64,000 bases of DNA from Alphaproteobacteria bacterium (GTDB lineage Bacteria > Pseudomonadota > Alphaproteobacteria > Rhizobiales > Amorphaceae), in NCBI GenBank assembly GCA_030431335.1, contig JAUIJH010000004.1, forward strand, positions 1-64,000, given 5' to 3'. This document shows, one piece after another, positions 1 through 64,000 of the stretch. The first letter of the stretch is position 1; the number at the start of each line of letters is the position of its first letter. The notes under the pieces were generated by a model. It made no database searches. It saw only the letters and a list, made by a program, of their open reading frames with translations, and was not told the DNA's origin. The position numbers and the translations under genes are program-made.

Positions 1-327
1 CTCATCATCTTCATGGTGTCGGCGCCGCTGCTGACGGTGGGCGTGCCCATCGACCTGCCCGAGACCAAGGCCAAGCCGCTGGAGGGCGACGTCGACCCGC
101 TGACCATCTCGATCACCGCCGAAGGCACGGTGTTCCTGCAGGAGGAGGAGATCGACCTCGACCAGCTCGTGGCCCGGCTGCAGGCGATCGCCGCGTCCGG
201 CTACGACGAGCGGATCCTGGTGCGCGGCGACGCGACGTCGGACTACGGCACGGTGATGCGCGTCATGGGGCGGCTCAACCGGGCGGGCTTCAAGCGCATC
301 GGCCTCGTGACGACCGAGGAGTCGTGA
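1..327 (+). CDS. tolR: TolR/ExbD-type biopolymer transport protein, C-terminal part (5' end outside window)
   Basis: The frame is open from the first base and ends at a TGA four bases before tolA. It begins inside the end of the single transmembrane helix (LIIFMVSAPLL) followed by GVPIDLPETKA, the sequence that follows the helix in TolR. The periplasmic part ends in the ExbD/TolR fold (ERILVRGDATSDYGTVMRVM). TolR works with TolQ as a proton-driven stator that energises TolA across the cell envelope during division. The upstream start and tolQ would lie to the left. The identity rests on motif and on the following tolA-tolB-pal genes; only about 109 residues are visible. Confidence 0.93.
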   Translation, partial: LIIFMVSAPLLTVGVPIDLPETKAKPLEGDVDPLTISITAEGTVFLQEEEIDLDQLVARLQAIAASGYDERILVRGDATSDYGTVMRVMGRLNRAGFKRIGLVTTEES

Positions 328-330
328 CCG

Positions 331-1353
331 ATGCGTACGGCCCTCATCGTTTCGGCCGTCCTGCACTTCACGATCCTGGCAGCGGCGATCATCCAGTTCG
401 GCAGCACCAAGAGCTTCTCCACGCCCGCCGTGGTGGCGCTGCCGGTGGAGCTCGTGACCATCGCCGAGGAGACCGACCTCACCATCGGTGAGGTGGACGC
501 CAAGGACGTGGTGGCAAACGCCGCGCCGGAGACGGTGGAGGCACCCGAGCCGCCGCAGCCGGACGAGGCGCCCGGCGCCACCGGCGAGGCGGACGAATCC
601 ATCGCCACGGACGAGAACGCCCGCGCCAACGCGCCCGAATCGAGCGCCCCGGCGCCCGAGGCCGAGCCCACCCCCTCCGAGACCGAGGTGGCCGAGCCGG
701 AGCCGGAAACCGCCCCGACCCCGCCGCCGCCGGCCCCGCAGGCCGAGCCGGAGGCCGCGCCGGAGGTGCCGACCGAGACCGAGGTGGCGGCCATCGACCC
801 GCAGGAGGCGACCCCGCCGGCCGCCGAGCCGGAGCCGACGCCCCCCGCCCCGACGCCGCAGACGGTGGTGCCCTCGCGCAAGCCTCCGCCCCCGCCGCGC
901 CGCGCGAAGAAGCCCGAGCCGCCGAAGCAGGCGACGCAGGACGCCTTCAACGCGGACCGGCTGTCGCAGCTCATCAACCGCACCGATCCGACCGGTGGCG
1001 GCTCCGGCTCGTCCAACGCGTCGCTCGGCTCGACCGACGGCCGTTCCGCCGCGCAGCTCACCTTGAGCGAGATGGACGCCCTGCGCTCGCAGATGCAGCG
1101 CTGCTGGACGCCGCCCATCGGCCTCGCCAACGCGCAGGCGCTGGTGGTGACGGTGCAGATCCGCCTGTCCATCGACGGTTCGGTGGAGAGCATCGAGCGG
1201 GTCGGCGCGCAGAGCCCGGATCCGCTGTTCGAGGTGGCGGCGGACGCGGCCCGCCGTGCCGTGCTGCAATGCCAGCCCTACCGCCTGCCGAGCGCGAAGT
1301 ACGAATCCTGGAAAGACGTCCAGGTGAATTTCGACCCGAGGGATCTGTTTTGA
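331..1353 (+). CDS. tolA: Cell envelope integrity protein TolA
   Basis: 340 residues. Residues 4-22 form an N-terminal membrane anchor containing a SAVLH motif, similar to the SxxxH motif by which TolA contacts TolQR. Residues ~50-200 are a very acidic Pro/Glu/Ala-rich periplasmic linker instead of the Lys/Ala helix of E. coli TolA, a pattern common in alphaproteobacteria. The C-terminal domain (~250-340) contains MQRCWTPP and LQCQPYRLP, the two conserved cysteines of TolA domain III/TonB-like folds. It starts three bases after tolR and is probably cotranscribed with it. The last ten codons are repeated in the downstream intergenic DNA. Confidence 0.92.
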   Translation: MRTALIVSAVLHFTILAAAIIQFGSTKSFSTPAVVALPVELVTIAEETDLTIGEVDAKDVVANAAPETVEAPEPPQPDEAPGATGEADESIATDENARANAPESSAPAPEAEPTPSETEVAEPEPETAPTPPPPAPQAEPEAAPEVPTETEVAAIDPQEATPPAAEPEPTPPAPTPQTVVPSRKPPPPPRRAKKPEPPKQATQDAFNADRLSQLINRTDPTGGGSGSSNASLGSTDGRSAAQLTLSEMDALRSQMQRCWTPPIGLANAQALVVTVQIRLSIDGSVESIERVGAQSPDPLFEVAADAARRAVLQCQPYRLPSAKYESWKDVQVNFDPRDLF

Positions 1354-1475
1354 CCGCCGCGAGGTTCGGCCGGTTTTGCGGTCGCGGAGCGGCGCGCGTC
1401 GGCGAGGACGATGCCGACGATGTTTGCATCTCCGGCCGTCCAGGTGAATTTCGACCCGAGGGATCCGTCTTGACC
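1317..1475. repeat. 39-bp direct repeat: tolA 3' end duplicated 120 bp downstream
   Basis: Bases 1317-1355 (last codons and stop of tolA) recur at 1437-1475 with only two mismatches; the first 29 bases are identical. The offset is exactly 120 bp. The second copy lies in the 187-bp tolA-tolB gap and carries the same in-frame TGA. Sequence after the repeats is only weakly similar, so this may be the conserved remnant of a 120-bp tandem duplication. It ends about 65 bp before the tolB start. Confidence 0.85.
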
Positions 1476-1540
1476 CACGCTGTGTTTGGTTGTGTCCGTG
1501 CTGCCCGCCCCGCAGCGTACGTTGCCGAGGAATATTGACG

Positions 1541-2842
1541 ATGATGCGTTTATTCGCCGCCGTTCTGTCCGTTGTCGCGGCGCTGTCGGCGCTGCCGGCG
1601 CAGGCGCTGGTGTCCATCGACGTGACCCAGGGCGAGGCGCGGGCGCTGCCCATCGCCATCCCCACCTTCGCGAGCGCCGACCCGGCGATCGGCCAGCAGA
1701 TCGCCCAGGTGGTGGAGGCGGATCTGGCCAGCTCGGGCCTGTTCCGCCCCGTCGACCGGGCCGCCTACATCTCGCCCACCATGGGCACCACCGAGGTGCC
1801 GCGCTTCGGCGACTGGCGCGCCATCGGCGCCGAGGCGCTGGTGACCGGCCAGGTCACGCAGGAGGGCGGCAACAACCTGCGCGTGGAGTTCCGCCTGTGG
1901 GATCCGCTGCAGGAGCAGCAGCTGGTCGGCCAGCAGTTCACCACCACGGCGGAGAACTGGCGGCGCGTGGCCCACATCGTGGCCGATGCCGTCTATGAGC
2001 GGCTGACCGGCGAGACCGGCTATTTCGACACCCGCATCGCCTTCGTGGCCGAGAGCGGGCCCAAGAACCGCCGCGTCAAGCGCCTCGCGATCATGGATCA
2101 GGACGGCGCCAACCTGAAATACCTCACCGACGGCAAGGCCCTGGTGCTGACGCCGCGCTTCAGCCCGGCCGGCCAGAGCGTGACCTACATGGGCTACGAG
2201 GGCGCGCAGCCGCAGGTGTTCCTGCTCAACGTGGAAACCGGCAAGCGCGAGCTGCTCGGCAACTTCAACAACATGAGCTTCGCGCCGCGCTTCTCGCCGG
2301 ACGGGCGCCGCGTCATCATGTCGTTGCAGGAGGGCAGCAACTCCAACCTGTTCGAGATGGATCTGGGCAGCCGCTCCATGCGCCGGCTCACCCAGTCGGC
2401 CGCCATCGACACGGCGCCGTCCTATTCGCCGGACGGCTCGCAGATCGTGTTCGAGAGCGATCGCGGCGGCACGCAGCAGCTCTACGTCATGGCGGCCGGC
2501 GGCGGCACGCCCACGCGCATCTCGTTCGGCGAGGGGCGCTACTCGACGCCGGTGTGGTCGCCGCGCGGGGACCTCATCGCCTTCACCAAGCAGTCTGGCG
2601 GCGGCTTTTCCATCGGCGTGATGGCGCCGGACGGCAGCGGCGAGCGCCTGCTGACCAGCGGCTTCCACAACGAAGGCCCGACCTGGGCGCCCAATGGCCG
2701 CGTTCTTGCGTTCTTCCGCGAGAGCGGCGGCGCGCAGGGCGGCGCCAACATCTATACGATCGACATCACCGGCCGGAACGAGCGGCGGCTGCCGATCCAG
2801 ACCTTCGCGTCCGATCCGGCCTGGTCGCCGACGCGGCAGTAG
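1541..2842 (+). CDS. tolB: Tol-Pal system translocation protein TolB
   Basis: 433 residues from the ATG at 1541, which has GCCGAGG about 11 bases upstream and gives a clean signal peptide ([22 protein letters not shown], cut after AQA). An upstream in-frame start at 1490 would bury this signal and is rejected. The N-terminal domain (~25-160) is followed by a beta-propeller with repeated blades: [54 protein letters not shown]. TolB is periplasmic, binds Pal and the TolA C-terminal domain, and helps constrict and stabilise the outer membrane during division. Its length is normal for the family. Confidence 0.95.
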
Positions 2843-3043
2843 CGGCGGCCATTGCGCGGCGGAAGCGTCGCGCCCCGGTTGATGGTGGCGGCGCGGCGGG
2901 TTCCGGTGCTCGCCGCAAAAAAGCCGCAAGCCGGCGAAAGAAGGACGTCGCCGGCGCCGCTGCGTGCGGCGGGTTGTCCGTCCCCGGTGCGTCGGCGCGA
3001 ATAAGGATTGTCAAAGTCGGTGCCAGTCGACATTGACGCAAAA

Positions 3044-3101
3044 CGCGAGGGGCGGACCCTCGCATCGGATTACGCGAGGGGTGGACCCTCGCGTCGGAAT
3101 A
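3044..3101. repeat. Two tandem 29-bp palindromic units in the tolB-pal gap
   Basis: The 418-bp gap between tolB and pal has no convincing gene. At its centre two 29-bp units (3044-3072 and 3073-3101, three mismatches) lie head to tail. Each contains a perfect 7-bp inverted repeat, GCGAGGG/CCCTCGC, with loops GCGGA (3052-3056) and GTGGA (3081-3085), so both strands can form two adjacent hairpins. No T-run follows, so a simple terminator is unlikely. They could be REP-like elements, an mRNA-stabilising structure at the tolB 3' end, or protein-binding sites. The rest of the gap is GC-rich without a recognisable promoter apart from weak AT patches at 3188-3240. Confidence 0.8.
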
Positions 3102-3260
3102 TGGGCGGCGCGTGGCGCCGGCCGAAGCCGGGGACGGCCGCGCGGGCGCGGCGCCTCCGGAAGGTGATAGAAACGACGGTCGGAGGGCATTAACCACGCC
3201 CGGTATGCGGCCGTTTACCTCGTTCGGATAGTCGGGCTACGTCCCGTCGGAGTTCTGTTG

Positions 3261-3737
3261 ATGGCATTGCAATCTCTGAAGCGGTTCGCCGCTCCTTTCG
3301 TCGCCGTGGCGCTCGTCGCCGGCGCGCTGGCCGCCTGTTCCAAGACGCCGCCGCCCACCGCCGGCGCCGCCACCCCCGGCTCGCCGGCCGATTTCACCCA
3401 GAACGTGGGTGACCGGGTGTACTTCACCGTCGACTCCTCGCAGATCAATGCGACGGCGGCCGACACGCTCAACCGCCAGGCCACCTGGCTCAACCAGTAC
3501 GGCAAGTACCAGGTTACCATCGAGGGCCACGCCGACGAGCGCGGCACGCGCGAGTACAACATCGCGCTGTCGGCCCGCCGCGCCGAGGCGACGCGCTCCT
3601 ACCTCGCCAGCCGTGGCGTTTCGGCCGGCCGGATGCGCACCATCGCCTACGGCAAGGAGCGTCCGGTGGCGGTCTGCGACGACGAATCGTGCTGGTCGCA
3701 GAACCGGCGCACCGTCACGGTGCTGAACGGCTCCTGA
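3261..3737 (+). CDS. pal: Peptidoglycan-associated lipoprotein Pal
   Basis: 158 residues from ATG 3261 with GGAG eight bases upstream; a TTG one codon earlier is less likely. The signal peptide ends in a lipobox (GALAAC, acylated Cys26). A short linker is followed by an OmpA-like peptidoglycan-binding domain with VTIEGHADERGTREYN, the conserved diaminopimelate-binding segment, and SQNRRTVTV near the end. Pal is anchored in the outer membrane, binds peptidoglycan and cycles between that state and TolB. It is separated from tolB by the 418-bp gap with palindromes, so it may have its own promoter. Confidence 0.95.
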   Translation: MALQSLKRFAAPFVAVALVAGALAACSKTPPPTAGAATPGSPADFTQNVGDRVYFTVDSSQINATAADTLNRQATWLNQYGKYQVTIEGHADERGTREYNIALSARRAEATRSYLASRGVSAGRMRTIAYGKERPVAVCDDESCWSQNRRTVTVLNGS

Positions 3738-3849
3738 CGCCGCCGGGCGTTCGCGCGCTCTCCAGCCGGGGAACGCGCGGGCGCGTGACGGCGCTTCGCC
3801 TCGCCGCCGCCCGGTCCGGCCGGATCGGAGCGGGCGATACGCGAGGCCG

Positions 3850-3878
3850 TTCAAATCCGCCGGCCGCCGCTCTATAAG
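3850..3878 (+). promoter_or_regulatory. Likely sigma-70-type promoter for cpoB
   Basis: TTCAAA (3850-3855), 17-bp spacer, TATAAG (3873-3878), about 55 bp before the cpoB ATG in the 196-bp pal-cpoB gap. The rest of that gap is GC-rich with no gene. Confidence 0.5.
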
Positions 3879-3933
3879 AGGGGTTTCAGGCGCTGGCCCT
3901 CCTGGGCCCGCCGCAATTGTTGAGAGTATTGCC

Positions 3934-4848
3934 ATGCGCACACTTCTCGCCCTCGCGATCGCCGTTGGCGTGCCGGCGGCCGCGTCGGCATTGCCCCCCG
4001 CGCCGCTCGAGACCGGCCGTGCCGCGACCCTGGTGCAGAACCGCTTCCTCCCCGGCTTCCTGGGCGGCGGCGACCGCAAGCAGCAGGAGCCCAACGGCGC
4101 GGCGCGGATCGAGCAGCTGGAGGCACAGGTCCGGATGCTGACGGGCCAGGTCGAGCAGCTCACCTTCTCCGTACGCCGGCTCGAGCAGATGATGCAGCAG
4201 CAGGGCGTGCCGCAACAGCAGGGCGCCCTCGCCGGCCCCGGCGCGCCGCCGCGTCCGCTCGGCACCCTGCCCGCCCCGAGCGGCGCCACCGCGTCGAACG
4301 GCTCGGCCACCCCCGGCGGCACGCCGCCTGCCGGGGCCGACGCGGGCGGACTGCCCGGTGTCGGCGGCCCCATCGACCTGTCGGTGCTGAACAACGGCGC
4401 CCCCGGCGGCGCCACGGCCGGCAACGACGGCACCGTCACGGCCAGCGCGCCGAGCGCGCCGCCGACGTCCAACTCGGCGCTGGCCAACGTGCGCCAGCTG
4501 CAATCGTCCGGCCGCTACGCGATGGCTGCTGACGAGGCGCGCGCCGTGCTTGCCGCCAACCCGGACGGCGAGGTGGCCGGCGAGGCCCGCTATATCCTGG
4601 GCGAGGTGCTGTTGGCGCAGGGCGACTATCGCGCCGCCGCCAACCAGTTCCTGGAGAATTACACTTCCGACCCCAACAACTCGCGCGCGCCGCAGAGCCT
4701 GCTGCAGCTCGGCAGGGCGCTCAACCAGCTCGGCGAGCGCGAGGCGGCCTGCTCCTCGCTCGACGAATTGTTCGGCGCCTATCCCGGCGTCGACGGCGAG
4801 CTGCGCGCCGCCGCGGAGCGCGAGCGGAAGGCGGCCAACTGCGCGTGA
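3934..4848 (+). CDS. cpoB: Tol-Pal system coordinator CpoB (YbgF), TPR protein
   Basis: 304 residues. The signal peptide is MRTLLALAIAVGVPAAASA. Residues ~52-90 form a trimerising coiled coil (RIEQLEAQVRMLTGQVEQL...). A long Gly/Pro/Ala linker (~95-180) leads to TPR repeats (~185-300) with GRYAMAADEARAVLAANP and ARYILGEVLLAQGDYRAAA. In E. coli CpoB links Tol energy use to PBP1B-driven septal cell-wall synthesis; the role here is inferred from family and position after pal. Its stop overlaps the tilS start by four bases (GTGA), suggesting translational coupling. Confidence 0.92.
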   Translation: MRTLLALAIAVGVPAAASALPPAPLETGRAATLVQNRFLPGFLGGGDRKQQEPNGAARIEQLEAQVRMLTGQVEQLTFSVRRLEQMMQQQGVPQQQGALAGPGAPPRPLGTLPAPSGATASNGSATPGGTPPAGADAGGLPGVGGPIDLSVLNNGAPGGATAGNDGTVTASAPSAPPTSNSALANVRQLQSSGRYAMAADEARAVLAANPDGEVAGEARYILGEVLLAQGDYRAAANQFLENYTSDPNNSRAPQSLLQLGRALNQLGEREAACSSLDELFGAYPGVDGELRAAAERERKAANCA

Positions 4849-6080
4849 TCGAGCCGGCGGCGACGCCGTGGCCGCAGGGCCTCGATCTCGACATTCTGGC
4901 CGGGGCGGGGCCGCTGGGCCTCGCCGTCTCGGGCGGCGGTGATTCCACCGCGCTGGCGGTGCTCCTCGCCGAGGCGGGGCTCGCGGACCTCACCATCCTC
5001 ACCGTCGATCATGGGCTGAGGGCCGGCTCCGCCGCCGATGCCGACTTCGTGGAGCGGCTGGCGGCCGGGCTCGGCCTGCCCTTCGAGCGGCTGACCGTCA
5101 CCGAACCGCTGGACGGCTCGGTGCAGGCGCTCGCGCGGGCGGCCCGCTACCGGCTCTTGCGCGAGGCGGCGGCGCGGCGGGGCCTCGCCGCCATCGTCAC
5201 CGCCCACACGCTGGACGACCAGGCCGAAACGCTGCTGTTGCGCCTGGCGCGCGGCAGCGGCCTCAAGGGGCTGGCCGCGATGCGCCCGCGCGCGGAGCTG
5301 GACGGGCTGGTGGTGCTGCGCCCGCTGCTCGGCGTGCGGCGCGAGGCGCTGCGCGAGGCGCTGGCCGCGCGCCGGATCGCCTGGCGCGAGGACCCCTCCA
5401 ACGAGGATGCCCGGTTCGACCGCATCGCCATGCGCAAGCTGATGCCCCGGCTCGGCGCCGTGGGGCTGTCGCCGGAGCGGCTGGCCGCCACCGCGGCGCA
5501 CCTCGGCCGCGCCAGCGAGGCGCTGGACGCCATGGGGCGCACCGTGATGGCCGACGCGATGCGGGTGGACCGCGCGGGCGGCGTGCGGCTGGCGCGCGCC
5601 CCGCTGATGGCGGCGCCCGAGGAGGTGTTCCTGCGCGTGCTGGCGTTCGCGGTGCAGGTGGCGGGCGGCCAGCCCTATACGCCGCGCTTCGCCGGGCTCA
5701 CGGCCGCCGCCGCCCGGGTGCGCGCGGGCGAGGGCCGCATCAATCTCGGCCGCGCCATCCTGAAGGCGGACCGCCAGGGCGTGCGGCTGTGGCGCGAGGC
5801 GCGAGGCATCGCGCCGGTCGTGCTCGGTCCGGGCGAGGCCGCCTTGTGGGACGGGCGCTTCGCCGTGCGCGTCGCCGCTGATGCGCCGGGCGTGACGATC
5901 GCGCCGCTGGCCGAGGCGGCGCGGTTTTGCCCGGCCGGGGTGCTGGCCGGAGTGCTGGCTGGGGCGGTGCGGGCGGCGCCGGGCGCGTTCGTCGGCGACC
6001 GGCTGGTGGCCGCGCCGACGCTGGGCGTGCGCCGCCGCGACTGGGCGCGCCACTATCTCTCGGCAAGCCCCGTGCGCTAA
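4845..6080 (+). CDS. tilS: tRNA(Ile)-lysidine synthase TilS
   Basis: 411 residues, GTG start overlapping the cpoB stop. The N-terminal PP-loop ATPase carries SGGGDSTAL (residues 29-37), followed by DHGLR and HTLDDQAETLLLRLARGSGLKGL, all typical of TilS. The enzyme uses ATP and lysine to turn C34 of the CAU-anticodon tRNA-Ile into lysidine so it reads AUA, and is normally essential. The C-terminal ~100 residues are more variable, as usual in alphaproteobacteria. The gene sits between tol-pal and ftsH as in many Hyphomicrobiales. Confidence 0.93.
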   Translation: MIEPAATPWPQGLDLDILAGAGPLGLAVSGGGDSTALAVLLAEAGLADLTILTVDHGLRAGSAADADFVERLAAGLGLPFERLTVTEPLDGSVQALARAARYRLLREAAARRGLAAIVTAHTLDDQAETLLLRLARGSGLKGLAAMRPRAELDGLVVLRPLLGVRREALREALAARRIAWREDPSNEDARFDRIAMRKLMPRLGAVGLSPERLAATAAHLGRASEALDAMGRTVMADAMRVDRAGGVRLARAPLMAAPEEVFLRVLAFAVQVAGGQPYTPRFAGLTAAAARVRAGEGRINLGRAILKADRQGVRLWREARGIAPVVLGPGEAALWDGRFAVRVAADAPGVTIAPLAEAARFCPAGVLAGVLAGAVRAAPGAFVGDRLVAAPTLGVRRRDWARHYLSASPVR

Positions 6081-6172
6081 ACGGTTTTTGCGCAAATGCG
6101 GCCGCGTGGCACGATCCGCCGCCGCTGCGGTCCGCCCTCGCAGGTGCGACCGTGGCACCCATGCCACAAAGC

Positions 6173-6201
6173 TTGGCAGTTTACGCCGGCCATCCTATGT
6201 T
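6173..6201 (+). promoter_or_regulatory. Likely ftsH promoter
   Basis: TTGGCA (6173-6178), 17-bp spacer, TATGTT (6196-6201), 66 bp before the ftsH ATG. A small inverted repeat GTGGCA-CCCA-TGCCAC (6152-6167) lies just upstream and could be an operator, though this is speculative. Confidence 0.5.
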
Positions 6202-6266
6202 TGACTCTGTACGGCGGCGCGTCTTCCGCCCCCCGCGTCTCGATTTGGCGCAACCGAAGGTCCGCT

Positions 6267-8189
<1,923 letters not shown>

Positions 8190-8248
8190 CGGCGCGGCGG
8201 CCGAACAGCCACATGCCCGGCGCCGCGTGCGCCGGGACATGACATCGA

Positions 8249-8280
8249 GGCCGCCGTGTTCCGCACCGGCGGCCTTTTTT
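8249..8280 (+). terminator. Intrinsic terminator after ftsH
   Basis: Perfect 8-bp stem GGCCGCCG (8249-8256) / CGGCGGCC (8267-8274) with a 10-base loop, followed by six T (8275-8280), 60 bp after the ftsH stop. It separates ftsH from the Mug-like gene. Confidence 0.9.
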
Positions 8281-8339
8281 GTGCCCGCGCGGGTCGGGCA
8301 CTGTCTTGCGGTATCTGCAATCTAGGGTATAGTCCGGGC

Positions 8340-8891
8340 ATGTCACTTTCCGTGCAAAGCCGCTCCGGCCCGCTGCCGCATGGTCATGTCGCGGACCTGC
8401 TGGCGCCCGGCCTGCGGGTGGTGTTCTGCGGCACGGCGCTCGGTCGCGTGTCCGCCGCCCGCGGCGCCTACTACGCCAACCCGCGCAACAAGTTCTGGCC
8501 CACCCTCTTCGCCGCCGGGTTGATCCCGGCGCCGATGCAGCCGGAGGACTGGCCGCGCCTCGCCGCCCACGGCATCGGGCTGACCGATGTGTGCAAGGCG
8601 CACTACGGCAACGACAACGAGCTGCCGGCCGACGCGTTCGACCCCGCCGCGCTGCGCGCGAAGATCGCCCGCTACCGGCCCGGCATCCTCGCCTTCACCT
8701 CCAAGAAGGCGGCGGCCGCCGCGCTCGGCCTGCGCGGCACCGGCCAGATCCCCTACGGCCTGCAGGCGCAATCCTGGGGGCCGACGCGCCTGTTCGCCCT
8801 GCCCTCCCCCTCCGGCAGCGCCAGCGCCTATTGGGACGCGGCCCATTGGCGGGACCTCGCCGCATTGCTCGCCCGGCCCGATGCCGCCTGA
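8340..8891 (+). CDS. Mug/TDG-like uracil-DNA glycosylase family protein with altered active-site motifs
   Basis: 183 residues. The fold-level match to Mug is clear: [13 protein letters not shown] and later [10 protein letters not shown], then LPSPSGSAS near residue 156. Family 2 glycosylases remove uracil or thymine from mismatches. Here the motif that is GINPG in E. coli Mug reads GTALG, so the catalytic Asn is Ala33, and the second motif NPSG reads SPSG. The overall length and other residues are intact, so it is not an obvious pseudogene. It may use a different water-activating residue or another lesion. It lies between ftsH and glmM and could share the transcript with glmM. Confidence 0.75.
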
Positions 8892-8971
8892 TCTCGACCT
8901 GTCCGACGCGCCGCCCCCGCCCTGCGCGGACGCGTCGCCGGGGAGCGCGGACCCCATCGCGGCCTCGCCTG

Positions 8972-9000
8972 TTGACTCGACTGGCCCGCAATCGCTTAGT
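8972..9000 (+). promoter_or_regulatory. Possible glmM promoter
   Basis: TTGACT (8972-8977), 17-bp spacer, CTTAGT (8995-9000), ending 25 bp before the glmM ATG. The -10 match is modest. The 133-bp gap holds no other feature. Confidence 0.4.
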
Positions 9001-9024
9001 CCCGATGTGTTCGAGGGCTGGGCA

Positions 9025-10368
9025 ATGGTGCGCAAGTATTTTGGGACGGACGGAATTCGTGGGCACGCGAACGGCGCGGTCATGACGCCGGACATCGCGA
9101 TGCGGGTCGGCATGGCGACGGGCCTCGTCCTCGCCGAGCATGACGGGCGGCAGCGCATCGTCATCGGCAAGGACACGCGCCTGTCCGGCTACATGATCGA
9201 GAACGCGCTGGTGGCCGGCTTCACCGCCGTGGGCGCCGACGTGTTCCTGCTCGGCCCGATGCCGACCCCCGCCGTCGCGATGCTGACGCGCTCGCTGCGC
9301 GCCGACATCGGCGTGATGATCTCCGCCTCCCACAACGCCTACGACGACAACGGCATCAAGATCTTCGGCGCCGACGGCTTCAAGCTGTCCGACGCGGTGG
9401 AGGCCGAGATCGAGGCGCTGATCGACAGCGACCTGTCGCGCCGCCTCGCCACCGGCCCCAACATCGGCCGCGCCAAACGCGTCGAGGGCGACCGCTTCCG
9501 CTACGTGGAGTTCGCCAAGCGCACCTTCCCGCGCTCGCTGAGCCTCGACGGGCTGCGCGTGGTGGTGGACTGCGCCAACGGCGCCGCCTACCGCGTTGCA
9601 CCGGATGTGCTGTGGGAACTCGGCGCGGAGGTGATGACGCTGGGCGTGGAGCCGGACGGGCTCAACATCAATCGCGAGTGCGGGTCCACCTCGCTGAACG
9701 CGATCCGCGCCAAGGTGCTGGAGGTGCGCGCCGACGTCGGCATCGCGCTCGACGGCGACGCGGACCGGGTGATCATCATCGACGAGAAGGGCAAGGTGGT
9801 CGACGGCGACCAGCTGCTCGCGGTGATCGCCGCGTCGTGGCTGCGCTCGGAGCGGCTGCGTCACGGCACCGTGGTGGCGACGATCATGTCCAATCTCGGC
9901 ATGGAGCGGTACCTGGAATCGATCGGCGTCTCGCTGATCCGCACCAAGGTGGGCGACCGCTATGTGGCCGAGGAGATGCGCGCCGGCGGCTACAATATCG
10001 GCGGCGAGCAGTCCGGCCACATCATCCTGACCGACTACACAACCACCGGGGACGGCTTGCTGGCCGCGCTGGAGCTTTTGTCCGTGGTGGCGCAATCGGG
10101 CAAGCGCGTGTCGGAGATCTGCCACCGCTTCGAGCCGGTGCCGCAGATCCTGCGCAACGTGCGCTTCAACGGCGGCCGGCCCCTGGAGCTCGACCCGGTG
10201 AACGAGGCGATCGCGGAGGCCAAGGCGCGGCTGGGCGACAGCGGGCGCCTCGTGGTGCGCCCGTCCGGCACCGAGCCCCTGATCCGCATCATGGCCGAGG
10301 GCGACGATTCGGGCCTCATCCACGACGTGGTGGACGAGCTCGCCAACATCGTCAGCGCGCACGGCTGA
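9025..10368 (+). CDS. glmM: Phosphoglucosamine mutase GlmM
   Basis: 447 residues from ATG 9025 with GAGGG upstream; the frame extends further 5' but the family begins at [13 protein letters not shown]. The active-site phosphoserine motif [12 protein letters not shown] places the phosphorylated Ser at residue 102. The metal-binding loop ALDGDADRV and the C-terminal phosphate-binding [12 protein letters not shown] are present. GlmM converts glucosamine-6-phosphate to glucosamine-1-phosphate in the UDP-GlcNAc pathway for peptidoglycan and lipopolysaccharide. ftsH-glmM adjacency is conserved in alphaproteobacteria. It is the last core gene before accessory DNA; the next gene converges on it with a 21-bp gap. 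Confidence 0.97.
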
Positions 10369-10389
10369 GCCGCGCGCGGGGCGCCCGGT

Positions 10390-11367
10390 TCAGGCGGCCA
10401 GATATTCGGCGAACAATTCCTCGGCGGTGAGGCGGCGCGACACGATGCCGGCGAGGTATGCCTGCTCGCAGAATTCGTCGATGCCGGCCCGGTTGGCCTC
10501 GAACCCGTTCGGATAGAAGTCCTCGCCCATCAGGGCCACGGTCTCGTCCAGCTCGGCCTCGATCCAGGGCGTCGCGTAGGGAAAGTTGCGCATCGCGGTC
10601 TGGAAGGCGGCGCCGGCGCGGCCGAAGGCGTCCGTCAGGCTGGCGCCGATCCACGGATTGGCCTCCCACACCGCCCGGCGCACGATGACGAGATGCACCG
10701 GCGGGTAGATGCCGGTGACGCGGTAGAAATCCTTCTCGGCGGTGCGGAAGTCCTCGAAGAGGCGCACGATGGGGCCGTCGACCGGGTCGTAGGCTTGCGG
10801 CCGGGGCGGGCTGAACAGCGCGTCGAGTTCGCCGTCGACCAGCATCTGGGCGAGGAAGCGGCCCTCCGGCGCGGCGGTGACGCCCTCGGGCAAGGCGCCG
10901 CTGGGCGCCACCTCGCCGGCCCGCTCGATGTCGCCGACGGTCCATCGCAGGCTGTCCATCGGCAGGCCGAGGTGGCGCAGGTAGCCGCGATACCAGACCG
11001 AGCCGCTGGCGACCCACGAATAGATGCCGAAGCGGCAGCCGATCAGGTCGGTGACCGAGCGCACCGGCCCGTCCTTGCGAATGTAGATGTCGCGCGCCGC
11101 GAAGCCGCGCAGCGGGAAGATGGGCAGCGCGACGAAGCTGCGGTCGCCGGCATCGATGCGCCGCACGTGGGCGCCGATGGAGCCCTCGCCGCCGGCGATG
11201 GCCGGATCGGACAGCACCCGGCCGAGGATTTCGGCCCGCATCGGCCAGGAGCCGCAGCGGCCGATCACCACGGTGAGGGCGATGCCCTGCGGAACGACGG
11301 CGCCCGTCGCGAGCGGCATGATGCGGTCGTAGTCGGCGCAGGCGAGCGTCAGCGGCAGGTTTGTCAC
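10390..11367 (-). CDS. 4,5-dihydroxyphthalate decarboxylase-like / periplasmic-binding-fold protein
   Basis: 325 residues, GTG start at 11367. The beginning LTLACADYDRIMPLATGAV matches proteins annotated as 4,5-dihydroxyphthalate decarboxylase, which have a type-II periplasmic-binding fold. It lacks a signal peptide, so it is probably cytosolic. It is the last gene of a leftward operon with an ABC transporter, 82 bp after the second permease, with a hairpin between them. It may be an enzyme acting on the imported compound or a cytosolic binding protein. The decarboxylase name is from family resemblance only; no phthalate pathway genes are nearby. Confidence 0.65.
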   Translation of the reverse strand: MTNLPLTLACADYDRIMPLATGAVVPQGIALTVVIGRCGSWPMRAEILGRVLSDPAIAGGEGSIGAHVRRIDAGDRSFVALPIFPLRGFAARDIYIRKDGPVRSVTDLIGCRFGIYSWVASGSVWYRGYLRHLGLPMDSLRWTVGDIERAGEVAPSGALPEGVTAAPEGRFLAQMLVDGELDALFSPPRPQAYDPVDGPIVRLFEDFRTAEKDFYRVTGIYPPVHLVIVRRAVWEANPWIGASLTDAFGRAGAAFQTAMRNFPYATPWIEAELDETVALMGEDFYPNGFEANRAGIDEFCEQAYLAGIVSRRLTAEELFAEYLAA

Positions 11368-11405
11368 GACAGCGATTCCCGTGGGTTTGGCCGCATCCTA
11401 CTGAC

Positions 11406-11439
11406 GTTCACGCCGACTTTGAAAGCGGCCGGCGTGAAC
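11406..11439 (-). other. 10-bp inverted repeat inside the transporter operon
   Basis: GTTCACGCCG (11406-11415) and CGGCGTGAAC (11430-11439) form a perfect 10-bp stem with a 14-base loop, in the 82-bp gap between the second permease and the decarboxylase-like gene. No T-run follows on the transcribed strand. It could attenuate transcription of, or stabilise mRNA before, the last gene. Confidence 0.7.
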
Positions 11440-11449
11440 AATTGCGCGC

Positions 11450-12259
11450 CTACTCGTTGACGCGGTCGAGTCCGATGGTGGCCGCGACGATCACCAGCGC
11501 CACGATGGCGAGCACGATCTGCACGCCCGAGACGGCGGCGACCAGCGGCGTGTTGGTGGTCTGCACCAGGGCGAGCAGCTCCACCGGCAGCGGTCGGTCG
11601 CGGAAGCCGTGAGTGAAGATCGCCACCGACAGGTTGTCGAACCCTTCCACGAAGGTGAAGACGGCGCCGGCGAGGATGGCCGGCAGCAGCAGCGGGAAGG
11701 TGACGGTGGCGAGGGTCTGGAACGGGCTCGCCCCGAGGTTGGCGGAGGCCTCCTCCAGCGCCGGGTCGAGCCGTTGCAGGCGGCTCATGACGGTGCGCAC
11801 CATGACCGCGAGCACGAACACGGCGATCGACAGCGATTGCAGGTAGATCGACGGCCCCACCCCCACCAGCGCGCCGGCGAACAGCACCGCCACGCCGAGC
11901 ACGATGCCCGGCACCATGTGCGGCACCAGCACGAACACCGACAGCGCGGTGGTGCCGGGGAAGCGCCCGCGCACGCACACCAGTGCCGTGGGCACGCCGA
12001 GCAGGATGCACAGCCCCGTGACGGTGATGCCCACCTGCAGGCTGTTCAGCATCGCCTCCACCAGGGCGGTCTCCTCGAACACCTTGGCGTACCAGTCGAG
12101 GGTGAAGCCCACGGGCGGGAAGCTGACATAGGCGCGCGTGTCGAACGAGATGATGACGACGACGATGGACGGCGCCACGAGCAGGATCAGCGCCACGACC
12201 GCGACGGCCAGGATGGCGCCGATGGCGAGCGTGTCGGCGAGCTGGCGGCGGGGGGTCAT
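11450..12259 (-). CDS. ABC transporter permease, PotC-type
   Basis: 269 residues, six predicted membrane helices (first ~13-35). The EAA loop reads EEASANLGASPFQTLATVTFPLLLPAI (first part EEASANLGAS), which contacts the ATPase. It resembles the PotC family of spermidine/putrescine-type importers. Start ATG 12259 overlaps the stop of the first permease by four bases. It works with the permease, ATPase and binding protein encoded just upstream in the same operon. Confidence 0.88.
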   Translation of the reverse strand: MTPRRQLADTLAIGAILAVAVVALILLVAPSIVVVIISFDTRAYVSFPPVGFTLDWYAKVFEETALVEAMLNSLQVGITVTGLCILLGVPTALVCVRGRFPGTTALSVFVLVPHMVPGIVLGVAVLFAGALVGVGPSIYLQSLSIAVFVLAVMVRTVMSRLQRLDPALEEASANLGASPFQTLATVTFPLLLPAILAGAVFTFVEGFDNLSVAIFTHGFRDRPLPVELLALVQTTNTPLVAAVSGVQIVLAIVALVIVAATIGLDRVNE

Positions 12260-13191
12260 GCCTCGCGCCCCTTGGTCCAGCGCGTGAAGTGGTTGGTGAT
12301 GAGCGCGATGAACACGAGGACGACGAGGCACGTCGCCATCAGGATCATGCTGCTGACCGAGCCTTTGCTCCACTCCAGCGAGTAGACCACCTGCTCGTAG
12401 ATCATGGTGGCGGCGTTGAGGTAGTTGCCGCCGCCGAGGAGCTGCGGCACCACGAAGGTGGTGTAGCTGATGGTGAAGACCAGCGCCGCGCCGGTGCCGA
12501 TGCCCGGCACGCTGAGCGGCAGGATGACGTTGACGAGGGTGCCGAGGCGGGAGGCGCCGAGGTTGGCGGACGCCTCGTCGAGCCGGCGGTCGTGCCGGCT
12601 CATCACGGCGATGAGCGGCAGGATCATCACCGGCAGGTGGATCTGCGCCATGCCGATGAGCACGGCCCAGTGCGTGTTGATGATGCGCAGCGGCCGCTCG
12701 ATCAGCCCGATCTCGATCAGCGTGTTGTTGACCAGCCCGCGCCCGCCGAGGATCACCAGCCAGGCGTAGGTGCGCACGATGCCGCTGGTGAGAAGCGGCG
12801 CGATGGTGAGGACGAGGATCAGCCGCCGCACCCACGGCCCGCCGATCAGGAAGAGGTAGGCGACCGGGTAGCCGAAGAACAGGCATAGCAGCATGGTCGA
12901 CAGCGCCAGCACCATGGAGCGCTGGAAGACGGTGAAGGTGAGCGGGTCGGCGAGCGCGGTGCGCACGTAGTCGAGCGTGAAGGTCTGCGAGATGATGGCG
13001 CCGCGCTCCACGGCGATATCGGAGAAGCCGAGCGACAGGAGGATGCCGAACGGGATCACCGCGACCGCGGCGAGCACGACGATGGCCGGCACGGCGGGCC
13101 AGATGCCGCGCCCGGACAGGAGCTTGTCGAGCGTCGCGTCGGTGGCGATCCGCAGCATGCCGCGTGGCGGGAGGGCGGTGGCGCTGCTCAT
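12256..13191 (-). CDS. ABC transporter permease, PotB-type
   Basis: 311 residues. After a ~30-residue cytosolic start, membrane helices begin at IWPAVPAIVVLAAVAVIPFG. The EAA loop is DEASANLGASRLGTLVNVIL. It is PotB-like and probably forms the heterodimeric channel with the PotC-type permease. The ATG at 13191 overlaps the end of the ATPase gene by four bases, and its own end overlaps the next permease, so the three genes are likely translationally coupled. Confidence 0.88.
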   Translation of the reverse strand: MSSATALPPRGMLRIATDATLDKLLSGRGIWPAVPAIVVLAAVAVIPFGILLSLGFSDIAVERGAIISQTFTLDYVRTALADPLTFTVFQRSMVLALSTMLLCLFFGYPVAYLFLIGGPWVRRLILVLTIAPLLTSGIVRTYAWLVILGGRGLVNNTLIEIGLIERPLRIINTHWAVLIGMAQIHLPVMILPLIAVMSRHDRRLDEASANLGASRLGTLVNVILPLSVPGIGTGAALVFTISYTTFVVPQLLGGGNYLNAATMIYEQVVYSLEWSKGSVSSMILMATCLVVLVFIALITNHFTRWTKGREA

Positions 13192-14264
13192 TGCGGCTCG
13201 TACACGGCGCACAGGTTGGGATCGAGGATGCTCAGCGTCACGCGGGTGCCGTCGGCGATCGACCGGCCGCGCTCCTGGCGCATGGCCATGACGCGCACCG
13301 TGCCGCCGCCGTCCGTGGCGACGTGGTACTCCACCAGCGCGCCGATGTTGCGCTGGAAGCCGACGGCGCCCTTGAGCGGCCCGTCCTCGCCGGGGCGGAT
13401 GGCGAGGTTGTGCGGACGCACCATGATGGTCACGTCGCCGGCGCGGTGGCTGGGCGCGCTCTGCCCGTCCGGCAGGTTCACGCGGCCGCCCTCGGCATGG
13501 CTTTGCCAGAAATTGGACGAGCCGATGAAGTCGGCGACGTAGGCGGTGGCGGGGTGGTCGAAGATCTCTTCGGGCGGGGCGAGCTGCTCGATCCGGCCGG
13601 CGCGCATCACGGCGATGCGGTCGGACATGGTGAGCGCCTCCTCCTGGTCGTGGGTGACGAAGATGGCGGTGATGCCGAGCCGCTTGATGAGCTGGCGCAG
13701 GTCCACCTGCATCGCGCCGCGCAGCTTGGCGTCGAGCGCGTTGAAGGGCTCGTCGAGCAGGAGCACGCGCGGCTCCAGCACCAGGACGCGGGCGATGGCG
13801 ACGCGCTGCTGCTGGCCGCCCGACAGTTGCGCCGGGTAGCGGCCGGCGAAGTCCGACAGCGCCACGGTCTCCAGCGCCCTGGCGACGCGCGCGGCGATGT
13901 CGGCCTTGGCCATGCCGCGCATGCGCAGGCCGTAAGCGACGTTCTTGGCGACGGTGAGGTGGGGGAACAGCGCGTAGCTCTGGAACACCACGCCGACGGG
14001 GCGGCGGTTGACCGGCACGCGCACCGTGTCGGCGCCGTCGATGGTGATGGTGCCGGCATCGGGCGCCCAGAAGCCGGCGATGCAGCGCAACAGGGTGGTC
14101 TTGCCGCAGCCGGAGGGGCCGAGCAGGGTGACGATCTCGCCCTCGGCGACATCGAGCGAGCAACGGTCGAGGACCGTCAGCGGGCCGAAGCGTTTGGTCA
14201 CGCCGCCGATGCTGAGCACCGGCGGCGTGAGGAGATCGGCGTTCGCGTCGACCGGTTCGTGCAT
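13188..14264 (-). CDS. ABC transporter ATP-binding protein, PotA-type
   Basis: 358 residues. Walker A GPSGCGKTT (~50-57), Q-loop VVFQSYALFP, signature LSGGQQQR, Walker B VLLLDEPFNALD, H-loop VTHDQEEAL. The C-terminal ~110 residues form a TOBE regulatory domain (IMVRPHNLAIRPGE). It powers the import system encoded by the same operon. The start at 14264 shares one base with the stop of the binding-protein gene. Confidence 0.93.
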   Translation of the reverse strand: MHEPVDANADLLTPPVLSIGGVTKRFGPLTVLDRCSLDVAEGEIVTLLGPSGCGKTTLLRCIAGFWAPDAGTITIDGADTVRVPVNRRPVGVVFQSYALFPHLTVAKNVAYGLRMRGMAKADIAARVARALETVALSDFAGRYPAQLSGGQQQRVAIARVLVLEPRVLLLDEPFNALDAKLRGAMQVDLRQLIKRLGITAIFVTHDQEEALTMSDRIAVMRAGRIEQLAPPEEIFDHPATAYVADFIGSSNFWQSHAEGGRVNLPDGQSAPSHRAGDVTIMVRPHNLAIRPGEDGPLKGAVGFQRNIGALVEYHVATDGGGTVRVMAMRQERGRSIADGTRVTLSILDPNLCAVYEPQ

Positions 14265-15313
14265 CAACCGGCGAACATCCGGTCGAAGGTGGCCACCGTG
14301 TCGCCGCGCAGCGGGGCGATGGTCGGCCAGTCGAGCGAGGTCATGGTGGCGAGCTGCTCGGGGGTGTCGGGCACGTAGGGCTTGGCCGCTTCCGGCACGG
14401 CGATGCCCTTCACCACGGTGCCGAAATAGTAGGGCGCGCCGCCGAGGAACTCCTGCGAGGAGGTCTCCAGCATGATGTCGGCGAACTCGTGCACCAGCTC
14501 GCCGGTGCCTTCGGCGGAGTTGACGAACTGCACGATGTTGGTCGGCAGCATCAGCGGTCCGGGGCCGGTGATCTTGACGTAGGAGATGGGCAGGCCCGCC
14601 GCCGCCGCGAGCGCGGTGTTGACGTGCCACAGCGGGGCGATGTCGATCTCGCCGCGCTCGATCATCTGCTGCAGGAGGGGCGGGCTGCGGCCGACCAGCG
14701 GGTCGAGCTCCTGCCACTTGCCGAGGGCGAACTCCATGTCGTCCTGCGGGTGGTCGAAGGCGGCGTTGGTGGCCGCCAGCACGCCGAGGCCGAGGTTGGA
14801 CTGCGGCCGGCACATGCCGATGCGGCCGTTGTAGGCACCGCTCCACAGGTCGGTCCAGGTGGCGGGGGGCGTGTCGATGACGTCGGCGTTGTAGGCGATG
14901 CCGATGCCCTCGAAGGCGACGGGGCAGCCCACGTCGTAGCCGAAGGGCGGGAACACCGGGTCGAGGTTGGCGGCGTTCGGGATCTTGGAGAGGTCGAGCG
15001 GCACCAGCACGTCCTCGGCGAGGGCGTTGATGATGGCGGGCGAGCCCATGACGGCGAGGTCGTAGGGCGAGTTGCCGCGCGCGGCCTTGATCTGCGCGAG
15101 CGCCTCGGCCGACAGGCCGCCGATGACGCGCAGCGAGACGCCCGGATGGCGGCGGCCGAGCTCTTCGCCGGCGCGCTTCAGGGGGTCGTCCTGCTCGTTG
15201 CCGTAGCCGATCATCACGAGTTCGCGAGTTTGCGCCCGGAGGACGGTCGGGCACGCAAGCGCGGCGGTTGTCCCCAACAGTCCGCCAACAACAGTTCGCC
15301 GTGAAAGCGTCAT
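14264..15313 (-). CDS. ABC transporter substrate-binding protein, PotD-like
   Basis: 349 residues. The N-terminus TLSRRTVVGGLLGTTAALA with cut near LRAQT looks like a Tat-type signal (SRRxVV). The mature part has ELVMIGYGNEQDD and AFEGIGIAYNADVI, typical of PotD/AfuA-like extracellular binding proteins. AGGAGAAG lies just before ATG 15313. It is the first gene of the leftward operon SBP-ATPase-permease-permease-decarboxylase-like. The substrate is unknown: polyamine-type sequence features also occur in carriers of opines, phosphonates and organic acids. Confidence 0.85.
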   Translation of the reverse strand: MTLSRRTVVGGLLGTTAALACPTVLRAQTRELVMIGYGNEQDDPLKRAGEELGRRHPGVSLRVIGGLSAEALAQIKAARGNSPYDLAVMGSPAIINALAEDVLVPLDLSKIPNAANLDPVFPPFGYDVGCPVAFEGIGIAYNADVIDTPPATWTDLWSGAYNGRIGMCRPQSNLGLGVLAATNAAFDHPQDDMEFALGKWQELDPLVGRSPPLLQQMIERGEIDIAPLWHVNTALAAAAGLPISYVKITGPGPLMLPTNIVQFVNSAEGTGELVHEFADIMLETSSQEFLGGAPYYFGTVVKGIAVPEAAKPYVPDTPEQLATMTSLDWPTIAPLRGDTVATFDRMFAG

Positions 15314-15487
15314 GGCCTTCTTCTCCTGTTCGAAGCTGCCCGGCCGGCGTGCGTCGTCGACCGGCAGCTTGACCTGCCGAACTTTCATTTTTGAGACGAA
15401 AGAAGATTTGCGCAAGCCAAAATTTAAGCCTTTTGCGAATTGCTTAAGTTGTAGTCGCCCGTGCTCATTTATTTGGCCGACCGCCAA
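15314..15487. promoter_or_regulatory. AT-rich promoter region of the transporter operon
   Basis: 174 bp between the binding-protein start and the deoR stop, clearly more AT-rich than its surroundings (15381-15480). It contains CTTTC (15382-15386) and GAAAG (15398-15402) as an inverted pair and a TTAAGCnnTTCGCAAAAGGCTTAA-like patch on the leftward strand. I expect the operon promoter here, but I cannot fix the -35/-10 with confidence. Confidence 0.45.
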
Positions 15488-16324
15488 TCATGCGAGCAGC
15501 ACCTCGACACCGGCGCTTTCCAGCGCCTGCACGTCGGCCGGGGCGGCGCCGGCGTCGGTGACGAGCAGGGTCACCTCGTCGAAGCCGGCGATGCGCGCGC
15601 CCGCCACATGGCCGATCTTGCCATGGTCGCCCAGCATCACCACCCGGCGGGCGGAGGCGATCATCGCGTGCTTGATCTCGGCTTCCTCGAAATTGGAGTT
15701 GGTGAAGCCGCGTTCCGCATCGATCCCGGCGCAGCACAGGTAGGCGCAATCGGCGTTGATCTGCTGCAGGACCAGGGTGCCGAACGGCGGGATCAGCGAG
15801 TGGGAGCGGCTGTTGCGGCCGCTGTTCTTCATCCGCCCGCCCGTCACGACGACGGAAACGCCTGGGTGGCGGTCGAGCGCGATGGCGATATCGAGGCAGC
15901 TGGTGACGACGACGATGTCGCGCAGGTCCGGCGCGAGGGCCATGGCCATCGCGAGCGTGGTGGTGCCGGCGTCGAGGATGACGGTCTCGCCGTCGCGCAC
16001 CATGCGGGCGGCCATGGCGCCGATGCGCTCCTTCTCCACCTCGAAATTCTGGCTGAGCAGATCGAGCGGGCGCTCGAAGCGGGCCGGGCGCACCGGCATC
16101 GCGCCGCCGCGGATGCGCCGCAGCAGCTGCCGCCGCTCCAGGGTGTCGAGATCGCTGCGGATGGTGACCGCCGACACGCCGAGCGCCGCCGACAGCTTGT
16201 TGACCTCCACGACGCGATCGCGGCGCAGCGCCTCCAGGATCCGCTCGTGACGCGGGATCAATGTCTGGTTGCCCGCGTCGTCATTGATTGGTGTCGGTTC
16301 CATCATGGGCTTGCGTTTCTTCAT
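15488..16324 (-). CDS. DeoR-family transcriptional regulator
   Basis: 278 residues. The N-terminal winged helix reads KLSAALGVSAVTIRSDLDTLERR (helix-turn-helix near 44-62), with the family RRIRGGA stretch. The C-terminal DeoR sensor domain has DAGTTTLAMA and ends DEVTLLVTDAG. These domains bind sugar phosphates. It lies between the leftward transporter operon and the rightward SIS-PfkB run and faces the latter, so it likely controls one or both in response to a phosphorylated intermediate made by the PfkB kinase. An alternative start at Met7/Met8 is possible. Confidence 0.9.
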   Translation of the reverse strand: MKKRKPMMEPTPINDDAGNQTLIPRHERILEALRRDRVVEVNKLSAALGVSAVTIRSDLDTLERRQLLRRIRGGAMPVRPARFERPLDLLSQNFEVEKERIGAMAARMVRDGETVILDAGTTTLAMAMALAPDLRDIVVVTSCLDIAIALDRHPGVSVVVTGGRMKNSGRNSRSHSLIPPFGTLVLQQINADCAYLCCAGIDAERGFTNSNFEEAEIKHAMIASARRVVMLGDHGKIGHVAGARIAGFDEVTLLVTDAGAAPADVQALESAGVEVLLA

Positions 16325-16405
16325 CGAATGACAATTATCGAAAATTCAGTGAAAGCGACAGGCGGCAGTCCCGGCCATTTCGTCGGCCGCGCCCCGCAGG
16401 AGATC
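16325..16405. promoter_or_regulatory. Divergent deoR / SIS promoter region
   Basis: 81 bp between the two divergent starts. It holds two ATCGAA repeats (16323-16328 and 16337-16342, 14-bp period). On the leftward strand CTGTCG, 16 bp, GATAAT is a plausible deoR promoter, which would leave deoR almost leaderless from its first ATG. TCGAA-type repeats are common in DeoR-family operators; binding here is inferred. Confidence 0.4.
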
Positions 16406-17524
16406 ATGATGACGATACAAGAGCGGCTCAAGACGATCCGGCGCGAGTCCTCCAGCGATGCCCCGGGCGACCCGGAGCGGTTTCGCCGCGTGGCGCTCAC
16501 CAACACCGAGATGATGACGCAGGGCGACGCGATCCGCGACACCCTGGAAACCAACGCGGCCGCCCTCGCCGCCATCGGCGCCGACCTCAAGGATCGCAAG
16601 ATCCGGCGCATCGTCATGGTGGGTTGCGGCGATTCGTGGATTTCCGGCTTCGGCGTGCGCCACGCGGTCGAAAAGCTGCTCGGGGCGGTGTGCGAACCCT
16701 ACGAGGCGTTCGACTTCGCCAACTACGGGCTCGGCACCATCGACGCCGAGACGGTGGTGATCGGCCTCTCCTCCAGCGGCAAGACCGAGCCGGTGATGGA
16801 CGGGCTCGCCGCGTCGGCGGAGCTGGGCGCCTACGTCGTGGGCCTGTCCAACACGCTCGGCTCGCCGCTGATGGAGCAGTTCCCCGGCGCGCTCCACATC
16901 AAGGCGACGCGCGGCGGCTGGCCCACCCAGTCGAGCACGGCGGCGATGGCGCTGAAGCTGGCCCTGGCGCTCGCCATCGCCGAGGCCAAGGGCATCGGCG
17001 AGCGCTCCCCGCTGGCGGCCGCCCTCAAGAGCCTGCCGGATGTGGTCGACAAGGTGGCCAACGCCTTCTACGAGCCCGCCCGCGCCCTGGGCGAGCGCCT
17101 CGCCCGCGCCGATTTCATCCTCCTCGCCGGTGCCGGGCCGCACTTCGCGCCGGCCGCCTTCGGTGCCGCCAAGCTGAAGGAGCTGGCGCCGATCCATGCC
17201 AGCGCCTTCCCGCTGGAGGAATACCACCACTACCGCACCCAGAAGGCGGGCGACCCGATGTTCCTCGTCGCGCCGGACGCGGCGAGCCACCTTCGCGCGC
17301 TGGAAACGGCGCTGATGAGCCGCGGCAGCGAGGCGTTCTGCATCGCGCTGGTGCCCGAGGGCGAGACCGAGATCGCCGAGATCGCCGACGTCGCGTGGCA
17401 TCTGCCGCACGTGCCGGAGGACGTGATGCCGATCGTCTACAGCGTGCCGCTGCACCTGTTCGGCTACCACGTGGCGATGGCGCGCGATGCCGTGGGGCTG
17501 GGCGCGCCGCACCTGGGCGGCTGA
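16406..17524 (+). CDS. SIS-domain sugar isomerase/deglycase (AgaS/FrlB/GlmS-like)
   Basis: 372 residues from ATG 16406 (or the next codon, 16409, which sits better behind AGGAGA). Two SIS domains: the first with GCGDSWISG and GLSSSGKTEP (phosphosugar binding), the second with LAGAGPHFAPA and FPLEEYHHY. Relatives interconvert amino-sugar phosphates or cleave Amadori phosphates (fructose-amino acid 6-phosphates). Paired with the following PfkB kinase the order resembles kinase-plus-deglycase systems, but the substrate cannot be read from sequence. It is the first gene of a seven-gene run and faces deoR. Confidence 0.82.
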   Translation: MMTIQERLKTIRRESSSDAPGDPERFRRVALTNTEMMTQGDAIRDTLETNAAALAAIGADLKDRKIRRIVMVGCGDSWISGFGVRHAVEKLLGAVCEPYEAFDFANYGLGTIDAETVVIGLSSSGKTEPVMDGLAASAELGAYVVGLSNTLGSPLMEQFPGALHIKATRGGWPTQSSTAAMALKLALALAIAEAKGIGERSPLAAALKSLPDVVDKVANAFYEPARALGERLARADFILLAGAGPHFAPAAFGAAKLKELAPIHASAFPLEEYHHYRTQKAGDPMFLVAPDAASHLRALETALMSRGSEAFCIALVPEGETEIAEIADVAWHLPHVPEDVMPIVYSVPLHLFGYHVAMARDAVGLGAPHLGG

Positions 17525-17525
17525 G

Positions 17526-18557
17526 GTGACGCCCGATCTCGTCACCATCGGCGGGCTCACCGTCGACAACGTGATCGCCGCCGACGGCACCGTGGGCCTC
17601 GCCAAGGCGGGCGGCAACGGTGCCTATTCGGCGGTGGGCGCGCTGTTCTTCGCCGAGCGGGTCGGGCTCGTCAGCCAGGGGGTCGCCTCCTATCCGCGCG
17701 CCGTGATCGAGCGGCTCGCGGCGGGGGGCATCGACCTTGCCGGCGTGGAGTGGATCGAGGCGAAGCTCAACGCCTGCCACTGGTTCATCTACGACGCGCA
17801 GGGCTACCGCGAGGAGCGGATGCAGTCGACGCCGGAGGAGCTCGCCGCCGCCGGCTTCCCCACCGACCGGCTGACCCCGGCCGAGGTGGCGGCCTGGTGC
17901 GACTACCTGCGCGCCCGCAACAGGCCGGGCGAGATCAGCTATTCGCAGTTCCGCGTGGTCAACCCGATCCGGCCCGAGCGGGTGCCGGACGCGTTCCTGA
18001 AGGCGCGGGGCGTCCACCTCGCGCCGTGCCAGCCGGGCGTGCTGGTGGCGATGCTCGACCGCTTCGCCGGCTCAGGGGCGGTGGTGACGGCCGATCCCGG
18101 CTGGCAACTCCTCGCGCTGAGCTTCGATGACCTTTCGCCGATCCTCGCCCGGCTCGACGCCTTCCTGCCGAGCGAGGTGGAGCTCGACGCGCTGCTGCCC
18201 GGCGAGGCGCCGGCGAGCGCGCTGGCGATCCTCGCGCGCCATTGCCCGGGCGCCGTCGCGGTCAAGCTGGGGCCCAAGGGGGTGCTGGTGCACGACCGCG
18301 CGCGCGGCGAGGCCGTGGCCGTGCCCGCCTCGCCGGCCCAAACGCTCGACCCCACCGGCGCGGGCGACGCCTTCTGCGGCGGCTTCCTCGCCGGACTGGT
18401 GGAGACCGGCGACCCCGTCATGGCGGCGCGGTTCGGCGCCGTCTCGGCGAGCCGCATCGTGGAGCATTTCGGCGCCGACGGTGCCATGCCCATCGACCGA
18501 ACCGACGCCCGCCGCCGCCTTGCAGCCTTTGACCGACCGGAGATCCCTGCCCGATGA
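17526..18557 (+). CDS. PfkB-family carbohydrate kinase
   Basis: 343 residues from GTG 17526, two bases after the SIS stop; an in-frame ATG at 17487 would overlap SIS and lacks family sequence. GGNGAYSAVGA near residue 35 and DPTGAGDAFCGGFLAG (catalytic Asp, residues ~278-293) are the two PfkB signatures. The family phosphorylates sugars and nucleosides. It presumably makes the phosphosugar used by the neighbouring SIS enzyme and sensed by DeoR. Its end overlaps the next gene by four bases. Confidence 0.88.
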   Translation: MTPDLVTIGGLTVDNVIAADGTVGLAKAGGNGAYSAVGALFFAERVGLVSQGVASYPRAVIERLAAGGIDLAGVEWIEAKLNACHWFIYDAQGYREERMQSTPEELAAAGFPTDRLTPAEVAAWCDYLRARNRPGEISYSQFRVVNPIRPERVPDAFLKARGVHLAPCQPGVLVAMLDRFAGSGAVVTADPGWQLLALSFDDLSPILARLDAFLPSEVELDALLPGEAPASALAILARHCPGAVAVKLGPKGVLVHDRARGEAVAVPASPAQTLDPTGAGDAFCGGFLAGLVETGDPVMAARFGAVSASRIVEHFGADGAMPIDRTDARRRLAAFDRPEIPAR

Positions 18558-19339
18558 GCCTTGCCATCTTCCGCGAAAAACCCCTGGTGATCGCGGCGCT
18601 GCACCTGCCCGATTTCGCGCTGTCGCGGCATCGCTCCATGGCCTGGTTCGAGGACTACGCCATCGCCAACGCGCGCGTCTTCGCCGAGGCCGGCATCCCC
18701 TACCTCAAGCTGCAGGACCAGACCAAGACGGACGGTCCCGCCGCGCCCGACACCATCGCGATGACGGCCGCCCTCGCCCGGCTGATCCGCGCCGAGGTGC
18801 CGGGCATCGGGCTCGGCATCATCGTGGAGGCGCACGACCCGGCGGCGGCGCTGGCGCTCGCCCACGCGTCGGGGGCCGATTTCGTGCGGCTCAAGGTCTA
18901 TGTCGGCGGCGCGATGACGGCGCAGGGCCCGCGCTACGGCCTCGGCGCCGCCGCCCGCGCCTTCCGCGCCGCGCTGGAGCGCCCCGACATCGCCATCCTC
19001 GCCGACGTGCACGACCGCACGGTGGTGCCGCTGTCGGCCGAGAGCCAGCCCTTCGCCGCCGAGTGGGCGGTGAAGACGGGGGCGGACGGGCTGATCATCA
19101 CCGGCTCCACCTTCCCCGACACGCTGGCGCGCATCGAGGCGGTGCGCGCGCACGGCATCAAGCGGCCGATCCTGATCGGCGGCAGCGTCGACGCGGACAA
19201 TATCGGCCAGGCGCTGGGCGCGGCGGACGGCGTCGTCGTCAGTTCCGCGATCATGGCGAAATCGGCCGGCAAGGACGACCTGGTGCGCTGGGACGTCGAC
19301 CGCTGCCGGCGCCTGATGGACGCGGCGCGATGCCCGTAG
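18554..19339 (+). CDS. BtpA/SgcQ-family TIM-barrel protein
   Basis: 261 residues. ALHLPDF near the start, YLKLQDQTK, FVRLKVYVGG and LIGGSVDADN fit the BtpA/SgcQ family. Cyanobacterial BtpA is linked to photosystem I stability, but bacterial members such as SgcQ sit in sugar/nucleoside operons and are thought to be catabolic enzymes of unknown reaction. Position between a PfkB kinase and PuuE-like enzymes argues for the catabolic version. Start overlaps PfkB by four bases; its end overlaps the next gene by ten. Confidence 0.82.
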   Translation: MSLAIFREKPLVIAALHLPDFALSRHRSMAWFEDYAIANARVFAEAGIPYLKLQDQTKTDGPAAPDTIAMTAALARLIRAEVPGIGLGIIVEAHDPAAALALAHASGADFVRLKVYVGGAMTAQGPRYGLGAAARAFRAALERPDIAILADVHDRTVVPLSAESQPFAAEWAVKTGADGLIITGSTFPDTLARIEAVRAHGIKRPILIGGSVDADNIGQALGAADGVVVSSAIMAKSAGKDDLVRWDVDRCRRLMDAARCP

Positions 19340-20268
19340 GCCCGCGCGATTTCGCGGGCTATCGGGGCGGTGCGCCGGCCATTCGCTGGCCGGGCGGGGC
19401 GAGGCTGGCGGTGTCGCTGGTGGTCAACGTGGAGGAGGGCGCGGAGCTTTCCATCGGCGATGGCGACGAGGCGAACGAGGCGATCTACGAGGCGGTGGAG
19501 CGCGTCGACGGGGCGCGTGACCTGTGCATGGAGAGCCATTTCGAGTACGGGCCGCGCGCCGGCTGGCCGCGCATCCGGTCCGTGCTCGCGGAGCGCGGTG
19601 TGCGCGCCACGCTCAACGCCTGCGGCCGGGCGCTGCGGGCGACGCCCTGGATCGCCGCCGAGGCGGTGGCGGACGGGCACGAGGTGGCCGCCCACGGCTG
19701 GCGCTGGGAGCGGCACGTGCACATGGACGAGGCCACCGAGCGCCGCGCCATCGCCATGACCGTGGCCGCCATCGCCGAGACGGCCGGCACCCCGCCGCTC
19801 GGCTGGCACACCCGCTCGGCGACGTCGCAGCGCACGCGCGACCTCATCGTGGAGCACGGCGGCTTCCTCTACGACAGCGACGCCTATAACGACGACCTGC
19901 CCTACACCGTCGATACCGATGCGGGGCCGCACGTGGTGTTGCCCTATGCCTTCGACACCAACGACATGCGCTTCCAGAACCGCGGCGGGTTCGTGTTCGG
20001 CGCCGATTTCGCGCGCTATTGCGGCGATGCCTTCGACCGGCTGTACGCCGAGGGCGCGGCGGCGCCCAGGATGTTGTCGGTGGGGCTGCACACGCGCATG
20101 ATCGGCCGGCCGGCGCGCATCGGCGGGCTGGAGGCCTTCCTCGACCACGCGATGGCCCACGAGGGCGTGTGGTTCGCGACCCGCGCCGAGATCGCCCACG
20201 CCTGGCGCGCGGGGCTGGGCCTGCCGCCGTTCGCGCCGCGTCCGACCCCGGCGGCGTTCGCGCCATGA
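19330..20268 (+). CDS. PuuE-like polysaccharide deacetylase-fold protein (copy 1)
   Basis: 312 residues. WPGGARLAVSLVVNVEEGAE matches the N-terminus of PuuE, the metal-independent allantoinase with a NodB fold, in which EEG replaces the metal-binding TFDD. HFEYGPRAGWPRI and GHEVAAHGWRWERHVHMDE follow the same plan. PuuE hydrolyses the hydantoin ring of allantoin; whether this copy does so is unknown. It overlaps the BtpA gene by ten bases and the second copy by four. Confidence 0.82.
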   Translation: MPVGPRDFAGYRGGAPAIRWPGGARLAVSLVVNVEEGAELSIGDGDEANEAIYEAVERVDGARDLCMESHFEYGPRAGWPRIRSVLAERGVRATLNACGRALRATPWIAAEAVADGHEVAAHGWRWERHVHMDEATERRAIAMTVAAIAETAGTPPLGWHTRSATSQRTRDLIVEHGGFLYDSDAYNDDLPYTVDTDAGPHVVLPYAFDTNDMRFQNRGGFVFGADFARYCGDAFDRLYAEGAAAPRMLSVGLHTRMIGRPARIGGLEAFLDHAMAHEGVWFATRAEIAHAWRAGLGLPPFAPRPTPAAFAP

Positions 20269-21149
20269 GCCGCGATCTCCTCGGCTACGGCGGCGCCTGG
20301 CCGCAGTTCACGTGGCCGAACGGGGCGCGGCTCGCCGTGTCGGTGGTGGTCAACGTGGAGGAGGGCGCCGAGATGCAGGTGCTCGACGGCGACCCCCGCA
20401 GCGAGCGCATCGGCGAGGTGATCTCGGTGGTGCCGGAGGGCCGCGCCGATCCGGGCCAGGCGCAGATCTTCGCCTATGGCAGCCGCGCCGGCGTCTGGCG
20501 CATGGCCGACGCGCTGCGCTGCCACGAGATCCCGGCGACGCTGTTCGTCTGCGGCCGGGCCGCCGAGCGCGCCGCGCCGGTGCTGAAGATGCTCGCCGCC
20601 GACGGCCACGAGGCCGCCTCGCACGGCTACCTGTGGCGCGCCCACGCCGAATACGACAGCGCCGAGGCCGAGGCGGCCGACCTCGACCGCACCGCCGCCG
20701 CCATAAAGGCCGCGACGGGGACGGCGCCGGTGGGCTTCTTCTGCCGCGGCGCGGAGAGCCCGTGGACCCGCGCGCTGCTGGCCGAGCGCGGCTACCTCTA
20801 TACGTCCAACGGCTTCGACGACGACCTGCCCTACCGCGACCCGTCCGGCCTGCTGGTCGTGCCCTACGCGCTCGACGCCAACGACATGAAGTTCTTCCAC
20901 CCCAACGGCTTCGTGCGGGCGCGCGAGATGGTGGAGTACGTCGCCGACGCGCTCGACGTGCTGGAGGCGGAGGCGGCGCGCGGTTGGCCGCGGCTCCTCA
21001 ACATCGGCTTCCACCTGCGCATCGTCGGGCGGCCGGGGCGGTTCAAGGCGTTCAGCGGCGTGCTCGACGAGCTGGCGCGGCGGCGCGGGCGGCTGTGGAT
21101 CGCGCGCCGCGCCGACATCGCCCGCGCCTTCGCCCAGGCGGTGCCGTGA
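20265..21149 (+). CDS. PuuE-like polysaccharide deacetylase-fold protein (copy 2)
   Basis: 294 residues, a diverged tandem paralogue of the preceding gene: WPNGARLAVSVVVNVEEGAE, AYGSRAGVWRMADAL, GHEAASHGYLWRAHAEYDSAE, and DDDLPYRDPSG match copy 1 and PuuE. Differences include GFFCRGAESPWTR where copy 1 has GWHTRSATSQRTR. Retention of both, with overlapping starts, suggests either a heteromeric enzyme or two steps on related rings. The GTGA overlap with the racemase implies coupling. Confidence 0.82.
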   Translation: MSRDLLGYGGAWPQFTWPNGARLAVSVVVNVEEGAEMQVLDGDPRSERIGEVISVVPEGRADPGQAQIFAYGSRAGVWRMADALRCHEIPATLFVCGRAAERAAPVLKMLAADGHEAASHGYLWRAHAEYDSAEAEAADLDRTAAAIKAATGTAPVGFFCRGAESPWTRALLAERGYLYTSNGFDDDLPYRDPSGLLVVPYALDANDMKFFHPNGFVRAREMVEYVADALDVLEAEAARGWPRLLNIGFHLRIVGRPGRFKAFSGVLDELARRRGRLWIARRADIARAFAQAVP

Positions 21150-21799
21150 ACATCGCGCTGGTCAATCCCAACACCAACGCCGGGACGACGGCGACGATGG
21201 TCGCCATCGCGCGGGAGGCGGCCGGCGAGGGCGTGACCATCGAGGGGCGCACGGCGGGGTTTGGCGTGCCGCTGATCACCGATACTGTGGCGCTCGCCGT
21301 CGCGGCCGAGGCGGTGCTCGCCCTCGCCGCCGGTCTCGCGGGGTTCGACCGGGTGATCGTGGCCGCGTTCGGCGATCCGGGCGTGACGGCGCTGCGGCAG
21401 CGGCTCGCCGTTCCGGTGATCGGCATCGCCGAGGCGGCGATGGCCGACGCGGCGGCGGGCGGGCGCGCGTTCGCGGTCGTCACCACCACGCCGGACCTGG
21501 TGGGCGCCATCGCGGCGCGGGCGGCGCAGCTCGGCCACGCGCGCTTCTGCGGCACATGGTTGACGCCCGGCGATCCCCTGGCGGCGATGGCCGACCCCGC
21601 CCGCCTGGCGGACGCGCTGGGCGAGGCGGCGCGGACGGCCATCGCCGAGGGCGGAGCGGAGGCGATCATCATCGGCGGCGGCCCGTTGGCGCTGGCGGCC
21701 CGCCGCCTCGCCGGCACGCTGCCGGTGCCCCTCATCGAGCCGGTGCCGGCGGCGGTGCGCCGCGCCCTGGCGCACGACAGAAAGGCCGCCACGCCATGA
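21146..21799 (+). CDS. Asp/Glu/hydantoin racemase-family protein
   Basis: 217 residues, GTG start overlapping the previous stop. NIALVNPNTNAGTTATM at the N-terminus and ALAAGLAGFDRVIVAAFGDPG, GGAEAIIIGGGPLA are characteristic. The usual two catalytic cysteines (one after VxxACFGDP, one after GCAGM) appear as VAAFGDPG and IIIGGGPLA, with no Cys at either place, so classical racemase chemistry is doubtful. Family members include hydantoin and allantoin racemases, which fits the adjacent PuuE-like genes. Confidence 0.8.
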   Translation: MNIALVNPNTNAGTTATMVAIAREAAGEGVTIEGRTAGFGVPLITDTVALAVAAEAVLALAAGLAGFDRVIVAAFGDPGVTALRQRLAVPVIGIAEAAMADAAAGGRAFAVVTTTPDLVGAIAARAAQLGHARFCGTWLTPGDPLAAMADPARLADALGEAARTAIAEGGAEAIIIGGGPLALAARRLAGTLPVPLIEPVPAAVRRALAHDRKAATP

Positions 21800-23292
21800 C
21801 GCAGACGCTCGTCACCGCCGACCGCATCCTCACCGGCTTCGCGCCCGACGGCAGCGCCCAGATCGAGGCCGACGCCGCGATCCTGATCGAGGGCGAGACC
21901 ATCGCCGCCATCGGCCCGGCCGACACGCTGCGCCGCGCCCACCCCGATGCGCGGGCCGTCGGCGGGCGCGGGCGCGTGGCGATGCCGGGCCTCGTCAACG
22001 CGCACCACCACGTGGGGCTGACGCCGTTCCAGCTCGGCGCGCGCGACCAGCCGCTGGAGCTGTGGTTCGCCGAGCGCCTGGCGATGCGCGACGTCGACCC
22101 GCGGCTCGACACGCTCTACGCCGCCTTCGAGATGGTCGCCTCGGGCGTGACCACGGTGCAGCACCTGCACAGCCGCGCGCCGGGCAACACGGACGCGGTG
22201 GTGGACCGCGCGGCGCAGATCGTCGGCGCCTATGGCGAGATCGGCATGCGCGCGTCCTACTCCTTCGCGCTGCGCGATCAGAACCGCATGATCTACGAGG
22301 CCGACGAGGCGTTCGTGGCCATGCTGCCGGACGCGCTGAAGGCGCCGGTCGCGGCGTATCTGGGTGCGTTCGCGCTGTCGCTGGCCGATCAGGTGGCGCT
22401 GTTCCACGCGCTCAGGGCGCGCTTTGCGGGCAACCCGCGCGCGGCGATCCAGATCGCGCCGGCGAACCTGCACTGGCTGTCGGACGCGGCGCTGGAGAGC
22501 GCGGCAAGGATGGCGCAGGAGACCGGCGCGCCGATGCACATGCACCTCCTGGAGACGCCCTACCAGATGGAGTATGCGCGCCGGCGCACGGGCGGCTCGG
22601 CGGTGGCGGCGATCGACCGCTTCGGTCTCCTGGGGCCGCAGACGACCATCGGCCACGGCGTGTGGATGACGCCGGACGACCACGCGCTGCTGGCCGAGCG
22701 CGGCGCGTGCCTGTGCCACAATTGCTCGTCCAACCTGCGCCTGAAGAGCGGCACGCTCGACCTCAACCGCGCGCTGGCGACCGGCGCGCCGGTGGCGCTC
22801 GGGATGGACGAGGCGGGCCTCAACGACGACCGCGACATGCTGCAGGAAATGCGCCTGGCGCTGACGCTGCATCGGCCGCCGGGCCACGACGCGCCCTGCC
22901 CCACGGCGGCCCAGATTCTTCGCATGGCCACCGAGCACGGCGCGGCAACGACGCCGTTTGCCGGCACAATCGGCGCGCTGGCGCCGGGCCGCCTCGCCGA
23001 CATCGTGCTCCTCGACTGGGAGCGCGTCACCCATCCCTATCAGGATCCGGCGATCGCGCTGACCGACATCATCGTGCGCCGCGCCAAGAGCGACGCGGTG
23101 GAGACGGTGCTGGTCGGCGGCGACGTGATCTACCACCAGGGGCGGTTCGCCGGCGTCGACCGGGGCGAGACGCTGCGCGAGATCGCGGGGGCGCTCAACC
23201 GGCCTGACCGGCCGGACGAGGCCGCCCGGCGGCGCCTGGCCAAGGACCTGCTGGAGCCGGTCGGCGCGTTCTACAAGGGCTGGTTCGGGTAG
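21796..23292 (+). CDS. Amidohydrolase (AtzA/TrzN/8-oxoguanine-deaminase-like)
   Basis: 498 residues. Metal-binding motifs of the subtype with one metal are present: NAHHHVG (~63-69), MHMHLLETPY, IGHGVWMTPDD and GMDEAGLNDD. Related enzymes deaminate or dechlorinate nitrogen heterocycles, including guanine, 8-oxoguanine and s-triazines. It is the last gene of the seven-gene run and likely performs a hydrolytic deamination in the same pathway. Start overlaps the racemase by four bases. Confidence 0.85.
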   Translation: MTQTLVTADRILTGFAPDGSAQIEADAAILIEGETIAAIGPADTLRRAHPDARAVGGRGRVAMPGLVNAHHHVGLTPFQLGARDQPLELWFAERLAMRDVDPRLDTLYAAFEMVASGVTTVQHLHSRAPGNTDAVVDRAAQIVGAYGEIGMRASYSFALRDQNRMIYEADEAFVAMLPDALKAPVAAYLGAFALSLADQVALFHALRARFAGNPRAAIQIAPANLHWLSDAALESAARMAQETGAPMHMHLLETPYQMEYARRRTGGSAVAAIDRFGLLGPQTTIGHGVWMTPDDHALLAERGACLCHNCSSNLRLKSGTLDLNRALATGAPVALGMDEAGLNDDRDMLQEMRLALTLHRPPGHDAPCPTAAQILRMATEHGAATTPFAGTIGALAPGRLADIVLLDWERVTHPYQDPAIALTDIIVRRAKSDAVETVLVGGDVIYHQGRFAGVDRGETLREIAGALNRPDRPDEAARRRLAKDLLEPVGAFYKGWFG

Positions 23293-23295
23293 GGC

Positions 23296-24054
23296 TCAGG
23301 CCGCGGCGTCGGGGCCGGCGAGCCAGGCGGCGATGTTGTTCCACAGCGGGCCGTAGCCGGCCCAGTCGACGAAGGCGGGCGGACCCCAGTGCGGCCCGCA
23401 ATCGGACGCGAAGATGGCGCTGCGCCCCTTGCCGACCTCGCGCACGGCGATGAACGGGTCGCCGCAGCAGCTCGCCACCAGGTGCGCGTCGGGCCGCAGC
23501 GCGGCGCGGTTGTAGCCGAGGAAGTGCGGCCAGTCCGTCAGCCCCGCGACGATGGGGTGCGCGGGATCGACGATGTCGACGCCGACGCCGGCGGGCTGCT
23601 CGCGCCGGTCGTCGCCGGCCTCGAGGATCACCGGCATCACCGCCTCGACGGGGCTGTTCTTGTAGTTGGCCTTGGCCTGGATGCCCTGGAAGGTGAGGTA
23701 GCCGCCCACCATCAGGAAGCCGCCGCCGCCTTCGACGAAATCGCGGATCAGCTCGAGCCGGTTGGGGCTCGGCTGCGAGCGGGCGAAGGTGCGGTCGGGC
23801 ATCAGCAGCGTGTTGGTGCCGATATCGCTGAGGATCACCACGTCGAAGGCGTCGATGGCGGCGCGCTCGAAGGGGAAGGCGTCGGCGGCGATGTGGCTCG
23901 GCATGTAGGTGACCTCGCAGCCGCCCGCCCGCAGCGCCGCGATCATCTCGGTGCCGCCCTCGTGGTAGGACGACACGTCGAAGGAATCGAAGCCCTTGGT
24001 GTGGACGCTGTGGGTCATCCACGATTCGCCGGCCATGAGAATCCTGATGGGCAT
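23296..24054 (-). CDS. Glutamine-amidotransferase-like (GATase1-like) protein
   Basis: 252 residues from ATG 24054, which has GAGAAAG upstream; an in-frame ATG at 24081 adds nine residues. IRILMAGESWMTHSVHTKGFDSF opens the protein (first part IRILMAGESW), matching the cytosolic GATase1-like family often named putative glutamine amidotransferase. A Ser-Cys-Cys stretch (VASCCGDPF) lies late, but I see no clear Cys-His-Glu triad of a working glutaminase. It converges on the amidohydrolase with a 3-bp gap. Function unknown. The 115-bp gap upstream to mprF shows only a GC-rich stretch. Confidence 0.72.
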   Translation of the reverse strand: MPIRILMAGESWMTHSVHTKGFDSFDVSSYHEGGTEMIAALRAGGCEVTYMPSHIAADAFPFERAAIDAFDVVILSDIGTNTLLMPDRTFARSQPSPNRLELIRDFVEGGGGFLMVGGYLTFQGIQAKANYKNSPVEAVMPVILEAGDDRREQPAGVGVDIVDPAHPIVAGLTDWPHFLGYNRAALRPDAHLVASCCGDPFIAVREVGKGRSAIFASDCGPHWGPPAFVDWAGYGPLWNNIAAWLAGPDAAA

Positions 24055-24169
24055 GGTGCTGTTCTTTCTCGTGTCGCTCATTCGCGGGGGCGGGCGCCCC
24101 GGACCGATCGGCCGGCCAGTCCGATGCTAGCCCGATGCCAGCGCGGCAGGAAAGGCGGCGCGGTGGCGA

Positions 24170-26839
24170 TCAGCCCGTCAGCGGCGCGGGGGCGGGGGCC
24201 GGGGCCGCTTGCGGGATGGACGGCAGCGGGCTCGCCTGCGTGTCCTGCCGGCGCGGCCCGCGCGAGACGATGAGCGTGGTGTCCAGCATGATGCGGGCGA
24301 CGGAGCGGGCGCCGGTGTGGGCGAGAAAGCGCGGCCGCCAGTCCGGCTTGAACTTGGCCTTGTAGTCGCGCAGGCCGCTGAAATTGAAGAACGCGCCGCC
24401 GCAGCGATAGACCGTGGCCCCGACGCGGCTCCAGGCCGGCGCGAGGTGGTGCTCGGCGAGCCCCGACAGCGGCGCCATGCCGAGGCTGAGCCGCGCCACG
24501 CCGCGCTCCTTGAGGGCATTGATCAGCGATATGAACAGGTAGTCCATCGTGCCGCCCGGCAAATCGGGGCCGTAGCGCATGAGGTCGATGGCGGCCTCGG
24601 GCCCTTCGCCGCAGCGCCACAGCGTGGCAAAGGCGACGGGGACGCCGGCCGCGCGCACCACCGCATGGTCGAAGCGGGCGAGATAGGCTTCGTCCCAGAA
24701 GCCGATGGAGAAGCCTTTTTCGCGGCCGATCTGGCGGGACAGCCAGTCGTCCGAGATGGGCTTGAGGGTGGGCAGCAACGCCTCGGCGGCGCTTGCCGGC
24801 ACGATCTCGAAGGTGAGGCCGGCGCGCTCGGCGCGGGCCACCATCTGGCGATAGCGCGAGGCGCGCGAGCCGGTCATCGAGAACAGCGAGAGGTCGACCA
24901 CCGCCTCCTCGCCCAGCTTGATGAAGGTGAAGCCCGCCTCGATGTAGAGCGGCAGGGCGCCGGCGCTCACCTGGTAGAACGCCGGTTCGCCCCCGTTGGC
25001 GTGGGCCAGCTCGCGGAAGCGCCAGATGAGGTCGGCCGCGCCCGCCCGCGTCGATGCCACCGGGTCGCCCATGGCGAGGTGGGTGCCGCGCTGCACCTGG
25101 TACATGATGAAGCCGCCCTCGCCGTCGAACAGGAAGCGCTTGTCGCCGAGGAAGGCGAGGTTGGCGTTGGGGTCGGCCGCGTGGGCGACGGCGGCGGCGA
25201 GGCGGGCGGTGCCGGGCGCGTCGGCGCTGGCCGGGCCGGCGGGGCGCAGCGCCCGGAACGCGACGAGAAGCGCGAGCACCGCCATGGCGCCGAGGCTGGC
25301 GCGCACGGCACGGGGGCCGTCGGACCCGGCCGCGAGATCCAGCGTGTTGTGCCATTCGATATCGCCGTGGGTGGCGAAGCCGGCGGCGATACCGGCCAGG
25401 ATGATCGCCGCGATGGCGCCCAGGCGGCGCAGCGTAACGGTCTGGAACGCGCTGCCGGCGCGGTCGAACTGCCGCCGCGCCAAGACGAGGGCGACGCCGA
25501 GGGCGCCGCAAATGGTCGCCGCCTCGATCGCGAAGCCCCTGAGGAGGCTGAAGACCGCGCCGGCCGCCAGCAGCACCAGCGCGGCGCGGTGGGACGCGCG
25601 CACCTGCCGCTTGAGCCCCGCCGCGGCCACGAGCAGCGCCGCGCCGCACAGGCTGGCGGCGACGTGCGCGGCCTCGACCAGCGGCAGCGGCACGGGGGGC
25701 GAGAGGGCGTTCATGCGCCAGGGCGCGGCGGGCAGCGCGCCGCTGACCACCAGCACGGCGCCGGCGGCGAAGGCGGCCAGCGAGATGAGGACCGGCGCGA
25801 GCGGGCGCAGCACCGGCAGCACCATCAGCGGCACGGCGCTGAGCCGGCGGCGCTGCGGCGCCAGCTCGGCCAGCGCGAAGGCGAGGGCGCCGAGCGAGAA
25901 CGGCGCCACGTAGTAGACGAGGCGGAAGACGAGCAGCGAGCCCAGGAGGGCCGACGGTTCGCCGGGCACGGACAGGAGGATCACCGCCTCGAAGGCGCCG
26001 ATGCCGCCCGGCGCATGGCTGACCACGCCCGCCACCGTTGCCATGGCGAAGATCGGCAGGAAGAGGTGGAAGGCCAGCGCGGTGTCGGCCGGCAGCACCC
26101 ACCACAGCCCGAGCCCGGCGAGCCCGGTGTCGGCAACGCCGAGGGCGACGATGGCGAGGCCGGTGCGGGCGCCGGGCAGGGTGAGCGATTGCCCGCCGAG
26201 GCGGAGCGTGCGCCCGTCCCGGGCGATCCAGACGGCGAGCGCCAGCGTGATGGCGAGGCCGAGCGCGAACCCCGCCGGCGCGGGCAACCCGACGAGCGGC
26301 AGGAGGGTGCCCGGCGCGCCCAAGAGGCTCAGCCCGGCCAGCCCCACGATGCCGAGCCAGAAGAACACCGTGCCGAACAGGGTGACGCGCAGCGTTTCGC
26401 CCGTCGTCAGCCCGGCGCGGCCGTAGCGGCGCAGGCGCACCGCGCCGCCGGTGACGATGCCGAACCCCAGCACGAAGGTGAACGACCAGCTGATGAACCC
26501 GGTCAACGCCGCGAGCCGCGGCGCCACCCGTGCGCCAGCCTGGTGCAAGGCGAGCCGCTCGAATCCGATCAGCGCGGCGTAGGAGCCCGCGCTCGCCGCC
26601 GCCGCGGCGACGAGGGCGAGGCCGCTCGTCGCGCCCACGGCGCTCGCCACGTCGCTGGCGGCGACGCCCTCCAGCATGTCGACGAGCAGGACCGCGACGG
26701 CGCCGGCAAGGCCGAGCGCCGCCAGCGCGCCGAGGCGGCGGGGGTTGAACAGCGCCTTCTTCGACGCGGCGAACGCCCGCAGGCGCGCGAGGGCGCGTCG
26801 GGCGGACCGGGGAAGTTCGGAGGGGGCAGAGCTTGGCAT
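24170..26839 (-). CDS. mprF: Bifunctional lysylphosphatidylglycerol synthetase/flippase MprF
   Basis: 889 residues from ATG 26839; a GTG 33 bases upstream is less likely. The N-terminal ~550 residues hold about 14 membrane helices (flippase, with VVSHAPGGIGAFE). The C-terminal ~330 residues are the cytosolic aminoacyl-tRNA:phosphatidylglycerol transferase (DUF2156, FLGDKRFLFDGEGGFIMYQV and MDYLFISLINALKERG). It adds lysine from tRNA to phosphatidylglycerol, lowering surface charge and giving resistance to cationic peptides; in rhizobia this gene is called lpiA. The partner lipase atvA/acvB is not next to it. The C-terminus ends in an Ala-Pro tail. Confidence 0.9.
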   Translation of the reverse strand: MPSSAPSELPRSARRALARLRAFAASKKALFNPRRLGALAALGLAGAVAVLLVDMLEGVAASDVASAVGATSGLALVAAAAASAGSYAALIGFERLALHQAGARVAPRLAALTGFISWSFTFVLGFGIVTGGAVRLRRYGRAGLTTGETLRVTLFGTVFFWLGIVGLAGLSLLGAPGTLLPLVGLPAPAGFALGLAITLALAVWIARDGRTLRLGGQSLTLPGARTGLAIVALGVADTGLAGLGLWWVLPADTALAFHLFLPIFAMATVAGVVSHAPGGIGAFEAVILLSVPGEPSALLGSLLVFRLVYYVAPFSLGALAFALAELAPQRRRLSAVPLMVLPVLRPLAPVLISLAAFAAGAVLVVSGALPAAPWRMNALSPPVPLPLVEAAHVAASLCGAALLVAAAGLKRQVRASHRAALVLLAAGAVFSLLRGFAIEAATICGALGVALVLARRQFDRAGSAFQTVTLRRLGAIAAIILAGIAAGFATHGDIEWHNTLDLAAGSDGPRAVRASLGAMAVLALLVAFRALRPAGPASADAPGTARLAAAVAHAADPNANLAFLGDKRFLFDGEGGFIMYQVQRGTHLAMGDPVASTRAGAADLIWRFRELAHANGGEPAFYQVSAGALPLYIEAGFTFIKLGEEAVVDLSLFSMTGSRASRYRQMVARAERAGLTFEIVPASAAEALLPTLKPISDDWLSRQIGREKGFSIGFWDEAYLARFDHAVVRAAGVPVAFATLWRCGEGPEAAIDLMRYGPDLPGGTMDYLFISLINALKERGVARLSLGMAPLSGLAEHHLAPAWSRVGATVYRCGGAFFNFSGLRDYKAKFKPDWRPRFLAHTGARSVARIMLDTTLIVSRGPRRQDTQASPLPSIPQAAPAPAPAPLTG

Positions 26840-27003
26840 GGCCGGCACGATGCGCGCCGCAGCTGGCACCACGGTGTCCTTGCGACGCCGCCGCCCGCCC
26901 CTTCGCCCCGCACGATGCGCATAGCAATTTTACCGCCGCGGCATGGGTGGGCGGCCGCGAGGCTCCACTGTTGGCCACGGAGCGCTTGCGGTTCGCCGGG
27001 CGG

Positions 27004-27630
27004 CTACGTGGAGAGCGGCGGGCGGTCCGGATGGGTCGCGAGGCCGTCGACGAAGATGTCGAGGAGGCGGACGACGCTCTCCTGCCAGCCGAGCTGGTCG
27101 CGGGAGTAGGCGAGGCCGATCATCACGCGCAGGATCTCGTCGGGGGTGATGTCCTCGCGCACCTGGCCGGCGGCCCTCGCGCGCTCCAGAAGCCGTGCCA
27201 GACAGCCCCGGATGCGCGCGGCCGAATCGACGTAGATCTCCGCCGAGGCGTCGACCGCCGGCGCCAGTGCCGCGATCATGCCCTTTTTGGTCGCTACCAT
27301 GCGCACGCTGGCACGCAGCCACGCCCGGATCGCCTCGAGAGGGGCGGTGTCGCCGTCGCCGAGGCGGCGGGCTAGCTCGACAAGCTCGTCCACCTCGCGC
27401 CGATACACCGCCTGGAACAGCGCCTCGCGCGTGGGAAAATGCCGGTAGAGCGTGCCGATCCCGACCCCGGCCGAACGCGCGACGGCCTCCAGGCTCGCGT
27501 CCGGACCGCCGGCGCGGAACACGTCCGCAGCGGCCGCGAGCAGCCGCGCTCGGTTGCGCACCGAATCGGCCCGCGGCTTGCGCTTGGGCGTGTCGTCGCA
27601 GGGTTCGGAGCTAGTTACGAGATCCTCCAA
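27004..27630 (-). CDS. TetR-family transcriptional regulator
   Basis: 208 residues from a TTG at 27630; a GTG at 27561 is an alternative that shortens the basic N-terminus. The helix-turn-helix is ASLEAVARSAGVGIGTLYRHFP (GVGIGTLYRHF at ~55-65). The C-terminal ligand domain is typical in length. It is divergent from the molybdenum hydroxylase operon and a 17-bp palindrome sits within that operon's promoter, so it is very likely its repressor. The gap to mprF (26840-27003) contains a TAAAAT patch on the leftward strand at 26932-26927 but no clear -35. Confidence 0.88.
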   Translation of the reverse strand: MEDLVTSSEPCDDTPKRKPRADSVRNRARLLAAAADVFRAGGPDASLEAVARSAGVGIGTLYRHFPTREALFQAVYRREVDELVELARRLGDGDTAPLEAIRAWLRASVRMVATKKGMIAALAPAVDASAEIYVDSAARIRGCLARLLERARAAGQVREDITPDEILRVMIGLAYSRDQLGWQESVVRLLDIFVDGLATHPDRPPLST

Positions 27631-27631
27631 C

Positions 27632-27659
27632 TTGAAAACGGAGGCAGCCTCCGTATATT
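27632..27659 (+). promoter_or_regulatory. Promoter with a 17-bp palindromic operator filling its spacer (tetR / hydroxylase operon)
   Basis: TTGAAA (27632-27637), 16-bp spacer, TATATT (27654-27659) directs transcription to the hydroxylase genes. The perfect palindrome ACGGAGGCAGCCTCCGT (27638-27654) fills the spacer and also lies 8 bp from the tetR start. A repressor here would block both genes, the usual autoregulated TetR arrangement. The 5' leader to the first ATG (27752) is about 85 bp with GGAGGG before the start. Confidence 0.75.
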
Positions 27660-27751
27660 GCCATTCGCAGACCGGCCCTTCGCAGAGCGCGCATCACCGC
27701 ACATGGGGCGACGGCCCGGCTTGTCACGTCATACCACCCAATGGAGGGACG

Positions 27752-28246
27752 ATGATCCCCAACCTCACCCTAACGGTCAACGGCGACCGCCACGAGGTCC
27801 ACCTGGACGATGCGCGGCCGACCCTCCTCGACGTCCTGCGCGAGCGCCTCGGGCTCACGGGCACCAAGAAGGGCTGCGACCGCGGCCAGTGCGGCGCCTG
27901 CACGGTCCTGGTCGACGGACGCCGGGTCAACAGCTGCCTGACGCTGGCCATCAGCGTCGACGGCGCCGAGGTGACGACCATCGAGGGCCTCGCCAGGGGC
28001 GGCACGCTGCACCCCGTCCAGGCGGCCTTCGTGGAGAACGACGCGTTCCAGTGCGGCTTCTGCACGCCGGGGCAGATCATGAGCGCGGTGGGCCTGATCG
28101 CCGAGGGCGAGGCGGGCGACGACGCGGAGCGCATCCGCGAGGGCATGAGCGGCAACCTGTGCCGCTGCGCCGCCTATCCCGGCATCACCGAAGCCGTCCG
28201 CGACGCGCGCCAGCGCCTTGCACAGAACGAACGGGAGAGCGTATGA
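27752..28246 (+). CDS. Molybdenum hydroxylase [2Fe-2S] subunit (CoxS/PaoA-type)
   Basis: 164 residues from ATG 27752 (GGAGGG seven bases upstream). A plant-type ferredoxin cluster is bound by Cys42, 47, 50 and 62 ([10 protein letters not shown]), a second by Cys101, 104, 137 and 139 (QCGFCTPG and LCRCAAYPG). It carries electrons from the molybdenum centre to FAD. Unlike E. coli PaoA there is no clear Tat signal, so a cytosolic location is more likely. The end overlaps the FAD subunit by four bases. Confidence 0.94.
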
Positions 28247-29325
28247 ACCTCTTCGATTATGTCCGTCCCGCATCCGTCGCGGAGGCGGTGGCGGCGGCAT
28301 CGGCGCCCGGCGCGGCCTACCTCGCCGGCGGCACCAACCTGTTGGACCTGATGAAGGCCGGCACCCATCGCCCCGCCCGCCTCGTCGACATCACGCGCCT
28401 GCCCGGCCTCGATGCGATCGAGGTGCTGCCGGACGGCGCGATCCGCATCGGCGCGCTGGTGACGAACGCCGACCTGGCGCGCGATCCGGCGTTCGTCGCG
28501 GCCGCGCCGGCGGTGGCCGAGGCGCTGCTGTCCGGCGCCTCGCCGCAGCTGCGCAACGCCGCGACCGTGGGCGGCAACGTGATGCAGCGCACCCGCTGCG
28601 CCTACTTCTACGACCCCGACAGCGCCTGCAATCGCCGCGAACCGGGCGCCGGCTGCGACGCCCACGGCGGCGACACGCGCGGCCAGGCCGTGCTCGGCTG
28701 GAGCGAGGCCTGCATCGCCACCCACCCGTCCGATTTCTGCGTGCCGCTGGTGGCGCTCGACGCCGTGGTGGAGATCGCCGGGGCGGACGGCGCGCGGGAG
28801 GTGGCGCTGGAGGCCTTCCACAACCTGCCGGGAGACGATCCGGCCAACGAGACCGTGCTGCGCCCCGGCGAGCTGATCACGGCCATCCGCCTGCCGGCCG
28901 AGGCCGCGCGGTTCAAGGCGCACGCGCGCTATCTGAAGCTGCGCGAGCGCACGTCCTACGCCTTCGCGCTGGTGTCTGCGGCGGCCTCCCTCGCCATCGA
29001 GGACGGCGCGATCGTCGAGGCGCGGCTCGCGCTGGGTGCGGTCGCCGCCAAGCCGTGGCGCGCCCGCGCGGCCGAGCCGCACCTCGTCGGCGTCAGCGTC
29101 ACGGCGGCGGGCTTCGAGGAGGTCGCCCGCAGGGCCGCCGAGGCCGCGCTGCAGGAGGCCCGCCCCTCCGGCGACAATGCCCGCAAGATCGAGCTTGCCA
29201 TGCGGGTCGCCACCCGCGCCCTCGTCCTCGCCGCGGCCGGAAGTCCGGCGCGGATGCCGGCGCTGCCGGGCAGCGTGTTCGCGCCCGTTCCCACCCTCAC
29301 TGCCGCAGGTGACGTCCATGGCTGA
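28243..29325 (+). CDS. Molybdenum hydroxylase FAD-binding subunit with extra [4Fe-4S] motif (CoxM/PaoB-type)
   Basis: 360 residues. FAD-binding signatures are LAGGTNLLDLMK (~27-38) and RNAATVGGNVMQ (~104-115). An insertion at ~119-166 holds Cys119, 129, 138, 157 and 166 (RCAYFYDPDSACN, GAGCDAHGG, SEACIATHPSDFC), as in YagS/PaoB where four of these bind an additional [4Fe-4S] cluster. This places the enzyme with the PaoABC aldehyde oxidoreductase branch and not with CO dehydrogenase or xanthine dehydrogenase. It overlaps the large subunit by eight bases. Confidence 0.92.
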   Translation: MNLFDYVRPASVAEAVAAASAPGAAYLAGGTNLLDLMKAGTHRPARLVDITRLPGLDAIEVLPDGAIRIGALVTNADLARDPAFVAAAPAVAEALLSGASPQLRNAATVGGNVMQRTRCAYFYDPDSACNRREPGAGCDAHGGDTRGQAVLGWSEACIATHPSDFCVPLVALDAVVEIAGADGAREVALEAFHNLPGDDPANETVLRPGELITAIRLPAEAARFKAHARYLKLRERTSYAFALVSAAASLAIEDGAIVEARLALGAVAAKPWRARAAEPHLVGVSVTAAGFEEVARRAAEAALQEARPSGDNARKIELAMRVATRALVLAAAGSPARMPALPGSVFAPVPTLTAAGDVHG

Positions 29326-31570
29326 TATCATCCCAACGCCGACCGGCCATGTCCGGCTCGGCTCCAACGCCGGCCAGCCCCTCACCCGCCGCGACGGCGT
29401 GCTGAAGGTCACCGGCGCCGCCACCTACGCGGCCGACAACCGGCCCGACGGGCTGGCGTACGCCGTCTTCGCCCACAGCAGCGTCGCCCGCGGGCGGGTG
29501 ACAAGCCTTGATGTCGACGCCGCCAAGGTCCACCCCGGCGTGATCGAGGTGATCACCCCGGCGAACCGTCCGCCGCTGGGGCGCGACCCGGACGGCAAGG
29601 CGCACATGTTCAGCTGGCGCACCGAGGCGCTGCAAAACGACACCGTGCGCTACGCCGGCCAGCCCATCGCCCTGGTGGTGGCCGAAACGCTGGAGGCCGC
29701 GACCGAGGGCGCCCGCCTCCTCGCCCCGCGCTACGCGGCCGAGCCGGCCCGCATCGGCTTCGACGCGGGCGAAGCCTACGACCCGCCCGCCGTCGGCATC
29801 GGCTCCCCGCCGAACTTCGCCAAGGGCGATGTGGAGGCCGGCTTCGCGGCGGCCGACCAGGTGACCGAGACCCGCATCGAGACGCCGCTGCAGTACCACA
29901 ACGCGCTGGAGCCGCACGCCATCGTGGCGGCGTGGGACGGCGACCGTCTCACCGTCGACGTGCCCAGCCAGGCCATCGCCATGGCCCGCAACGACTTTGC
30001 GGCCTATTTCGAAGTCCCGCCCGAGAACGTCACGCTGCGCAGCCCGTTCATCGGCGGCGGCTTCGGCTCCAAGGCGATCCTCAACGGCCCGCAGCTGCTG
30101 TGCGTCCTCGCCGCGCGGATGGTGGGGCGGCCGGTCAAGCTGGCGGTGACCCGCCAGCAGATGTTCGGCCACCTGGGCCATCGCGGCGCAACCCGGCAGC
30201 ACCTGCGGCTGGGTGTCGACGGCGAGGGCCACCTCACCGCCCTGGAGCACAACGCGATCTCGACCACCTCGAGCTTCGACGACTTCCTGGAGCCGGCCGC
30301 CAACGCCTCGCACAACCTCTATGCGACGCCGGCGCTGAAGACGCACCACACCGGCGTGCGGGTCGACACCGGCACGCCCGGCCCGATGCGGGCGCCGGGC
30401 GAGGCATCCGGCTCGGCGGGGCTGGAATGCGCGATGGACGAGGCGGCGGCCGCGCTCGGGCTCGATCCGCTCGAATTCCGCCTGCGCAACTATTCGGAGA
30501 CGGATCCGGCGAGCGGCAAGCCGTTCTCGTCCAAGGCGCTGCGGGAGTGCTACGCGGAAGGGGCGAGCCGCTTCGGCTGGGCCGGCCGGCCGCTGGCGCC
30601 GCGGCAGATGCGCGACGAGGCGGGGTGCCTGGTCGGCTGGGGTGTGGGCACGGCGATGTTCCCCGCGCCGATGTTCCAGGCCAAGGCCCGCGCGACGCTG
30701 GCGCGGGACGGAACCGGGCTGATGGAGATCGCCGCCGTGGAGATGGGCCAGGGCGCGTTGACCGCGCTGGCGCAGATCGCGGCGGACGGGCTCGGCCTCG
30801 ACGGCGACAAGGTGGAGCTGCGGGCCGGCTCGTCGGAGCTGCCCGACGGCGGCATCGCGGGCGGTTCGGGCCACACCGCCACGGCCGGCAGCGCGATCTT
30901 CGCCGCCGGCAGCGACGCGGTGCGGAAGCTCGCCGAACTCGCCACCCGCGACGAAGCCTCGCCGCTGTTCGGCGCCGGCAACGCCGGTGTGGTCGGCCGC
31001 GCCGGCCGTCTCCACCGGGCCGACGACGAGCGCCGCAGCGAGGCCTACGGCGACATCCTGCAACGCGCCGGCCTCAGCCACATCGAGGGCGAGGGCGCCG
31101 GGGCGCGCGACCCCGCCGACGCGGCGGAATACGCGATGTTCTCGCACGGGGCGGTGTTCGCGGAGGTGAAGGTCGACCCGGACCTCTACCAGATCCGCGT
31201 CAGCCGGCTGGTGGGCGCCTTCGCGGCGGGGCGGATCATCAACCCGCGCCTGGCCAAGAGCCAGCTCACCGGCGGCATGATCTGGGGCATCAGCTTCGCC
31301 CTGCACGAGGATGCGATCCACGACCCGCGCACCGGCCGGCCGATGAACGCCGACTTCGCCGGCTACCACGTGCCGGTGAACGCGGACGCGCCGTCGGTGG
31401 AGGCCTTCCTCGTGGAGGAGGTGGACCGCCATGTGAACGCGCTGGGCATCAAGGGCGTCGGCGAGATCGGCGTGACGGGCTCGGCGGGCGCCATCGCCAA
31501 CGCGGTGTGGCATGCCACCGGCGTGCGGCCGAACCGCTTCCCGATCCGCATCGAGGCGTTGCTGCACTGA
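29318..31570 (+). CDS. Molybdenum hydroxylase molybdopterin-binding subunit (CoxL/PaoC-type)
   Basis: 750 residues. FIGGGFGSKA and GPMRAPGEASG are Moco-contact segments and KGVGEIGVTGSAG supplies the catalytic Glu716 that activates water. The subunit hydroxylates aldehydes or heterocycles. Its close similarity of plan to PaoC suggests aromatic-aldehyde oxidation, but this is inference. No gene for a PaoD/XdhC-like Moco-insertion chaperone follows, so one must be elsewhere. The operon ends at a GC-rich hairpin. Confidence 0.92.
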   Translation: MADIIPTPTGHVRLGSNAGQPLTRRDGVLKVTGAATYAADNRPDGLAYAVFAHSSVARGRVTSLDVDAAKVHPGVIEVITPANRPPLGRDPDGKAHMFSWRTEALQNDTVRYAGQPIALVVAETLEAATEGARLLAPRYAAEPARIGFDAGEAYDPPAVGIGSPPNFAKGDVEAGFAAADQVTETRIETPLQYHNALEPHAIVAAWDGDRLTVDVPSQAIAMARNDFAAYFEVPPENVTLRSPFIGGGFGSKAILNGPQLLCVLAARMVGRPVKLAVTRQQMFGHLGHRGATRQHLRLGVDGEGHLTALEHNAISTTSSFDDFLEPAANASHNLYATPALKTHHTGVRVDTGTPGPMRAPGEASGSAGLECAMDEAAAALGLDPLEFRLRNYSETDPASGKPFSSKALRECYAEGASRFGWAGRPLAPRQMRDEAGCLVGWGVGTAMFPAPMFQAKARATLARDGTGLMEIAAVEMGQGALTALAQIAADGLGLDGDKVELRAGSSELPDGGIAGGSGHTATAGSAIFAAGSDAVRKLAELATRDEASPLFGAGNAGVVGRAGRLHRADDERRSEAYGDILQRAGLSHIEGEGAGARDPADAAEYAMFSHGAVFAEVKVDPDLYQIRVSRLVGAFAAGRIINPRLAKSQLTGGMIWGISFALHEDAIHDPRTGRPMNADFAGYHVPVNADAPSVEAFLVEEVDRHVNALGIKGVGEIGVTGSAGAIANAVWHATGVRPNRFPIRIEALLH

Positions 31571-31577
31571 CGTCCGA

Positions 31578-31602
31578 TCAGCCGGCCCTCGCGGCCGGCT
31601 GA
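31578..31602 (+). terminator. Hairpin in the convergent gap after the hydroxylase operon
   Basis: TCAGCCGGCC (31578-31587) and GGCCGGCTGA (31593-31602): perfect 10-bp stem, 5-base loop, eight bases after the stop. It is followed by a C-run and no T-run, so it may be a Rho-dependent or weak terminator. The autotransporter gene converges here. Confidence 0.55.
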
Positions 31603-31644
31603 CCCCCCCTCACAGACGGCCGCAGAACCTGCGACCGGGGCGGC

Positions 31645-34600
31645 TCAGAAGCGGTAGCCGAAGCGCAGCGAGCCGCCGTGCGACTGGTAGTCGTCCGCGA
31701 AGGCGCCGTCGTATTGCAGCTTCATCTCGATGCCCTTGAAATGCTGCAGGTCGATGCCGGCCGTCACCCGCGCCACGGTGTCGTTGATCGGCATGTAGGT
31801 GCCGAAGCTTTCCATGCTGGAGACGCCGGCGAAGCGGACGCTGGACTCCCAGTCGTCGTCGGACAGAAAGGTCAGCCCGGCGCCGGCGAACAGGCGGACG
31901 GGCAGCTCCGGCGTGGGATTGACGCGGGCGCCGAGCTCGAAGCCGGGCGTCACGCCGAGGAGAAGCTGCGAGTTGTCGCCCACCACGAGGTTGAGCGCCC
32001 CCGCCCCCGACTCGGTGTAGCCCCCCTGGTGCACGCCGATGATGTCGAGATCCACCATCGGGCGCATGTAGAAATGCTCGTCGAAGGTGAACTCGTACGA
32101 GGTGCGCGCGCGGGCGAAAAACAGCGCGGACTTGGGTTCGGCCTCGGCGATGGCCGACAGCGAGCCCAGCGACACGTGCCGCGAGGAATCGCCCCACGTG
32201 TAGCCCGCGCCGGCCGCCACGGCGAACAGCCACGGGCCGATCTCCTTCTTGACCGCCAGGGCGCCGACGAAGGACTGCGCGTCCAGCTTCTCCGTGCCGG
32301 AGTCGTTGCGGAAGTCGGAGTTCTCGTAAGTCAGGCTGCCGCCCAGGAACCAGCCGTCGCCCAGCGCCTTCTGCCCGCCGGCCTGGAAGCCGAAGCTCTT
32401 TTCGGTGTAGCCGGCCGCGACGCTCGAAGCGTCCTGATCGGTGTACATGCCGAGGGCGCGGCCCCACGCGCATTCGCCTTCTTCCAGCGTCGCGCCCGTG
32501 GTGAAGGCGGGGCAGCTCAGCACGCTGTTGGCCGCCGTGACCGCGCTCTGCGGCGCCGCCGCCACCGGCGCCGTGCTGGTCTGCGCGATGACGGCCTGCA
32601 ACAGCGGCCCGAACGTTTCGGGCGTGGCGTCGTGGAAGGCGGCGAAGGCCTGGGCCATCGAAATGCGCTCGCCGCCGAACGACACGGTCTGGGCCGTTCC
32701 TTCGGCGAGCCGGTCCCAGGCGCTTTGCAGGCCGCGTGACGCGGCGAGCGAGTTGCGGTCGAGCGGGACCCCGGTCCCCACGAAGGCGGCCTTCGCCTCG
32801 AAGCCCTTCCACCCCGCGTCCGAAAGGGCCTGCTCGGCGAACGAGAAGACGAGGCTCGGCAGCACGGTGACGTCCGACGTGTCGTTGCCGGCGACGCGGA
32901 TCAAATCGAGGCGCTGCTTGGGCAGCAGCGACACGGGGTCGATCCGTGCCGCCCAGGAGCCGGCGAAATCCCCCTGCACGACGAGCTGGTCGTTGACGCC
33001 TTTTTCCATGTCGACGTCGACATTGTCGATGAAGCCGCCCTGGCTCGTCGTCGCGCTGCGCCACGTCTTGGTGCCGGTGCGATCGTGGTAGCTCACCGCC
33101 TCGAAGCGCCGGTTCATGCCGAGATCGGCGACGGTGTAGCGGCTGCCCTCGCTGCCGACGCCGATGAGGTCGCCGGTGACCACCGTCTTCAGCGTGGTGC
33201 CGGTGCCGCCGATGTCGATGGTGCCGGCATTATAGATCGTGTCGACGTTGGCGAGCTGGCCGGAGACGAACGTGCCGATCCCCTGGTTCAGGAAGCGCAC
33301 CGTGCCCGGCTCGGTCCCGCCCGCCGCGGCGGGGGGATTGGCGGTGCCGGCGCTGAGCGGCTCCTTCTGGCCGCCGACGTTCTTGTCGAGGTTGCCGGAG
33401 ATCGTGCCGGTGCTGTCGATCACGACGCTGCCGTTGTTGTGGATGGCGGCGTAGACGGCGCCGCCGCCGCTGCCCGTGGGGCCGCTGATGGTGCCGCCGC
33501 TGCCCACGGTGACGGTGCTGTCGCCGTCCTGGCCCTGCAGCAGCACGGCCCACGCGTTGCTGTCGGACGCGACCGACACCGAGCCATCGACGGTGACGTA
33601 CACCACGGACGACTTATCGCCATAGGTGTCGCGGTTGATGGAGCCGATATAGGTCTTGCCGTTCTTCTCGAAGATGCCGCCGCCGCCCAGGATCGATTGG
33701 GCGATGATGCCGTGGGCGTATTTGCCGGTCGTCGCGATGCTGCTCTTGGCATCCACGGTAACGGTGACGGCGGCGGAGTAACGCTTGTCCGTCTTGTTGT
33801 CGTAGCTGTAGTCGGTGCTGGACTTATAGTAGTTGTAGACCTTGCCGTTGAGGTCGGCCGCGAGGCCGCCGCCGCCGGCGACCGACTGGGCGATGATCCC
33901 GACCGCGCCGTCGCCCGAGGTCTCGATGGTGCCGCCCGTGAGCGTCACCGTGACCGCGCCCGACCCCGCCCGGTGCTGGTCCGTCACGAAGCTCACCGTG
34001 TCGATGTTGGCGGACGAGGCCGAGTGGAAGCCGCCGCCGCCGCCGATCGACTGGGCGACGATGCCGAAGGAGCGGTCCCCCTCCGTGTGGATCGTGCCGT
34101 TGTTGTCGATAGTGACGGTGTCGGCGTCGAGCGTGGTTTCGTCCTCCTGGTGCGAGGTCGACCCCAGCTCGATGGTGGTGATCGCCGACAGCGAATCGTC
34201 GTTTTCGTCGGATGCGGTGCCCAGCGCGACGATGCCGATGCCGCCGCCGGCGCCGATCGACTGGGCGATGATGCCGCTCGAATTGTCGTCCTTGGTGGCG
34301 ACAGTGAAGCCGCTCTCGACCGTCACGGCGACGGCGCCGCCGTTGTTCTCGTCGCCCTCGCTGTCGCTGGAGCCGAGGTTCAGCTTGACCTTCTCGAACG
34401 CGAACCCGGCCGCGACGCCCGTGCCGCCGCCGCCGCCGATCGACTGGGCGATGATGGCGTGGGAGTTGAAGCCGGCGGTGTAGACGTTGCTGGCGTAGAC
34501 GGTGACGGTGCCGCCGTGGCCGCCGCCGCCGGCCGCCGTGCCGAGCGACACGGAGGCGGTGTTGGAGGTGGTGCTGGAGCCGTCGCTGGAGTTGGTGACG

Positions 34601-37600
34601 GCCGCGCTGCCGCCGCCGCCGCCGATGGAGTGGGCGTGCACGCCGGGGGAGAAGGCGCCGTAGGTCTTGATGGTGCCGGTCTTGAGCGTGCCGCCCTCTT
34701 TGGCGATGCCGATATAGACATTGTCGGCGTTGCCGCCCTTGCCGCCGGAACCGCCGCCGAGGTTGGCGCTGAAATTGTAGCTGTCGTCGTCGGAGCTCGA
34801 CGCGATGGTGGCGCTGCTGCCGCCGCCGCCGCTGTCGCCACCACTGTCGCCACCGTCGTCGTCGTCGTCCTTGTCTTTCTGCAGGACGACCGAGGAGGTG
34901 CCGAGGCCGCCGGCGCCGCCGCCGCCGCCGATCGACTGCGCGAGAATGGCCTCCGCGCCGTCGCCGTGGGTGGTGATCGTGCCGGCGTTCCAGGCGAAGA
35001 CCCGGTCGGACTGGCTGCCGTCGCCGCCCGAGCCGCCGACGTTGAGCGTCACGTCCCAGTCGGCCCCGTCGGCGCCGTCGGCACCGCCGCCGACGCCGCC
35101 GCCGCCGCCGATGGATTGGGCGACGATGCCGCGCGAGCCGGCGCCGGAGGCGGCGATGGAGCCGGTGGAGGAGATGCCGGCCTGCACGTAGCCGCCGCTG
35201 CCGCCGGCCCCGCCTTTGCCGCCCATCGTCATGGTGAGCGTGCCGGTGGTGGCGCCTTTCTCCGTCGAGGTGGAGCCTTTGCCGACGCCGCCCGCGCCGC
35301 CGCCGCCGCCGATCGACTGCACCACCAGCCCGTCCGCCAGGTCGCCCGTGGTGACGATGGGGCCGTCGGAGTGGCCGTAGGCGTTGCTGGCGTTGCCGCC
35401 ATTGCCGCCGCTGCCGCCGAGCGTGAGGCCGACCTCGATCTCGTAGTTCTTGATGTCGTCGTCGCTGCCGCCGATTTCGGGCAGCGTCTTGCTGGTGGCG
35501 GTCGCGGTGGCGTCGCCGCCCGACCCGCCGCCGCCGCCGATGGACTGCACCAGGACCGCCGTCGCGCCGTCGCCTGAGGTGGTGACCGACCCGCCATCGT
35601 AGATGTAGACGCGCGCCGAATCGCCGTCGCCGCCGTTGGCGGCGGATCCGCCGTGGCTGAAGGTGAGGTTGAGGCTCAGCGTCTGGCTGTCGTCTTCGTT
35701 GAGCGGGACGCCCTCGGACACGGCCTTGGCGGTGGATGCGCCGCCGGACCCGCCGCCGCCGCCGATCGATTGCACCACGATGCCCTTGGCGTCCGTGCCG
35801 GCGGTGGTGACGGTGCCGGACAACTCCACCCGCGCCTCGCCGTTGGCGTTGCCGCCGCCCTTGCCGCTGCCGCCGGTGGCGAAGGCGATGGCGATGCCGA
35901 GCCCCGCGGCGCTGGATTTGGCCGCGCCGCCGGTGCCGCCGCCGCCGCCGATCGCCTGGGCGAGGATGCCGATGCCGTGGTCGCCCTTGGTGGAGATGGC
36001 GCTGCCGGCGTCCATGACGATTTCGGCCTGGTTGCCGTCGCCGCCCTGGCCGCCCGAGCCGCCGATGGCGTTGGAGTAGAACAGCCCCCAGGCCGATGCC
36101 TGGCCGCCCTGCCCGCCGCCGCCGCCGATGGACTGGGCCACGATGCCGGCCGCGTAGTCCCCGCCCACCGTGATCGCGGCGGAGTTGTCGACTTGGACCG
36201 CGCCGCTGTCGCCGCCCGCGCCGCCGGCCCCGCCGACGGCCTTGAACAGGCCCGTCGCGTTGCGCCCGGTGCCGCCGCCGCCACCGATGGATTGCGCCAC
36301 GATGCCGTGGCCTTCCGCCCCCGACGTCGTCAACGCGCCGGAGTTGGTGACCGTGACCGCGCCGCCGTTGGACCCGTTGCTGCCCGAGCTCGACGAGCTG
36401 CCGCCGCCGATGGTGCCGTAGGCGCCGGTGCCCGAGTTGAACCCGCCGCCGCCGCCGATCGACTGCGCCAGGATGGCGATGCCGCCGCCGAGCTTGACGC
36501 TGGTCGACGACGATTGGCCCGAATAGCCGCCGTGGGTGGTGATCGCGCCGGAGTTGGTGACCGTGACTGCGGCACCGCTGGCGCGGCCCGAATAGCCGCC
36601 GACCTGCTGGCCGCCCTTGGGGCTGAGCAGGCCGTCGGAATCGACGGCGAGCGTGGCCGTGGAGGACAGGATGCCGCCGCCGCCGCCGATCGACTGGGCG
36701 ACGAGGCCGTGCGCGTCGGTCCCGTAGACTTCGATGGCGCCGGTGTTGCCGACGGTGACGGCCTGGCTGCCGGTGGAGCTGTCGTTCAGATCGCCCCACA
36801 CGACGTCGCCGTCGCCGTCGTAGGTGTAGATGCCGTAGCCGAACGACGCCGCCGCCGATTGGGCGACGAGGCCGTGCGAGCGGTCGCCCTTCGTGGTGAT
36901 GGCGAAATCGTTGTTCACCTTCACCGCGCCACCTGCGCCGGCGAGGCCGGCGGTCGCGTTGTCGAAGGTGGACTGGCCGGCGCCGCCGAGCGACTGGGCG
37001 ACGATGCCGCTCGAATAGGCCTGCGCGGTGGAGATGGTGCCGCCGCCGGTGAGGGTGACCGTCACCGCGGCGCCGTCGCCGCCCTGCGCGGTGTTGTAGT
37101 AGCCGGCATTGCTGGGGCCGCCGGCGCTTTGGGCGATGACGGCCGGCGAACCCTCGCCCGCGGTGGTGATCTTGGCGTCCGACGTCGCCGTGACGCTGAG
37201 CGTGACCGTGCCCCCGTCGCCGCCGGCATAGTAGTAGTAGGTGCCGGTGCCCGGCCCGTAGATGGGGACGCCATGGCCGCCGATGCTGGTCGCGGCGATG
37301 CCGGCCCCCGAGGCGCGTGCGACGCTGTCCGAGTTGATGTCCCCGGAGGAGACGCTCGAGATCGTTCCGCCGAACGCCTTGCCGCTTGCGCCGACAGCGA
37401 CCGTGACGTCGCCGGCATCGCCGCCGGCGCCGCCCATGAAGAAGCCGAACGGCTTACCGATGGAGGGCTGCAGGAAGATCTGCTCGAACGTCGATACGAC
37501 GGCGGAGTATTTCAGGAACGTGCTTTTCGAGCGGCGCGAGTTGCCGCCGTAGGACGCGCCGAGGACCGCCGGGCCGCTCTTGGTCGCCGACACGCTGTCG

Positions 37601-38526
37601 TAGACGGTGATGCCGACATCGCCGCCGGCGCCAGCCTTGGCGTTGAAGTACATGCCCGGCACCCGCCCGGTGGACGAGCCGCCCTGGCTGAGCCCGACGA
37701 CGCCGGACGTGGACCCGGTGACATCGCCCGACGTCACGATGGTGACGGTCCCGGCGGTGGCGCCGTCATAGACGGCCCAGCCGTCGCCGGCGCGGATCAT
37801 GGCGTAGATGCCGCCGCCGACGCTGCTCGACACCGAGCCGGAATTGGTGATCGAGATGTTGCCACTGTCGCCGCCGGGCGAATCGACGGCGGTGTCGTCG
37901 TTGAGATACCAGGTGGCGCTGCCGCGCGAGACGACGGAAATGCCGTTCTGCTGCTTGCCCGCCAGCATCGACAGGTCGCCCTGCGACGTGCCGGGCGGCA
38001 AGATCAGCGCGGTGTCGGCCGCCTCCGTCACGGTGATTGCGGCGCTGTTGTTCACCGTGATGTTGAGGCCCGGCTGGCCGGTCTGCGGGCGCGTATAGGT
38101 CTTATATTCGGAGGTGAAGTAGTCGTAGATCTGCTGGCTGGGCGCGTTCTGGTAGAACATGTAGGCGCCGCCGTAGGCGTATTGCGGCGTGCTCAGCGTG
38201 TCGCCCGAACTGATGGTGCAGGTGAACGTGGTTTTCGGGATCGTCGTATCGGCGGGCTGCTTTTTGCCGCCCGCGTCGAGCACGTAGCTGCTGACGGAGG
38301 GGCTGCAGCTCGTCTGCGCATAGGCGCGCGAGTAGATCGGGATCGGCAGGCCGGCGAACGAACCCGCCAGCGCCGTCGTCTGGAACAGCAGCGAGGATGC
38401 CACCCGGCGGATCCGGCGCTTGCGGACGCCTGACGAGGTGGAGCCGGCCGCATCCGAAATCGCGCTAAGATTGAGGTTTTCGGCCTCAATCGCGCGTTTG
38501 TTGCGTATGCCGGTTTTCGCCATCAT
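31645..38526 (-). CDS. Giant autotransporter with Gly-rich AQSIGGGGG repeats
   Basis: About 2293 residues from ATG 38526 (ATG 38523 equally possible; a TTG at 38604 has no ribosome site and no conserved sequence). The N-terminus has a long basic pre-signal region, then SSLLFQTTALAGSFAGLP and a cut near AYAQ, like extended signal peptides of large type V secreted proteins. The passenger is Gly/Ser/Thr/Ala-rich, with a central block of 16 repeats per ~66 residues. The C-terminal ~285 residues are an outer-membrane beta-barrel starting at ECAWGRALG and ending SLRFGYRF with terminal Phe. It is probably a surface fibre involved in adhesion or aggregation; this role is inferred. The gene stands alone and is convergent with the hydroxylase operon. 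Confidence 0.88.
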   Translation of the reverse strand: MMAKTGIRNKRAIEAENLNLSAISDAAGSTSSGVRKRRIRRVASSLLFQTTALAGSFAGLPIPIYSRAYAQTSCSPSVSSYVLDAGGKKQPADTTIPKTTFTCTISSGDTLSTPQYAYGGAYMFYQNAPSQQIYDYFTSEYKTYTRPQTGQPGLNITVNNSAAITVTEAADTALILPPGTSQGDLSMLAGKQQNGISVVSRGSATWYLNDDTAVDSPGGDSGNISITNSGSVSSSVGGGIYAMIRAGDGWAVYDGATAGTVTIVTSGDVTGSTSGVVGLSQGGSSTGRVPGMYFNAKAGAGGDVGITVYDSVSATKSGPAVLGASYGGNSRRSKSTFLKYSAVVSTFEQIFLQPSIGKPFGFFMGGAGGDAGDVTVAVGASGKAFGGTISSVSSGDINSDSVARASGAGIAATSIGGHGVPIYGPGTGTYYYYAGGDGGTVTLSVTATSDAKITTAGEGSPAVIAQSAGGPSNAGYYNTAQGGDGAAVTVTLTGGGTISTAQAYSSGIVAQSLGGAGQSTFDNATAGLAGAGGAVKVNNDFAITTKGDRSHGLVAQSAAASFGYGIYTYDGDGDVVWGDLNDSSTGSQAVTVGNTGAIEVYGTDAHGLVAQSIGGGGGILSSTATLAVDSDGLLSPKGGQQVGGYSGRASGAAVTVTNSGAITTHGGYSGQSSSTSVKLGGGIAILAQSIGGGGGFNSGTGAYGTIGGGSSSSSGSNGSNGGAVTVTNSGALTTSGAEGHGIVAQSIGGGGGTGRNATGLFKAVGGAGGAGGDSGAVQVDNSAAITVGGDYAAGIVAQSIGGGGGQGGQASAWGLFYSNAIGGSGGQGGDGNQAEIVMDAGSAISTKGDHGIGILAQAIGGGGGTGGAAKSSAAGLGIAIAFATGGSGKGGGNANGEARVELSGTVTTAGTDAKGIVVQSIGGGGGSGGASTAKAVSEGVPLNEDDSQTLSLNLTFSHGGSAANGGDGDSARVYIYDGGSVTTSGDGATAVLVQSIGGGGGSGGDATATATSKTLPEIGGSDDDIKNYEIEVGLTLGGSGGNGGNASNAYGHSDGPIVTTGDLADGLVVQSIGGGGGAGGVGKGSTSTEKGATTGTLTMTMGGKGGAGGSGGYVQAGISSTGSIAASGAGSRGIVAQSIGGGGGVGGGADGADGADWDVTLNVGGSGGDGSQSDRVFAWNAGTITTHGDGAEAILAQSIGGGGGAGGLGTSSVVLQKDKDDDDDGGDSGGDSGGGGSSATIASSSDDDSYNFSANLGGGSGGKGGNADNVYIGIAKEGGTLKTGTIKTYGAFSPGVHAHSIGGGGGSAAVTNSSDGSSTTSNTASVSLGTAAGGGGHGGTVTVYASNVYTAGFNSHAIIAQSIGGGGGTGVAAGFAFEKVKLNLGSSDSEGDENNGGAVAVTVESGFTVATKDDNSSGIIAQSIGAGGGIGIVALGTASDENDDSLSAITTIELGSTSHQEDETTLDADTVTIDNNGTIHTEGDRSFGIVAQSIGGGGGFHSASSANIDTVSFVTDQHRAGSGAVTVTLTGGTIETSGDGAVGIIAQSVAGGGGLAADLNGKVYNYYKSSTDYSYDNKTDKRYSAAVTVTVDAKSSIATTGKYAHGIIAQSILGGGGIFEKNGKTYIGSINRDTYGDKSSVVYVTVDGSVSVASDSNAWAVLLQGQDGDSTVTVGSGGTISGPTGSGGGAVYAAIHNNGSVVIDSTGTISGNLDKNVGGQKEPLSAGTANPPAAAGGTEPGTVRFLNQGIGTFVSGQLANVDTIYNAGTIDIGGTGTTLKTVVTGDLIGVGSEGSRYTVADLGMNRRFEAVSYHDRTGTKTWRSATTSQGGFIDNVDVDMEKGVNDQLVVQGDFAGSWAARIDPVSLLPKQRLDLIRVAGNDTSDVTVLPSLVFSFAEQALSDAGWKGFEAKAAFVGTGVPLDRNSLAASRGLQSAWDRLAEGTAQTVSFGGERISMAQAFAAFHDATPETFGPLLQAVIAQTSTAPVAAAPQSAVTAANSVLSCPAFTTGATLEEGECAWGRALGMYTDQDASSVAAGYTEKSFGFQAGGQKALGDGWFLGGSLTYENSDFRNDSGTEKLDAQSFVGALAVKKEIGPWLFAVAAGAGYTWGDSSRHVSLGSLSAIAEAEPKSALFFARARTSYEFTFDEHFYMRPMVDLDIIGVHQGGYTESGAGALNLVVGDNSQLLLGVTPGFELGARVNPTPELPVRLFAGAGLTFLSDDDWESSVRFAGVSSMESFGTYMPINDTVARVTAGIDLQHFKGIEMKLQYDGAFADDYQSHGGSLRFGYRF
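33672..36705 (-). repeat. Sixteen coding repeats of the (I/V/L)xAQSIGGGGG motif
   Basis: Within the autotransporter, 16 copies of the core AQSIGGGGG recur on average every ~200 bp; 13 have the exact IGGGGG and the last few drift (SIGAGGG, SVAGGGG, SILGGGG). Units often read G-D-x-A-x-G-I-x-A-Q-S-I-G-G-G-G-G-x-G-G. Upstream of 36705 weaker relatives occur (AQSLGGAG, AQSAGGP, ATSIGGHG). The GCC-rich DNA encoding the glycines could permit unequal recombination and length variation. Confidence 0.9.
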
Positions 38527-38722
38527 CAATCTCGCCTGCAGCCGTGCCTGGGCAACGTACTGCAAGGAATTGAACCGTCGGCATAAACCGGCCGTCTCCG
38601 ACAACGAACGAGGGCAAGTTCTGTGCGGCTGTTACATATTGCCTACAGTTCACTCGGATCCAAAATGACCTACTTAAAATTGAACCGACGTGCGCAATAG
38701 TGCGTCGCCCGTCCCGCGCGCG

Positions 38723-38920
38723 TCACCCGCCGGCAAGGCGCAGCAGCCACTCGATGCCCCACAGGACGAAGGAGCCGCTGTTCGTCAACGCCACCAGGAA
38801 GGCGACGAGGGCGGCCAGCACAGCGATGCCGGCGACGAGCAGCCCGATCCCGGCGGCGACGGACAGGACGAGGGACCACCCCGACGACCGTGCGCGGGAG
38901 GCCGCGCCTAAGCGAAACAT
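38723..38920 (-). CDS. Small membrane protein, unknown function
   Basis: 65 residues from ATG 38920, which has GGAAGGTGAC just upstream; a longer in-frame start at 39022 lacks such a site. The sequence is a short basic head, then two hydrophobic stretches: SLVLSVAAGIGLLVAGIAVL and LAALVAFLVAL, then WGIEWLLRLAGG. No family recognised. It is transcribed in the same direction as the autotransporter, 197 bp upstream of it. That gap is the likely autotransporter promoter region: it is AT-rich near 38640-38685 and carries a 13-bp imperfect direct repeat AATTGAACCGnCG (38568 and 38678). The region 38921-39163 has no visible feature. Confidence 0.5.
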   Translation of the reverse strand: MFRLGAASRARSSGWSLVLSVAAGIGLLVAGIAVLAALVAFLVALTNSGSFVLWGIEWLLRLAGG

Positions 38921-39163
38921 GTCGTCACCTTCCGGCCGCGAGGGCGCCAAAGCCGCATCCGAACAGCCGCTCCGAGCGGTCTTGGCGCGTTTCCCTGTCA
39001 TGGCGAGTTCGTGCATCGCCACGGCGGATGCAAGGGGAGCCGCGGCGAATGCGCGTTGCGGGCGGCACGCGGCAGCCGCGCGAACGCGTCCGTCCGCCAG
39101 GGATGGCGCCGGGAATCGCCGCGATCGCGCCGCGTTGCCGCACTTTGCCCTCGCAGCGGGGGC

Positions 39164-40102
39164 TCAGCGGGCGCGGGGGCGGCGCGGCCTGTCGGGCAGC
39201 AGGCCGCCGGGGCGCCACAGCAGGATGGCGCACAGGGCGAGGCCGATCATCACGATCTGCAGCGAGGCCGCGCGGGCCTGGAGCTCGGCCGGCACCACCG
39301 CGCCGATCAGCGCGCCCGAGGCGGCCCAGATCGCCCACACCAGCACCGCGCCGAGGATGGCGCCGCGATTGTTGCCGCTGCCGCCGACGATCAGCATCGC
39401 CCACACCTGGAAGGTGAGCGTGGGCAGGAAATTCTCCGGCGCGATGAAGCCGACGAAATGCGCCTGCACGGCGCCGGCGAGCCCCATCACCGCCCCGCCC
39501 ACGGTGAACGCCTGGATGCGCAGGCGCCGTGGGCTCTTGCCCAGCGCCTCGGCGGCGGTCTCGTCCTCGCGCACGGCGCGCAGGATGCGGCCCCACGGGC
39601 TGCGCGCCAGGCACTCCAGCACGGCATAGACCGCCAACACCGTGGCGGCGACGAGGGCGAGATTGGCGAACCCGAACAGCGCCGGGTCGCTCGCCCACGC
39701 GCCGAACGGGCGCGGAATGAAGGTGATGCCGAACGGCCCGCCCGTCAGCGGCGTGAGGTTGAGGACGGCGAGCTGCACCGCCACCGCCACGCCGAAGGTG
39801 GTGATGGCGAGATAGTCGGCGCGCAGGCGGATGGTGAGCCAGGCGACGAGGTTGGCGAGCAGCGCCGCCGCCGCCGCCGCCGCGAGCCAGCCGACGGGCA
39901 GCGGCAGATCGAAGCCGCCGATGCGGCCCTCGGTTGCGGGCGTCGTCAGGATGGCGGAGGTGTAGGCGCCCACGGCGACGAAGGCGGCGACACCCACGTT
40001 GAACAGCCCCGTCTGGCCCCACTGCACATTGAGGCCGAGGGTGATGAGCGCGTAGCTGAGCGCGACGGTGCCGAAGAAGGTGGCGTAGGCGACGAACTCC
40101 AA
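39164..40102 (-). CDS. livM: Branched-chain amino acid-type ABC permease LivM
   Basis: 312 residues, TTG start at 40102 just after the livH stop. LNVQWGQTGLFNVGVAAFVAVGAYTSA and GGSGNNRGAILGAV (first part LNVQWGQTGLFNVG) are LivM signatures; about nine membrane helices. With LivH it forms the channel. Members of this family import branched-chain amino acids but also urea, amides, aromatic acids and other carboxylates, so the true substrate is open. Confidence 0.9.
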   Translation of the reverse strand: MEFVAYATFFGTVALSYALITLGLNVQWGQTGLFNVGVAAFVAVGAYTSAILTTPATEGRIGGFDLPLPVGWLAAAAAAALLANLVAWLTIRLRADYLAITTFGVAVAVQLAVLNLTPLTGGPFGITFIPRPFGAWASDPALFGFANLALVAATVLAVYAVLECLARSPWGRILRAVREDETAAEALGKSPRRLRIQAFTVGGAVMGLAGAVQAHFVGFIAPENFLPTLTFQVWAMLIVGGSGNNRGAILGAVLVWAIWAASGALIGAVVPAELQARAASLQIVMIGLALCAILLWRPGGLLPDRPRRPRAR

Positions 40103-40105
40103 GGC

Positions 40106-41017
40106 TCAGCCCCCCGCCCGGCCGAACAGGCCGTTGGGGCGCACCACCAGGATCGCGACCAGGAGCATGAAGGCCGCGCCGGCGCGCCACTCCGCGCCGA
40201 GGAAGGCGACGGTGAGCGCCTCGCCGAGGCCGACGACGAGGCCGCCCACCACGGCCCCCGGCAAGCTGCCGACGCCGCCGAGGATGGCGGCGGCGAACAG
40301 CGGCAGCAGGAGGTCGAACCCCATGGTGGGGCGGATCTGGATCAGGAGCCCCGCGGTGATCCCCGCCGCGCAGGCGAGGGCGGCACCCAGCACCCACACG
40401 AGGCGGATGGTGCGGTCGACGTCGATGCCCGCCAGCGCCGCCAGGGCCGGGTTCTCGCGCACCGCGCGCATGGCGCGGCCGGCGGCGGTGCGGGTGACGA
40501 AGAGGTGCACCGCCACCACCAGCACGGCGGTGAGGGCGAGCGCGGCGAGCTGGTCGGGCGTGACGCGCAGCCCGCCCGGCAGGCGCATGGCGATCTGCAG
40601 CTCGCGCGTAAAATAGGCCGGGCTCGCGGTGTAGACGAACTCGATGCCCGAGCGCAGCGCCAGCGAGGCGCCGAAGCTCGCCATCACGATGATGATGACC
40701 GCCGCCCCGCGCCGGCGCAGGCGCTGGAACAGCACCGCGTCGAGCGCCAGCGCCAGCGCCGCGGTGGCGACCATCGCCCCGAGCGCCGCCAGGACGATCG
40801 CCCAGCCGAACGAGAACGGCCCGATGGGCGCCGTTCCGCCCACCGCCGCCCCGATGAGGGCGGCGAGGCTGAGCGCGAAGTAGGCCCCCGCGGTGACGAG
40901 CTCGCCGTGGGCGAAATTGGGAAAGCGCAGGATGGAATAGACGAGCGTGAGCCCGATGGCGCCGAGCCCGATCATCGACCCGGCCACGATCCCGTCGACG
41001 AAGACTTGCGGGTTCAT
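40106..41017 (-). CDS. livH: Branched-chain amino acid-type ABC permease LivH
   Basis: 303 residues. GSMIGLGAIGLTLVYSILRFPNFAHGE (key part LGAIGLTLVYSILRF) and GGVGSLPGAVVGGLVVG are family signatures. It starts with an ATG overlapping the livF stop by four bases. It is one half of the inner-membrane channel of the importer encoded by this operon. Confidence 0.92.
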   Translation of the reverse strand: MNPQVFVDGIVAGSMIGLGAIGLTLVYSILRFPNFAHGELVTAGAYFALSLAALIGAAVGGTAPIGPFSFGWAIVLAALGAMVATAALALALDAVLFQRLRRRGAAVIIIVMASFGASLALRSGIEFVYTASPAYFTRELQIAMRLPGGLRVTPDQLAALALTAVLVVAVHLFVTRTAAGRAMRAVRENPALAALAGIDVDRTIRLVWVLGAALACAAGITAGLLIQIRPTMGFDLLLPLFAAAILGGVGSLPGAVVGGLVVGLGEALTVAFLGAEWRAGAAFMLLVAILVVRPNGLFGRAGG

Positions 41018-41742
41018 GCCGCCGCCGCCGCCGTGCCGAGGAAGAGGGCGCCCAGATCGTCGCGCGCGGCGAGGTCGGCGGCGGGCGCGTCGAGCCGGAC
41101 GCGGCCGTCCACCAGGATGATGCCGCGCGAGACGACCGCGAGCGCCGCGCGCACGTTCTGCTCCACCAGGATGATCGTGGTGCCGGCCGCGTTGATGCGG
41201 GCGAGGGTGGTGAACACGTCGTGGGCGAGGCGGGGGGAGAGGCCGGCGGACGGCTCGTCGAGGATGATGGCGTCGGGCGACACGATGAGCGCGCGGGCGA
41301 CGGCGAGCATCTGGCGCTGGCCGCCCGACAGGCTGCCGGCGGGCCGGTGCGGGGCGCGCGCGAGGTCGGGGAACATCGCGTGCATCGCGCCGATGCGCGC
41401 CGCCCGTGCCGCGCGCGGCAGCACCTCGGCCGCGATCTGGAGGTTTTCCGCGATGGAGAGGGTGGCGAAGATGTTCTCCGTCTGCGGCACGAAGGCGAGG
41501 CCGGCGCCGAGCACCTTGTGCGCGGGCAGCCCGGTGAGGAGCGTGTCGCCCAGGAAGGCGGCACCGCCGAAGGTGGCCGCGGCCCCCGCCACGGCCTTGA
41601 CGAGGGTCGACTTGCCGGCCCCGTTGGGCCCGAAGATGCCGACGAACTCGCCCGCCGCGACGGCGAAATCGACGCCCTTCACGATGGGCAGGTCGCGCTC
41701 GTAGCCAGCGACCAGGCCGTCGAGGCGGACGGGCCGGCTCAT
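41014..41742 (-). CDS. livF: ABC ATPase LivF
   Basis: 242 residues from ATG 41742, overlapping the livG stop. Walker A GPNGAGKST (~38-45), FVPQTENIFATLSIAENL typical of LivF, signature LSGGQRQML, Walker B AIILDEPSAGLSP, then VEQNVRAAL. It hydrolyses ATP to drive import together with LivG. Confidence 0.93.
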   Translation of the reverse strand: MSRPVRLDGLVAGYERDLPIVKGVDFAVAAGEFVGIFGPNGAGKSTLVKAVAGAAATFGGAAFLGDTLLTGLPAHKVLGAGLAFVPQTENIFATLSIAENLQIAAEVLPRAARAARIGAMHAMFPDLARAPHRPAGSLSGGQRQMLAVARALIVSPDAIILDEPSAGLSPRLAHDVFTTLARINAAGTTIILVEQNVRAALAVVSRGIILVDGRVRLDAPAADLAARDDLGALFLGTAAAAA

Positions 41743-42527
41743 ACCGCCTCGCCGAGATAGGCGGCGACCACGTCGGGCTGCGCGAGGACCGCCTCGGCCG
41801 GCCCTTCGGCCAGCAGGCGGCCCGACGCCATCACCACCACGCGCGGGCACAGGGCCCGGATCAGCTCGATGTTGTGCTCGATCAGGAGCACGCTGACGCC
41901 GTTGGCGTTGATGTCGGCGATGCGGGCGGCGATGGTGTCCATCAGCGCCGGGTTCACGCCCGCGGCCGGCTCGTCGAGCAGGAGCACGGTGGGGTCGGCC
42001 ATCAACAGCCGCGCGAGCTCGAGCAGCTTGCGCTGGCCGCCGGACAGGACGCGGGCCGGCTCGTTGGCGAGGTGGGTGAGGGAGACGAACGCCAGCAGCG
42101 CCGCGGCCTGCTCGCGCGCGGCGCGCTCGTCGCGCCGGGTGCGCAAGGGGGCGAAGAGGCCGGCGCCGAGCCGCTCGCCGGTCTGCCCCTGCGCGCCGAC
42201 GAGCATGTTGTCCATCACGCTCATGGCCGGAAACGGGCGCGGGATCTGGAAGGTGCGGCCGAGGCCGCGGGCGATGCGGCGGCTCGCGCCCTCGCGCGAA
42301 ACTTCGGCGCCGGCGAGGTGGATGGCGCCGGCATCGGGCGTCAGGCTGCCGGCGAGGAGATTGAACAGCGTGGTCTTGCCCGCCCCGTTGGGGCCGACGA
42401 GGCCCAGCATCTCGCCCCGCCCCAGCGCCAGCGACATGCCGTCCACCGCAACCAGCCCGGCGAAGCGCTTGGTGATGGCGGTGGCCGACAGGATCGGCGC
42501 GAAGGAATCGGCGATGCTGGGGGGCAT
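41739..42527 (-). CDS. livG: ABC ATPase LivG
   Basis: 262 residues from ATG 42527; an upstream in-frame start would cross the gntR promoter and is rejected. Walker A GPNGAGKTT, FQIPRPFPAMSVMDNMLVG typical of LivG, signature LSGGQRKLLELAR, Walker B VLLLDEPAAGVNP, then LIEHNIELI. It is the first gene of the leftward livG-F-H-M operon and faces a GntR regulator across a 58-bp gap with a long inverted repeat. Confidence 0.93.
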   Translation of the reverse strand: MPPSIADSFAPILSATAITKRFAGLVAVDGMSLALGRGEMLGLVGPNGAGKTTLFNLLAGSLTPDAGAIHLAGAEVSREGASRRIARGLGRTFQIPRPFPAMSVMDNMLVGAQGQTGERLGAGLFAPLRTRRDERAAREQAAALLAFVSLTHLANEPARVLSGGQRKLLELARLLMADPTVLLLDEPAAGVNPALMDTIAARIADINANGVSVLLIEHNIELIRALCPRVVVMASGRLLAEGPAEAVLAQPDVVAAYLGEAV

Positions 42528-42534
42528 TTGCTCG

Positions 42535-42576
42535 TTGCGAACTTTGTGATCACAACGTATCGTATCACAAAGTTCG
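42535..42576. promoter_or_regulatory. Divergent livG / gntR promoter with 13-bp inverted repeat
   Basis: CGAACTTTGTGAT (42538-42550) and ATCACAAAGTTCG (42564-42576) are perfect inverted arms around a 13-bp spacer. A second, self-contained palindrome TTGTGATCACAA (42544-42555) overlaps the left arm. On the + strand TTGCGA (42535-42540), 17 bp, TATCGT (42558-42563) forms a promoter that these sites would cover. FCD-type GntR regulators commonly bind such elements, so autoregulation and control of the transporter are likely. Confidence 0.75.
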
Positions 42577-42585
42577 AGGAAAGAG

Positions 42586-43335
42586 GTGACGACGATCTCC
42601 GCCCGCCAGAACCCGTCCCCTCCCCCCGCCGAGGCCGCCGCGCCCGGCGGGCTCGACAGTCTCGCCCCGGTGTCGCGCCCCACGGTGCAGGATGTGGTCT
42701 ACGCGCAGTTGCGCGGCTCGCTCATCCAGGGCGCCATCGATGCCGGGCAGACGCTGAAGATCCGCGATCTCGCGGGGCGGCTGTCGGTCTCCACCATGCC
42801 GGTGCGCGAGGCGCTGGCGCGGCTCGTCTCGGAAGGCGCGCTCGAGGCGCTGCCCAACCGCACGGTGCGCGTGCGCCCGCTCACCCGCGCCCGGCTCGAC
42901 GATCTGGAGCGCGCGCGCCGGCTGATCGAGGGCGAGCTGCTGGCCTTCGCGCTGCCGCGCATCGCGGCCGATGCCGCCGCGCTCGACCGGCTCGCCCGCC
43001 TCACGCAGGCGTACGACGAGCTCGCCCCGCCGGCCCTCGACGCCTCGGCCGAGACCGCCGATCTCAACCACGCCTTCCACTTCGCGATCTACGGGGCGGC
43101 GGGCTCGGAGGTTCTGCTGCCCATCGTCGAGGCGCTGTGGGTGCAGTCCGGCCCGGTGGTGCGGCTCGCCGCGGCGCTGTTCCCCAAGGCGGAGCAGGCG
43201 CGGGCGACGGAGCATCACCACGCCATCATCCGCGCCATCCGCGCCGGAGACGCGGCGGCCGCCCGTGCCGCGCTCGGCGCCGACATCGGCCGCGCCTTCG
43301 CCCTGGTGCGCGCCTCGCTGCCGGAGGACGCATGA
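42586..43335 (+). CDS. GntR-family (FCD domain) transcriptional regulator
   Basis: 249 residues, GTG start with GAGGAAAG upstream. N-terminal winged helix: VVYAQLRGSLIQGAI and STMPVREALARLVSEGALE (~68-86). The C-terminal helical FCD ligand domain carries metal/ligand residues in DLNHAFHFAIY and EHHHAII. It probably senses a carboxylate or amino acid and controls the divergent liv operon and its own operon. It overlaps the next gene by four bases. Confidence 0.9.
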   Translation: MTTISARQNPSPPPAEAAAPGGLDSLAPVSRPTVQDVVYAQLRGSLIQGAIDAGQTLKIRDLAGRLSVSTMPVREALARLVSEGALEALPNRTVRVRPLTRARLDDLERARRLIEGELLAFALPRIAADAAALDRLARLTQAYDELAPPALDASAETADLNHAFHFAIYGAAGSEVLLPIVEALWVQSGPVVRLAAALFPKAEQARATEHHHAIIRAIRAGDAAAARAALGADIGRAFALVRASLPEDA

Positions 43336-43682
43336 CCGAGGAGGATGCCTTCGAGCTCTACGATCTCAAGGTGGAGGTGGTCGCCCCCGAGGGCGCGCGC
43401 CTCTATTGCGGCGCCACGCCGGGCGACCATTTCGAGCTGCGCGGCGAGATGCTGTACCTGCCGCCGGGCCAGGGCTTCTCGATCTATTCGCTGGCGGCGC
43501 TCCTGCCGCTGCTGCCGGCCAAGCAGCGCCCCACCCACCCCAACGACTGGATGACGAGCGACGCCGAAGTCGCCTGTCCCGACCCCAACTGCCCGTCCAC
43601 CTTCCGCATCTCGCGTACCGGCAAGCGCACCTTCCGCCATGCCGAGACGACCGCCGTGCCGCTGCCCGGCACCGAGGACTGA
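43332..43682 (+). CDS. TIGR04076-family small protein
   Basis: 116 residues. YDLKVEVVAPEGARLYCGA, GDHFELRGEMLYLPPGQGFSIYSLAALLPLLPAKQR (key part GDHFEL and LAALLPLLPAKQR) and ACPDPNCPSTFRI match the TIGR04076 family, small proteins of unknown role often beside aldo/keto reductases. The cysteines at CPDPNC could bind a metal. It lies between gntR and the reductase with tight spacing, which suggests they work together. Confidence 0.7.
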   Translation: MTEEDAFELYDLKVEVVAPEGARLYCGATPGDHFELRGEMLYLPPGQGFSIYSLAALLPLLPAKQRPTHPNDWMTSDAEVACPDPNCPSTFRISRTGKRTFRHAETTAVPLPGTED

Positions 43683-43684
43683 CC

Positions 43685-44734
43685 ATGGAACGCTTCACCC
43701 TCGCCCCGGGCGCGCAGATCAGCCGAGTGATCCGCGGCGGCTGGCAGCTCGCCGGCGGCCACGGCGCGGTGGATGCCGCCGCCGCCATCGACGATCTCAT
43801 CGCCACCGCCGACGCCGGCATCACCACCTTCGACTGCGCCGACATCTATACGGGCGTGGAAGAGATCATGGGCGCCTTCCGCGCCGCGTATGCCGACCGT
43901 CGCGGCGCAGAGGCGGCCAAGGCGATCCGCATCCACACCAAGTGCGTGCCCGACCTTGCGCGCCTCGGCAGCCTCACCAAGGCCGACATCGAGGCGATGA
44001 TCGACGCCGCGCTGAAGCGCCTGCGCACCGAGCGCATCGACCTGGTGCAATTCCATTGGTGGGACTACGAGGCGCCGGGCTGGCTGGAGGCGGCGACCTG
44101 GCTCGCCGACCTCAAGCGCGCCGGCAAGATCGACCTCCTCGGCGGCACCAATTTCGATACCGAGCGCATGGTGGCGATGATCGAGGCGGGCGTGCCGCTG
44201 GCCACGATGCAGGTGCAATATTCGGTGCTCGACCGGCGGCCGCACCACAAGATGGTGGCGGCGGCCGCGACCCACGGCGTGCACCTGTTGTGTTACGGCA
44301 CCGTGGCGGGCGGCTTCCTGTCCGACCGCTGGCTCGGCGTGCCGGAGCCGGCCGAGCCGCTCGAGAACCGCTCGCTGACCAAGTACAAGCTGATCATCGA
44401 CGATGCCGGCGGGTGGGACGCCTTCCAGACCCTGCTCGCGGACCTGCGCGAGGTGGCCGACGCCACCCACACCGACATCGCCACCGTGGCGAGCCGCGCC
44501 GTGCTCGACTGGCCGCAGGTGGCCGGGGTGATCGTGGGCGCGCGCAACGCGGCGCACCTGGCGCGCAACCTCGAGGTGGGCGCGCTGGCGCTGACCGCCC
44601 GCCAGCACGCCGCCCTGGAGCACGCGGCGGAGGCACTGAACCCCATCGCCGGCGACGTCTACACGCTGGAGCGCGACCGCACCGGCCGTCATGGCGCGAT
44701 CATGAAATACAACCTCAACCAAGGTGCCGCATGA
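43685..44734 (+). CDS. Aldo/keto reductase
   Basis: 349 residues. The catalytic tetrad is visible: Asp50 or 53 (FDCADIYTG), Tyr55, Lys86 (IHTKC) and His124 (QFHWWD). GTNFDTERMV and the late IVGARNAAHLARNL (NADPH phosphate binding) complete the (beta/alpha)8 barrel. The likely reaction is reduction or oxidation of an aldehyde/ketone from the compound imported by the Liv transporter. Its stop overlaps the next ATG by four bases. Confidence 0.88.
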   Translation: MERFTLAPGAQISRVIRGGWQLAGGHGAVDAAAAIDDLIATADAGITTFDCADIYTGVEEIMGAFRAAYADRRGAEAAKAIRIHTKCVPDLARLGSLTKADIEAMIDAALKRLRTERIDLVQFHWWDYEAPGWLEAATWLADLKRAGKIDLLGGTNFDTERMVAMIEAGVPLATMQVQYSVLDRRPHHKMVAAAATHGVHLLCYGTVAGGFLSDRWLGVPEPAEPLENRSLTKYKLIIDDAGGWDAFQTLLADLREVADATHTDIATVASRAVLDWPQVAGVIVGARNAAHLARNLEVGALALTARQHAALEHAAEALNPIAGDVYTLERDRTGRHGAIMKYNLNQGAA

Positions 44735-45168
44735 GCCTCGCCGAGCGCGCCGCCACCGACGTCGTCGTGCTGCACGACCTGTTCGTGGCCATGTTCGCCG
44801 GCCGCGCCGGGGCCGGCGCGCTGGCCGATGCCATGAGCCGCATGGCGCCCGACTTCGTCCGCATCGGGCCGGAGGGCGAGGTGCAGGACCGCGCCGCCGT
44901 GGAGGCGATGCTGGCCGCGGCCGTCGGCAACGTGTCGGCGGAATTTGCCATTCGCATCACCATCGAGGAGGCGCGGGCGCTGACGCCGGGCGCCGCGATG
45001 GTGCGCTATCGCGAAGACCAGACGGGCCGGGGCGGGGCTTCCACCTCGCGCCGCTCGACGGCCGTCTTCGTCGACACCGACGCGGGGCTGCGCTGGAGCG
45101 CCCTGCACGAAACCTGGATCGGCGCGGCCGACCGTGGCGCGACAACGAGAGGAGAGGCTGACACATGA
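44731..45168 (+). CDS. NTF2-like / DUF4440-type small protein
   Basis: 145 residues. Pattern of an NTF2-like fold: an N-terminal helix with DLFVAMFAGRAG, then MAPDFVRIGPEGEVQDRAAVEAML, and strands ending RSTAVFVDTDAGLRWSALHETWI. No catalytic residues can be assigned. It sits between the aldo/keto reductase and the binding-protein gene, overlapping both by four bases. It may be an enzyme or binding protein in the same pathway; its function is unknown. Confidence 0.6.
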   Translation: MSLAERAATDVVVLHDLFVAMFAGRAGAGALADAMSRMAPDFVRIGPEGEVQDRAAVEAMLAAAVGNVSAEFAIRITIEEARALTPGAAMVRYREDQTGRGGASTSRRSTAVFVDTDAGLRWSALHETWIGAADRGATTRGEADT

Positions 45169-46451
45169 CTGCCATCAGAACCGCCCGTGCGCTCGCCGCA
45201 CGCACGGCTGCAACCACACTGATCGCCCTCGGCACCATCGCCGGGGCCTCCGCCGCCGACTGCCCCATCGAGATCGGCATGGTGATGGAGCTGACCGGCC
45301 CGGCCGGCCAATACGGCCAGGCCGGCGCCAAGTCGGTCGAGATGGCGTTTCGCGACCTCAACGAGGCCGGCGGCGTGCTGGGCTGCGACCTCGTCGCCGA
45401 CACGCGCGACAGCCAGAGCCAGGGCACCGTGGCGGTGGACCAGGCCAACCAGCTCGTCAACGTGAAGAAGGTGCCGGTGGTGATCGGCGGCATCATCTCC
45501 TCGGTCTCGCTGCCGATCCTCACCTCGGTGACGGCGCCGGCGGGCGTGGTGCAGGTCTCGCCCGCCTCCTCCTCGCCCTCGCTGACGGCGATGGGCCGCG
45601 AGGGCAAGACCGGCGGCTACTTCTTCCGCACCATCACCTCCGACGCGCTCCAGGGCACGGCGGCCGCCAAGTACGCGATGGACCAGGGGCTGACCAAGCT
45701 CGCCATCATCAACGTCAACAACGATTTCGGCGTGAACATGGTGAAGGAGTTCTCCAGCGCGTACGAGGCGCTGGGCGGCGAAATCACCTCGGTGACGCCC
45801 TACAACGAGCGCCAGGCGAGCTACCAGTCCGAGGTGACGGCGGCGCTGGAGGGCGACCCCGAGGCGCTCTACCTCATGTCCTACCCCGTCGACGGCGCCA
45901 CTATCGCGCGTGCCTGGATCAGCCAGGGCGGCCCGCAGAAATTCCTGCTCAACGACGGCATGAACTCGACCGACTTCATCGAGGCCGTGGGCGCGAAATA
46001 TCTGGAGGAGGCGTACGGCACCTCGTCCGGCACCACCGAGACGGCGTCGACCAAGTATTTCTACGAGAACTACGGGGCCATGTCGGGCGGCATCGACCCG
46101 TCCGCGCCGGCGGCCGACCGCTCGTACGATGCGGGCGCCATCGTCGGCCTCGCCATCGCCAAGGCGGGCGAGGTCGATTCGGCGGCGATCCGCGACGCGA
46201 TCCCGGCCGTCGTCGACCCCGCGGGCGAGCCGATCTACGCCGGCCCGGAGGAGTTCAAGAAGGCGCTCGGCCTGATCGCCGAGGGCAAGCCGATCAAGTA
46301 CGAGGGCGTGATCGGCCCGGTCGAGTTCGACCAGTACGGCGATATTTCCGGCCCGTTCCGGCTGTGGAAGATCGCCGGGGGCGAGGTGACCACGGTGGGC
46401 CAGATGAGCGCCGAGGACGTCGCCGCGATCAAGGCCGGCATGGCCAAATAG
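45165..46451 (+). CDS. Liv-type ABC transporter substrate-binding protein
   Basis: 428 residues. The signal peptide ends near GTIAGASAA. The mature start CPIEIGMVMELTGPAGQYGQAG is typical of type-I periplasmic LivK/urea-type binding proteins, as is VVIGGIISSVSLPILTSVTAPAGV (key part VIGGIISSVS). It is the only binding protein here and must serve the LivGFHM system across the divergent promoter. It ends the gntR operon at a strong terminator. Confidence 0.9.
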   Translation: MTAIRTARALAARTAATTLIALGTIAGASAADCPIEIGMVMELTGPAGQYGQAGAKSVEMAFRDLNEAGGVLGCDLVADTRDSQSQGTVAVDQANQLVNVKKVPVVIGGIISSVSLPILTSVTAPAGVVQVSPASSSPSLTAMGREGKTGGYFFRTITSDALQGTAAAKYAMDQGLTKLAIINVNNDFGVNMVKEFSSAYEALGGEITSVTPYNERQASYQSEVTAALEGDPEALYLMSYPVDGATIARAWISQGGPQKFLLNDGMNSTDFIEAVGAKYLEEAYGTSSGTTETASTKYFYENYGAMSGGIDPSAPAADRSYDAGAIVGLAIAKAGEVDSAAIRDAIPAVVDPAGEPIYAGPEEFKKALGLIAEGKPIKYEGVIGPVEFDQYGDISGPFRLWKIAGGEVTTVGQMSAEDVAAIKAGMAK

Positions 46452-46457
46452 GCGGCG

Positions 46458-46494
46458 GGGCAGCCGGCGCGCCCGGCTGCCCGCCAGTTTTTTT
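46458..46494 (+). terminator. Intrinsic terminator after the Liv binding-protein gene
   Basis: GGGCAGCCGG (46458-46467) and CCGGCTGCCC (46473-46482): perfect 10-bp stem, 5-base loop, then GCCAG and seven T (46488-46494). It ends the gntR-to-binding-protein operon. The stop of the converging gene begins at its last T. Confidence 0.92.
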
Positions 46495-47447
46495 CAGATA
46501 TCCAGCTCGCGGCCGGTCCCGAGCCGAGCCGCTTCGTGGCGGACGGCGTTGGCCGCGTAGAGGTCGAGCAGCCCCATCCCCTGGGATTCGAAGATCGTGA
46601 TGTCTTCGCGGGTCGCGCGGCCGGGGTGGCGGCCGGTGAGGACGTGGCCGAGCTCGGGCAGCGTGTGCCAGTCGATCAGGCCGGCATCGGCGGCGGGCAG
46701 GAGATCGCCGCACTCGCGCTGCGCCACGGGGATGGAATCGACCACGATCAGCGCGGCACGGCGGATCGCCGTCATGTCGATCTCGCGCCGGCTGAGCGCG
46801 TTGGAGCCGACGGCGTTGACGTGCTGGCCGGGCTCCAGCAGCGCGCCGTCGAACAGCGGCGTCGGCGAGCGGGTGACGATGTTGACGATGTCGGCGCCGG
46901 CGAGCGCGGCCTGCGGGCTGTCGGCGATGGTCGCCTCCAGGCCGGTGGCCTCGCGCACCGCCGCCTGGAACTGGGCGAGGCGTTCGGGCGAGCGGCCGAC
47001 GACGCGCACCTGCGCGATGTCGCGCACGGCGGCGACGTTGCGCAGCTGCGTCACGGCGTGGCGGCCGGAGCCGAAGCAGGCGAGGACGGCCGCGTCGGGC
47101 CGCGACAGGGCGCGCGTGGCGACGGCGGTCGCGGCGCCCGTGCGGCGGATGCCGAGCTCGTCCGCCTCGATCAGCGCCAGGAGGCGGCCGGTGGACAGCT
47201 CGATGAGATGGACCAGGAACGTCCGCGCGCTCTTGCCGGGGAAGTACATCTTGAAGCCGATGAGATCGAGCCGCTCCGACGCCGCCTGCAGGACGTGGAG
47301 CGTCCCGTCCGGCATCTGGGTGCGCTGACGGGCCGTGTCGCGGGCGATCCCGTCGGCATGGTCGCGGAACGCCTCGTCGACGGCCGCGATGGCCGCCTCC
47401 AGCGGCAGCAGGCGGGCGACATCGGCTTCGGTGAGGTGGAGAACCAT
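46494..47447 (-). CDS. Ornithine cyclodeaminase / mu-crystallin family protein
   Basis: 317 residues. FGSGRHAVTQLRNVAAVRDI (NAD-binding start FGSGRHA), FKMYFPG, VHLIELSTGRLLALIEAD and VGSNALSRREID match the family. Members reduce cyclic or linear imines (ketimine reductase, alanine or iminosuccinate dehydrogenase) or cyclise ornithine. It is the last gene of the leftward iclR operon, seven bases after a CaiB gene, so an imine or amino-acid step in the same pathway is plausible. Confidence 0.85.
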   Translation of the reverse strand: MVLHLTEADVARLLPLEAAIAAVDEAFRDHADGIARDTARQRTQMPDGTLHVLQAASERLDLIGFKMYFPGKSARTFLVHLIELSTGRLLALIEADELGIRRTGAATAVATRALSRPDAAVLACFGSGRHAVTQLRNVAAVRDIAQVRVVGRSPERLAQFQAAVREATGLEATIADSPQAALAGADIVNIVTRSPTPLFDGALLEPGQHVNAVGSNALSRREIDMTAIRRAALIVVDSIPVAQRECGDLLPAADAGLIDWHTLPELGHVLTGRHPGRATREDITIFESQGMGLLDLYAANAVRHEAARLGTGRELDI

Positions 47448-47454
47448 CGGCGGC

Positions 47455-48660
47455 CTACTTCAAAACGTCGGCGGCGGCGAGCGCTTCGATGCGCGTGTCG
47501 TCGAGCCCGAGGACGTCGCGGCAGATCTCGGCCGTGTGCTCGCCGATGAGGGGCGAGGCGGCGTGCGGTCCGATGCTGGCGCGGGTGAAACGGAAGGGCA
47601 GGGCATTGAACGTCACCTCGCCCATGACCTTGTGCGGCAGGCGGCGCCAGTGGCCGAGATGGGCGAGCTGCGGGTCGTCCAGCAGCACGTCCTTGGCCGT
47701 CTGCACCACGCCGGCCGCGACGCCGAGGGCCTGGAGCTCGGCCATCAACGCGCCGGCGTCGCGCTCGGCCACGGCCGCGGCGATGGCGTCGTCGAGCGCG
47801 TCCTCGTCCGACTTGCGGCCGGCGAACGTCGCCCATTCGGGGCGGGCGAGGCCGAGGACGCCGGCGAGGGCAGCCCATTCGGCATCGCCGGGGACCGAGA
47901 TGGCGATCCACCGGTCGTGGCCGCGGCAGCGATAGACGTTGTGCGGGGCGGCGGCGGGGTCGCGGTTGCCGGCGGGCTCGGTCGCGATGCCGTTCGCGGC
48001 CTGCCGCATGATGGCGGGGGCGAGCATCGCGATCATCGGCTCGGTCTGCGCCATGTCGATGCGCTGGCCGCGGCCGGTGCGGCGGCGGTGGCGCAGTGCC
48101 GCGAGCAGGGCGAACGCCGCGTGGCCCGGGTTGGGGATGTGGTCGGGATAGTTGGTGCCGGTGCCGGCGGGCTCGCGGCCGGGCAGGCCGCTCAACGCGT
48201 GCAGGCCCGTCAGCGCGCCGATGGTGAGGCCGTAGCCGACCGTCTTCGCCTCCGGCCCCTCGCTGCCGTGGGTCGACATCGCGATGAAGATGAGATCCTC
48301 GCGCCCCTGCCGCAGCGTGTCGTAGCCGAGGCCGAGCTTTTCCATCGTGCCGGGGGTGAAGTTGTTGGCGACGATGTCGCAGCAGGCGATCAGCTTGCGG
48401 GCGAGGGCGACGCCATCGGCCGTCTTGAGGTTCAGCGTGATGCTGCGTTTGGAGGAGTTGCGGTCGGCGAAGTAGCCGGAGTTGTCGATGCCGCGCTTGC
48501 CGTCCTTGAAGGGGGCGCTGAGGCGAAGGCTGTCGGGGTGGATCGAGCTCTCGATCTTGATGACGTCGGCGCCGAGGTCGGCGAGCATCTTGGTCGTATA
48601 GGAGCCGGCGCCGATCCAGGTGAAGTCGGCGATGCGGATGCCGTCGAGGGGGCCGCTCAT
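47455..48660 (-). CDS. CaiB/BaiF CoA-transferase (B)
   Basis: 401 residues. GIRIADFTWIGAGSYTTKMLADLGADVIK is the nucleotide-like CoA-binding start (key part LADLGADVIKIE), and GRGQRIDMAQTE carries the family III catalytic Asp that forms the acyl-enzyme anhydride. It transfers CoA between carboxylates without ATP. It overlaps the previous CaiB gene by four bases. The two are only distantly alike, so two acids or a heteromer are possible. Confidence 0.9.
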   Translation of the reverse strand: MSGPLDGIRIADFTWIGAGSYTTKMLADLGADVIKIESSIHPDSLRLSAPFKDGKRGIDNSGYFADRNSSKRSITLNLKTADGVALARKLIACCDIVANNFTPGTMEKLGLGYDTLRQGREDLIFIAMSTHGSEGPEAKTVGYGLTIGALTGLHALSGLPGREPAGTGTNYPDHIPNPGHAAFALLAALRHRRRTGRGQRIDMAQTEPMIAMLAPAIMRQAANGIATEPAGNRDPAAAPHNVYRCRGHDRWIAISVPGDAEWAALAGVLGLARPEWATFAGRKSDEDALDDAIAAAVAERDAGALMAELQALGVAAGVVQTAKDVLLDDPQLAHLGHWRRLPHKVMGEVTFNALPFRFTRASIGPHAASPLIGEHTAEICRDVLGLDDTRIEALAAADVLK

Positions 48661-49886
48661 CGTGCTGCGCTCCGTGCGGCGCGCGGTTCGTCGGCGCCCC
48701 ATGCGGGATCGGCGAGGATTGCGGCGGTGTGCTCGCCGAGGCGCGGGGCGGGGCGCGCCATGCGCCAGGGCGTCTCGGACAGCATGTAGGGCGCGCCGGG
48801 CATGGCGACCGTGCGGCCGTCGACGCTGCCGGGGACGAAGAAGCCGCGATAGGCGAGCTGCGGCGAGTCGAGGATTTCCGCCGGCGTCGCGACGGGGGCG
48901 AGCGGGATCTTGCGCACGCGGCCGGCGGCGTAGAGCTCGGCCTTGGTGCGCGCCATGGCGTAGCGGCCGAAGATGTCGAGGAATGTCGCCTTGGCGGCGG
49001 GGGTCTTGAGGAACGCGGCGTCGAGCCATTCGGGCGCGGCGAAGGTGGCGCTACCGGGCACGGCCTCGTCGGCCATCCACTCCACGAAGCGGAGCCAGAA
49101 GCGGTTGGCGCCGATGCCGCCGGCCAGGAGCACGATGTGGCCGTCGCGGCAGGCGAAGACGCCGGCGCCGGCCTGGCGCTGGTCGCCGCCGTAGCGGGTG
49201 CGCACGGTGCCTTCGAGCTCGGCGAACTGGACCGCGTTTTCGAGCGCCATCACCACGGCCTCCTGCGCGGAGACGTCGATGCGGTCGCCCTGGCCTTTTG
49301 TCTCGGCGACGTGGATCGCGGCCATCGAGGCGACGGCAGCGAAGAGGCTCGCCGCCTGGTAGGCCTGCTCGCCGTATGCGGCGACGGGCAGGTCGTCCTT
49401 GTAGCCGCCGAGATAGAGGAGGCCGCCGAGGGCGAGGAGGGTCAGGTCGTCGGCCGCATAGTGCGCGAACGGCCCGGTCTGCCCGAACGGCGTGATCGAG
49501 GTGCGCACCAGCGCCGGGTTGGCGGCCCACAGCGCCGCGTCGTCGAAGCCGAGGCGCTCCAGCGTGCCGGGCGCGAAGCTTTCCACCAGAAGGTCGGCGC
49601 GGGCGGCGAGGCGGGCGAGGGCGGCGCGGCCCTCCGCCTCGCCGAGGTCGAGGACGATCCCGCGCTTGCCCGCGTTCATGTAGGCGAAGGCGAAGCCGCG
49701 GTCGGGGCCGGCGGTCTCGCCCAGGAACGGGCCGCGGCGGCGGCTCGCGATGCCTTCGGGCGGCTCGACCAGAACCACGTCGGCGCCGAGGTCGGCGAAC
49801 AGCTTGCCGCAATAGTTGCCGAGCTCGCCGGTGAGGTCGAGCACCTTGAGGCCGGCGAGGGCGCCCGGCGCAACCGGCTCAGTCAT
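48657..49886 (-). CDS. CaiB/BaiF CoA-transferase (A)
   Basis: 409 residues. LKVLDLTGELGNYCGKLFADLGADVVLVEPP at the start (key part LFADLGADVVLVEPP) and GDRIDVSAQEAVV with the catalytic Asp. It probably loads a carboxylate with CoA for the pathway. Its start overlaps the DUF35 gene by eight bases and its end overlaps CaiB (B) by four. Confidence 0.9.
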   Translation of the reverse strand: MTEPVAPGALAGLKVLDLTGELGNYCGKLFADLGADVVLVEPPEGIASRRRGPFLGETAGPDRGFAFAYMNAGKRGIVLDLGEAEGRAALARLAARADLLVESFAPGTLERLGFDDAALWAANPALVRTSITPFGQTGPFAHYAADDLTLLALGGLLYLGGYKDDLPVAAYGEQAYQAASLFAAVASMAAIHVAETKGQGDRIDVSAQEAVVMALENAVQFAELEGTVRTRYGGDQRQAGAGVFACRDGHIVLLAGGIGANRFWLRFVEWMADEAVPGSATFAAPEWLDAAFLKTPAAKATFLDIFGRYAMARTKAELYAAGRVRKIPLAPVATPAEILDSPQLAYRGFFVPGSVDGRTVAMPGAPYMLSETPWRMARPAPRLGEHTAAILADPAWGADEPRAARSAAR

Positions 49887-50289
49887 CGGCCGGCCGAAAG
49901 CGGGGGATCGCGATCTCGTCGTTCACCGGGTCGAAAACCACCGCGACGCGCTGGCCGACGGCGACCTCGGAGGGCGGCACGCCGACGACGTTGGAGACCA
50001 TGCGCGGCCCCTCGTCGAGCTGGACGATGGAGACGTTGTAGGGGACCTCGCCCTTGTAGGCGGGGTGGTAGACCTGGTGGAAGACGATGCTGGAGAACAC
50101 CGTCCCGCGGCCCGACAGCGCGGTCCAGCCGTAGGTCTCCGACAGGCACTTCGGGCAGACATGGCTGATCGGGTAGCGGATGTGGTGGCAGTCGCCGCAC
50201 TCCTGCATGGCGAGGGTGCCGGCGCGGGCCGCGTGCCAGAAGGGCGTGTTGAGCTCGCCGAGCTCGGGAAGCGGCTTCTCGGAGGCCAT
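49879..50289 (-). CDS. Zn-ribbon/OB-fold DUF35 protein
   Basis: 136 residues. A rubredoxin-like zinc ribbon with Cys31, 34, 45 and 48 (QECGDCHH, HVCPKC) precedes an OB-fold (VFSSIVFHQVYHPAY...). DUF35 proteins act as acyl-CoA-binding partners of thiolase-like enzymes, for example the ChsH2 domain with the aldolase Ltp2. The neighbouring thiolase-like gene, 21 bases upstream in the same operon, is its obvious partner. Confidence 0.88.
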   Translation of the reverse strand: MASEKPLPELGELNTPFWHAARAGTLAMQECGDCHHIRYPISHVCPKCLSETYGWTALSGRGTVFSSIVFHQVYHPAYKGEVPYNVSIVQLDEGPRMVSNVVGVPPSEVAVGQRVAVVFDPVNDEIAIPRFRPADD

Positions 50290-50310
50290 GGGGACGCTCT
50301 TTCTTTTCTG

Positions 50311-51456
50311 TCAGGCGGGGTGGAGGAGCATGGCGTTGGCGCAGTTGAGCGTCATGCCGCGGCCGGTGACGAGGCAGACCTCGGCCCCCTCGACCTGGCG
50401 TTCGCCGCAGGCGCCGCGCATCTGGCGCACGCCCTCCACCACGTGGAGCCAGCCCTCCATGTAGGATTCGGACAGGTTGCCGCCGGCCGTGTTGACCGGC
50501 AATTCGCCGCCGAGCTGGATACGCCCGCCTTCCACGAACGGCCCCGCCTCGCCGAGGCCGCAGAAGCCCGCGTGCTCGAGCCACAGGAGGACGCTCATGG
50601 TGAAGTTGTCGTAGAGCTGGGCGACGTCGACGTCCTTGGGGCCGAGGCCGGCCATGGCGAAGGCGCGGTCGAGCGCGTCCTTCTGGTGCGGCACGTACCA
50701 CCAGTCCTCGCGGCCGAGGTTCTGGGTGGTGTAGCCCTGGCCCATGCCGGCGATCAGCACGGGGCGCTGCTTGAGATCCTTGGCGCGCTCGGCGGCGGTG
50801 AGGATGACGCAGACGCCGCCGTCGGAGATCAGGCAGCAATCGAGGAGGTGGAACGGCTCCACGATCATCCGCGAGGCCTGGTGGTCCTCGATGGTGATCG
50901 GCTCGCGCATCACCGCGGAGGGGTTCATGGAGGCGTGGCGGCGGCAGGCGACGGCGACCTCGCCGAGCTGCCGGCTCGTGGTGCCGTAGAGCGCCATGTG
51001 GCGGCTGGCGGCGACGGCCGAGTTGGCGGCGGCGGCGAACATGCCCCAGATGCCCCACGAATCGGTGCCGCCCGAGGCGCGCGAGAAGCGCGAGCCGCCG
51101 GTCTTCGCCGCATCGCCGAAGACGCAGGCGACGTTGGTGGCGAGGCCGCAGGCGATGGCCATCGCGCCCATCTGGATGAGGGCGCCCGCGGTCCCGCCCC
51201 CCATGGTCATGGAGCCGGTGTAGGCGGGGTCGATGCCCAGCGTCTCGCCCATGCGCAGATAGTTGAGCGAGCCTTCGGGCGAAGCGCTGCCCGGCATCGT
51301 CAAAAGGCCGTCGATCTCGCTCTTGTCGAGGCCGCAATCATCCAGCGCGCGCTTGAAGGCGGTGGTGGCCAGCGTGAGGCTCGTGGAGCCGGGCAGACGG
51401 CCCTGCTCGGAGGCGCCGACGCCGACGATGGCGATGCGGTCGGTCAGAAATGCCAA
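50311..51456 (-). CDS. Thiolase-like protein without nucleophilic Cys (probable Ltp2-type retro-aldolase)
   Basis: 381 residues, TTG start at 51456 with AGGAG nine bases upstream. The overall thiolase fold is clear (RIAIVGVGASEQG; DVDVAQLYDNFT). Where thiolases have the nucleophile (CxSG), residues 82-91 read SMTMGGGTAG with no Cys, and the C-terminal GHP motif is replaced by NTAGGNLSESYMEGW. This matches thiolase-like acyl-CoA aldolases such as Ltp2, which cleave beta-hydroxyacyl-CoA esters by retro-aldol reaction with a DUF35 partner. The adjacent DUF35 gene supports this. The actual acyl substrate is unknown. Confidence 0.82.
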   Translation of the reverse strand: MAFLTDRIAIVGVGASEQGRLPGSTSLTLATTAFKRALDDCGLDKSEIDGLLTMPGSASPEGSLNYLRMGETLGIDPAYTGSMTMGGGTAGALIQMGAMAIACGLATNVACVFGDAAKTGGSRFSRASGGTDSWGIWGMFAAAANSAVAASRHMALYGTTSRQLGEVAVACRRHASMNPSAVMREPITIEDHQASRMIVEPFHLLDCCLISDGGVCVILTAAERAKDLKQRPVLIAGMGQGYTTQNLGREDWWYVPHQKDALDRAFAMAGLGPKDVDVAQLYDNFTMSVLLWLEHAGFCGLGEAGPFVEGGRIQLGGELPVNTAGGNLSESYMEGWLHVVEGVRQMRGACGERQVEGAEVCLVTGRGMTLNCANAMLLHPA

Positions 51457-51459
51457 CAG

Positions 51460-52254
51460 TCAGACTCCTGATAGTTCCGGCGGGGAGGCCTCGCTGCTCT
51501 GGCGATGGCCCGTCCAGCCGAGCAGCGAGGAGATGTGCTGCGCGCCTTCCAGCAGCACCTTGCGGTGCGCGTCGGCGTGCTCGTCGAAGCGATAGGACGG
51601 GCCGGTGACGGCGAGCGCATAGCGGGCATAGCCGGTGTGGTCGCGCACCGGCGCCGCGATCGCGCTCGCGCCCTGGACGCGCTCGCTGCTCGTGTAGGCG
51701 TAGCCGCTGCGGCGTGCCTCGCGCACCTGCTCGCGCAGCTTGTCGGGGTCGATCCCCTCCGCCTCGGCCGACAGCAGCAGCCGCTCGGTCAGGTCCTCGT
51801 CGGCGAAGGCGAGGAGAACCTTGCCGACCGCGCCGAGGTGGAGGGAGACGATCTCGCCCGGGTGGATGATGTTCTTGATCCGCAGCGGGCTTTCCAGGAC
51901 ATGGATCGCGATGCGGCTGATGCCGTCACGGACCGACAGGTCCACCGTTTCCTGCGTCGCCTCGCGGATGCGCTCCATGGTGGGGCGCACGAGATCGTGG
52001 ATGTCGAAGGTCGCCTGTGCCACCGCCGCGAGGCCCATGAACTTGTGCGACAGGCAATATTCCTGGTTGCCCGTCTGCAGGACGTAGCCGGTCTCCACCA
52101 GCGTCGCCAGCAGGCGGAACGTGGTCGTCTTGGGCAGTCCGATCCGCTCGGAGATCTTCTGCAGCGTGATGACGGGCGTGCGCTCGTCGAACGCCTCCAG
52201 AATATCGAAGGCGCGCCGCAGGACGCGGACGGACGTCTGACTGATGTCGCTCAT
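51460..52254 (-). CDS. IclR-family transcriptional regulator
   Basis: 264 residues. The N-terminal winged helix is ITLQKISERIGLPKTTTFRLL (recognition helix PKTTTFRLLATL, ~37-48). The C-terminal effector domain has LGAVGKVLLAFA and VQGASAIAAPVRDHTGY. It heads the leftward operon and is divergent from the MmgE/PrpD operon. Inverted repeats of TGGAACNNGTTCCA type before that operon and before the ABC transporter are likely its binding sites, so it probably controls the whole locus with a pathway intermediate as effector. Confidence 0.92.
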   Translation of the reverse strand: MSDISQTSVRVLRRAFDILEAFDERTPVITLQKISERIGLPKTTTFRLLATLVETGYVLQTGNQEYCLSHKFMGLAAVAQATFDIHDLVRPTMERIREATQETVDLSVRDGISRIAIHVLESPLRIKNIIHPGEIVSLHLGAVGKVLLAFADEDLTERLLLSAEAEGIDPDKLREQVREARRSGYAYTSSERVQGASAIAAPVRDHTGYARYALAVTGPSYRFDEHADAHRKVLLEGAQHISSLLGWTGHRQSSEASPPELSGV

Positions 52255-52306
52255 GGCAGGCGTTTCCTCTCAACCATCGATACAACGATCACCGTGTTCC
52301 GCCAAG

Positions 52307-52347
52307 TGAAACCTGTTCCAAAAATCCGCTTGACAGAATGAGTACCG
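52307..52347 (+). promoter_or_regulatory. IclR-type operator plus promoter before the MmgE/PrpD operon
   Basis: Operator TGAAACCTGTTCCA (52307-52320), 9 bp, then TTGACA (52330-52335) and a degenerate second operator CAGAATGAGTACCG (52334-52347) whose centre is 27 bp from the first. The same arrangement occurs at 59537-59577. The -10 is poor (GCACGC at 52353-52358), consistent with a promoter that needs activation. The 172-bp gap also contains a TGTTCC half site at 52294-52299, nearer iclR. Confidence 0.75.
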
Positions 52348-52426
52348 GGATCGCACGCTCATGTGAACCCCACAAGTGGTTGCGAATGCCGTCAACTGCG
52401 CAAGAGGGTCGCGACGAGGAAGCGTA

Positions 52427-53830
52427 ATGAGCGAGACTGGGCTGACAGCGGCGATCCTGCGCTTCGTTCGCGAGGCCGACACGGGTGCCGCGGGACCCGT
52501 GGTCGCCGAACGCGCGCTCCTTTGCGTGCTCGATACGGTGGGCTGCATCCTCGCCGGCAGCGCGAGCGAGCTGGAGGAGCCGCTCGGCGCGTTCCTCGCC
52601 TCGGAGGAGACGGCGCGCGGCCGCCACGTGGTGGCCGGCACGGCGGCCCGCCTCGCGCCCGAGCTCGCCGCGATGGTGAACGGCAGCTTCGGCCACGCGC
52701 TCGACTACGACGACACGCTCTCCATGATGCCCGCGCACCCGTCGACGGTGGTGCTGCCGGCGCTCTTCGCCGCCTCGGACGACGCCACGAGCGGCGCCGC
52801 GCTGCTCGACGCCTACATCGTCGGCATCGAGGTGGGCGCCAAGATCGGCCTCGGCATCTCCAACTCGCACTACCGGCGCGGCTTCCACGCGACGGGGACG
52901 CTGGCGATCTTCTCGGCCGTGGCGGCGCTCGCCCGGCTCCTGCGGCTCGACGAGGCGGTGGCCGCGCACGCCCTCGGCATCGCCGCCTCGATGGCGAGCG
53001 GCGTCCGCTGCAATTTCGGCACGATGACGAAGCCCTTCCACGCCGGCTGGGCGGCGCACAACGCGGTGATGGCCGTGCGCCTCGCCCGCTGCGGGATGAG
53101 CGCGCACACCGCTGCGCTGGAGGCGGAGGCGGGCTTCGTCGCCGCCTACGGCACCGAGCAGGCGGACATGCGCCGCACGGTCGAGGGGCTCGCCAACCCG
53201 TGGGTGTTCGAGCGGCCGGGCATCGCGCTCAAGAAATACCCCTGCATCTATGCGCTGCACCGGCCGATCGACGCCCTGATCGCGCTGCGGGCGAAATACG
53301 CGCTGACGCCGGAAAACACGGCGCTGATCGAGTGCCGCGTGGCGCCGGGAGTGTTCCGCCCGCTCCTCAAGCATCCGGCGCGCACCGGGCTGGAGGGCAA
53401 GTTCTCGATGGAGTACGTGCTCGCGGTCGCGGCGGTCGACGGCGTCTACGACCTCAACACCTTCACCGACGCGAATGTGGCGCGGCCCGAAATCGCGGCC
53501 GTGCTGCCCAAGGTGCGGGGCCTGGAGGACGAGCGCTGCATCGCCGAGGAGGCCGACCCCAAGGCGAAGAGCGCCGGCACGCTCGGCTTCGTCGAGGTGA
53601 CCGTGCGGCGCACCGACGGCGCCGGCGAGACGGTGCGCGTCGACAAGCCGACCGGCTCGCCCGAGAAGCCGCTCGGCATGGGCGACATCGCCGACAAATT
53701 CAGGGGCTGCGCGACGTTCGCCGGGTTATCGGTGCCGCAGGCCGACGGTCTCTTCGCCGCCTGGCGCGCGCTTTCGGCCGCGCCGTCGGTGCCGCCCCTC
53801 ATCGAAATGCTAGCGAAGGAACCGCGATGA
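52427..53830 (+). CDS. MmgE/PrpD-family protein (1)
   Basis: 467 residues from ATG 52427 (GAGGAAGC upstream); an in-frame start at 52376 lies in the leader. GSFGHALDYDDTLSMMPAHPS (key part ALDYDDTL) and KKYPCIYALHRPID are family landmarks. The family covers 2-methylcitrate dehydratase, cis-aconitate decarboxylase and iminodisuccinate epimerase, all acting on multi-carboxylates. This copy lacks the ETADHSLP segment of true PrpD and looks more like the epimerase/aconitate-decarboxylase branch. First gene of the rightward operon. Confidence 0.85.
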   Translation: MSETGLTAAILRFVREADTGAAGPVVAERALLCVLDTVGCILAGSASELEEPLGAFLASEETARGRHVVAGTAARLAPELAAMVNGSFGHALDYDDTLSMMPAHPSTVVLPALFAASDDATSGAALLDAYIVGIEVGAKIGLGISNSHYRRGFHATGTLAIFSAVAALARLLRLDEAVAAHALGIAASMASGVRCNFGTMTKPFHAGWAAHNAVMAVRLARCGMSAHTAALEAEAGFVAAYGTEQADMRRTVEGLANPWVFERPGIALKKYPCIYALHRPIDALIALRAKYALTPENTALIECRVAPGVFRPLLKHPARTGLEGKFSMEYVLAVAAVDGVYDLNTFTDANVARPEIAAVLPKVRGLEDERCIAEEADPKAKSAGTLGFVEVTVRRTDGAGETVRVDKPTGSPEKPLGMGDIADKFRGCATFAGLSVPQADGLFAAWRALSAAPSVPPLIEMLAKEPR

Positions 53831-54606
53831 GCCTCGTCGTCACACTCGAGGAGCGCGTCCTCACGATCCGGATCGACCGGCCGGAGAAGCGCAACGCCAT
53901 CGATCCGGCGACACGGGCCGCCCTCAAGGAGGCCTGGACCGAGTTCCGCGACAACGACGACGCCTGGGTCGCCATCCTCACCGGGACGGGCGACAAGGCG
54001 TTTTGCGCCGGCGCCGACCTCGGCGCCACCAACCCGCCCGACGAGGCGTTCGCCAAAACGCATTTTTCCGCCGGCGGTCGCGACGAGCTGTGGCAGCCGA
54101 TGCGCGGCATCTCCAAGCCGATCATCGCGGCGATCAACGGCTACTGCTTCGGCGGCGGGCTGGAACTCGCGCTCGCCTCGGACCTGCGCATCGCCTCCAC
54201 CAACGCCGTCTTCGCCCAGAGCGAGGTGCGCGTCGGCTCGATGGTGGGAGCGGGCGGCTCGGTGAACCTTCTGCGCGCGGTGCCCCAGGCGGTGGCGATG
54301 AAGATGCTGCTCACCGCCGAGCGGGTCGACGCCGCGGAGGCGCACCGCGTCGGCCTCGTCAGCGACCTGGTGGAGCCCGAGGCGCTGATGGCGCGGGCGA
54401 AGGAGCTGGCCGGCGCCATCTGCCGCAACGCGCCGCTCGCCGTGCGCGCGACGAAGATGTCGGCCAAGCTCGGCCAGGCGATGGCCCCCGACCAGGCGCT
54501 CGAGGTGGAGCGCCTGTTGTGGGGCATCCTGCGCAACACCGAAGACCGGATCGAGGGGCGCCGCGCCTTCCAGGAGAAGCGGCCGCCGGAGTGGAAGGGC
54601 GCGTGA
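53827..54606 (+). CDS. Enoyl-CoA hydratase/isomerase family protein
   Basis: 259 residues. AFCAGADLG and GYCFGGGLELALASDLRIAS form the oxyanion hole and CoA pocket; the first catalytic Glu is kept in AQSEVRVGSM. C-terminal NTEDRIEGRRAFQEKRPPEW is typical of crotonases. It would hydrate an alpha,beta-unsaturated acyl-CoA, giving the beta-hydroxyacyl-CoA that the thiolase-like aldolase could cleave. It overlaps both neighbours (four bases with PrpD-1, one with PrpF). Confidence 0.9.
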   Translation: MSLVVTLEERVLTIRIDRPEKRNAIDPATRAALKEAWTEFRDNDDAWVAILTGTGDKAFCAGADLGATNPPDEAFAKTHFSAGGRDELWQPMRGISKPIIAAINGYCFGGGLELALASDLRIASTNAVFAQSEVRVGSMVGAGGSVNLLRAVPQAVAMKMLLTAERVDAAEAHRVGLVSDLVEPEALMARAKELAGAICRNAPLAVRATKMSAKLGQAMAPDQALEVERLLWGILRNTEDRIEGRRAFQEKRPPEWKGA

Positions 54607-55772
54607 TGGACCAGATCGCGACGAAGCCGGCGGCGCTCGCCGAGGCAACGGCGGACGTGCTGCCGCTCAAGGCCGTCATCATGCGCGGCGGCACCAGCAA
54701 GGGCGTCTTCTTCAACGAGAGCGACCTGCCGGCCGACAAGGCCGCGCGCGACCGGGTGATCCTCGCCGCCATGGGCAGCCCCGACCCGCGCCAGATCGAC
54801 GGCCTCGGCGGCGCCGACCCGCTCACCTCCAAGGTGTGCGTGATCGGCCCCGGCCGCGCCCACGACGCCGACGTCACCTACACTTTCGGCCAGGTCGGCA
54901 TCGATCAGGCCTACGTGTCGGATAAGGACAATTGCGGCAACCTGTCCGCCGCCGTCGGCGTCTACGCCATCGAGGCGGGCTACGTGCTGCCGGTCGAGCC
55001 CGAGACGGTGGTGACCATCTTCAACACCAACGTGCGGCAGATCCTGATCGCCATCGTGCCGGTGAAGAACGGGCGCCCGGCCGTCGCCGGCGACTACGCC
55101 ATCGCCGGCGTTCCCGGCACGGGCGCCGAGATCCGCATGGACTATTCGCGCACCGCGGGCGCGACGACGGGGCGGCTCCTGCCCACCGGCAACCTGTCCG
55201 ACAAGCTGTACGTGCCCGAGCTCGGCCAAGACGTCACGGTGTCGGTGGTCGACGTCGCCAAGGCGACCTGCTTCTTCCGCGCCGAGGAGGTGGGCATCCG
55301 CGGCACCGAGCGGCCGGACGAGTTCGACGAGGCGATCCTCCAGCGCTTCTGGGCCGTGCGCAAGGCCGCTGCCATCGCCTCCGGGCTCGGGCCGGATTCG
55401 CGCCAGCCCGCGCCCGTCGCCGTAACGGAGCCGACGGACTACCAGGACATGATCGGCAACACGATCCGCGCCGAGGACGTGAGCTTCGTCGCACGGCGCG
55501 TGATCGGACCGCCGCCGCGGCTGCACAAGGCGTTTGCCTCCACCGGCGCCGTGTGTACCGCGGCGGCGGCCTCGATGCCGGGGACGGTGGTCAACGCCGT
55601 CTCGGCGCCGATCCGGGACGACACGGTGCGGATCGGCCACCCGTCGGGCGTCTTCCCGATCACGCTGCGCCTCGGGCCGGACGGCAGCCTGGTGGAGGCC
55701 TCCTATTCGCGCACCGCGCGGCGGCTGTTCGAGGGCACCACCTATATCCGCGCCGCGGCGCTGGCCGGCTGA
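54606..55772 (+). CDS. PrpF-family isomerase (methylitaconate / oxalomesaconate isomerase-like)
   Basis: 388 residues. MRGGTSKGVFF near residue 26 (with the conserved Lys), KDNCGNLSAAVGVYAIEAG, MDYSRTAG and IGHPSGVFPI define the PrpF family, a diaminopimelate-epimerase fold without catalytic cysteines. Known members isomerise methylaconitate, methylitaconate or 4-oxalomesaconate by a 1,3-proton shift. The ATG shares one base with the previous stop. With two MmgE/PrpD proteins it points to a branched unsaturated dicarboxylate or tricarboxylate intermediate. Confidence 0.9.
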   Translation: MDQIATKPAALAEATADVLPLKAVIMRGGTSKGVFFNESDLPADKAARDRVILAAMGSPDPRQIDGLGGADPLTSKVCVIGPGRAHDADVTYTFGQVGIDQAYVSDKDNCGNLSAAVGVYAIEAGYVLPVEPETVVTIFNTNVRQILIAIVPVKNGRPAVAGDYAIAGVPGTGAEIRMDYSRTAGATTGRLLPTGNLSDKLYVPELGQDVTVSVVDVAKATCFFRAEEVGIRGTERPDEFDEAILQRFWAVRKAAAIASGLGPDSRQPAPVAVTEPTDYQDMIGNTIRAEDVSFVARRVIGPPPRLHKAFASTGAVCTAAAASMPGTVVNAVSAPIRDDTVRIGHPSGVFPITLRLGPDGSLVEASYSRTARRLFEGTTYIRAAALAG

Positions 55773-57163
55773 TGGCGAGCGTCCCCCTCATCCGCCGCGT
55801 CGCCGAATTCGTCGACGCGCTCTCGTTCGAGGCGCTCGCGCCGGAGGCGGTGGTCGCCGCCCGGCGCCTCGTGCTCGATTCGCTCGGCTGCGCGCTCGGC
55901 GCGGCGCAGGCACAGCCGGTGCGCCAGCTCTACCGCAGCCTCCCCGGGCTCGATGCGACCGGGCCGGGCACCACGGTCTGCCTCGGCTCGGGCCGGCGCG
56001 CCACCGTCGAGGCGGCGACCGCGATCAACGGCGCCATGCTGCGCTATCTCGACTTCATGGACGTCTACTGGTCGCGCGATGTCTGCCACCCGTCGGAAAA
56101 TATCGTGCCGGCGCTTGCCGCGACCCATGCGGCGGGCGGCGACGGGCGGCGCCTGATCGAGGCGATCGCCGCCGGCTACGAAGTGCAGATCCGCCTGTGC
56201 GACGCCTTCTCCTTCCAGGACCGCGGGTTCCACCACGTGAGCGCGGCCGGCTTCTCGGCCGCCTTCGCGGTCGGCAAGGCGTGGGGGATGGACGCCGAAA
56301 CGATGGCCCACGCTGCTGCTGTCTCCGGCGGCCGGCACCTCACCCTCGGCGTCCTGTCCAAGGGCGCGCTGTCGATGGCGAAGGCCGTCGGGTTCGCGCT
56401 CACGGCGGCCGAAAGCGTGACCGCCTGCCGGATGGCCCGCGAGGGCTTCACCGGCCCCGAAGAAGTCTTCGAGTGGCTGTTCGGCAAGACGGCCGGCGCC
56501 AAGGAGGACCTCGACGCGTTCGCGTTCGACGGGCGCAGCCGCCTGCCGGACGTGAGCCTCAAGCGCTATCCGGTGCAATACGCGCTGCAGGCGCCGGTAG
56601 AGGCGGCGGAGCGGCTCGCGCCCACCGTCGCGGGGCGGCTCGGGGAGATCGCGGCGATCCGCGTCGGCGTGCGGCAGGAGACGCTGGCCCGCGCCGCCGA
56701 CCCGAAGAAGTTCGCGCCGAAAAACCGCGAGACGGCCGACCACAGCCTGCCCTCGTGCGTGGCGATGGCGCTCGCGGACGGGGTGCTCGGTGAGGCCCAG
56801 TTCGAGGCCGGGCGCTTCGCCGACCCCGACGTCGCGGCGCTGACGCTGAAGGTGGAGCCCTTCGCCGATGCCGATTTCGAGGCGCGGCTCGTGGGTGGCC
56901 GGCCCGGCTCGGTGGAGATCGAGATGCAGGACGGCACCCGCCACCGCGCCGTGGAGGAGGTGCCGACGGGCGACCGCACGCGGCCGATGGACGACGCGGC
57001 CGTCGCGGCGAAGTTTGCCGCGCTCGCGGTGCCGGTGCTCGGCGCGGAGCGGGCCGGCGAGGTCGAGGCGATGGTGGCCCGGCTCGAGACGTTGGAGGGG
57101 CTCGACACCCTCCTTGCGATGTGTACGGCGCCCGCCGAGCGGGCCTTGGAGGTGACGCGATGA
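55772..57163 (+). CDS. MmgE/PrpD-family protein (2), PrpD-like
   Basis: 463 residues. LRYLDFMDVYWSRDVCHPSENI, LKRYPVQYALQAPVEAA and FAPKNRETADHSLPSCVAMAL (key part RETADHSLPS) are closest to true PrpD (2-methylcitrate dehydratase). It probably adds or removes water on a hydroxy-tricarboxylate-like compound. It shares one base with the PrpF stop and overlaps CaiB (C) by four bases. It is clearly diverged from the first copy. Confidence 0.9.
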   Translation: MASVPLIRRVAEFVDALSFEALAPEAVVAARRLVLDSLGCALGAAQAQPVRQLYRSLPGLDATGPGTTVCLGSGRRATVEAATAINGAMLRYLDFMDVYWSRDVCHPSENIVPALAATHAAGGDGRRLIEAIAAGYEVQIRLCDAFSFQDRGFHHVSAAGFSAAFAVGKAWGMDAETMAHAAAVSGGRHLTLGVLSKGALSMAKAVGFALTAAESVTACRMAREGFTGPEEVFEWLFGKTAGAKEDLDAFAFDGRSRLPDVSLKRYPVQYALQAPVEAAERLAPTVAGRLGEIAAIRVGVRQETLARAADPKKFAPKNRETADHSLPSCVAMALADGVLGEAQFEAGRFADPDVAALTLKVEPFADADFEARLVGGRPGSVEIEMQDGTRHRAVEEVPTGDRTRPMDDAAVAAKFAALAVPVLGAERAGEVEAMVARLETLEGLDTLLAMCTAPAERALEVTR

Positions 57164-58557
57164 CGGATCTGGCAACGCGCCTCGAGGCGGTCCTTGCCCT
57201 GGTGGGCATCGACCCCGCCGCCGCGGCGGTCGAGATCGCGGGCGCCGATCCGGTGCTGGCCACGCGCTACCGTGTCGGCGAGGCGGGGGCGGTGGCGATC
57301 GCGGCGAGCGCGGTGGCGGCGGCCGACCTGTGGCGGTTGCGCGGCGGTGCGCCGCAGCGGATCGAAGTGCCCGTCCTCGCGGCGACGGCGGCGATGCGCA
57401 GCAACCATTACCTCAAGATCGACGGCGCCGCGCCGCCGCGCCCGCGCGATCCGGTGACCGGCTTCTACGAGGTGAAGGACGGCCGCTGGGTCTACCTCCA
57501 CTGCAACTTTCCCAACCTGCGCGACGCCAACCTGTCCGCCCTCGGCGTTGCGCCCGACCCGGAAAAGATCGCCGAGGCGGCGCGCGGCTGGGACGGCGCC
57601 GCGCTGGAGGACGCGCTGTTCGCGGCCGGCGGCTGCGGCGCGCTGGTGCGCAGCGAGGCGGAGTGGCGTGCGCTGCCGCAGGCCCAGGCCGTCGCGGCCG
57701 AGCCGCTGATCGAGCTGATCCGCATCGGCGACGCGCCGCCCGAGCCGCTGCCGGGGGGCGACAGGCCGCTTTCCGGCGTGCGCGCGCTCGACCTCACCCG
57801 CGTCCTCGCGGGGCCGACCTGCGGGCGCACCCTCGCCGAGCATGGCGCGGACGTGCTGAAGATCGCCCGCGAGGACCTCCCCGACAGCGGCATGTTCGAC
57901 CTCGACACCGGGATCGGCAAGCTCTCCGCCTTCCTCGACTTCCGCACCGCGGCCGGCACCAAGACGCTGCGCGACCTGGTGCGCGGCGCCGACATCTTCT
58001 CCCAGTCCTATCGGCCGGGGGCGCTCGAGGCGCGCGGCTTCGGCCCGGAGGCGCTCGCGGCAATCCGGCCGGGGATCATCTACGTCACGCTCGATGCCTG
58101 GGGCTTCTCCGGCCCCTGGCGCGACCGGCGCGGCTACGACACGGTGGTGCAGGGCCCGAACGGGATGGCCTTCACCGGCGAGGGGCAGAAGCCGCAATTC
58201 CTGCCGGTCTCGGTGCAGGACTACGTTGCGGGCTACCTCATGGCGATGGGCGCGATGGCGGCGCTGAAGCGGCGTGACACCGAGGGCGGCAGCTGGCTGG
58301 TGCGCACCTCGCTCGCCGGCGCCGGCCACTTCACGCGTGATTTCGGCCTGGTGCCGCAGGAGGCGTACGCCCGCTGCGGACGGGACATTCCGGCGGAAGC
58401 GCTGCCCGCGCTGCTGATGGACAGCCCCTCGCCGGCGGGGCGGCTCACCCACCTCGCGCCGACGGCGCGGATGTCGGCGACGCCGGGGCGCTGGGAACGG
58501 CCCGCCGTCGCGCTGGGCACGCACGAGCCTGTCTGGCCGGAGCGGGTGCCGGCATGA
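57160..58557 (+). CDS. CaiB/BaiF-like protein (C), catalytic Asp replaced
   Basis: 465 residues, longer than ordinary CaiB. Residues ~1-195 are an irregular CaiB-like half (SNHYLKIDGAAPP, GFYEVKDGRWVYLHCNFP), then VRALDLTRVLAGPTCGRTLAEHGADVLKI starts the normal domain (key part VLAGPTCGRTLAEHGADVL). At the place of the catalytic Asp (GQRIDMA in CaiB B) it reads SWLVRTSLA with Arg382. Similar long family members also lack the Asp, so it may be a binding or structural partner, or use another mechanism. It overlaps both neighbours by four bases. Confidence 0.83.
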   Translation: MTDLATRLEAVLALVGIDPAAAAVEIAGADPVLATRYRVGEAGAVAIAASAVAAADLWRLRGGAPQRIEVPVLAATAAMRSNHYLKIDGAAPPRPRDPVTGFYEVKDGRWVYLHCNFPNLRDANLSALGVAPDPEKIAEAARGWDGAALEDALFAAGGCGALVRSEAEWRALPQAQAVAAEPLIELIRIGDAPPEPLPGGDRPLSGVRALDLTRVLAGPTCGRTLAEHGADVLKIAREDLPDSGMFDLDTGIGKLSAFLDFRTAAGTKTLRDLVRGADIFSQSYRPGALEARGFGPEALAAIRPGIIYVTLDAWGFSGPWRDRRGYDTVVQGPNGMAFTGEGQKPQFLPVSVQDYVAGYLMAMGAMAALKRRDTEGGSWLVRTSLAGAGHFTRDFGLVPQEAYARCGRDIPAEALPALLMDSPSPAGRLTHLAPTARMSATPGRWERPAVALGTHEPVWPERVPA

Positions 58558-59525
58558 CGCACCGCGTCGCGATCCTCGACGACTACCAGCGCCTCGCGCT
58601 GTCGCTGGCCGACTGGTCGCCGGTCACGGGCCGCGCCGAGGTGGTGGTGTTCGACCGCCACCTGGATGAGGACGAGGCGGCGGAGGCGCTGAAAGAGTTC
58701 GACGTCATCTGCCTGTTGCGCGAGCGGATGGCGATACCGGGGAGCCTCCTGCGGCGCTTGCCGAACCTCAAGTTCATCGCCTCGACGGGCGTCAAGAACC
58801 GCACCCTCGACCTCGCGGCCGCGCGGGAGCTCGGCATCACCGTGTCCAACACCACGCGGCGCGGCGAGGCCGGGAACGCGACGGCGGAACTCGCCTGGGG
58901 CCTGATCCTGTCGCTGGCCCGCAACATTCCGCACGAGACGGCGGCGATGCGCACCGGCGCCTGGCAGACGACGCTCGGCACCGCGCTCGGCGGCAAGACG
59001 CTGGGGCTCTTGGGGCTCGGGCGCCTCGGCGGCGCGATGGTGCCGCCGGCTCTCGCCTTCGGCATGAAGGTCATCGCCTGGAGCCGCAATCTCACCGCCG
59101 AGGCGGCGCGCGAGAAGGGCGCCGAGCGGGTCGACAAGGACGAGCTCTTCCGCCGCGCCGACGTGGTGAGTCTCCACCTCGTGCTCGGGCCGGAGAGCCG
59201 CGGCATCGTCGGGGCGCGGGAATTCGCGCTGATGCAGCCGCACGCGTTCCTGGTGAACACCGCGCGGGGGCCGCTCGTCGACCGGGATGCGCTGTTCGCG
59301 GCGCTGCGCGAGGAGCGGATCGGCGGCGCGGCGTTCGACGTCTACGACACCGAGCCGCTGCCGCCCGACGACCCGCTGCGCACGCTGCCCCGAACGCTTC
59401 TCACGCCGCACCTCGGCTACACCGTGCGCGAGCGGATGGCCCCCTTCTACGAGGACACGGTGGAGGCCATCGCCGCCTATTTCGATGGCCGCCCGGTGCG
59501 CGTCGTGACGGCGCCGGCGAGCTGA
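58554..59525 (+). CDS. D-2-hydroxyacid dehydrogenase
   Basis: 323 residues. NAD-binding LGLLGLGRLGGAM, catalytic Arg in SLHLVLGPESRGIVG, Glu in DVYDTEPLP and His in TPHLGYT. These enzymes interconvert 2-oxoacids and D-2-hydroxyacids with NAD(P). It is the last enzyme gene of the rightward run; it could handle the oxoacid released by the aldolase step. A second copy of the regulatory promoter module follows it. Confidence 0.9.
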   Translation: MTHRVAILDDYQRLALSLADWSPVTGRAEVVVFDRHLDEDEAAEALKEFDVICLLRERMAIPGSLLRRLPNLKFIASTGVKNRTLDLAAARELGITVSNTTRRGEAGNATAELAWGLILSLARNIPHETAAMRTGAWQTTLGTALGGKTLGLLGLGRLGGAMVPPALAFGMKVIAWSRNLTAEAAREKGAERVDKDELFRRADVVSLHLVLGPESRGIVGAREFALMQPHAFLVNTARGPLVDRDALFAALREERIGGAAFDVYDTEPLPPDDPLRTLPRTLLTPHLGYTVRERMAPFYEDTVEAIAAYFDGRPVRVVTAPAS

Positions 59526-59536
59526 AACCAAAAACA

Positions 59537-59587
59537 TGGAACACGTTCCACGTTTCTGGTTGACAGAACGCGTTCCACAATTAGGCT
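59537..59587 (+). promoter_or_regulatory. IclR-type operator plus promoter before the ABC transporter
   Basis: Operator TGGAACACGTTCCA (59537-59550), 9 bp, TTGACA (59560-59565), second operator CAGAACGCGTTCCA (59564-59577, centre 27 bp from the first), and a weak TAGGCT -10 (59582-59587). Spacing and sequence match the module at 52307-52347. It gives the transporter its own regulated promoter about 100 bp upstream of the binding-protein ATG. Confidence 0.8.
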
Positions 59588-59685
59588 CTATGCTGTTGTC
59601 TGGTCGAATTGGCCACCAAGGTCGATCACGCAAATGCGGCGCACGCGACGACGCCGCAAGAAGATCAACGAAAGGGAGAGAAGCG

Positions 59686-60771
59686 ATGAAGCCGAGTTTC
59701 ATGGCGACCACCGCCGCCGGGCTGATCCTGTTTGCGAGCGCCGGCATGGCGAGCGCGCAGGACGCCGAGATTGCCGCGGGCAAGGCGCTCGGGGTGCCGC
59801 AGGAGGTTGTCGAAGCCGCCTGCCAGGAAGGCAAGCTCGATGTCTACAGCCTGATCCTGGCCGACGAGGCGAAACACCCGGCGACCGTTTTCGCGCAGAT
59901 GTTTCCCTGCCTCGACGTCTCGATCTACGCGGCCTCGGGCGGTGCGATCGGCCAGCGCTTCATGAGCGAGTTCCAGGCCGGCACCGCGGCGGCCGACGTC
60001 ATCATGAATTCGAGCCCCGCCTTCGGCAAACGCATGGTCGAGGGCGACATGCTGATGGAGTATGTCCCGCAGGGCGCCGAGAACATGGACGCCCAGTGGA
60101 AGGATGAGGGCCACTGGTACGCCATGGGCCTTACCTATATCGGCATCGGCTACAACACCGACGAGATCACCGCGGAAGACCAGGCCTGGATCGACGGCGT
60201 GAAGACCTGGCAGGACGTGCTGGAAAATCCGTTCGCCGACCGCCTCGCCATGGTCGACATCCGCGCCGGCGGCTCGACGCACCTGCCGTACTACTATCTC
60301 AAGACGGAGCTGGGCGATCAGTCCTGGCAGGCGCTCGCCGACGAGAACCCGATCATCTTCAACGGCATCAACCCGCTGGCCGACCAGCTCGCGGCCGGCG
60401 CCTTCGCCTTCGTGCCGCACGCGACGCTCGACACGGCCGTCAACAAGCGGCGCGAGCGCGGCGCGCCGATTGCCTGGAAGTTCCCCGAGCCGGGCCTCGG
60501 CATCCCCTACTTCATGGGCATCGCGTCCAACGCACCGCACCCCAACGCGGCCAAGCTGCTGATGAGCTGGTCGCTGTCGCCCGAGGGGCAGGCCACCTGG
60601 GTCGCCCGCACCGGCCTCGCCCCGGCGATGCCCGGCATCGACGACCAGCGCGACGTGGCCCAGCAAGACTGGTACGCCTTGCCCGAGACGGTCTATCCCG
60701 CCGATTGGGACAAGATCGAGGCGGAGCTGCCCGCCCTCGTCGAACAGTTCGCCCAGACGTTCGGCAACTGA
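59686..60771 (+). CDS. ABC transporter substrate-binding protein (AfuA/PotD-like)
   Basis: 361 residues from ATG 59686, with AAGGGAGAG upstream. The signal peptide ends at GMASAQ. DVYSLILADEAKHPATVF and YIGIGYNTDEI resemble the periplasmic binding proteins of ferric, thiamine and phosphonate/organic-acid importers. I see no cluster of Tyr residues that would mark an iron binder. Its regulation with acyl-CoA enzymes suggests an organic acid substrate. Confidence 0.85.
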   Translation: MKPSFMATTAAGLILFASAGMASAQDAEIAAGKALGVPQEVVEAACQEGKLDVYSLILADEAKHPATVFAQMFPCLDVSIYAASGGAIGQRFMSEFQAGTAAADVIMNSSPAFGKRMVEGDMLMEYVPQGAENMDAQWKDEGHWYAMGLTYIGIGYNTDEITAEDQAWIDGVKTWQDVLENPFADRLAMVDIRAGGSTHLPYYYLKTELGDQSWQALADENPIIFNGINPLADQLAAGAFAFVPHATLDTAVNKRRERGAPIAWKFPEPGLGIPYFMGIASNAPHPNAAKLLMSWSLSPEGQATWVARTGLAPAMPGIDDQRDVAQQDWYALPETVYPADWDKIEAELPALVEQFAQTFGN

Positions 60772-60867
60772 TCCATCCGGACGGCCCAGGGGCCGCGCCC
60801 GCGGTCCCTCCACCCCGCGGGACGCGGCACACCCCTCGGGCAACGCGCCACGGAGTACCGCCGGCCG

Positions 60868-62592
60868 ATGAGTCTCGCCCCCTCCCCCTCGTCGACCACC
60901 GCCTCGCGCCGCCGGCTTCGCCCGCGGCACGAGCGCGGCCCGCTCATCCTGACGAGCGTGATGATCGTCCTGATGGTCGTGCTCGTGGTGCTGCCGATCG
61001 GCTACCTCGTGTACGGCGCGATCCGCAGCGGCCCGCCGCGCTCGGAAGCGGCCTTCACGCTCGCCAACCTCCTCACGATCTACGGCTCGGGCCGCTTCGT
61101 GGAGCCGCTCCTCACGACGCTCGCGATCGGCATCGCGACCGGCATCGTCGGTGCCACCGTCGGCCTGATCCTGACCTGGGTGGTGATCCGCACCGACATC
61201 CGCCGCCCCGGCATGTGGGAAAAGCTCTTAATCCTGCCGCTCTACCTGTCGCCGCTGATGCTGACGCTCGCCTTCATGGCGCTCGCCGCGCCGCGCACGG
61301 GCTTCCTCAACATCTTCTTCCAGTACCTGGTGCCGAAGGGGGTGCTGGTCGACGTGGAGGGCTTCGTCGGCGTCATCTTCGTGCTCGCCGTCCACTACGT
61401 GCCCTACGCCTTCCTGGTGCTCGCCGCGCCGATGCGCGCGATCAGCGCCGAGCTGGAGGAGGCCGCGCAGGTGCTCGGTTCTTCGCGCTGGGAGATCGCC
61501 CGCCGCATCACCATCCCGATGCTGAAGCCGGCGATCTTCTCCGTCGCGCTGATCATCGGCACGCTCGCGGCGGAAAACTTCGCGGTGCCGACGCTGCTGG
61601 GCCGCGCCGACAAGATCAAGACGATCCCCGGCGAGATCTATTACTGGCTCGCCTATGCGCCGGCCGATCCCAACCTCGCCGCGGCGGCCGGCACCATGCT
61701 GCTCCTCCTCACCATGACGGGCATCTTCATCTACCGCCGGATGACGGCGATCTCGGCCCGCTTCGTCACGGTGACGGGCAAGCCCAAGCCCGCCGCGCGC
61801 ATTCCGCTCGGCCGCTGGCGGCCCCTGGTGATGGCCGGGCTCTATCTCTACGTCGCCATCACCATCGTGCTGCCGATGATGGCGCTGGTCGGCGGCTCGT
61901 TCCTCTCCTTCCTCAGCCGGCGGCTGAAGCCGGAGCTGCTCACGCTGCAGAACTACAAGGCCGCCCTGTCCGGCAACAATCTCGACGCGATCCTCAACTC
62001 GCTGCTCCTCGCCTCGGTCGGCGCCGTGCTCGTCACCGCGGTGGGCTTCCTCGTCAGCTACTGCGTGCAGCGCACGCGCGTGCCCGGCCGCGGCCTGCTC
62101 GACTATCTGAGCGCGCTGCCCATTGCCGTGCCGGGCATGGTGCTCGCGGTCGGCATGCTGTGGGCCTACGTGGGGCTGCCGTTCGGGCTGTGGGGCTCGC
62201 TGTGGATGCTCCTCATCGCCTACTTGGCGCGCTTCATCGTCCACGCCGTGCGGGCGACCAACACCAGCCTGCTGCAGATCTCCGGCGAGATGGAGGAGGC
62301 GGCGCGGGTCCTCGGCGCCAACATGATCGAGCGGCTGCGCGACATCGTGATGCCGCTCAGCAAGCGGGCGCTGCTATCCTCGGCGGTGCTCGTCGCCATC
62401 TTCATCCTCAACGAGGTGACGGCGACGATCCTCCTCTACTCGCCCCGCTCCGTGACGCTCTCGGTCGTGACCTGGCATGCGCTCGACATGTACGGCGCCA
62501 TGCAGGCCTTCGCGCTGGCCGTCATCCAGGGGCTGATCACGGCAGCGCTCGTTGCCATCTCCTATCGCCTGGCAGGAAAGACGTCATGGTAG
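60868..62592 (+). CDS. Fused ABC permease (two membrane modules, AfuB/FbpB-type)
   Basis: 574 residues, a tandem of two permease modules with about 12 membrane helices. Each has an EAA loop: EEAAQVLGSSRWEIARRIT (first half, ~200) and EEAARVLGANMIERLRDIV (second half, ~475). A single such chain forms the channel. The 96-bp gap after the binding-protein gene is GC-rich with no clear terminator. Its end overlaps the ATPase start by seven bases. Confidence 0.9.
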   Translation: MSLAPSPSSTTASRRRLRPRHERGPLILTSVMIVLMVVLVVLPIGYLVYGAIRSGPPRSEAAFTLANLLTIYGSGRFVEPLLTTLAIGIATGIVGATVGLILTWVVIRTDIRRPGMWEKLLILPLYLSPLMLTLAFMALAAPRTGFLNIFFQYLVPKGVLVDVEGFVGVIFVLAVHYVPYAFLVLAAPMRAISAELEEAAQVLGSSRWEIARRITIPMLKPAIFSVALIIGTLAAENFAVPTLLGRADKIKTIPGEIYYWLAYAPADPNLAAAAGTMLLLLTMTGIFIYRRMTAISARFVTVTGKPKPAARIPLGRWRPLVMAGLYLYVAITIVLPMMALVGGSFLSFLSRRLKPELLTLQNYKAALSGNNLDAILNSLLLASVGAVLVTAVGFLVSYCVQRTRVPGRGLLDYLSALPIAVPGMVLAVGMLWAYVGLPFGLWGSLWMLLIAYLARFIVHAVRATNTSLLQISGEMEEAARVLGANMIERLRDIVMPLSKRALLSSAVLVAIFILNEVTATILLYSPRSVTLSVVTWHALDMYGAMQAFALAVIQGLITAALVAISYRLAGKTSW

Positions 62593-63644
62593 ACAACGCC
62601 CAGGTCTCGGTCGAAGCCGTCACCAAATCCTTCGGCAGCTTCGAGGCGCTGAAACGGATCGATCTCGGCATCGAGCACGGCGAGATCGTGGCCCTGCTCG
62701 GACCGAGCGGCTGCGGCAAGACCACGCTGCTGCGCTGCATCGCCGGGCTCGAGACGGCCTCGAGCGGCCGCATCGTCATCGACGGCCGCACCGTCTTCTC
62801 GCTGGACGAGGAGATCAACGAGCCGCCCGAAAAGCGCAAGATCGGCCTGGTGTTCCAGTCCTATGCGCTGTGGCCGCACCTCACGGTCGCCGAGAATGTC
62901 GGCTACGGCCTCAAGCTGCGCCGCATCAAGGGCGCCGCGGCCAAGGAACGCGTCGCCCGCATCCTGGAGACCGTGGGCCTCACCGGCTATGCCGACCGCT
63001 TTCCGTCCACGCTGTCGGGCGGCCAGCAGCAGCGCGTGGCGCTCGCCCGCAGCCTCGTGGTGGAGGCCGACGTCATCCTGTTCGACGAGCCGCTCTCCAA
63101 CCTCGACCTCAAGCTGCGCGAGGAGATGCGCTTCGAGCTGCGCCAGCTGATCAACCGGATCGGCGTCACCGCCATCTTCGTCACCCACGACCAGAGCGAG
63201 GCGATGGTGCTGGCCGACCGGATTTGCCTGATGCGCTCGGGCGAGATCATCCAGACCGGCGATCCGCGCGACGTCTACAGCAACCCGCGCACCCGCTTCG
63301 CGATGGATTTCCTCGGCTCCTCGAACTTCCTGGAGGGGCGCTTCGACGGCAACCGCCTGGTCCTGCCGGGGGGCCTCACGCTCGCCTCGGCCGGCGGCGC
63401 CGCGCAGGGCGACGTCGTGGGGATCCGCCCCGAGAAGATCCGCATCGTCGGCGGCGAGACGAGCGGCGAGAACGTCTTCAAGGGCACCGTGCAGGACGCG
63501 GTCTTTCTCGGCATGACGACGACGTATGTGGTCGATGTCGAGGGCGTGCGCCTGGAAATCGCCTCCTCCGACGCGGAGCACCGCGCCGGCGAAATCATCA
63601 CGCTGAAGATCCCGCCGGAAGACGTGCGCCGCCTCGACGGCTGA
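62586..63644 (+). CDS. ABC transporter ATP-binding protein (FbpC/PotA-type)
   Basis: 352 residues. Walker A GPSGCGKTT, LVFQSYALWPHLTVAENVGYG, signature LSGGQQQR, Walker B VILFDEPLSNLDLK, then VTHDQSEAM. The C-terminal TOBE domain (VGIRPEKIRIVGGE) regulates activity. It energises the fused permease. Last gene of the rightward catabolic/transport block. Confidence 0.93.
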   Translation: MVDNAQVSVEAVTKSFGSFEALKRIDLGIEHGEIVALLGPSGCGKTTLLRCIAGLETASSGRIVIDGRTVFSLDEEINEPPEKRKIGLVFQSYALWPHLTVAENVGYGLKLRRIKGAAAKERVARILETVGLTGYADRFPSTLSGGQQQRVALARSLVVEADVILFDEPLSNLDLKLREEMRFELRQLINRIGVTAIFVTHDQSEAMVLADRICLMRSGEIIQTGDPRDVYSNPRTRFAMDFLGSSNFLEGRFDGNRLVLPGGLTLASAGGAAQGDVVGIRPEKIRIVGGETSGENVFKGTVQDAVFLGMTTTYVVDVEGVRLEIASSDAEHRAGEIITLKIPPEDVRRLDG

Positions 63645-63666
63645 GCCGTCGGCGGCGCGGCTGCCG

Positions 63667-64000
63667 CTAGATGAGGATGCCGGCGACGATCTCGTCTTCG
63701 GTGATGTCGCGGTAGGCGAAGCCGGCGCCGTGCAGCCGGCTCGTCAGCGCCTCGAAATTCTCGCGCGTGCTGGTCTCCACGCCGAGCAGGATCGAGCCGA
63801 AATTGCGCGCCGACTTCTTGAGATACTCGAAGCGGGTGATGTCGTCGTCCGGGCCGAGCAGCTCCAGGAACTCGCGCAGGGCGCCGGGCCGCTGCGGCAG
63901 GCGCAGGATGAAATACTTCTTCAGCCCGGCCGCACGCAGCGCGCGCTCCTTCACCTCGGGCAGCCGCTCGAAATCGAAGTTGCCGCCGGAGGTGACGCAC
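63667..64000 (-). CDS. ilvA: Threonine dehydratase, C-terminal ACT-like part (5' end outside window)
   Basis: Open to the right edge; 110 visible residues. VTSGGNFDFERLPEVKERAL then YFILRLPQRPGALREFLELL and ITRFEYLKKSARNFGSILLG belong to the regulatory ACT-like domain of threonine ammonia-lyase, the first isoleucine-specific enzyme, inhibited by isoleucine. The pyridoxal-phosphate domain would be beyond base 64000. It converges on the ABC ATPase with 22 bp between. Confidence 0.85.
   Translation of the reverse strand, partial: CVTSGGNFDFERLPEVKERALRAAGLKKYFILRLPQRPGALREFLELLGPDDDITRFEYLKKSARNFGSILLGVETSTRENFEALTSRLHGAGFAYRDITEDEIVAGILI

Follow-up and report, generated by a model that had tools for sequence, protein, structure and literature searches.

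The window, the whole stretch of 64,000 nucleotides analysed here, contains seven co-directional genes on the + strand. They encode a SIS-domain protein resembling the GlmS isomerase (16406-17524; 372 aa; PF01380, 79.6 bits), a PfkB-family sugar kinase (17526-18557; 343 aa; PF00294, 76.3 bits) that begins with GTG and for which an ATG at 17487 is a possible alternative start, a BtpA-family protein placed by clade and motif in the 'DRT' subfamily (18554-19339; 261 aa; PF03437, 91 bits against a cut-off of 30), two PuuE-like cyclic-amide hydrolases, PuuE1 (19330-20268; 312 aa; Polysacc_deac_1, 50.3 bits) and PuuE2 (20265-21149; 294 aa; Polysacc_deac_1, 53.0 bits), an Asp/Glu/hydantoin-racemase-family protein without the two catalytic cysteines, termed Rac (21146-21799; 217 aa; PF01177, Asp_Glu_race, 124.6 bits), and a COG0402-type amidohydrolase/deaminase, termed Ami (21796-23292; 498 aa; PF01979, Amidohydro_1, 146.2 bits). 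All seven Pfam scores exceed their curated cut-offs. The SIS and PfkB genes lie 1 base apart, and the subsequent junctions overlap by 4, 10, 4, 4, and 4 bases. Divergent from this run, on the - strand, are the genes for a DeoR/AgaR-type regulator (15488-16324; PF00455, DeoRC, 145.8 bits; PF08220, 49.3 bits), whose true start is probably an inner Met near 16306, and for a PotABCD-like importer comprising a substrate-binding protein (SBP) (14264-15313; PF13416, 59.4 bits), an ABC ATPase (13188-14264; PF00005, 134.1 bits), a PotB-like permease (12256-13191; PF00528, 36.4 bits; PotB model, 162.9 bits, below the cut-off of 348), and a PotC-like permease (11450-12259; PF00528, 41.2 bits; PotC model, 123.8 bits, below the cut-off of 326). 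Coordinates and frames agree with the earlier note, which had described seven coupled genes of these families, most overlapping by 4-10 bases, adjoining a DeoR regulator and an ABC importer; all seven are intact, and five of the six junctions overlap.

All twelve genes are collinear with the window, at 61-82% identity by tblastn, in Roseibacterium sp. SDUM158017 (L003) and in a Rhodobacteraceae MAG (L004) whose contig stops within the amidohydrolase gene, and two further families within the class carry the block in reshuffled order. Because of this collinearity and recurrence, the arrangement exceeds chance and is one conserved genetic unit, as had been proposed. The DRT-type BtpA has SIS and PfkB beside it in all 11 loci that carry it (the window, L003, L004, L031, L032, L033, L078, L079, L080, L081, and L082; genes in L032 and L033 were called with locus-trained models). 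For L079, and also for L094 and L095, gene content came from tblastn. The contigs of L079 and L080 stop inside the SIS gene; in the nine loci with contigs extending beyond it, the importer genes and Ami (at least 52% identity) are always present, with Rac in six and PuuE1, PuuE2, and DeoR in five each. The genome of L080 (G427) encodes Ami, PuuE1, PuuE2, and an SBP near the end of a different contig. The cluster is patchy, occurring in one of seven other genomes of the genus and in 6 of 23 genomes of the family of G168, and the class-wide search for DRT-type BtpA scored at most six candidates per genome.

A PuuE1 relative (57-73% identity) is encoded in all eight other searched genomes with a DRT-type BtpA, six of which come from one family and are thus not independent, and in 12 of 383 genomes of the class without it, where at most five candidates per genome were scored as against all candidates in the eight (Fisher, 1e-11; 4.8e-5 at one genome per family). 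Such a relative is in the genome even where it is missing from the cluster. Membership in the system is not supported for other genes of the window, encoding a molybdenum hydroxylase (27752-31570; medium and large subunits used as queries), a GATase1-like protein (23296-24081), and an NMT1-like protein (10390-11367): at E ≤ 1e-6 none of them was matched in the 12 stretches searched, which surround eight further clusters. No Rfam riboswitch family reached its gathering score in positions 9000-32000, and a scan of viral contigs with one pattern confirmed no BtpA relative.

Active-site residues are kept in both the SIS protein and the kinase. The SIS protein matches the GlmS structure 1moq (E 6.5e-27) and retains the aligned Lys, Glu, and His that we take to be the GlmS isomerase-site residues; the C-terminal Lys of GlmS falls outside the aligned part, and the phosphate loop varies between clusters. 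Its model scores are 112.8 bits for GlmS, 65.0 for NagB-II, and 40.8 for FrlB, all below cut-off. The window PfkB carries DPTGAGD with the GAGD catalytic motif (DPTGAGDAFCGGF), and GAGD is kept in all 11 kinases compared, with that of L059 included and that of L079 left out.

The BtpA gene, overlapped by that of PfkB by 4 bases, encodes a protein that scores 91.0 bits against NCBIfam TIGR00259, below the cut-off of 153.4, and keeps P19, G47, G88, F110, R112, G125, R138, D178, G184, and P205, each near-invariant (37-38 of 38 alignment rows). Members of the BtpA family are found in both bacteria and archaea. A review (PMC11449065) states that cyanobacterial BtpA stabilises glutamyl-tRNA reductase for chlorophyll synthesis; it belongs to the same Pfam family as the window protein, but the latter reaches only 76.7 bits against the cyanobacterial model, with a cut-off of 400. 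In other BtpA subfamilies a PfkB or FGGY kinase lies at most three genes away in 25 of 26 loci, and likewise in L059. This survey of 27 loci used reference kinases drawn from the surveyed loci themselves and included three loci from one genome (G024) and two from another (G615); BtpA and the adjoining kinase were found by tblastn in L034, L041, L042 (a BtpA match of only 107 codons), and L050, and kinase matches were weak (25-26%) in L039, L041, and L043. A BtpA gene with a sugar kinase nearby was also found in two Haloferax and on one Agrobacterium vitis plasmid. Gene context is informative about BtpA, as had been anticipated, and because a sugar kinase adjoins the other subfamilies so regularly, the probable substrate of BtpA is a phosphorylated sugar. 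The protein is probably a phosphate-binding TIM barrel, although the fold links are weak.

Both PuuE-like proteins fall short of the allantoinase cut-off of 424.6 bits in TIGR03212 (PuuE1, 317.7; PuuE2, 251.5), and both match the PuuE structure 3cl6 (E 6.8e-83 and 1.3e-64, respectively). A PuuE above the cut-off (521.7 bits) is encoded elsewhere in the genome (G000:C219); this copy and 3cl6 have NYEEGGE where PuuE1 and PuuE2 have NVEEGAE. On these scores, that of the copy elsewhere included, the reading of the pair as allantoinases was rejected. Rac has fared no better as a racemase: Ala and Gly align with the Cys residues of 3qvj, two positions that we take to be the catalytic cysteines of hydantoin/allantoin racemases, and both cysteines are missing in all six cluster members compared, whereas both are present in the Burkholderia protein of L053. 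In the alignment of 5lfd, a solved allantoin racemase, the first Cys is likewise missing, but the second is retained. A role for Rac in two-cysteine racemisation, judged from this alignment, is unlikely. The models nearest to Ami are TRZ/ATZ hydrolase, 5'-deoxyadenosine deaminase, N-ethylammeline chlorohydrolase, and 8-oxoguanine deaminase, all below cut-off; HxH, HxxE, H, and D, presumably the metal-site motifs, are kept in all nine aligned sequences (seven from clusters or L105).

AgaR is the nearest model for the regulator, at 171.8 bits against a cut-off of 260. The solved structures nearest to the SBP are spermidine/putrescine-binding proteins, and its matches to the PhnS and PotD models are weak. 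The ATPase, 72-75% identical in L003, L004, and L031 by tblastn, scores 362.5 bits for PhnT2 and 353.3 for PotA; the best models of the importer as a whole point to polyamines and 2-aminoethylphosphonate, not nucleosides, and all are below cut-off. A shared element, CTTGCG, lies in the DeoR-SIS interval (16310-16315, +) and upstream of the SBP gene (15411-15416, -). It recurs in four of four DeoR-SIS regions and four of four SBP upstream regions, which come from related loci and each contain it in 1-7% of shuffles; under strict gene bounds the count is seven of eight, and the eighth falls in the opening codons of DeoR if its longest frame is taken.

We propose, with a confidence somewhat short of an even chance, that the cluster is a scavenging operon for a nucleoside-like compound, either an N-glycosylated heterocycle or an N-glycosylated cyclic ureide, whose breakdown would begin with a kinase. 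The importer would take up the intact sugar-nitrogen-ring compound and PfkB would phosphorylate its sugar part, after which BtpA would split or isomerise the sugar-nitrogen link of the phosphorylated glycoside. The leftover phosphosugar may be brought into a central-metabolism form by the GlmS-like SIS protein, while Ami would deaminate the ring or open it, giving a ureide in which PuuE1 and PuuE2 would hydrolyse cyclic amide or imide bonds. DeoR would sense a phosphosugar and control both divergent units. Here we infer the substrate class, the order of the steps, the fold and reaction of BtpA, and the ligand of DeoR. A nucleoside-like substrate is favoured on the strength of a single distant instance: on plasmid pMHb of Mesorhizobium huakuii (L059) a Bmp-type (PF02608), nucleoside-type importer adjoins a PfkB-SIS-BtpA triad, whose BtpA is 30% identical and sits on a long branch. 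No close triad of this type with a nucleoside importer was found in 297 genomes of the family of G031 at E ≤ 1e-40, in a search without positive control. The earlier note had suggested the degradation of an N-glycosylated ureide or modified nucleoside; of this reading, the joining of a sugar-phosphate half to a ring-hydrolase half is supported, and the racemase and allantoinase roles and the Amadori plan are not.

An unlikely alternative is an operon for Amadori-type (fructosyl-amine) compounds, in which PfkB would phosphorylate the sugar-amine, a SIS deglycase would yield hexose phosphate and amine, BtpA would epimerise or isomerise the phosphosugar, and Ami and the PuuE-like proteins would degrade a cyclic amine. 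E. coli frlB/frlD likewise pairs PfkB with SIS, alongside the epimerase FrlC, and the importer is PotABCD-like, as are Ti-plasmid opine importers. The likeness to this plan is loose, though the kinase-SIS pair is present: the SIS protein falls far below the deglycase cut-off of 430 bits and is nearer to GlmS and NagB-II than to FrlB, its active-site stretch reads LEEYHH against SGEFRH in FrlB, and PfkB scores 33.9 bits against a fructoselysine 6-kinase cut-off of 247. We give a similarly low probability to two functions under one regulator, with an (amino-)sugar pathway (SIS, PfkB, BtpA, and importer) and, beside it, a ureide/imide pathway unrelated to it (Ami, Rac, PuuE1, and PuuE2). Because ring-hydrolase genes occur without SIS, PfkB, or BtpA in L051, L052, and L057, each half might serve a substrate of its own under shared control, and the L059 triad likewise stands without Ami or PuuE relatives. 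Against this separation, the halves remain together despite order changes across several families, their reading frames overlap in the window, and the PuuE1 relative persists in the genome when outside the cluster.

Amino-sugar catabolism appears quite improbable. It would make the PuuE-like proteins N-deacylases, the SIS protein a NagB-II- or AgaS-like deaminase/isomerase of phospho-amino-sugars under AgaR-like control, and Ami an enzyme removing an N-carbamoyl group or cyclic carbamate. The wider family of the PuuE-like proteins does comprise carbohydrate deacetylases, and the SIS protein and DeoR are nearest to the GlmS, NagB-II, and AgaR models, if below cut-off. Both PuuE-like proteins nevertheless match PuuE far better than deacetylases, Ami belongs to a class of N-heterocycle hydrolases, and PuuE1 and PuuE2 carry HGWRW and HGYLW where metal-dependent relatives have HxxxH. 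A paper on a relative (PMC3084791) describes PuuE as having, unlike most of its family, a cavity reduced for a small cyclic substrate and no metal there.

Returning to kinase-first breakdown of an N-glycoside, a close parallel is the psuK-psuG system of E. coli, in which PsuK is a PfkB-family kinase. In pseudouridine breakdown, according to PMC9247573, the nucleoside is phosphorylated first and the phosphorylated glycoside is then split, the same logic of a kinase followed by a splitting enzyme. The psuK-psuG stretch nonetheless lacks SIS, BtpA, amidohydrolase, and PuuE, and PsuG has no profile similarity to BtpA (0.2-0.5% probability). The E. coli frl operon, for fructoselysine and psicoselysine, has a kinase, a SIS-type deglycase, and an epimerase but no ring hydrolases; model scores set the window SIS and kinase well apart from FrlB and FrlD, and FrlC is unrelated to BtpA by profile (0.1%). 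In E. coli sgcXBCQAER the BtpA-family protein SgcQ, of a different subfamily from the window BtpA, accompanies an epimerase, a regulator, and a PTS that replaces PfkB; the E. coli stretch has no SIS gene, and SgcX, with a Zn-dependent exopeptidase domain, stands in place of Ami and PuuE. The sgc sugar was called unknown in 2017 (PMC5797941). PuuE/allantoin-racemase ureide pathways share the juxtaposition of PuuE-like and hydantoin-racemase-family proteins, but the window differs in its below-cut-off PuuE copies, missing racemase cysteines, and added sugar genes. A pathway with exactly this gene set is not described among the literature matches listed (titles and openings of abstracts).

BtpA is a widespread, poorly understood family, and the cluster offers a way to its function. 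The partners it supplies are few and well defined, one of them a binding protein open to ligand screening, and with the subfamily signature they make the BtpA reaction directly testable. Should the proposed pathway be correct, it would add a route, begun by a kinase, for a class of N-linked sugar compounds not yet described. A further and rather doubtful possibility is that the DRT-type BtpA is a new lyase or Amadori-type isomerase acting on kinase-phosphorylated N-glycosides, and that BtpA proteins in general, across a range from haloarchaea to the E. coli sgc operon, process phosphoglycosides after a sugar kinase or PTS. If so, the DRT-type BtpA would let bacteria break down nucleoside-like compounds that resist ordinary nucleoside hydrolases and phosphorylases.

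The forward strand at 16406-23292 carries seven consecutive open reading frames that overlap by 4-10 bases at five of six junctions and leave a single-base gap at the other. The earlier note had described seven coupled, mostly overlapping genes beside a DeoR regulator and an ABC importer, and this arrangement was borne out: the families SIS, PfkB, BtpA, Polysacc_deac_1 (twice), Asp_Glu_race and Amidohydro_1 match in Pfam, and the regulator and importer are both present on the opposite strand. The regulator is closest to the AgaR model and the four-gene importer to the Pot polyamine and Phn 2-aminoethylphosphonate systems, with all scores below the curated cut-offs. The longest DeoR frame starts at 16324, but an element also present in relatives (CTTGCG and AATGACAA) runs into its opening codons, so the true start is probably an inner Met near 16306.

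The block is a real unit. A BtpA search of genome contigs returned two loci, in Roseibacterium sp. SDUM158017 and a Rhodobacteraceae MAG, both with the block at 61-82% identity; all twelve block and divergent genes are present in the former, and the order is unchanged in the latter, where the contig end cuts the amidohydrolase. Further clusters were found in the same-genus genome G004 (L031), in G029 (L032) and in six genomes of one family (G168, L033; G425, L081; G427, L080; G439, L079; G440, L078; G441, L082). SIS and PfkB adjoin BtpA in 11 of 11 loci (the window and ten others). The contigs of L079 and L080 end inside SIS, and gene content was counted in the remaining nine loci: the importer genes and the amidohydrolase occur in all nine, the racemase-family gene in six, and PuuE1, PuuE2 and DeoR in five each, one counted PuuE2 (locus L093) being only 49% identical to PuuE2 and 47% to PuuE1. 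In L031 the block lacks the PuuE pair, and the importer is flanked by an additional amidohydrolase and a PuuE-like gene at 32%; L032 has an altered order and a second SIS gene, with its binding-protein gene located in L091. On another contig of G427, near its end (L105), lie relatives of PuuE1 (73%), PuuE2 (68%), the amidohydrolase (61%) and the binding protein (40%). The distribution is patchy, with the cluster in one of seven other genomes of the genus, 6 of 23 in the family of G168, and 2 of 385 genomes of the class sample, own genome included. A second SIS gene lies inside the importer part in L033 (15314-17256), L078, L082 and L091, accompanied by a second PfkB in all of these except L091; in L033 and L091 its active-site stretch (LEEF.H, IEEF.H) is similar to the one in the SIS adjoining BtpA.

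In a tree of 38 BtpA sequences, the window type (10 rows) grouped with the BtpA of a Mesorhizobium huakuii plasmid triad with support of 100/97, the program warning of long branches. K114 and D154-R155-T156 are present in all 11 of these rows and in none of 26 others, and are lacking in a Streptosporangium BtpA, the twelfth SIS-linked row; the subfamily is here named DRT type. PfkB or FGGY kinases lie within three genes of BtpA in 25 of 26 loci of other subfamilies (the sole exception being E. coli sgc, with a PTS), and likewise in the M. huakuii triad; a carbohydrate kinase adjoins BtpA on two plasmids of Haloferax and on one of A. vitis. The most straightforward interpretation makes a phosphorylated sugar or glycoside the substrate of BtpA. 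A sequence search of solved structures found no relative of BtpA. Among 17 E. coli proteins compared one-against-one by profile, TrpA (65.6%) and NanE (40.2%) matched best; making SgcQ rather than the window protein the master gave 25.3% and 41.5%. The values for HisA and Rpe were 8-17%, and the other TIM barrels tried (ThiE, ThiG, UlaD, UlaE, NanA and FrlC), as well as PsuK, FrlB and PsuG, each stayed below 1%. With the window protein as master, TrpA and NanE align to the first half of BtpA and HisA and Rpe to the part with the GG...SS loops. Together, the comparisons point weakly to a phosphate-binding TIM barrel.

The own genome holds a second BtpA of another subfamily (contig C64; L034, 9567-10364; 242.5 bits), accompanied by DeoR, an FGGY kinase and a sugar ABC importer. 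On the Streptosporangium plasmid (4884-8074), an APH-type phosphotransferase, BtpA and SIS are consecutive, with the 7-deazaguanine genes folE, queE and 6-carboxytetrahydropterin synthase a few genes away, and a role of BtpA and SIS in making a 7-deazapurine glycoside is possible. In the window, a convergent GATase1-like gene (23296-24081, reverse strand; PF07090, 317 bits) lies 3 bases past the amidohydrolase stop; a search around eight other DRT clusters found no counterpart. Homologues (41-45%) occur two genes from BtpA in loci L040, L086 and L087 and seven genes away in L085, accompanied by phosphotriesterase-family genes, and in A. vitis a gene annotated as glutamine amidotransferase stands in a comparable setting. 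Close to the operon (27752-31570, forward) lie the genes of a molybdenum hydroxylase composed of three subunits, with 2Fe-2S, FAD and molybdopterin respectively; searches with the medium and large subunits gave no match beside other clusters. A 2293-codon frame (31645-38526, reverse) matches no Pfam family at E <= 0.001 and may be a large protein or miscalled. The 325-residue protein after the importer genes (10390-11367, reverse), by eye similar to the NMT1/4,5-dihydroxyphthalate-decarboxylase type, has no match in Pfam or NCBIfam, and no counterpart was found beside other clusters.

PuuE1 accompanies DRT-type BtpA even outside the cluster. The earlier note had proposed searching for co-occurrence of BtpA with PfkB and PuuE-like genes; the former is constant, and the latter holds by genome (a PuuE1 relative, 57-73% identity, in all eight other genomes with DRT-type BtpA searched) and only partly by cluster (five of nine). 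The class sample, scored with at most five candidates per genome where the eight-genome search scored all, has a PuuE1 relative at E <= 1e-90 in 14 of 385 genomes (own genome and G168 included), or 12 of 383 without DRT-type BtpA. Fisher's test gives 1e-11, and 4.8e-5 with one genome per family, the fairer claim because six of the eight PuuE1-positive genomes belong to one family. In G168 and G441, the PuuE1 relative (68-69%) belongs to a separate ABC cluster (L103, L104) at a distance from BtpA. Its companions there are a further PuuE-like gene, an amidohydrolase, a member of the racemase family and a tandem gene pair; one gene of the pair was tested and resembles arylmalonate decarboxylase. 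This set may serve a cyclic imide pathway.

Both PuuE-like proteins match the allantoinase model, but below cut-off, and both have NVEEGAE where the own genome's PuuE has NYEEGGE. Of 13 copies checked, from clusters or relatives, 12 carry N[VFI]EEGAE, the search string leaving PuuE1 of L032 unmatched. PMC3084791 describes PuuE as having a cavity reduced for a small cyclic substrate and, unlike most of its family, no metal binding. The pair are likely small-ring amide hydrolases with a substrate other than that of PuuE. The racemase-family assignment stands, but both catalytic cysteines are absent in six of six cluster members; the solved racemase 5lfd, as aligned, also lacks the first. This cysteine-less branch (21146-21799; also in L057 and L052), with AFGDP and GGPL or GAPL motifs, occurs too near PuuE1 relatives without sugar genes. 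The amidohydrolase retains its metal-site motifs in nine of nine aligned sequences, and its closest models are N-heterocycle hydrolases or deaminases, all below cut-off (best 25 of 32 families).

The sugar-gene and ring-hydrolase halves can exist separately. Methylobacterium and Salipiger plasmids carry PuuE1 (58-74%) and amidohydrolase (49-50%) relatives with ABC importers, and Allorhizobium carries PuuE1 and racemase-family relatives; the stretches read around these genes contain none of SIS, PfkB and BtpA. Burkholderia, Klebsiella, Sodalis and Leptolyngbya plasmids have amidohydrolase relatives (49-52%) without PuuE1. In M. huakuii the PfkB-SIS-BtpA triad is accompanied by an importer of the Bmp (PnrA-like) type, for which nucleosides are known ligands. 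The window block thus looks like a phospho-glycoside module joined to a ring-hydrolase module; that it merely houses two neighbouring pathways seems unlikely.

We tentatively propose as substrate class a sugar N-linked to a ring. The compound would be imported and the kinase would act next; BtpA, in what is a doubtful step, would cut or isomerise the sugar-nitrogen link, SIS would pass the sugar phosphate into central metabolism, and the amidohydrolase and PuuE enzymes would dismantle the ring. PfkB retains GAGD, and SIS retains Lys, Glu and His where it aligns with the isomerase site of GlmS. An Amadori operon is rated as improbable as two neighbouring pathways; against it stands the SIS protein, which scores higher with the GlmS model than with those of NagB-II and FrlB, all below cut-off. 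The same closeness to GlmS, together with a regulator closest, below cut-off, to AgaR, speaks for an amino-sugar pathway, which we nevertheless rate the least probable reading. A known pathway with exactly this set, which the earlier note had named as counting against its view, did not appear: open PubMed Central text gave no description of the gene set among the matches listed. For the N-linked glycoside reading, the block belongs to a kind already known, the kinase-led catabolic operon, and its protein families are known as well; the literature searches gave no precedent for the combination or the substrate.
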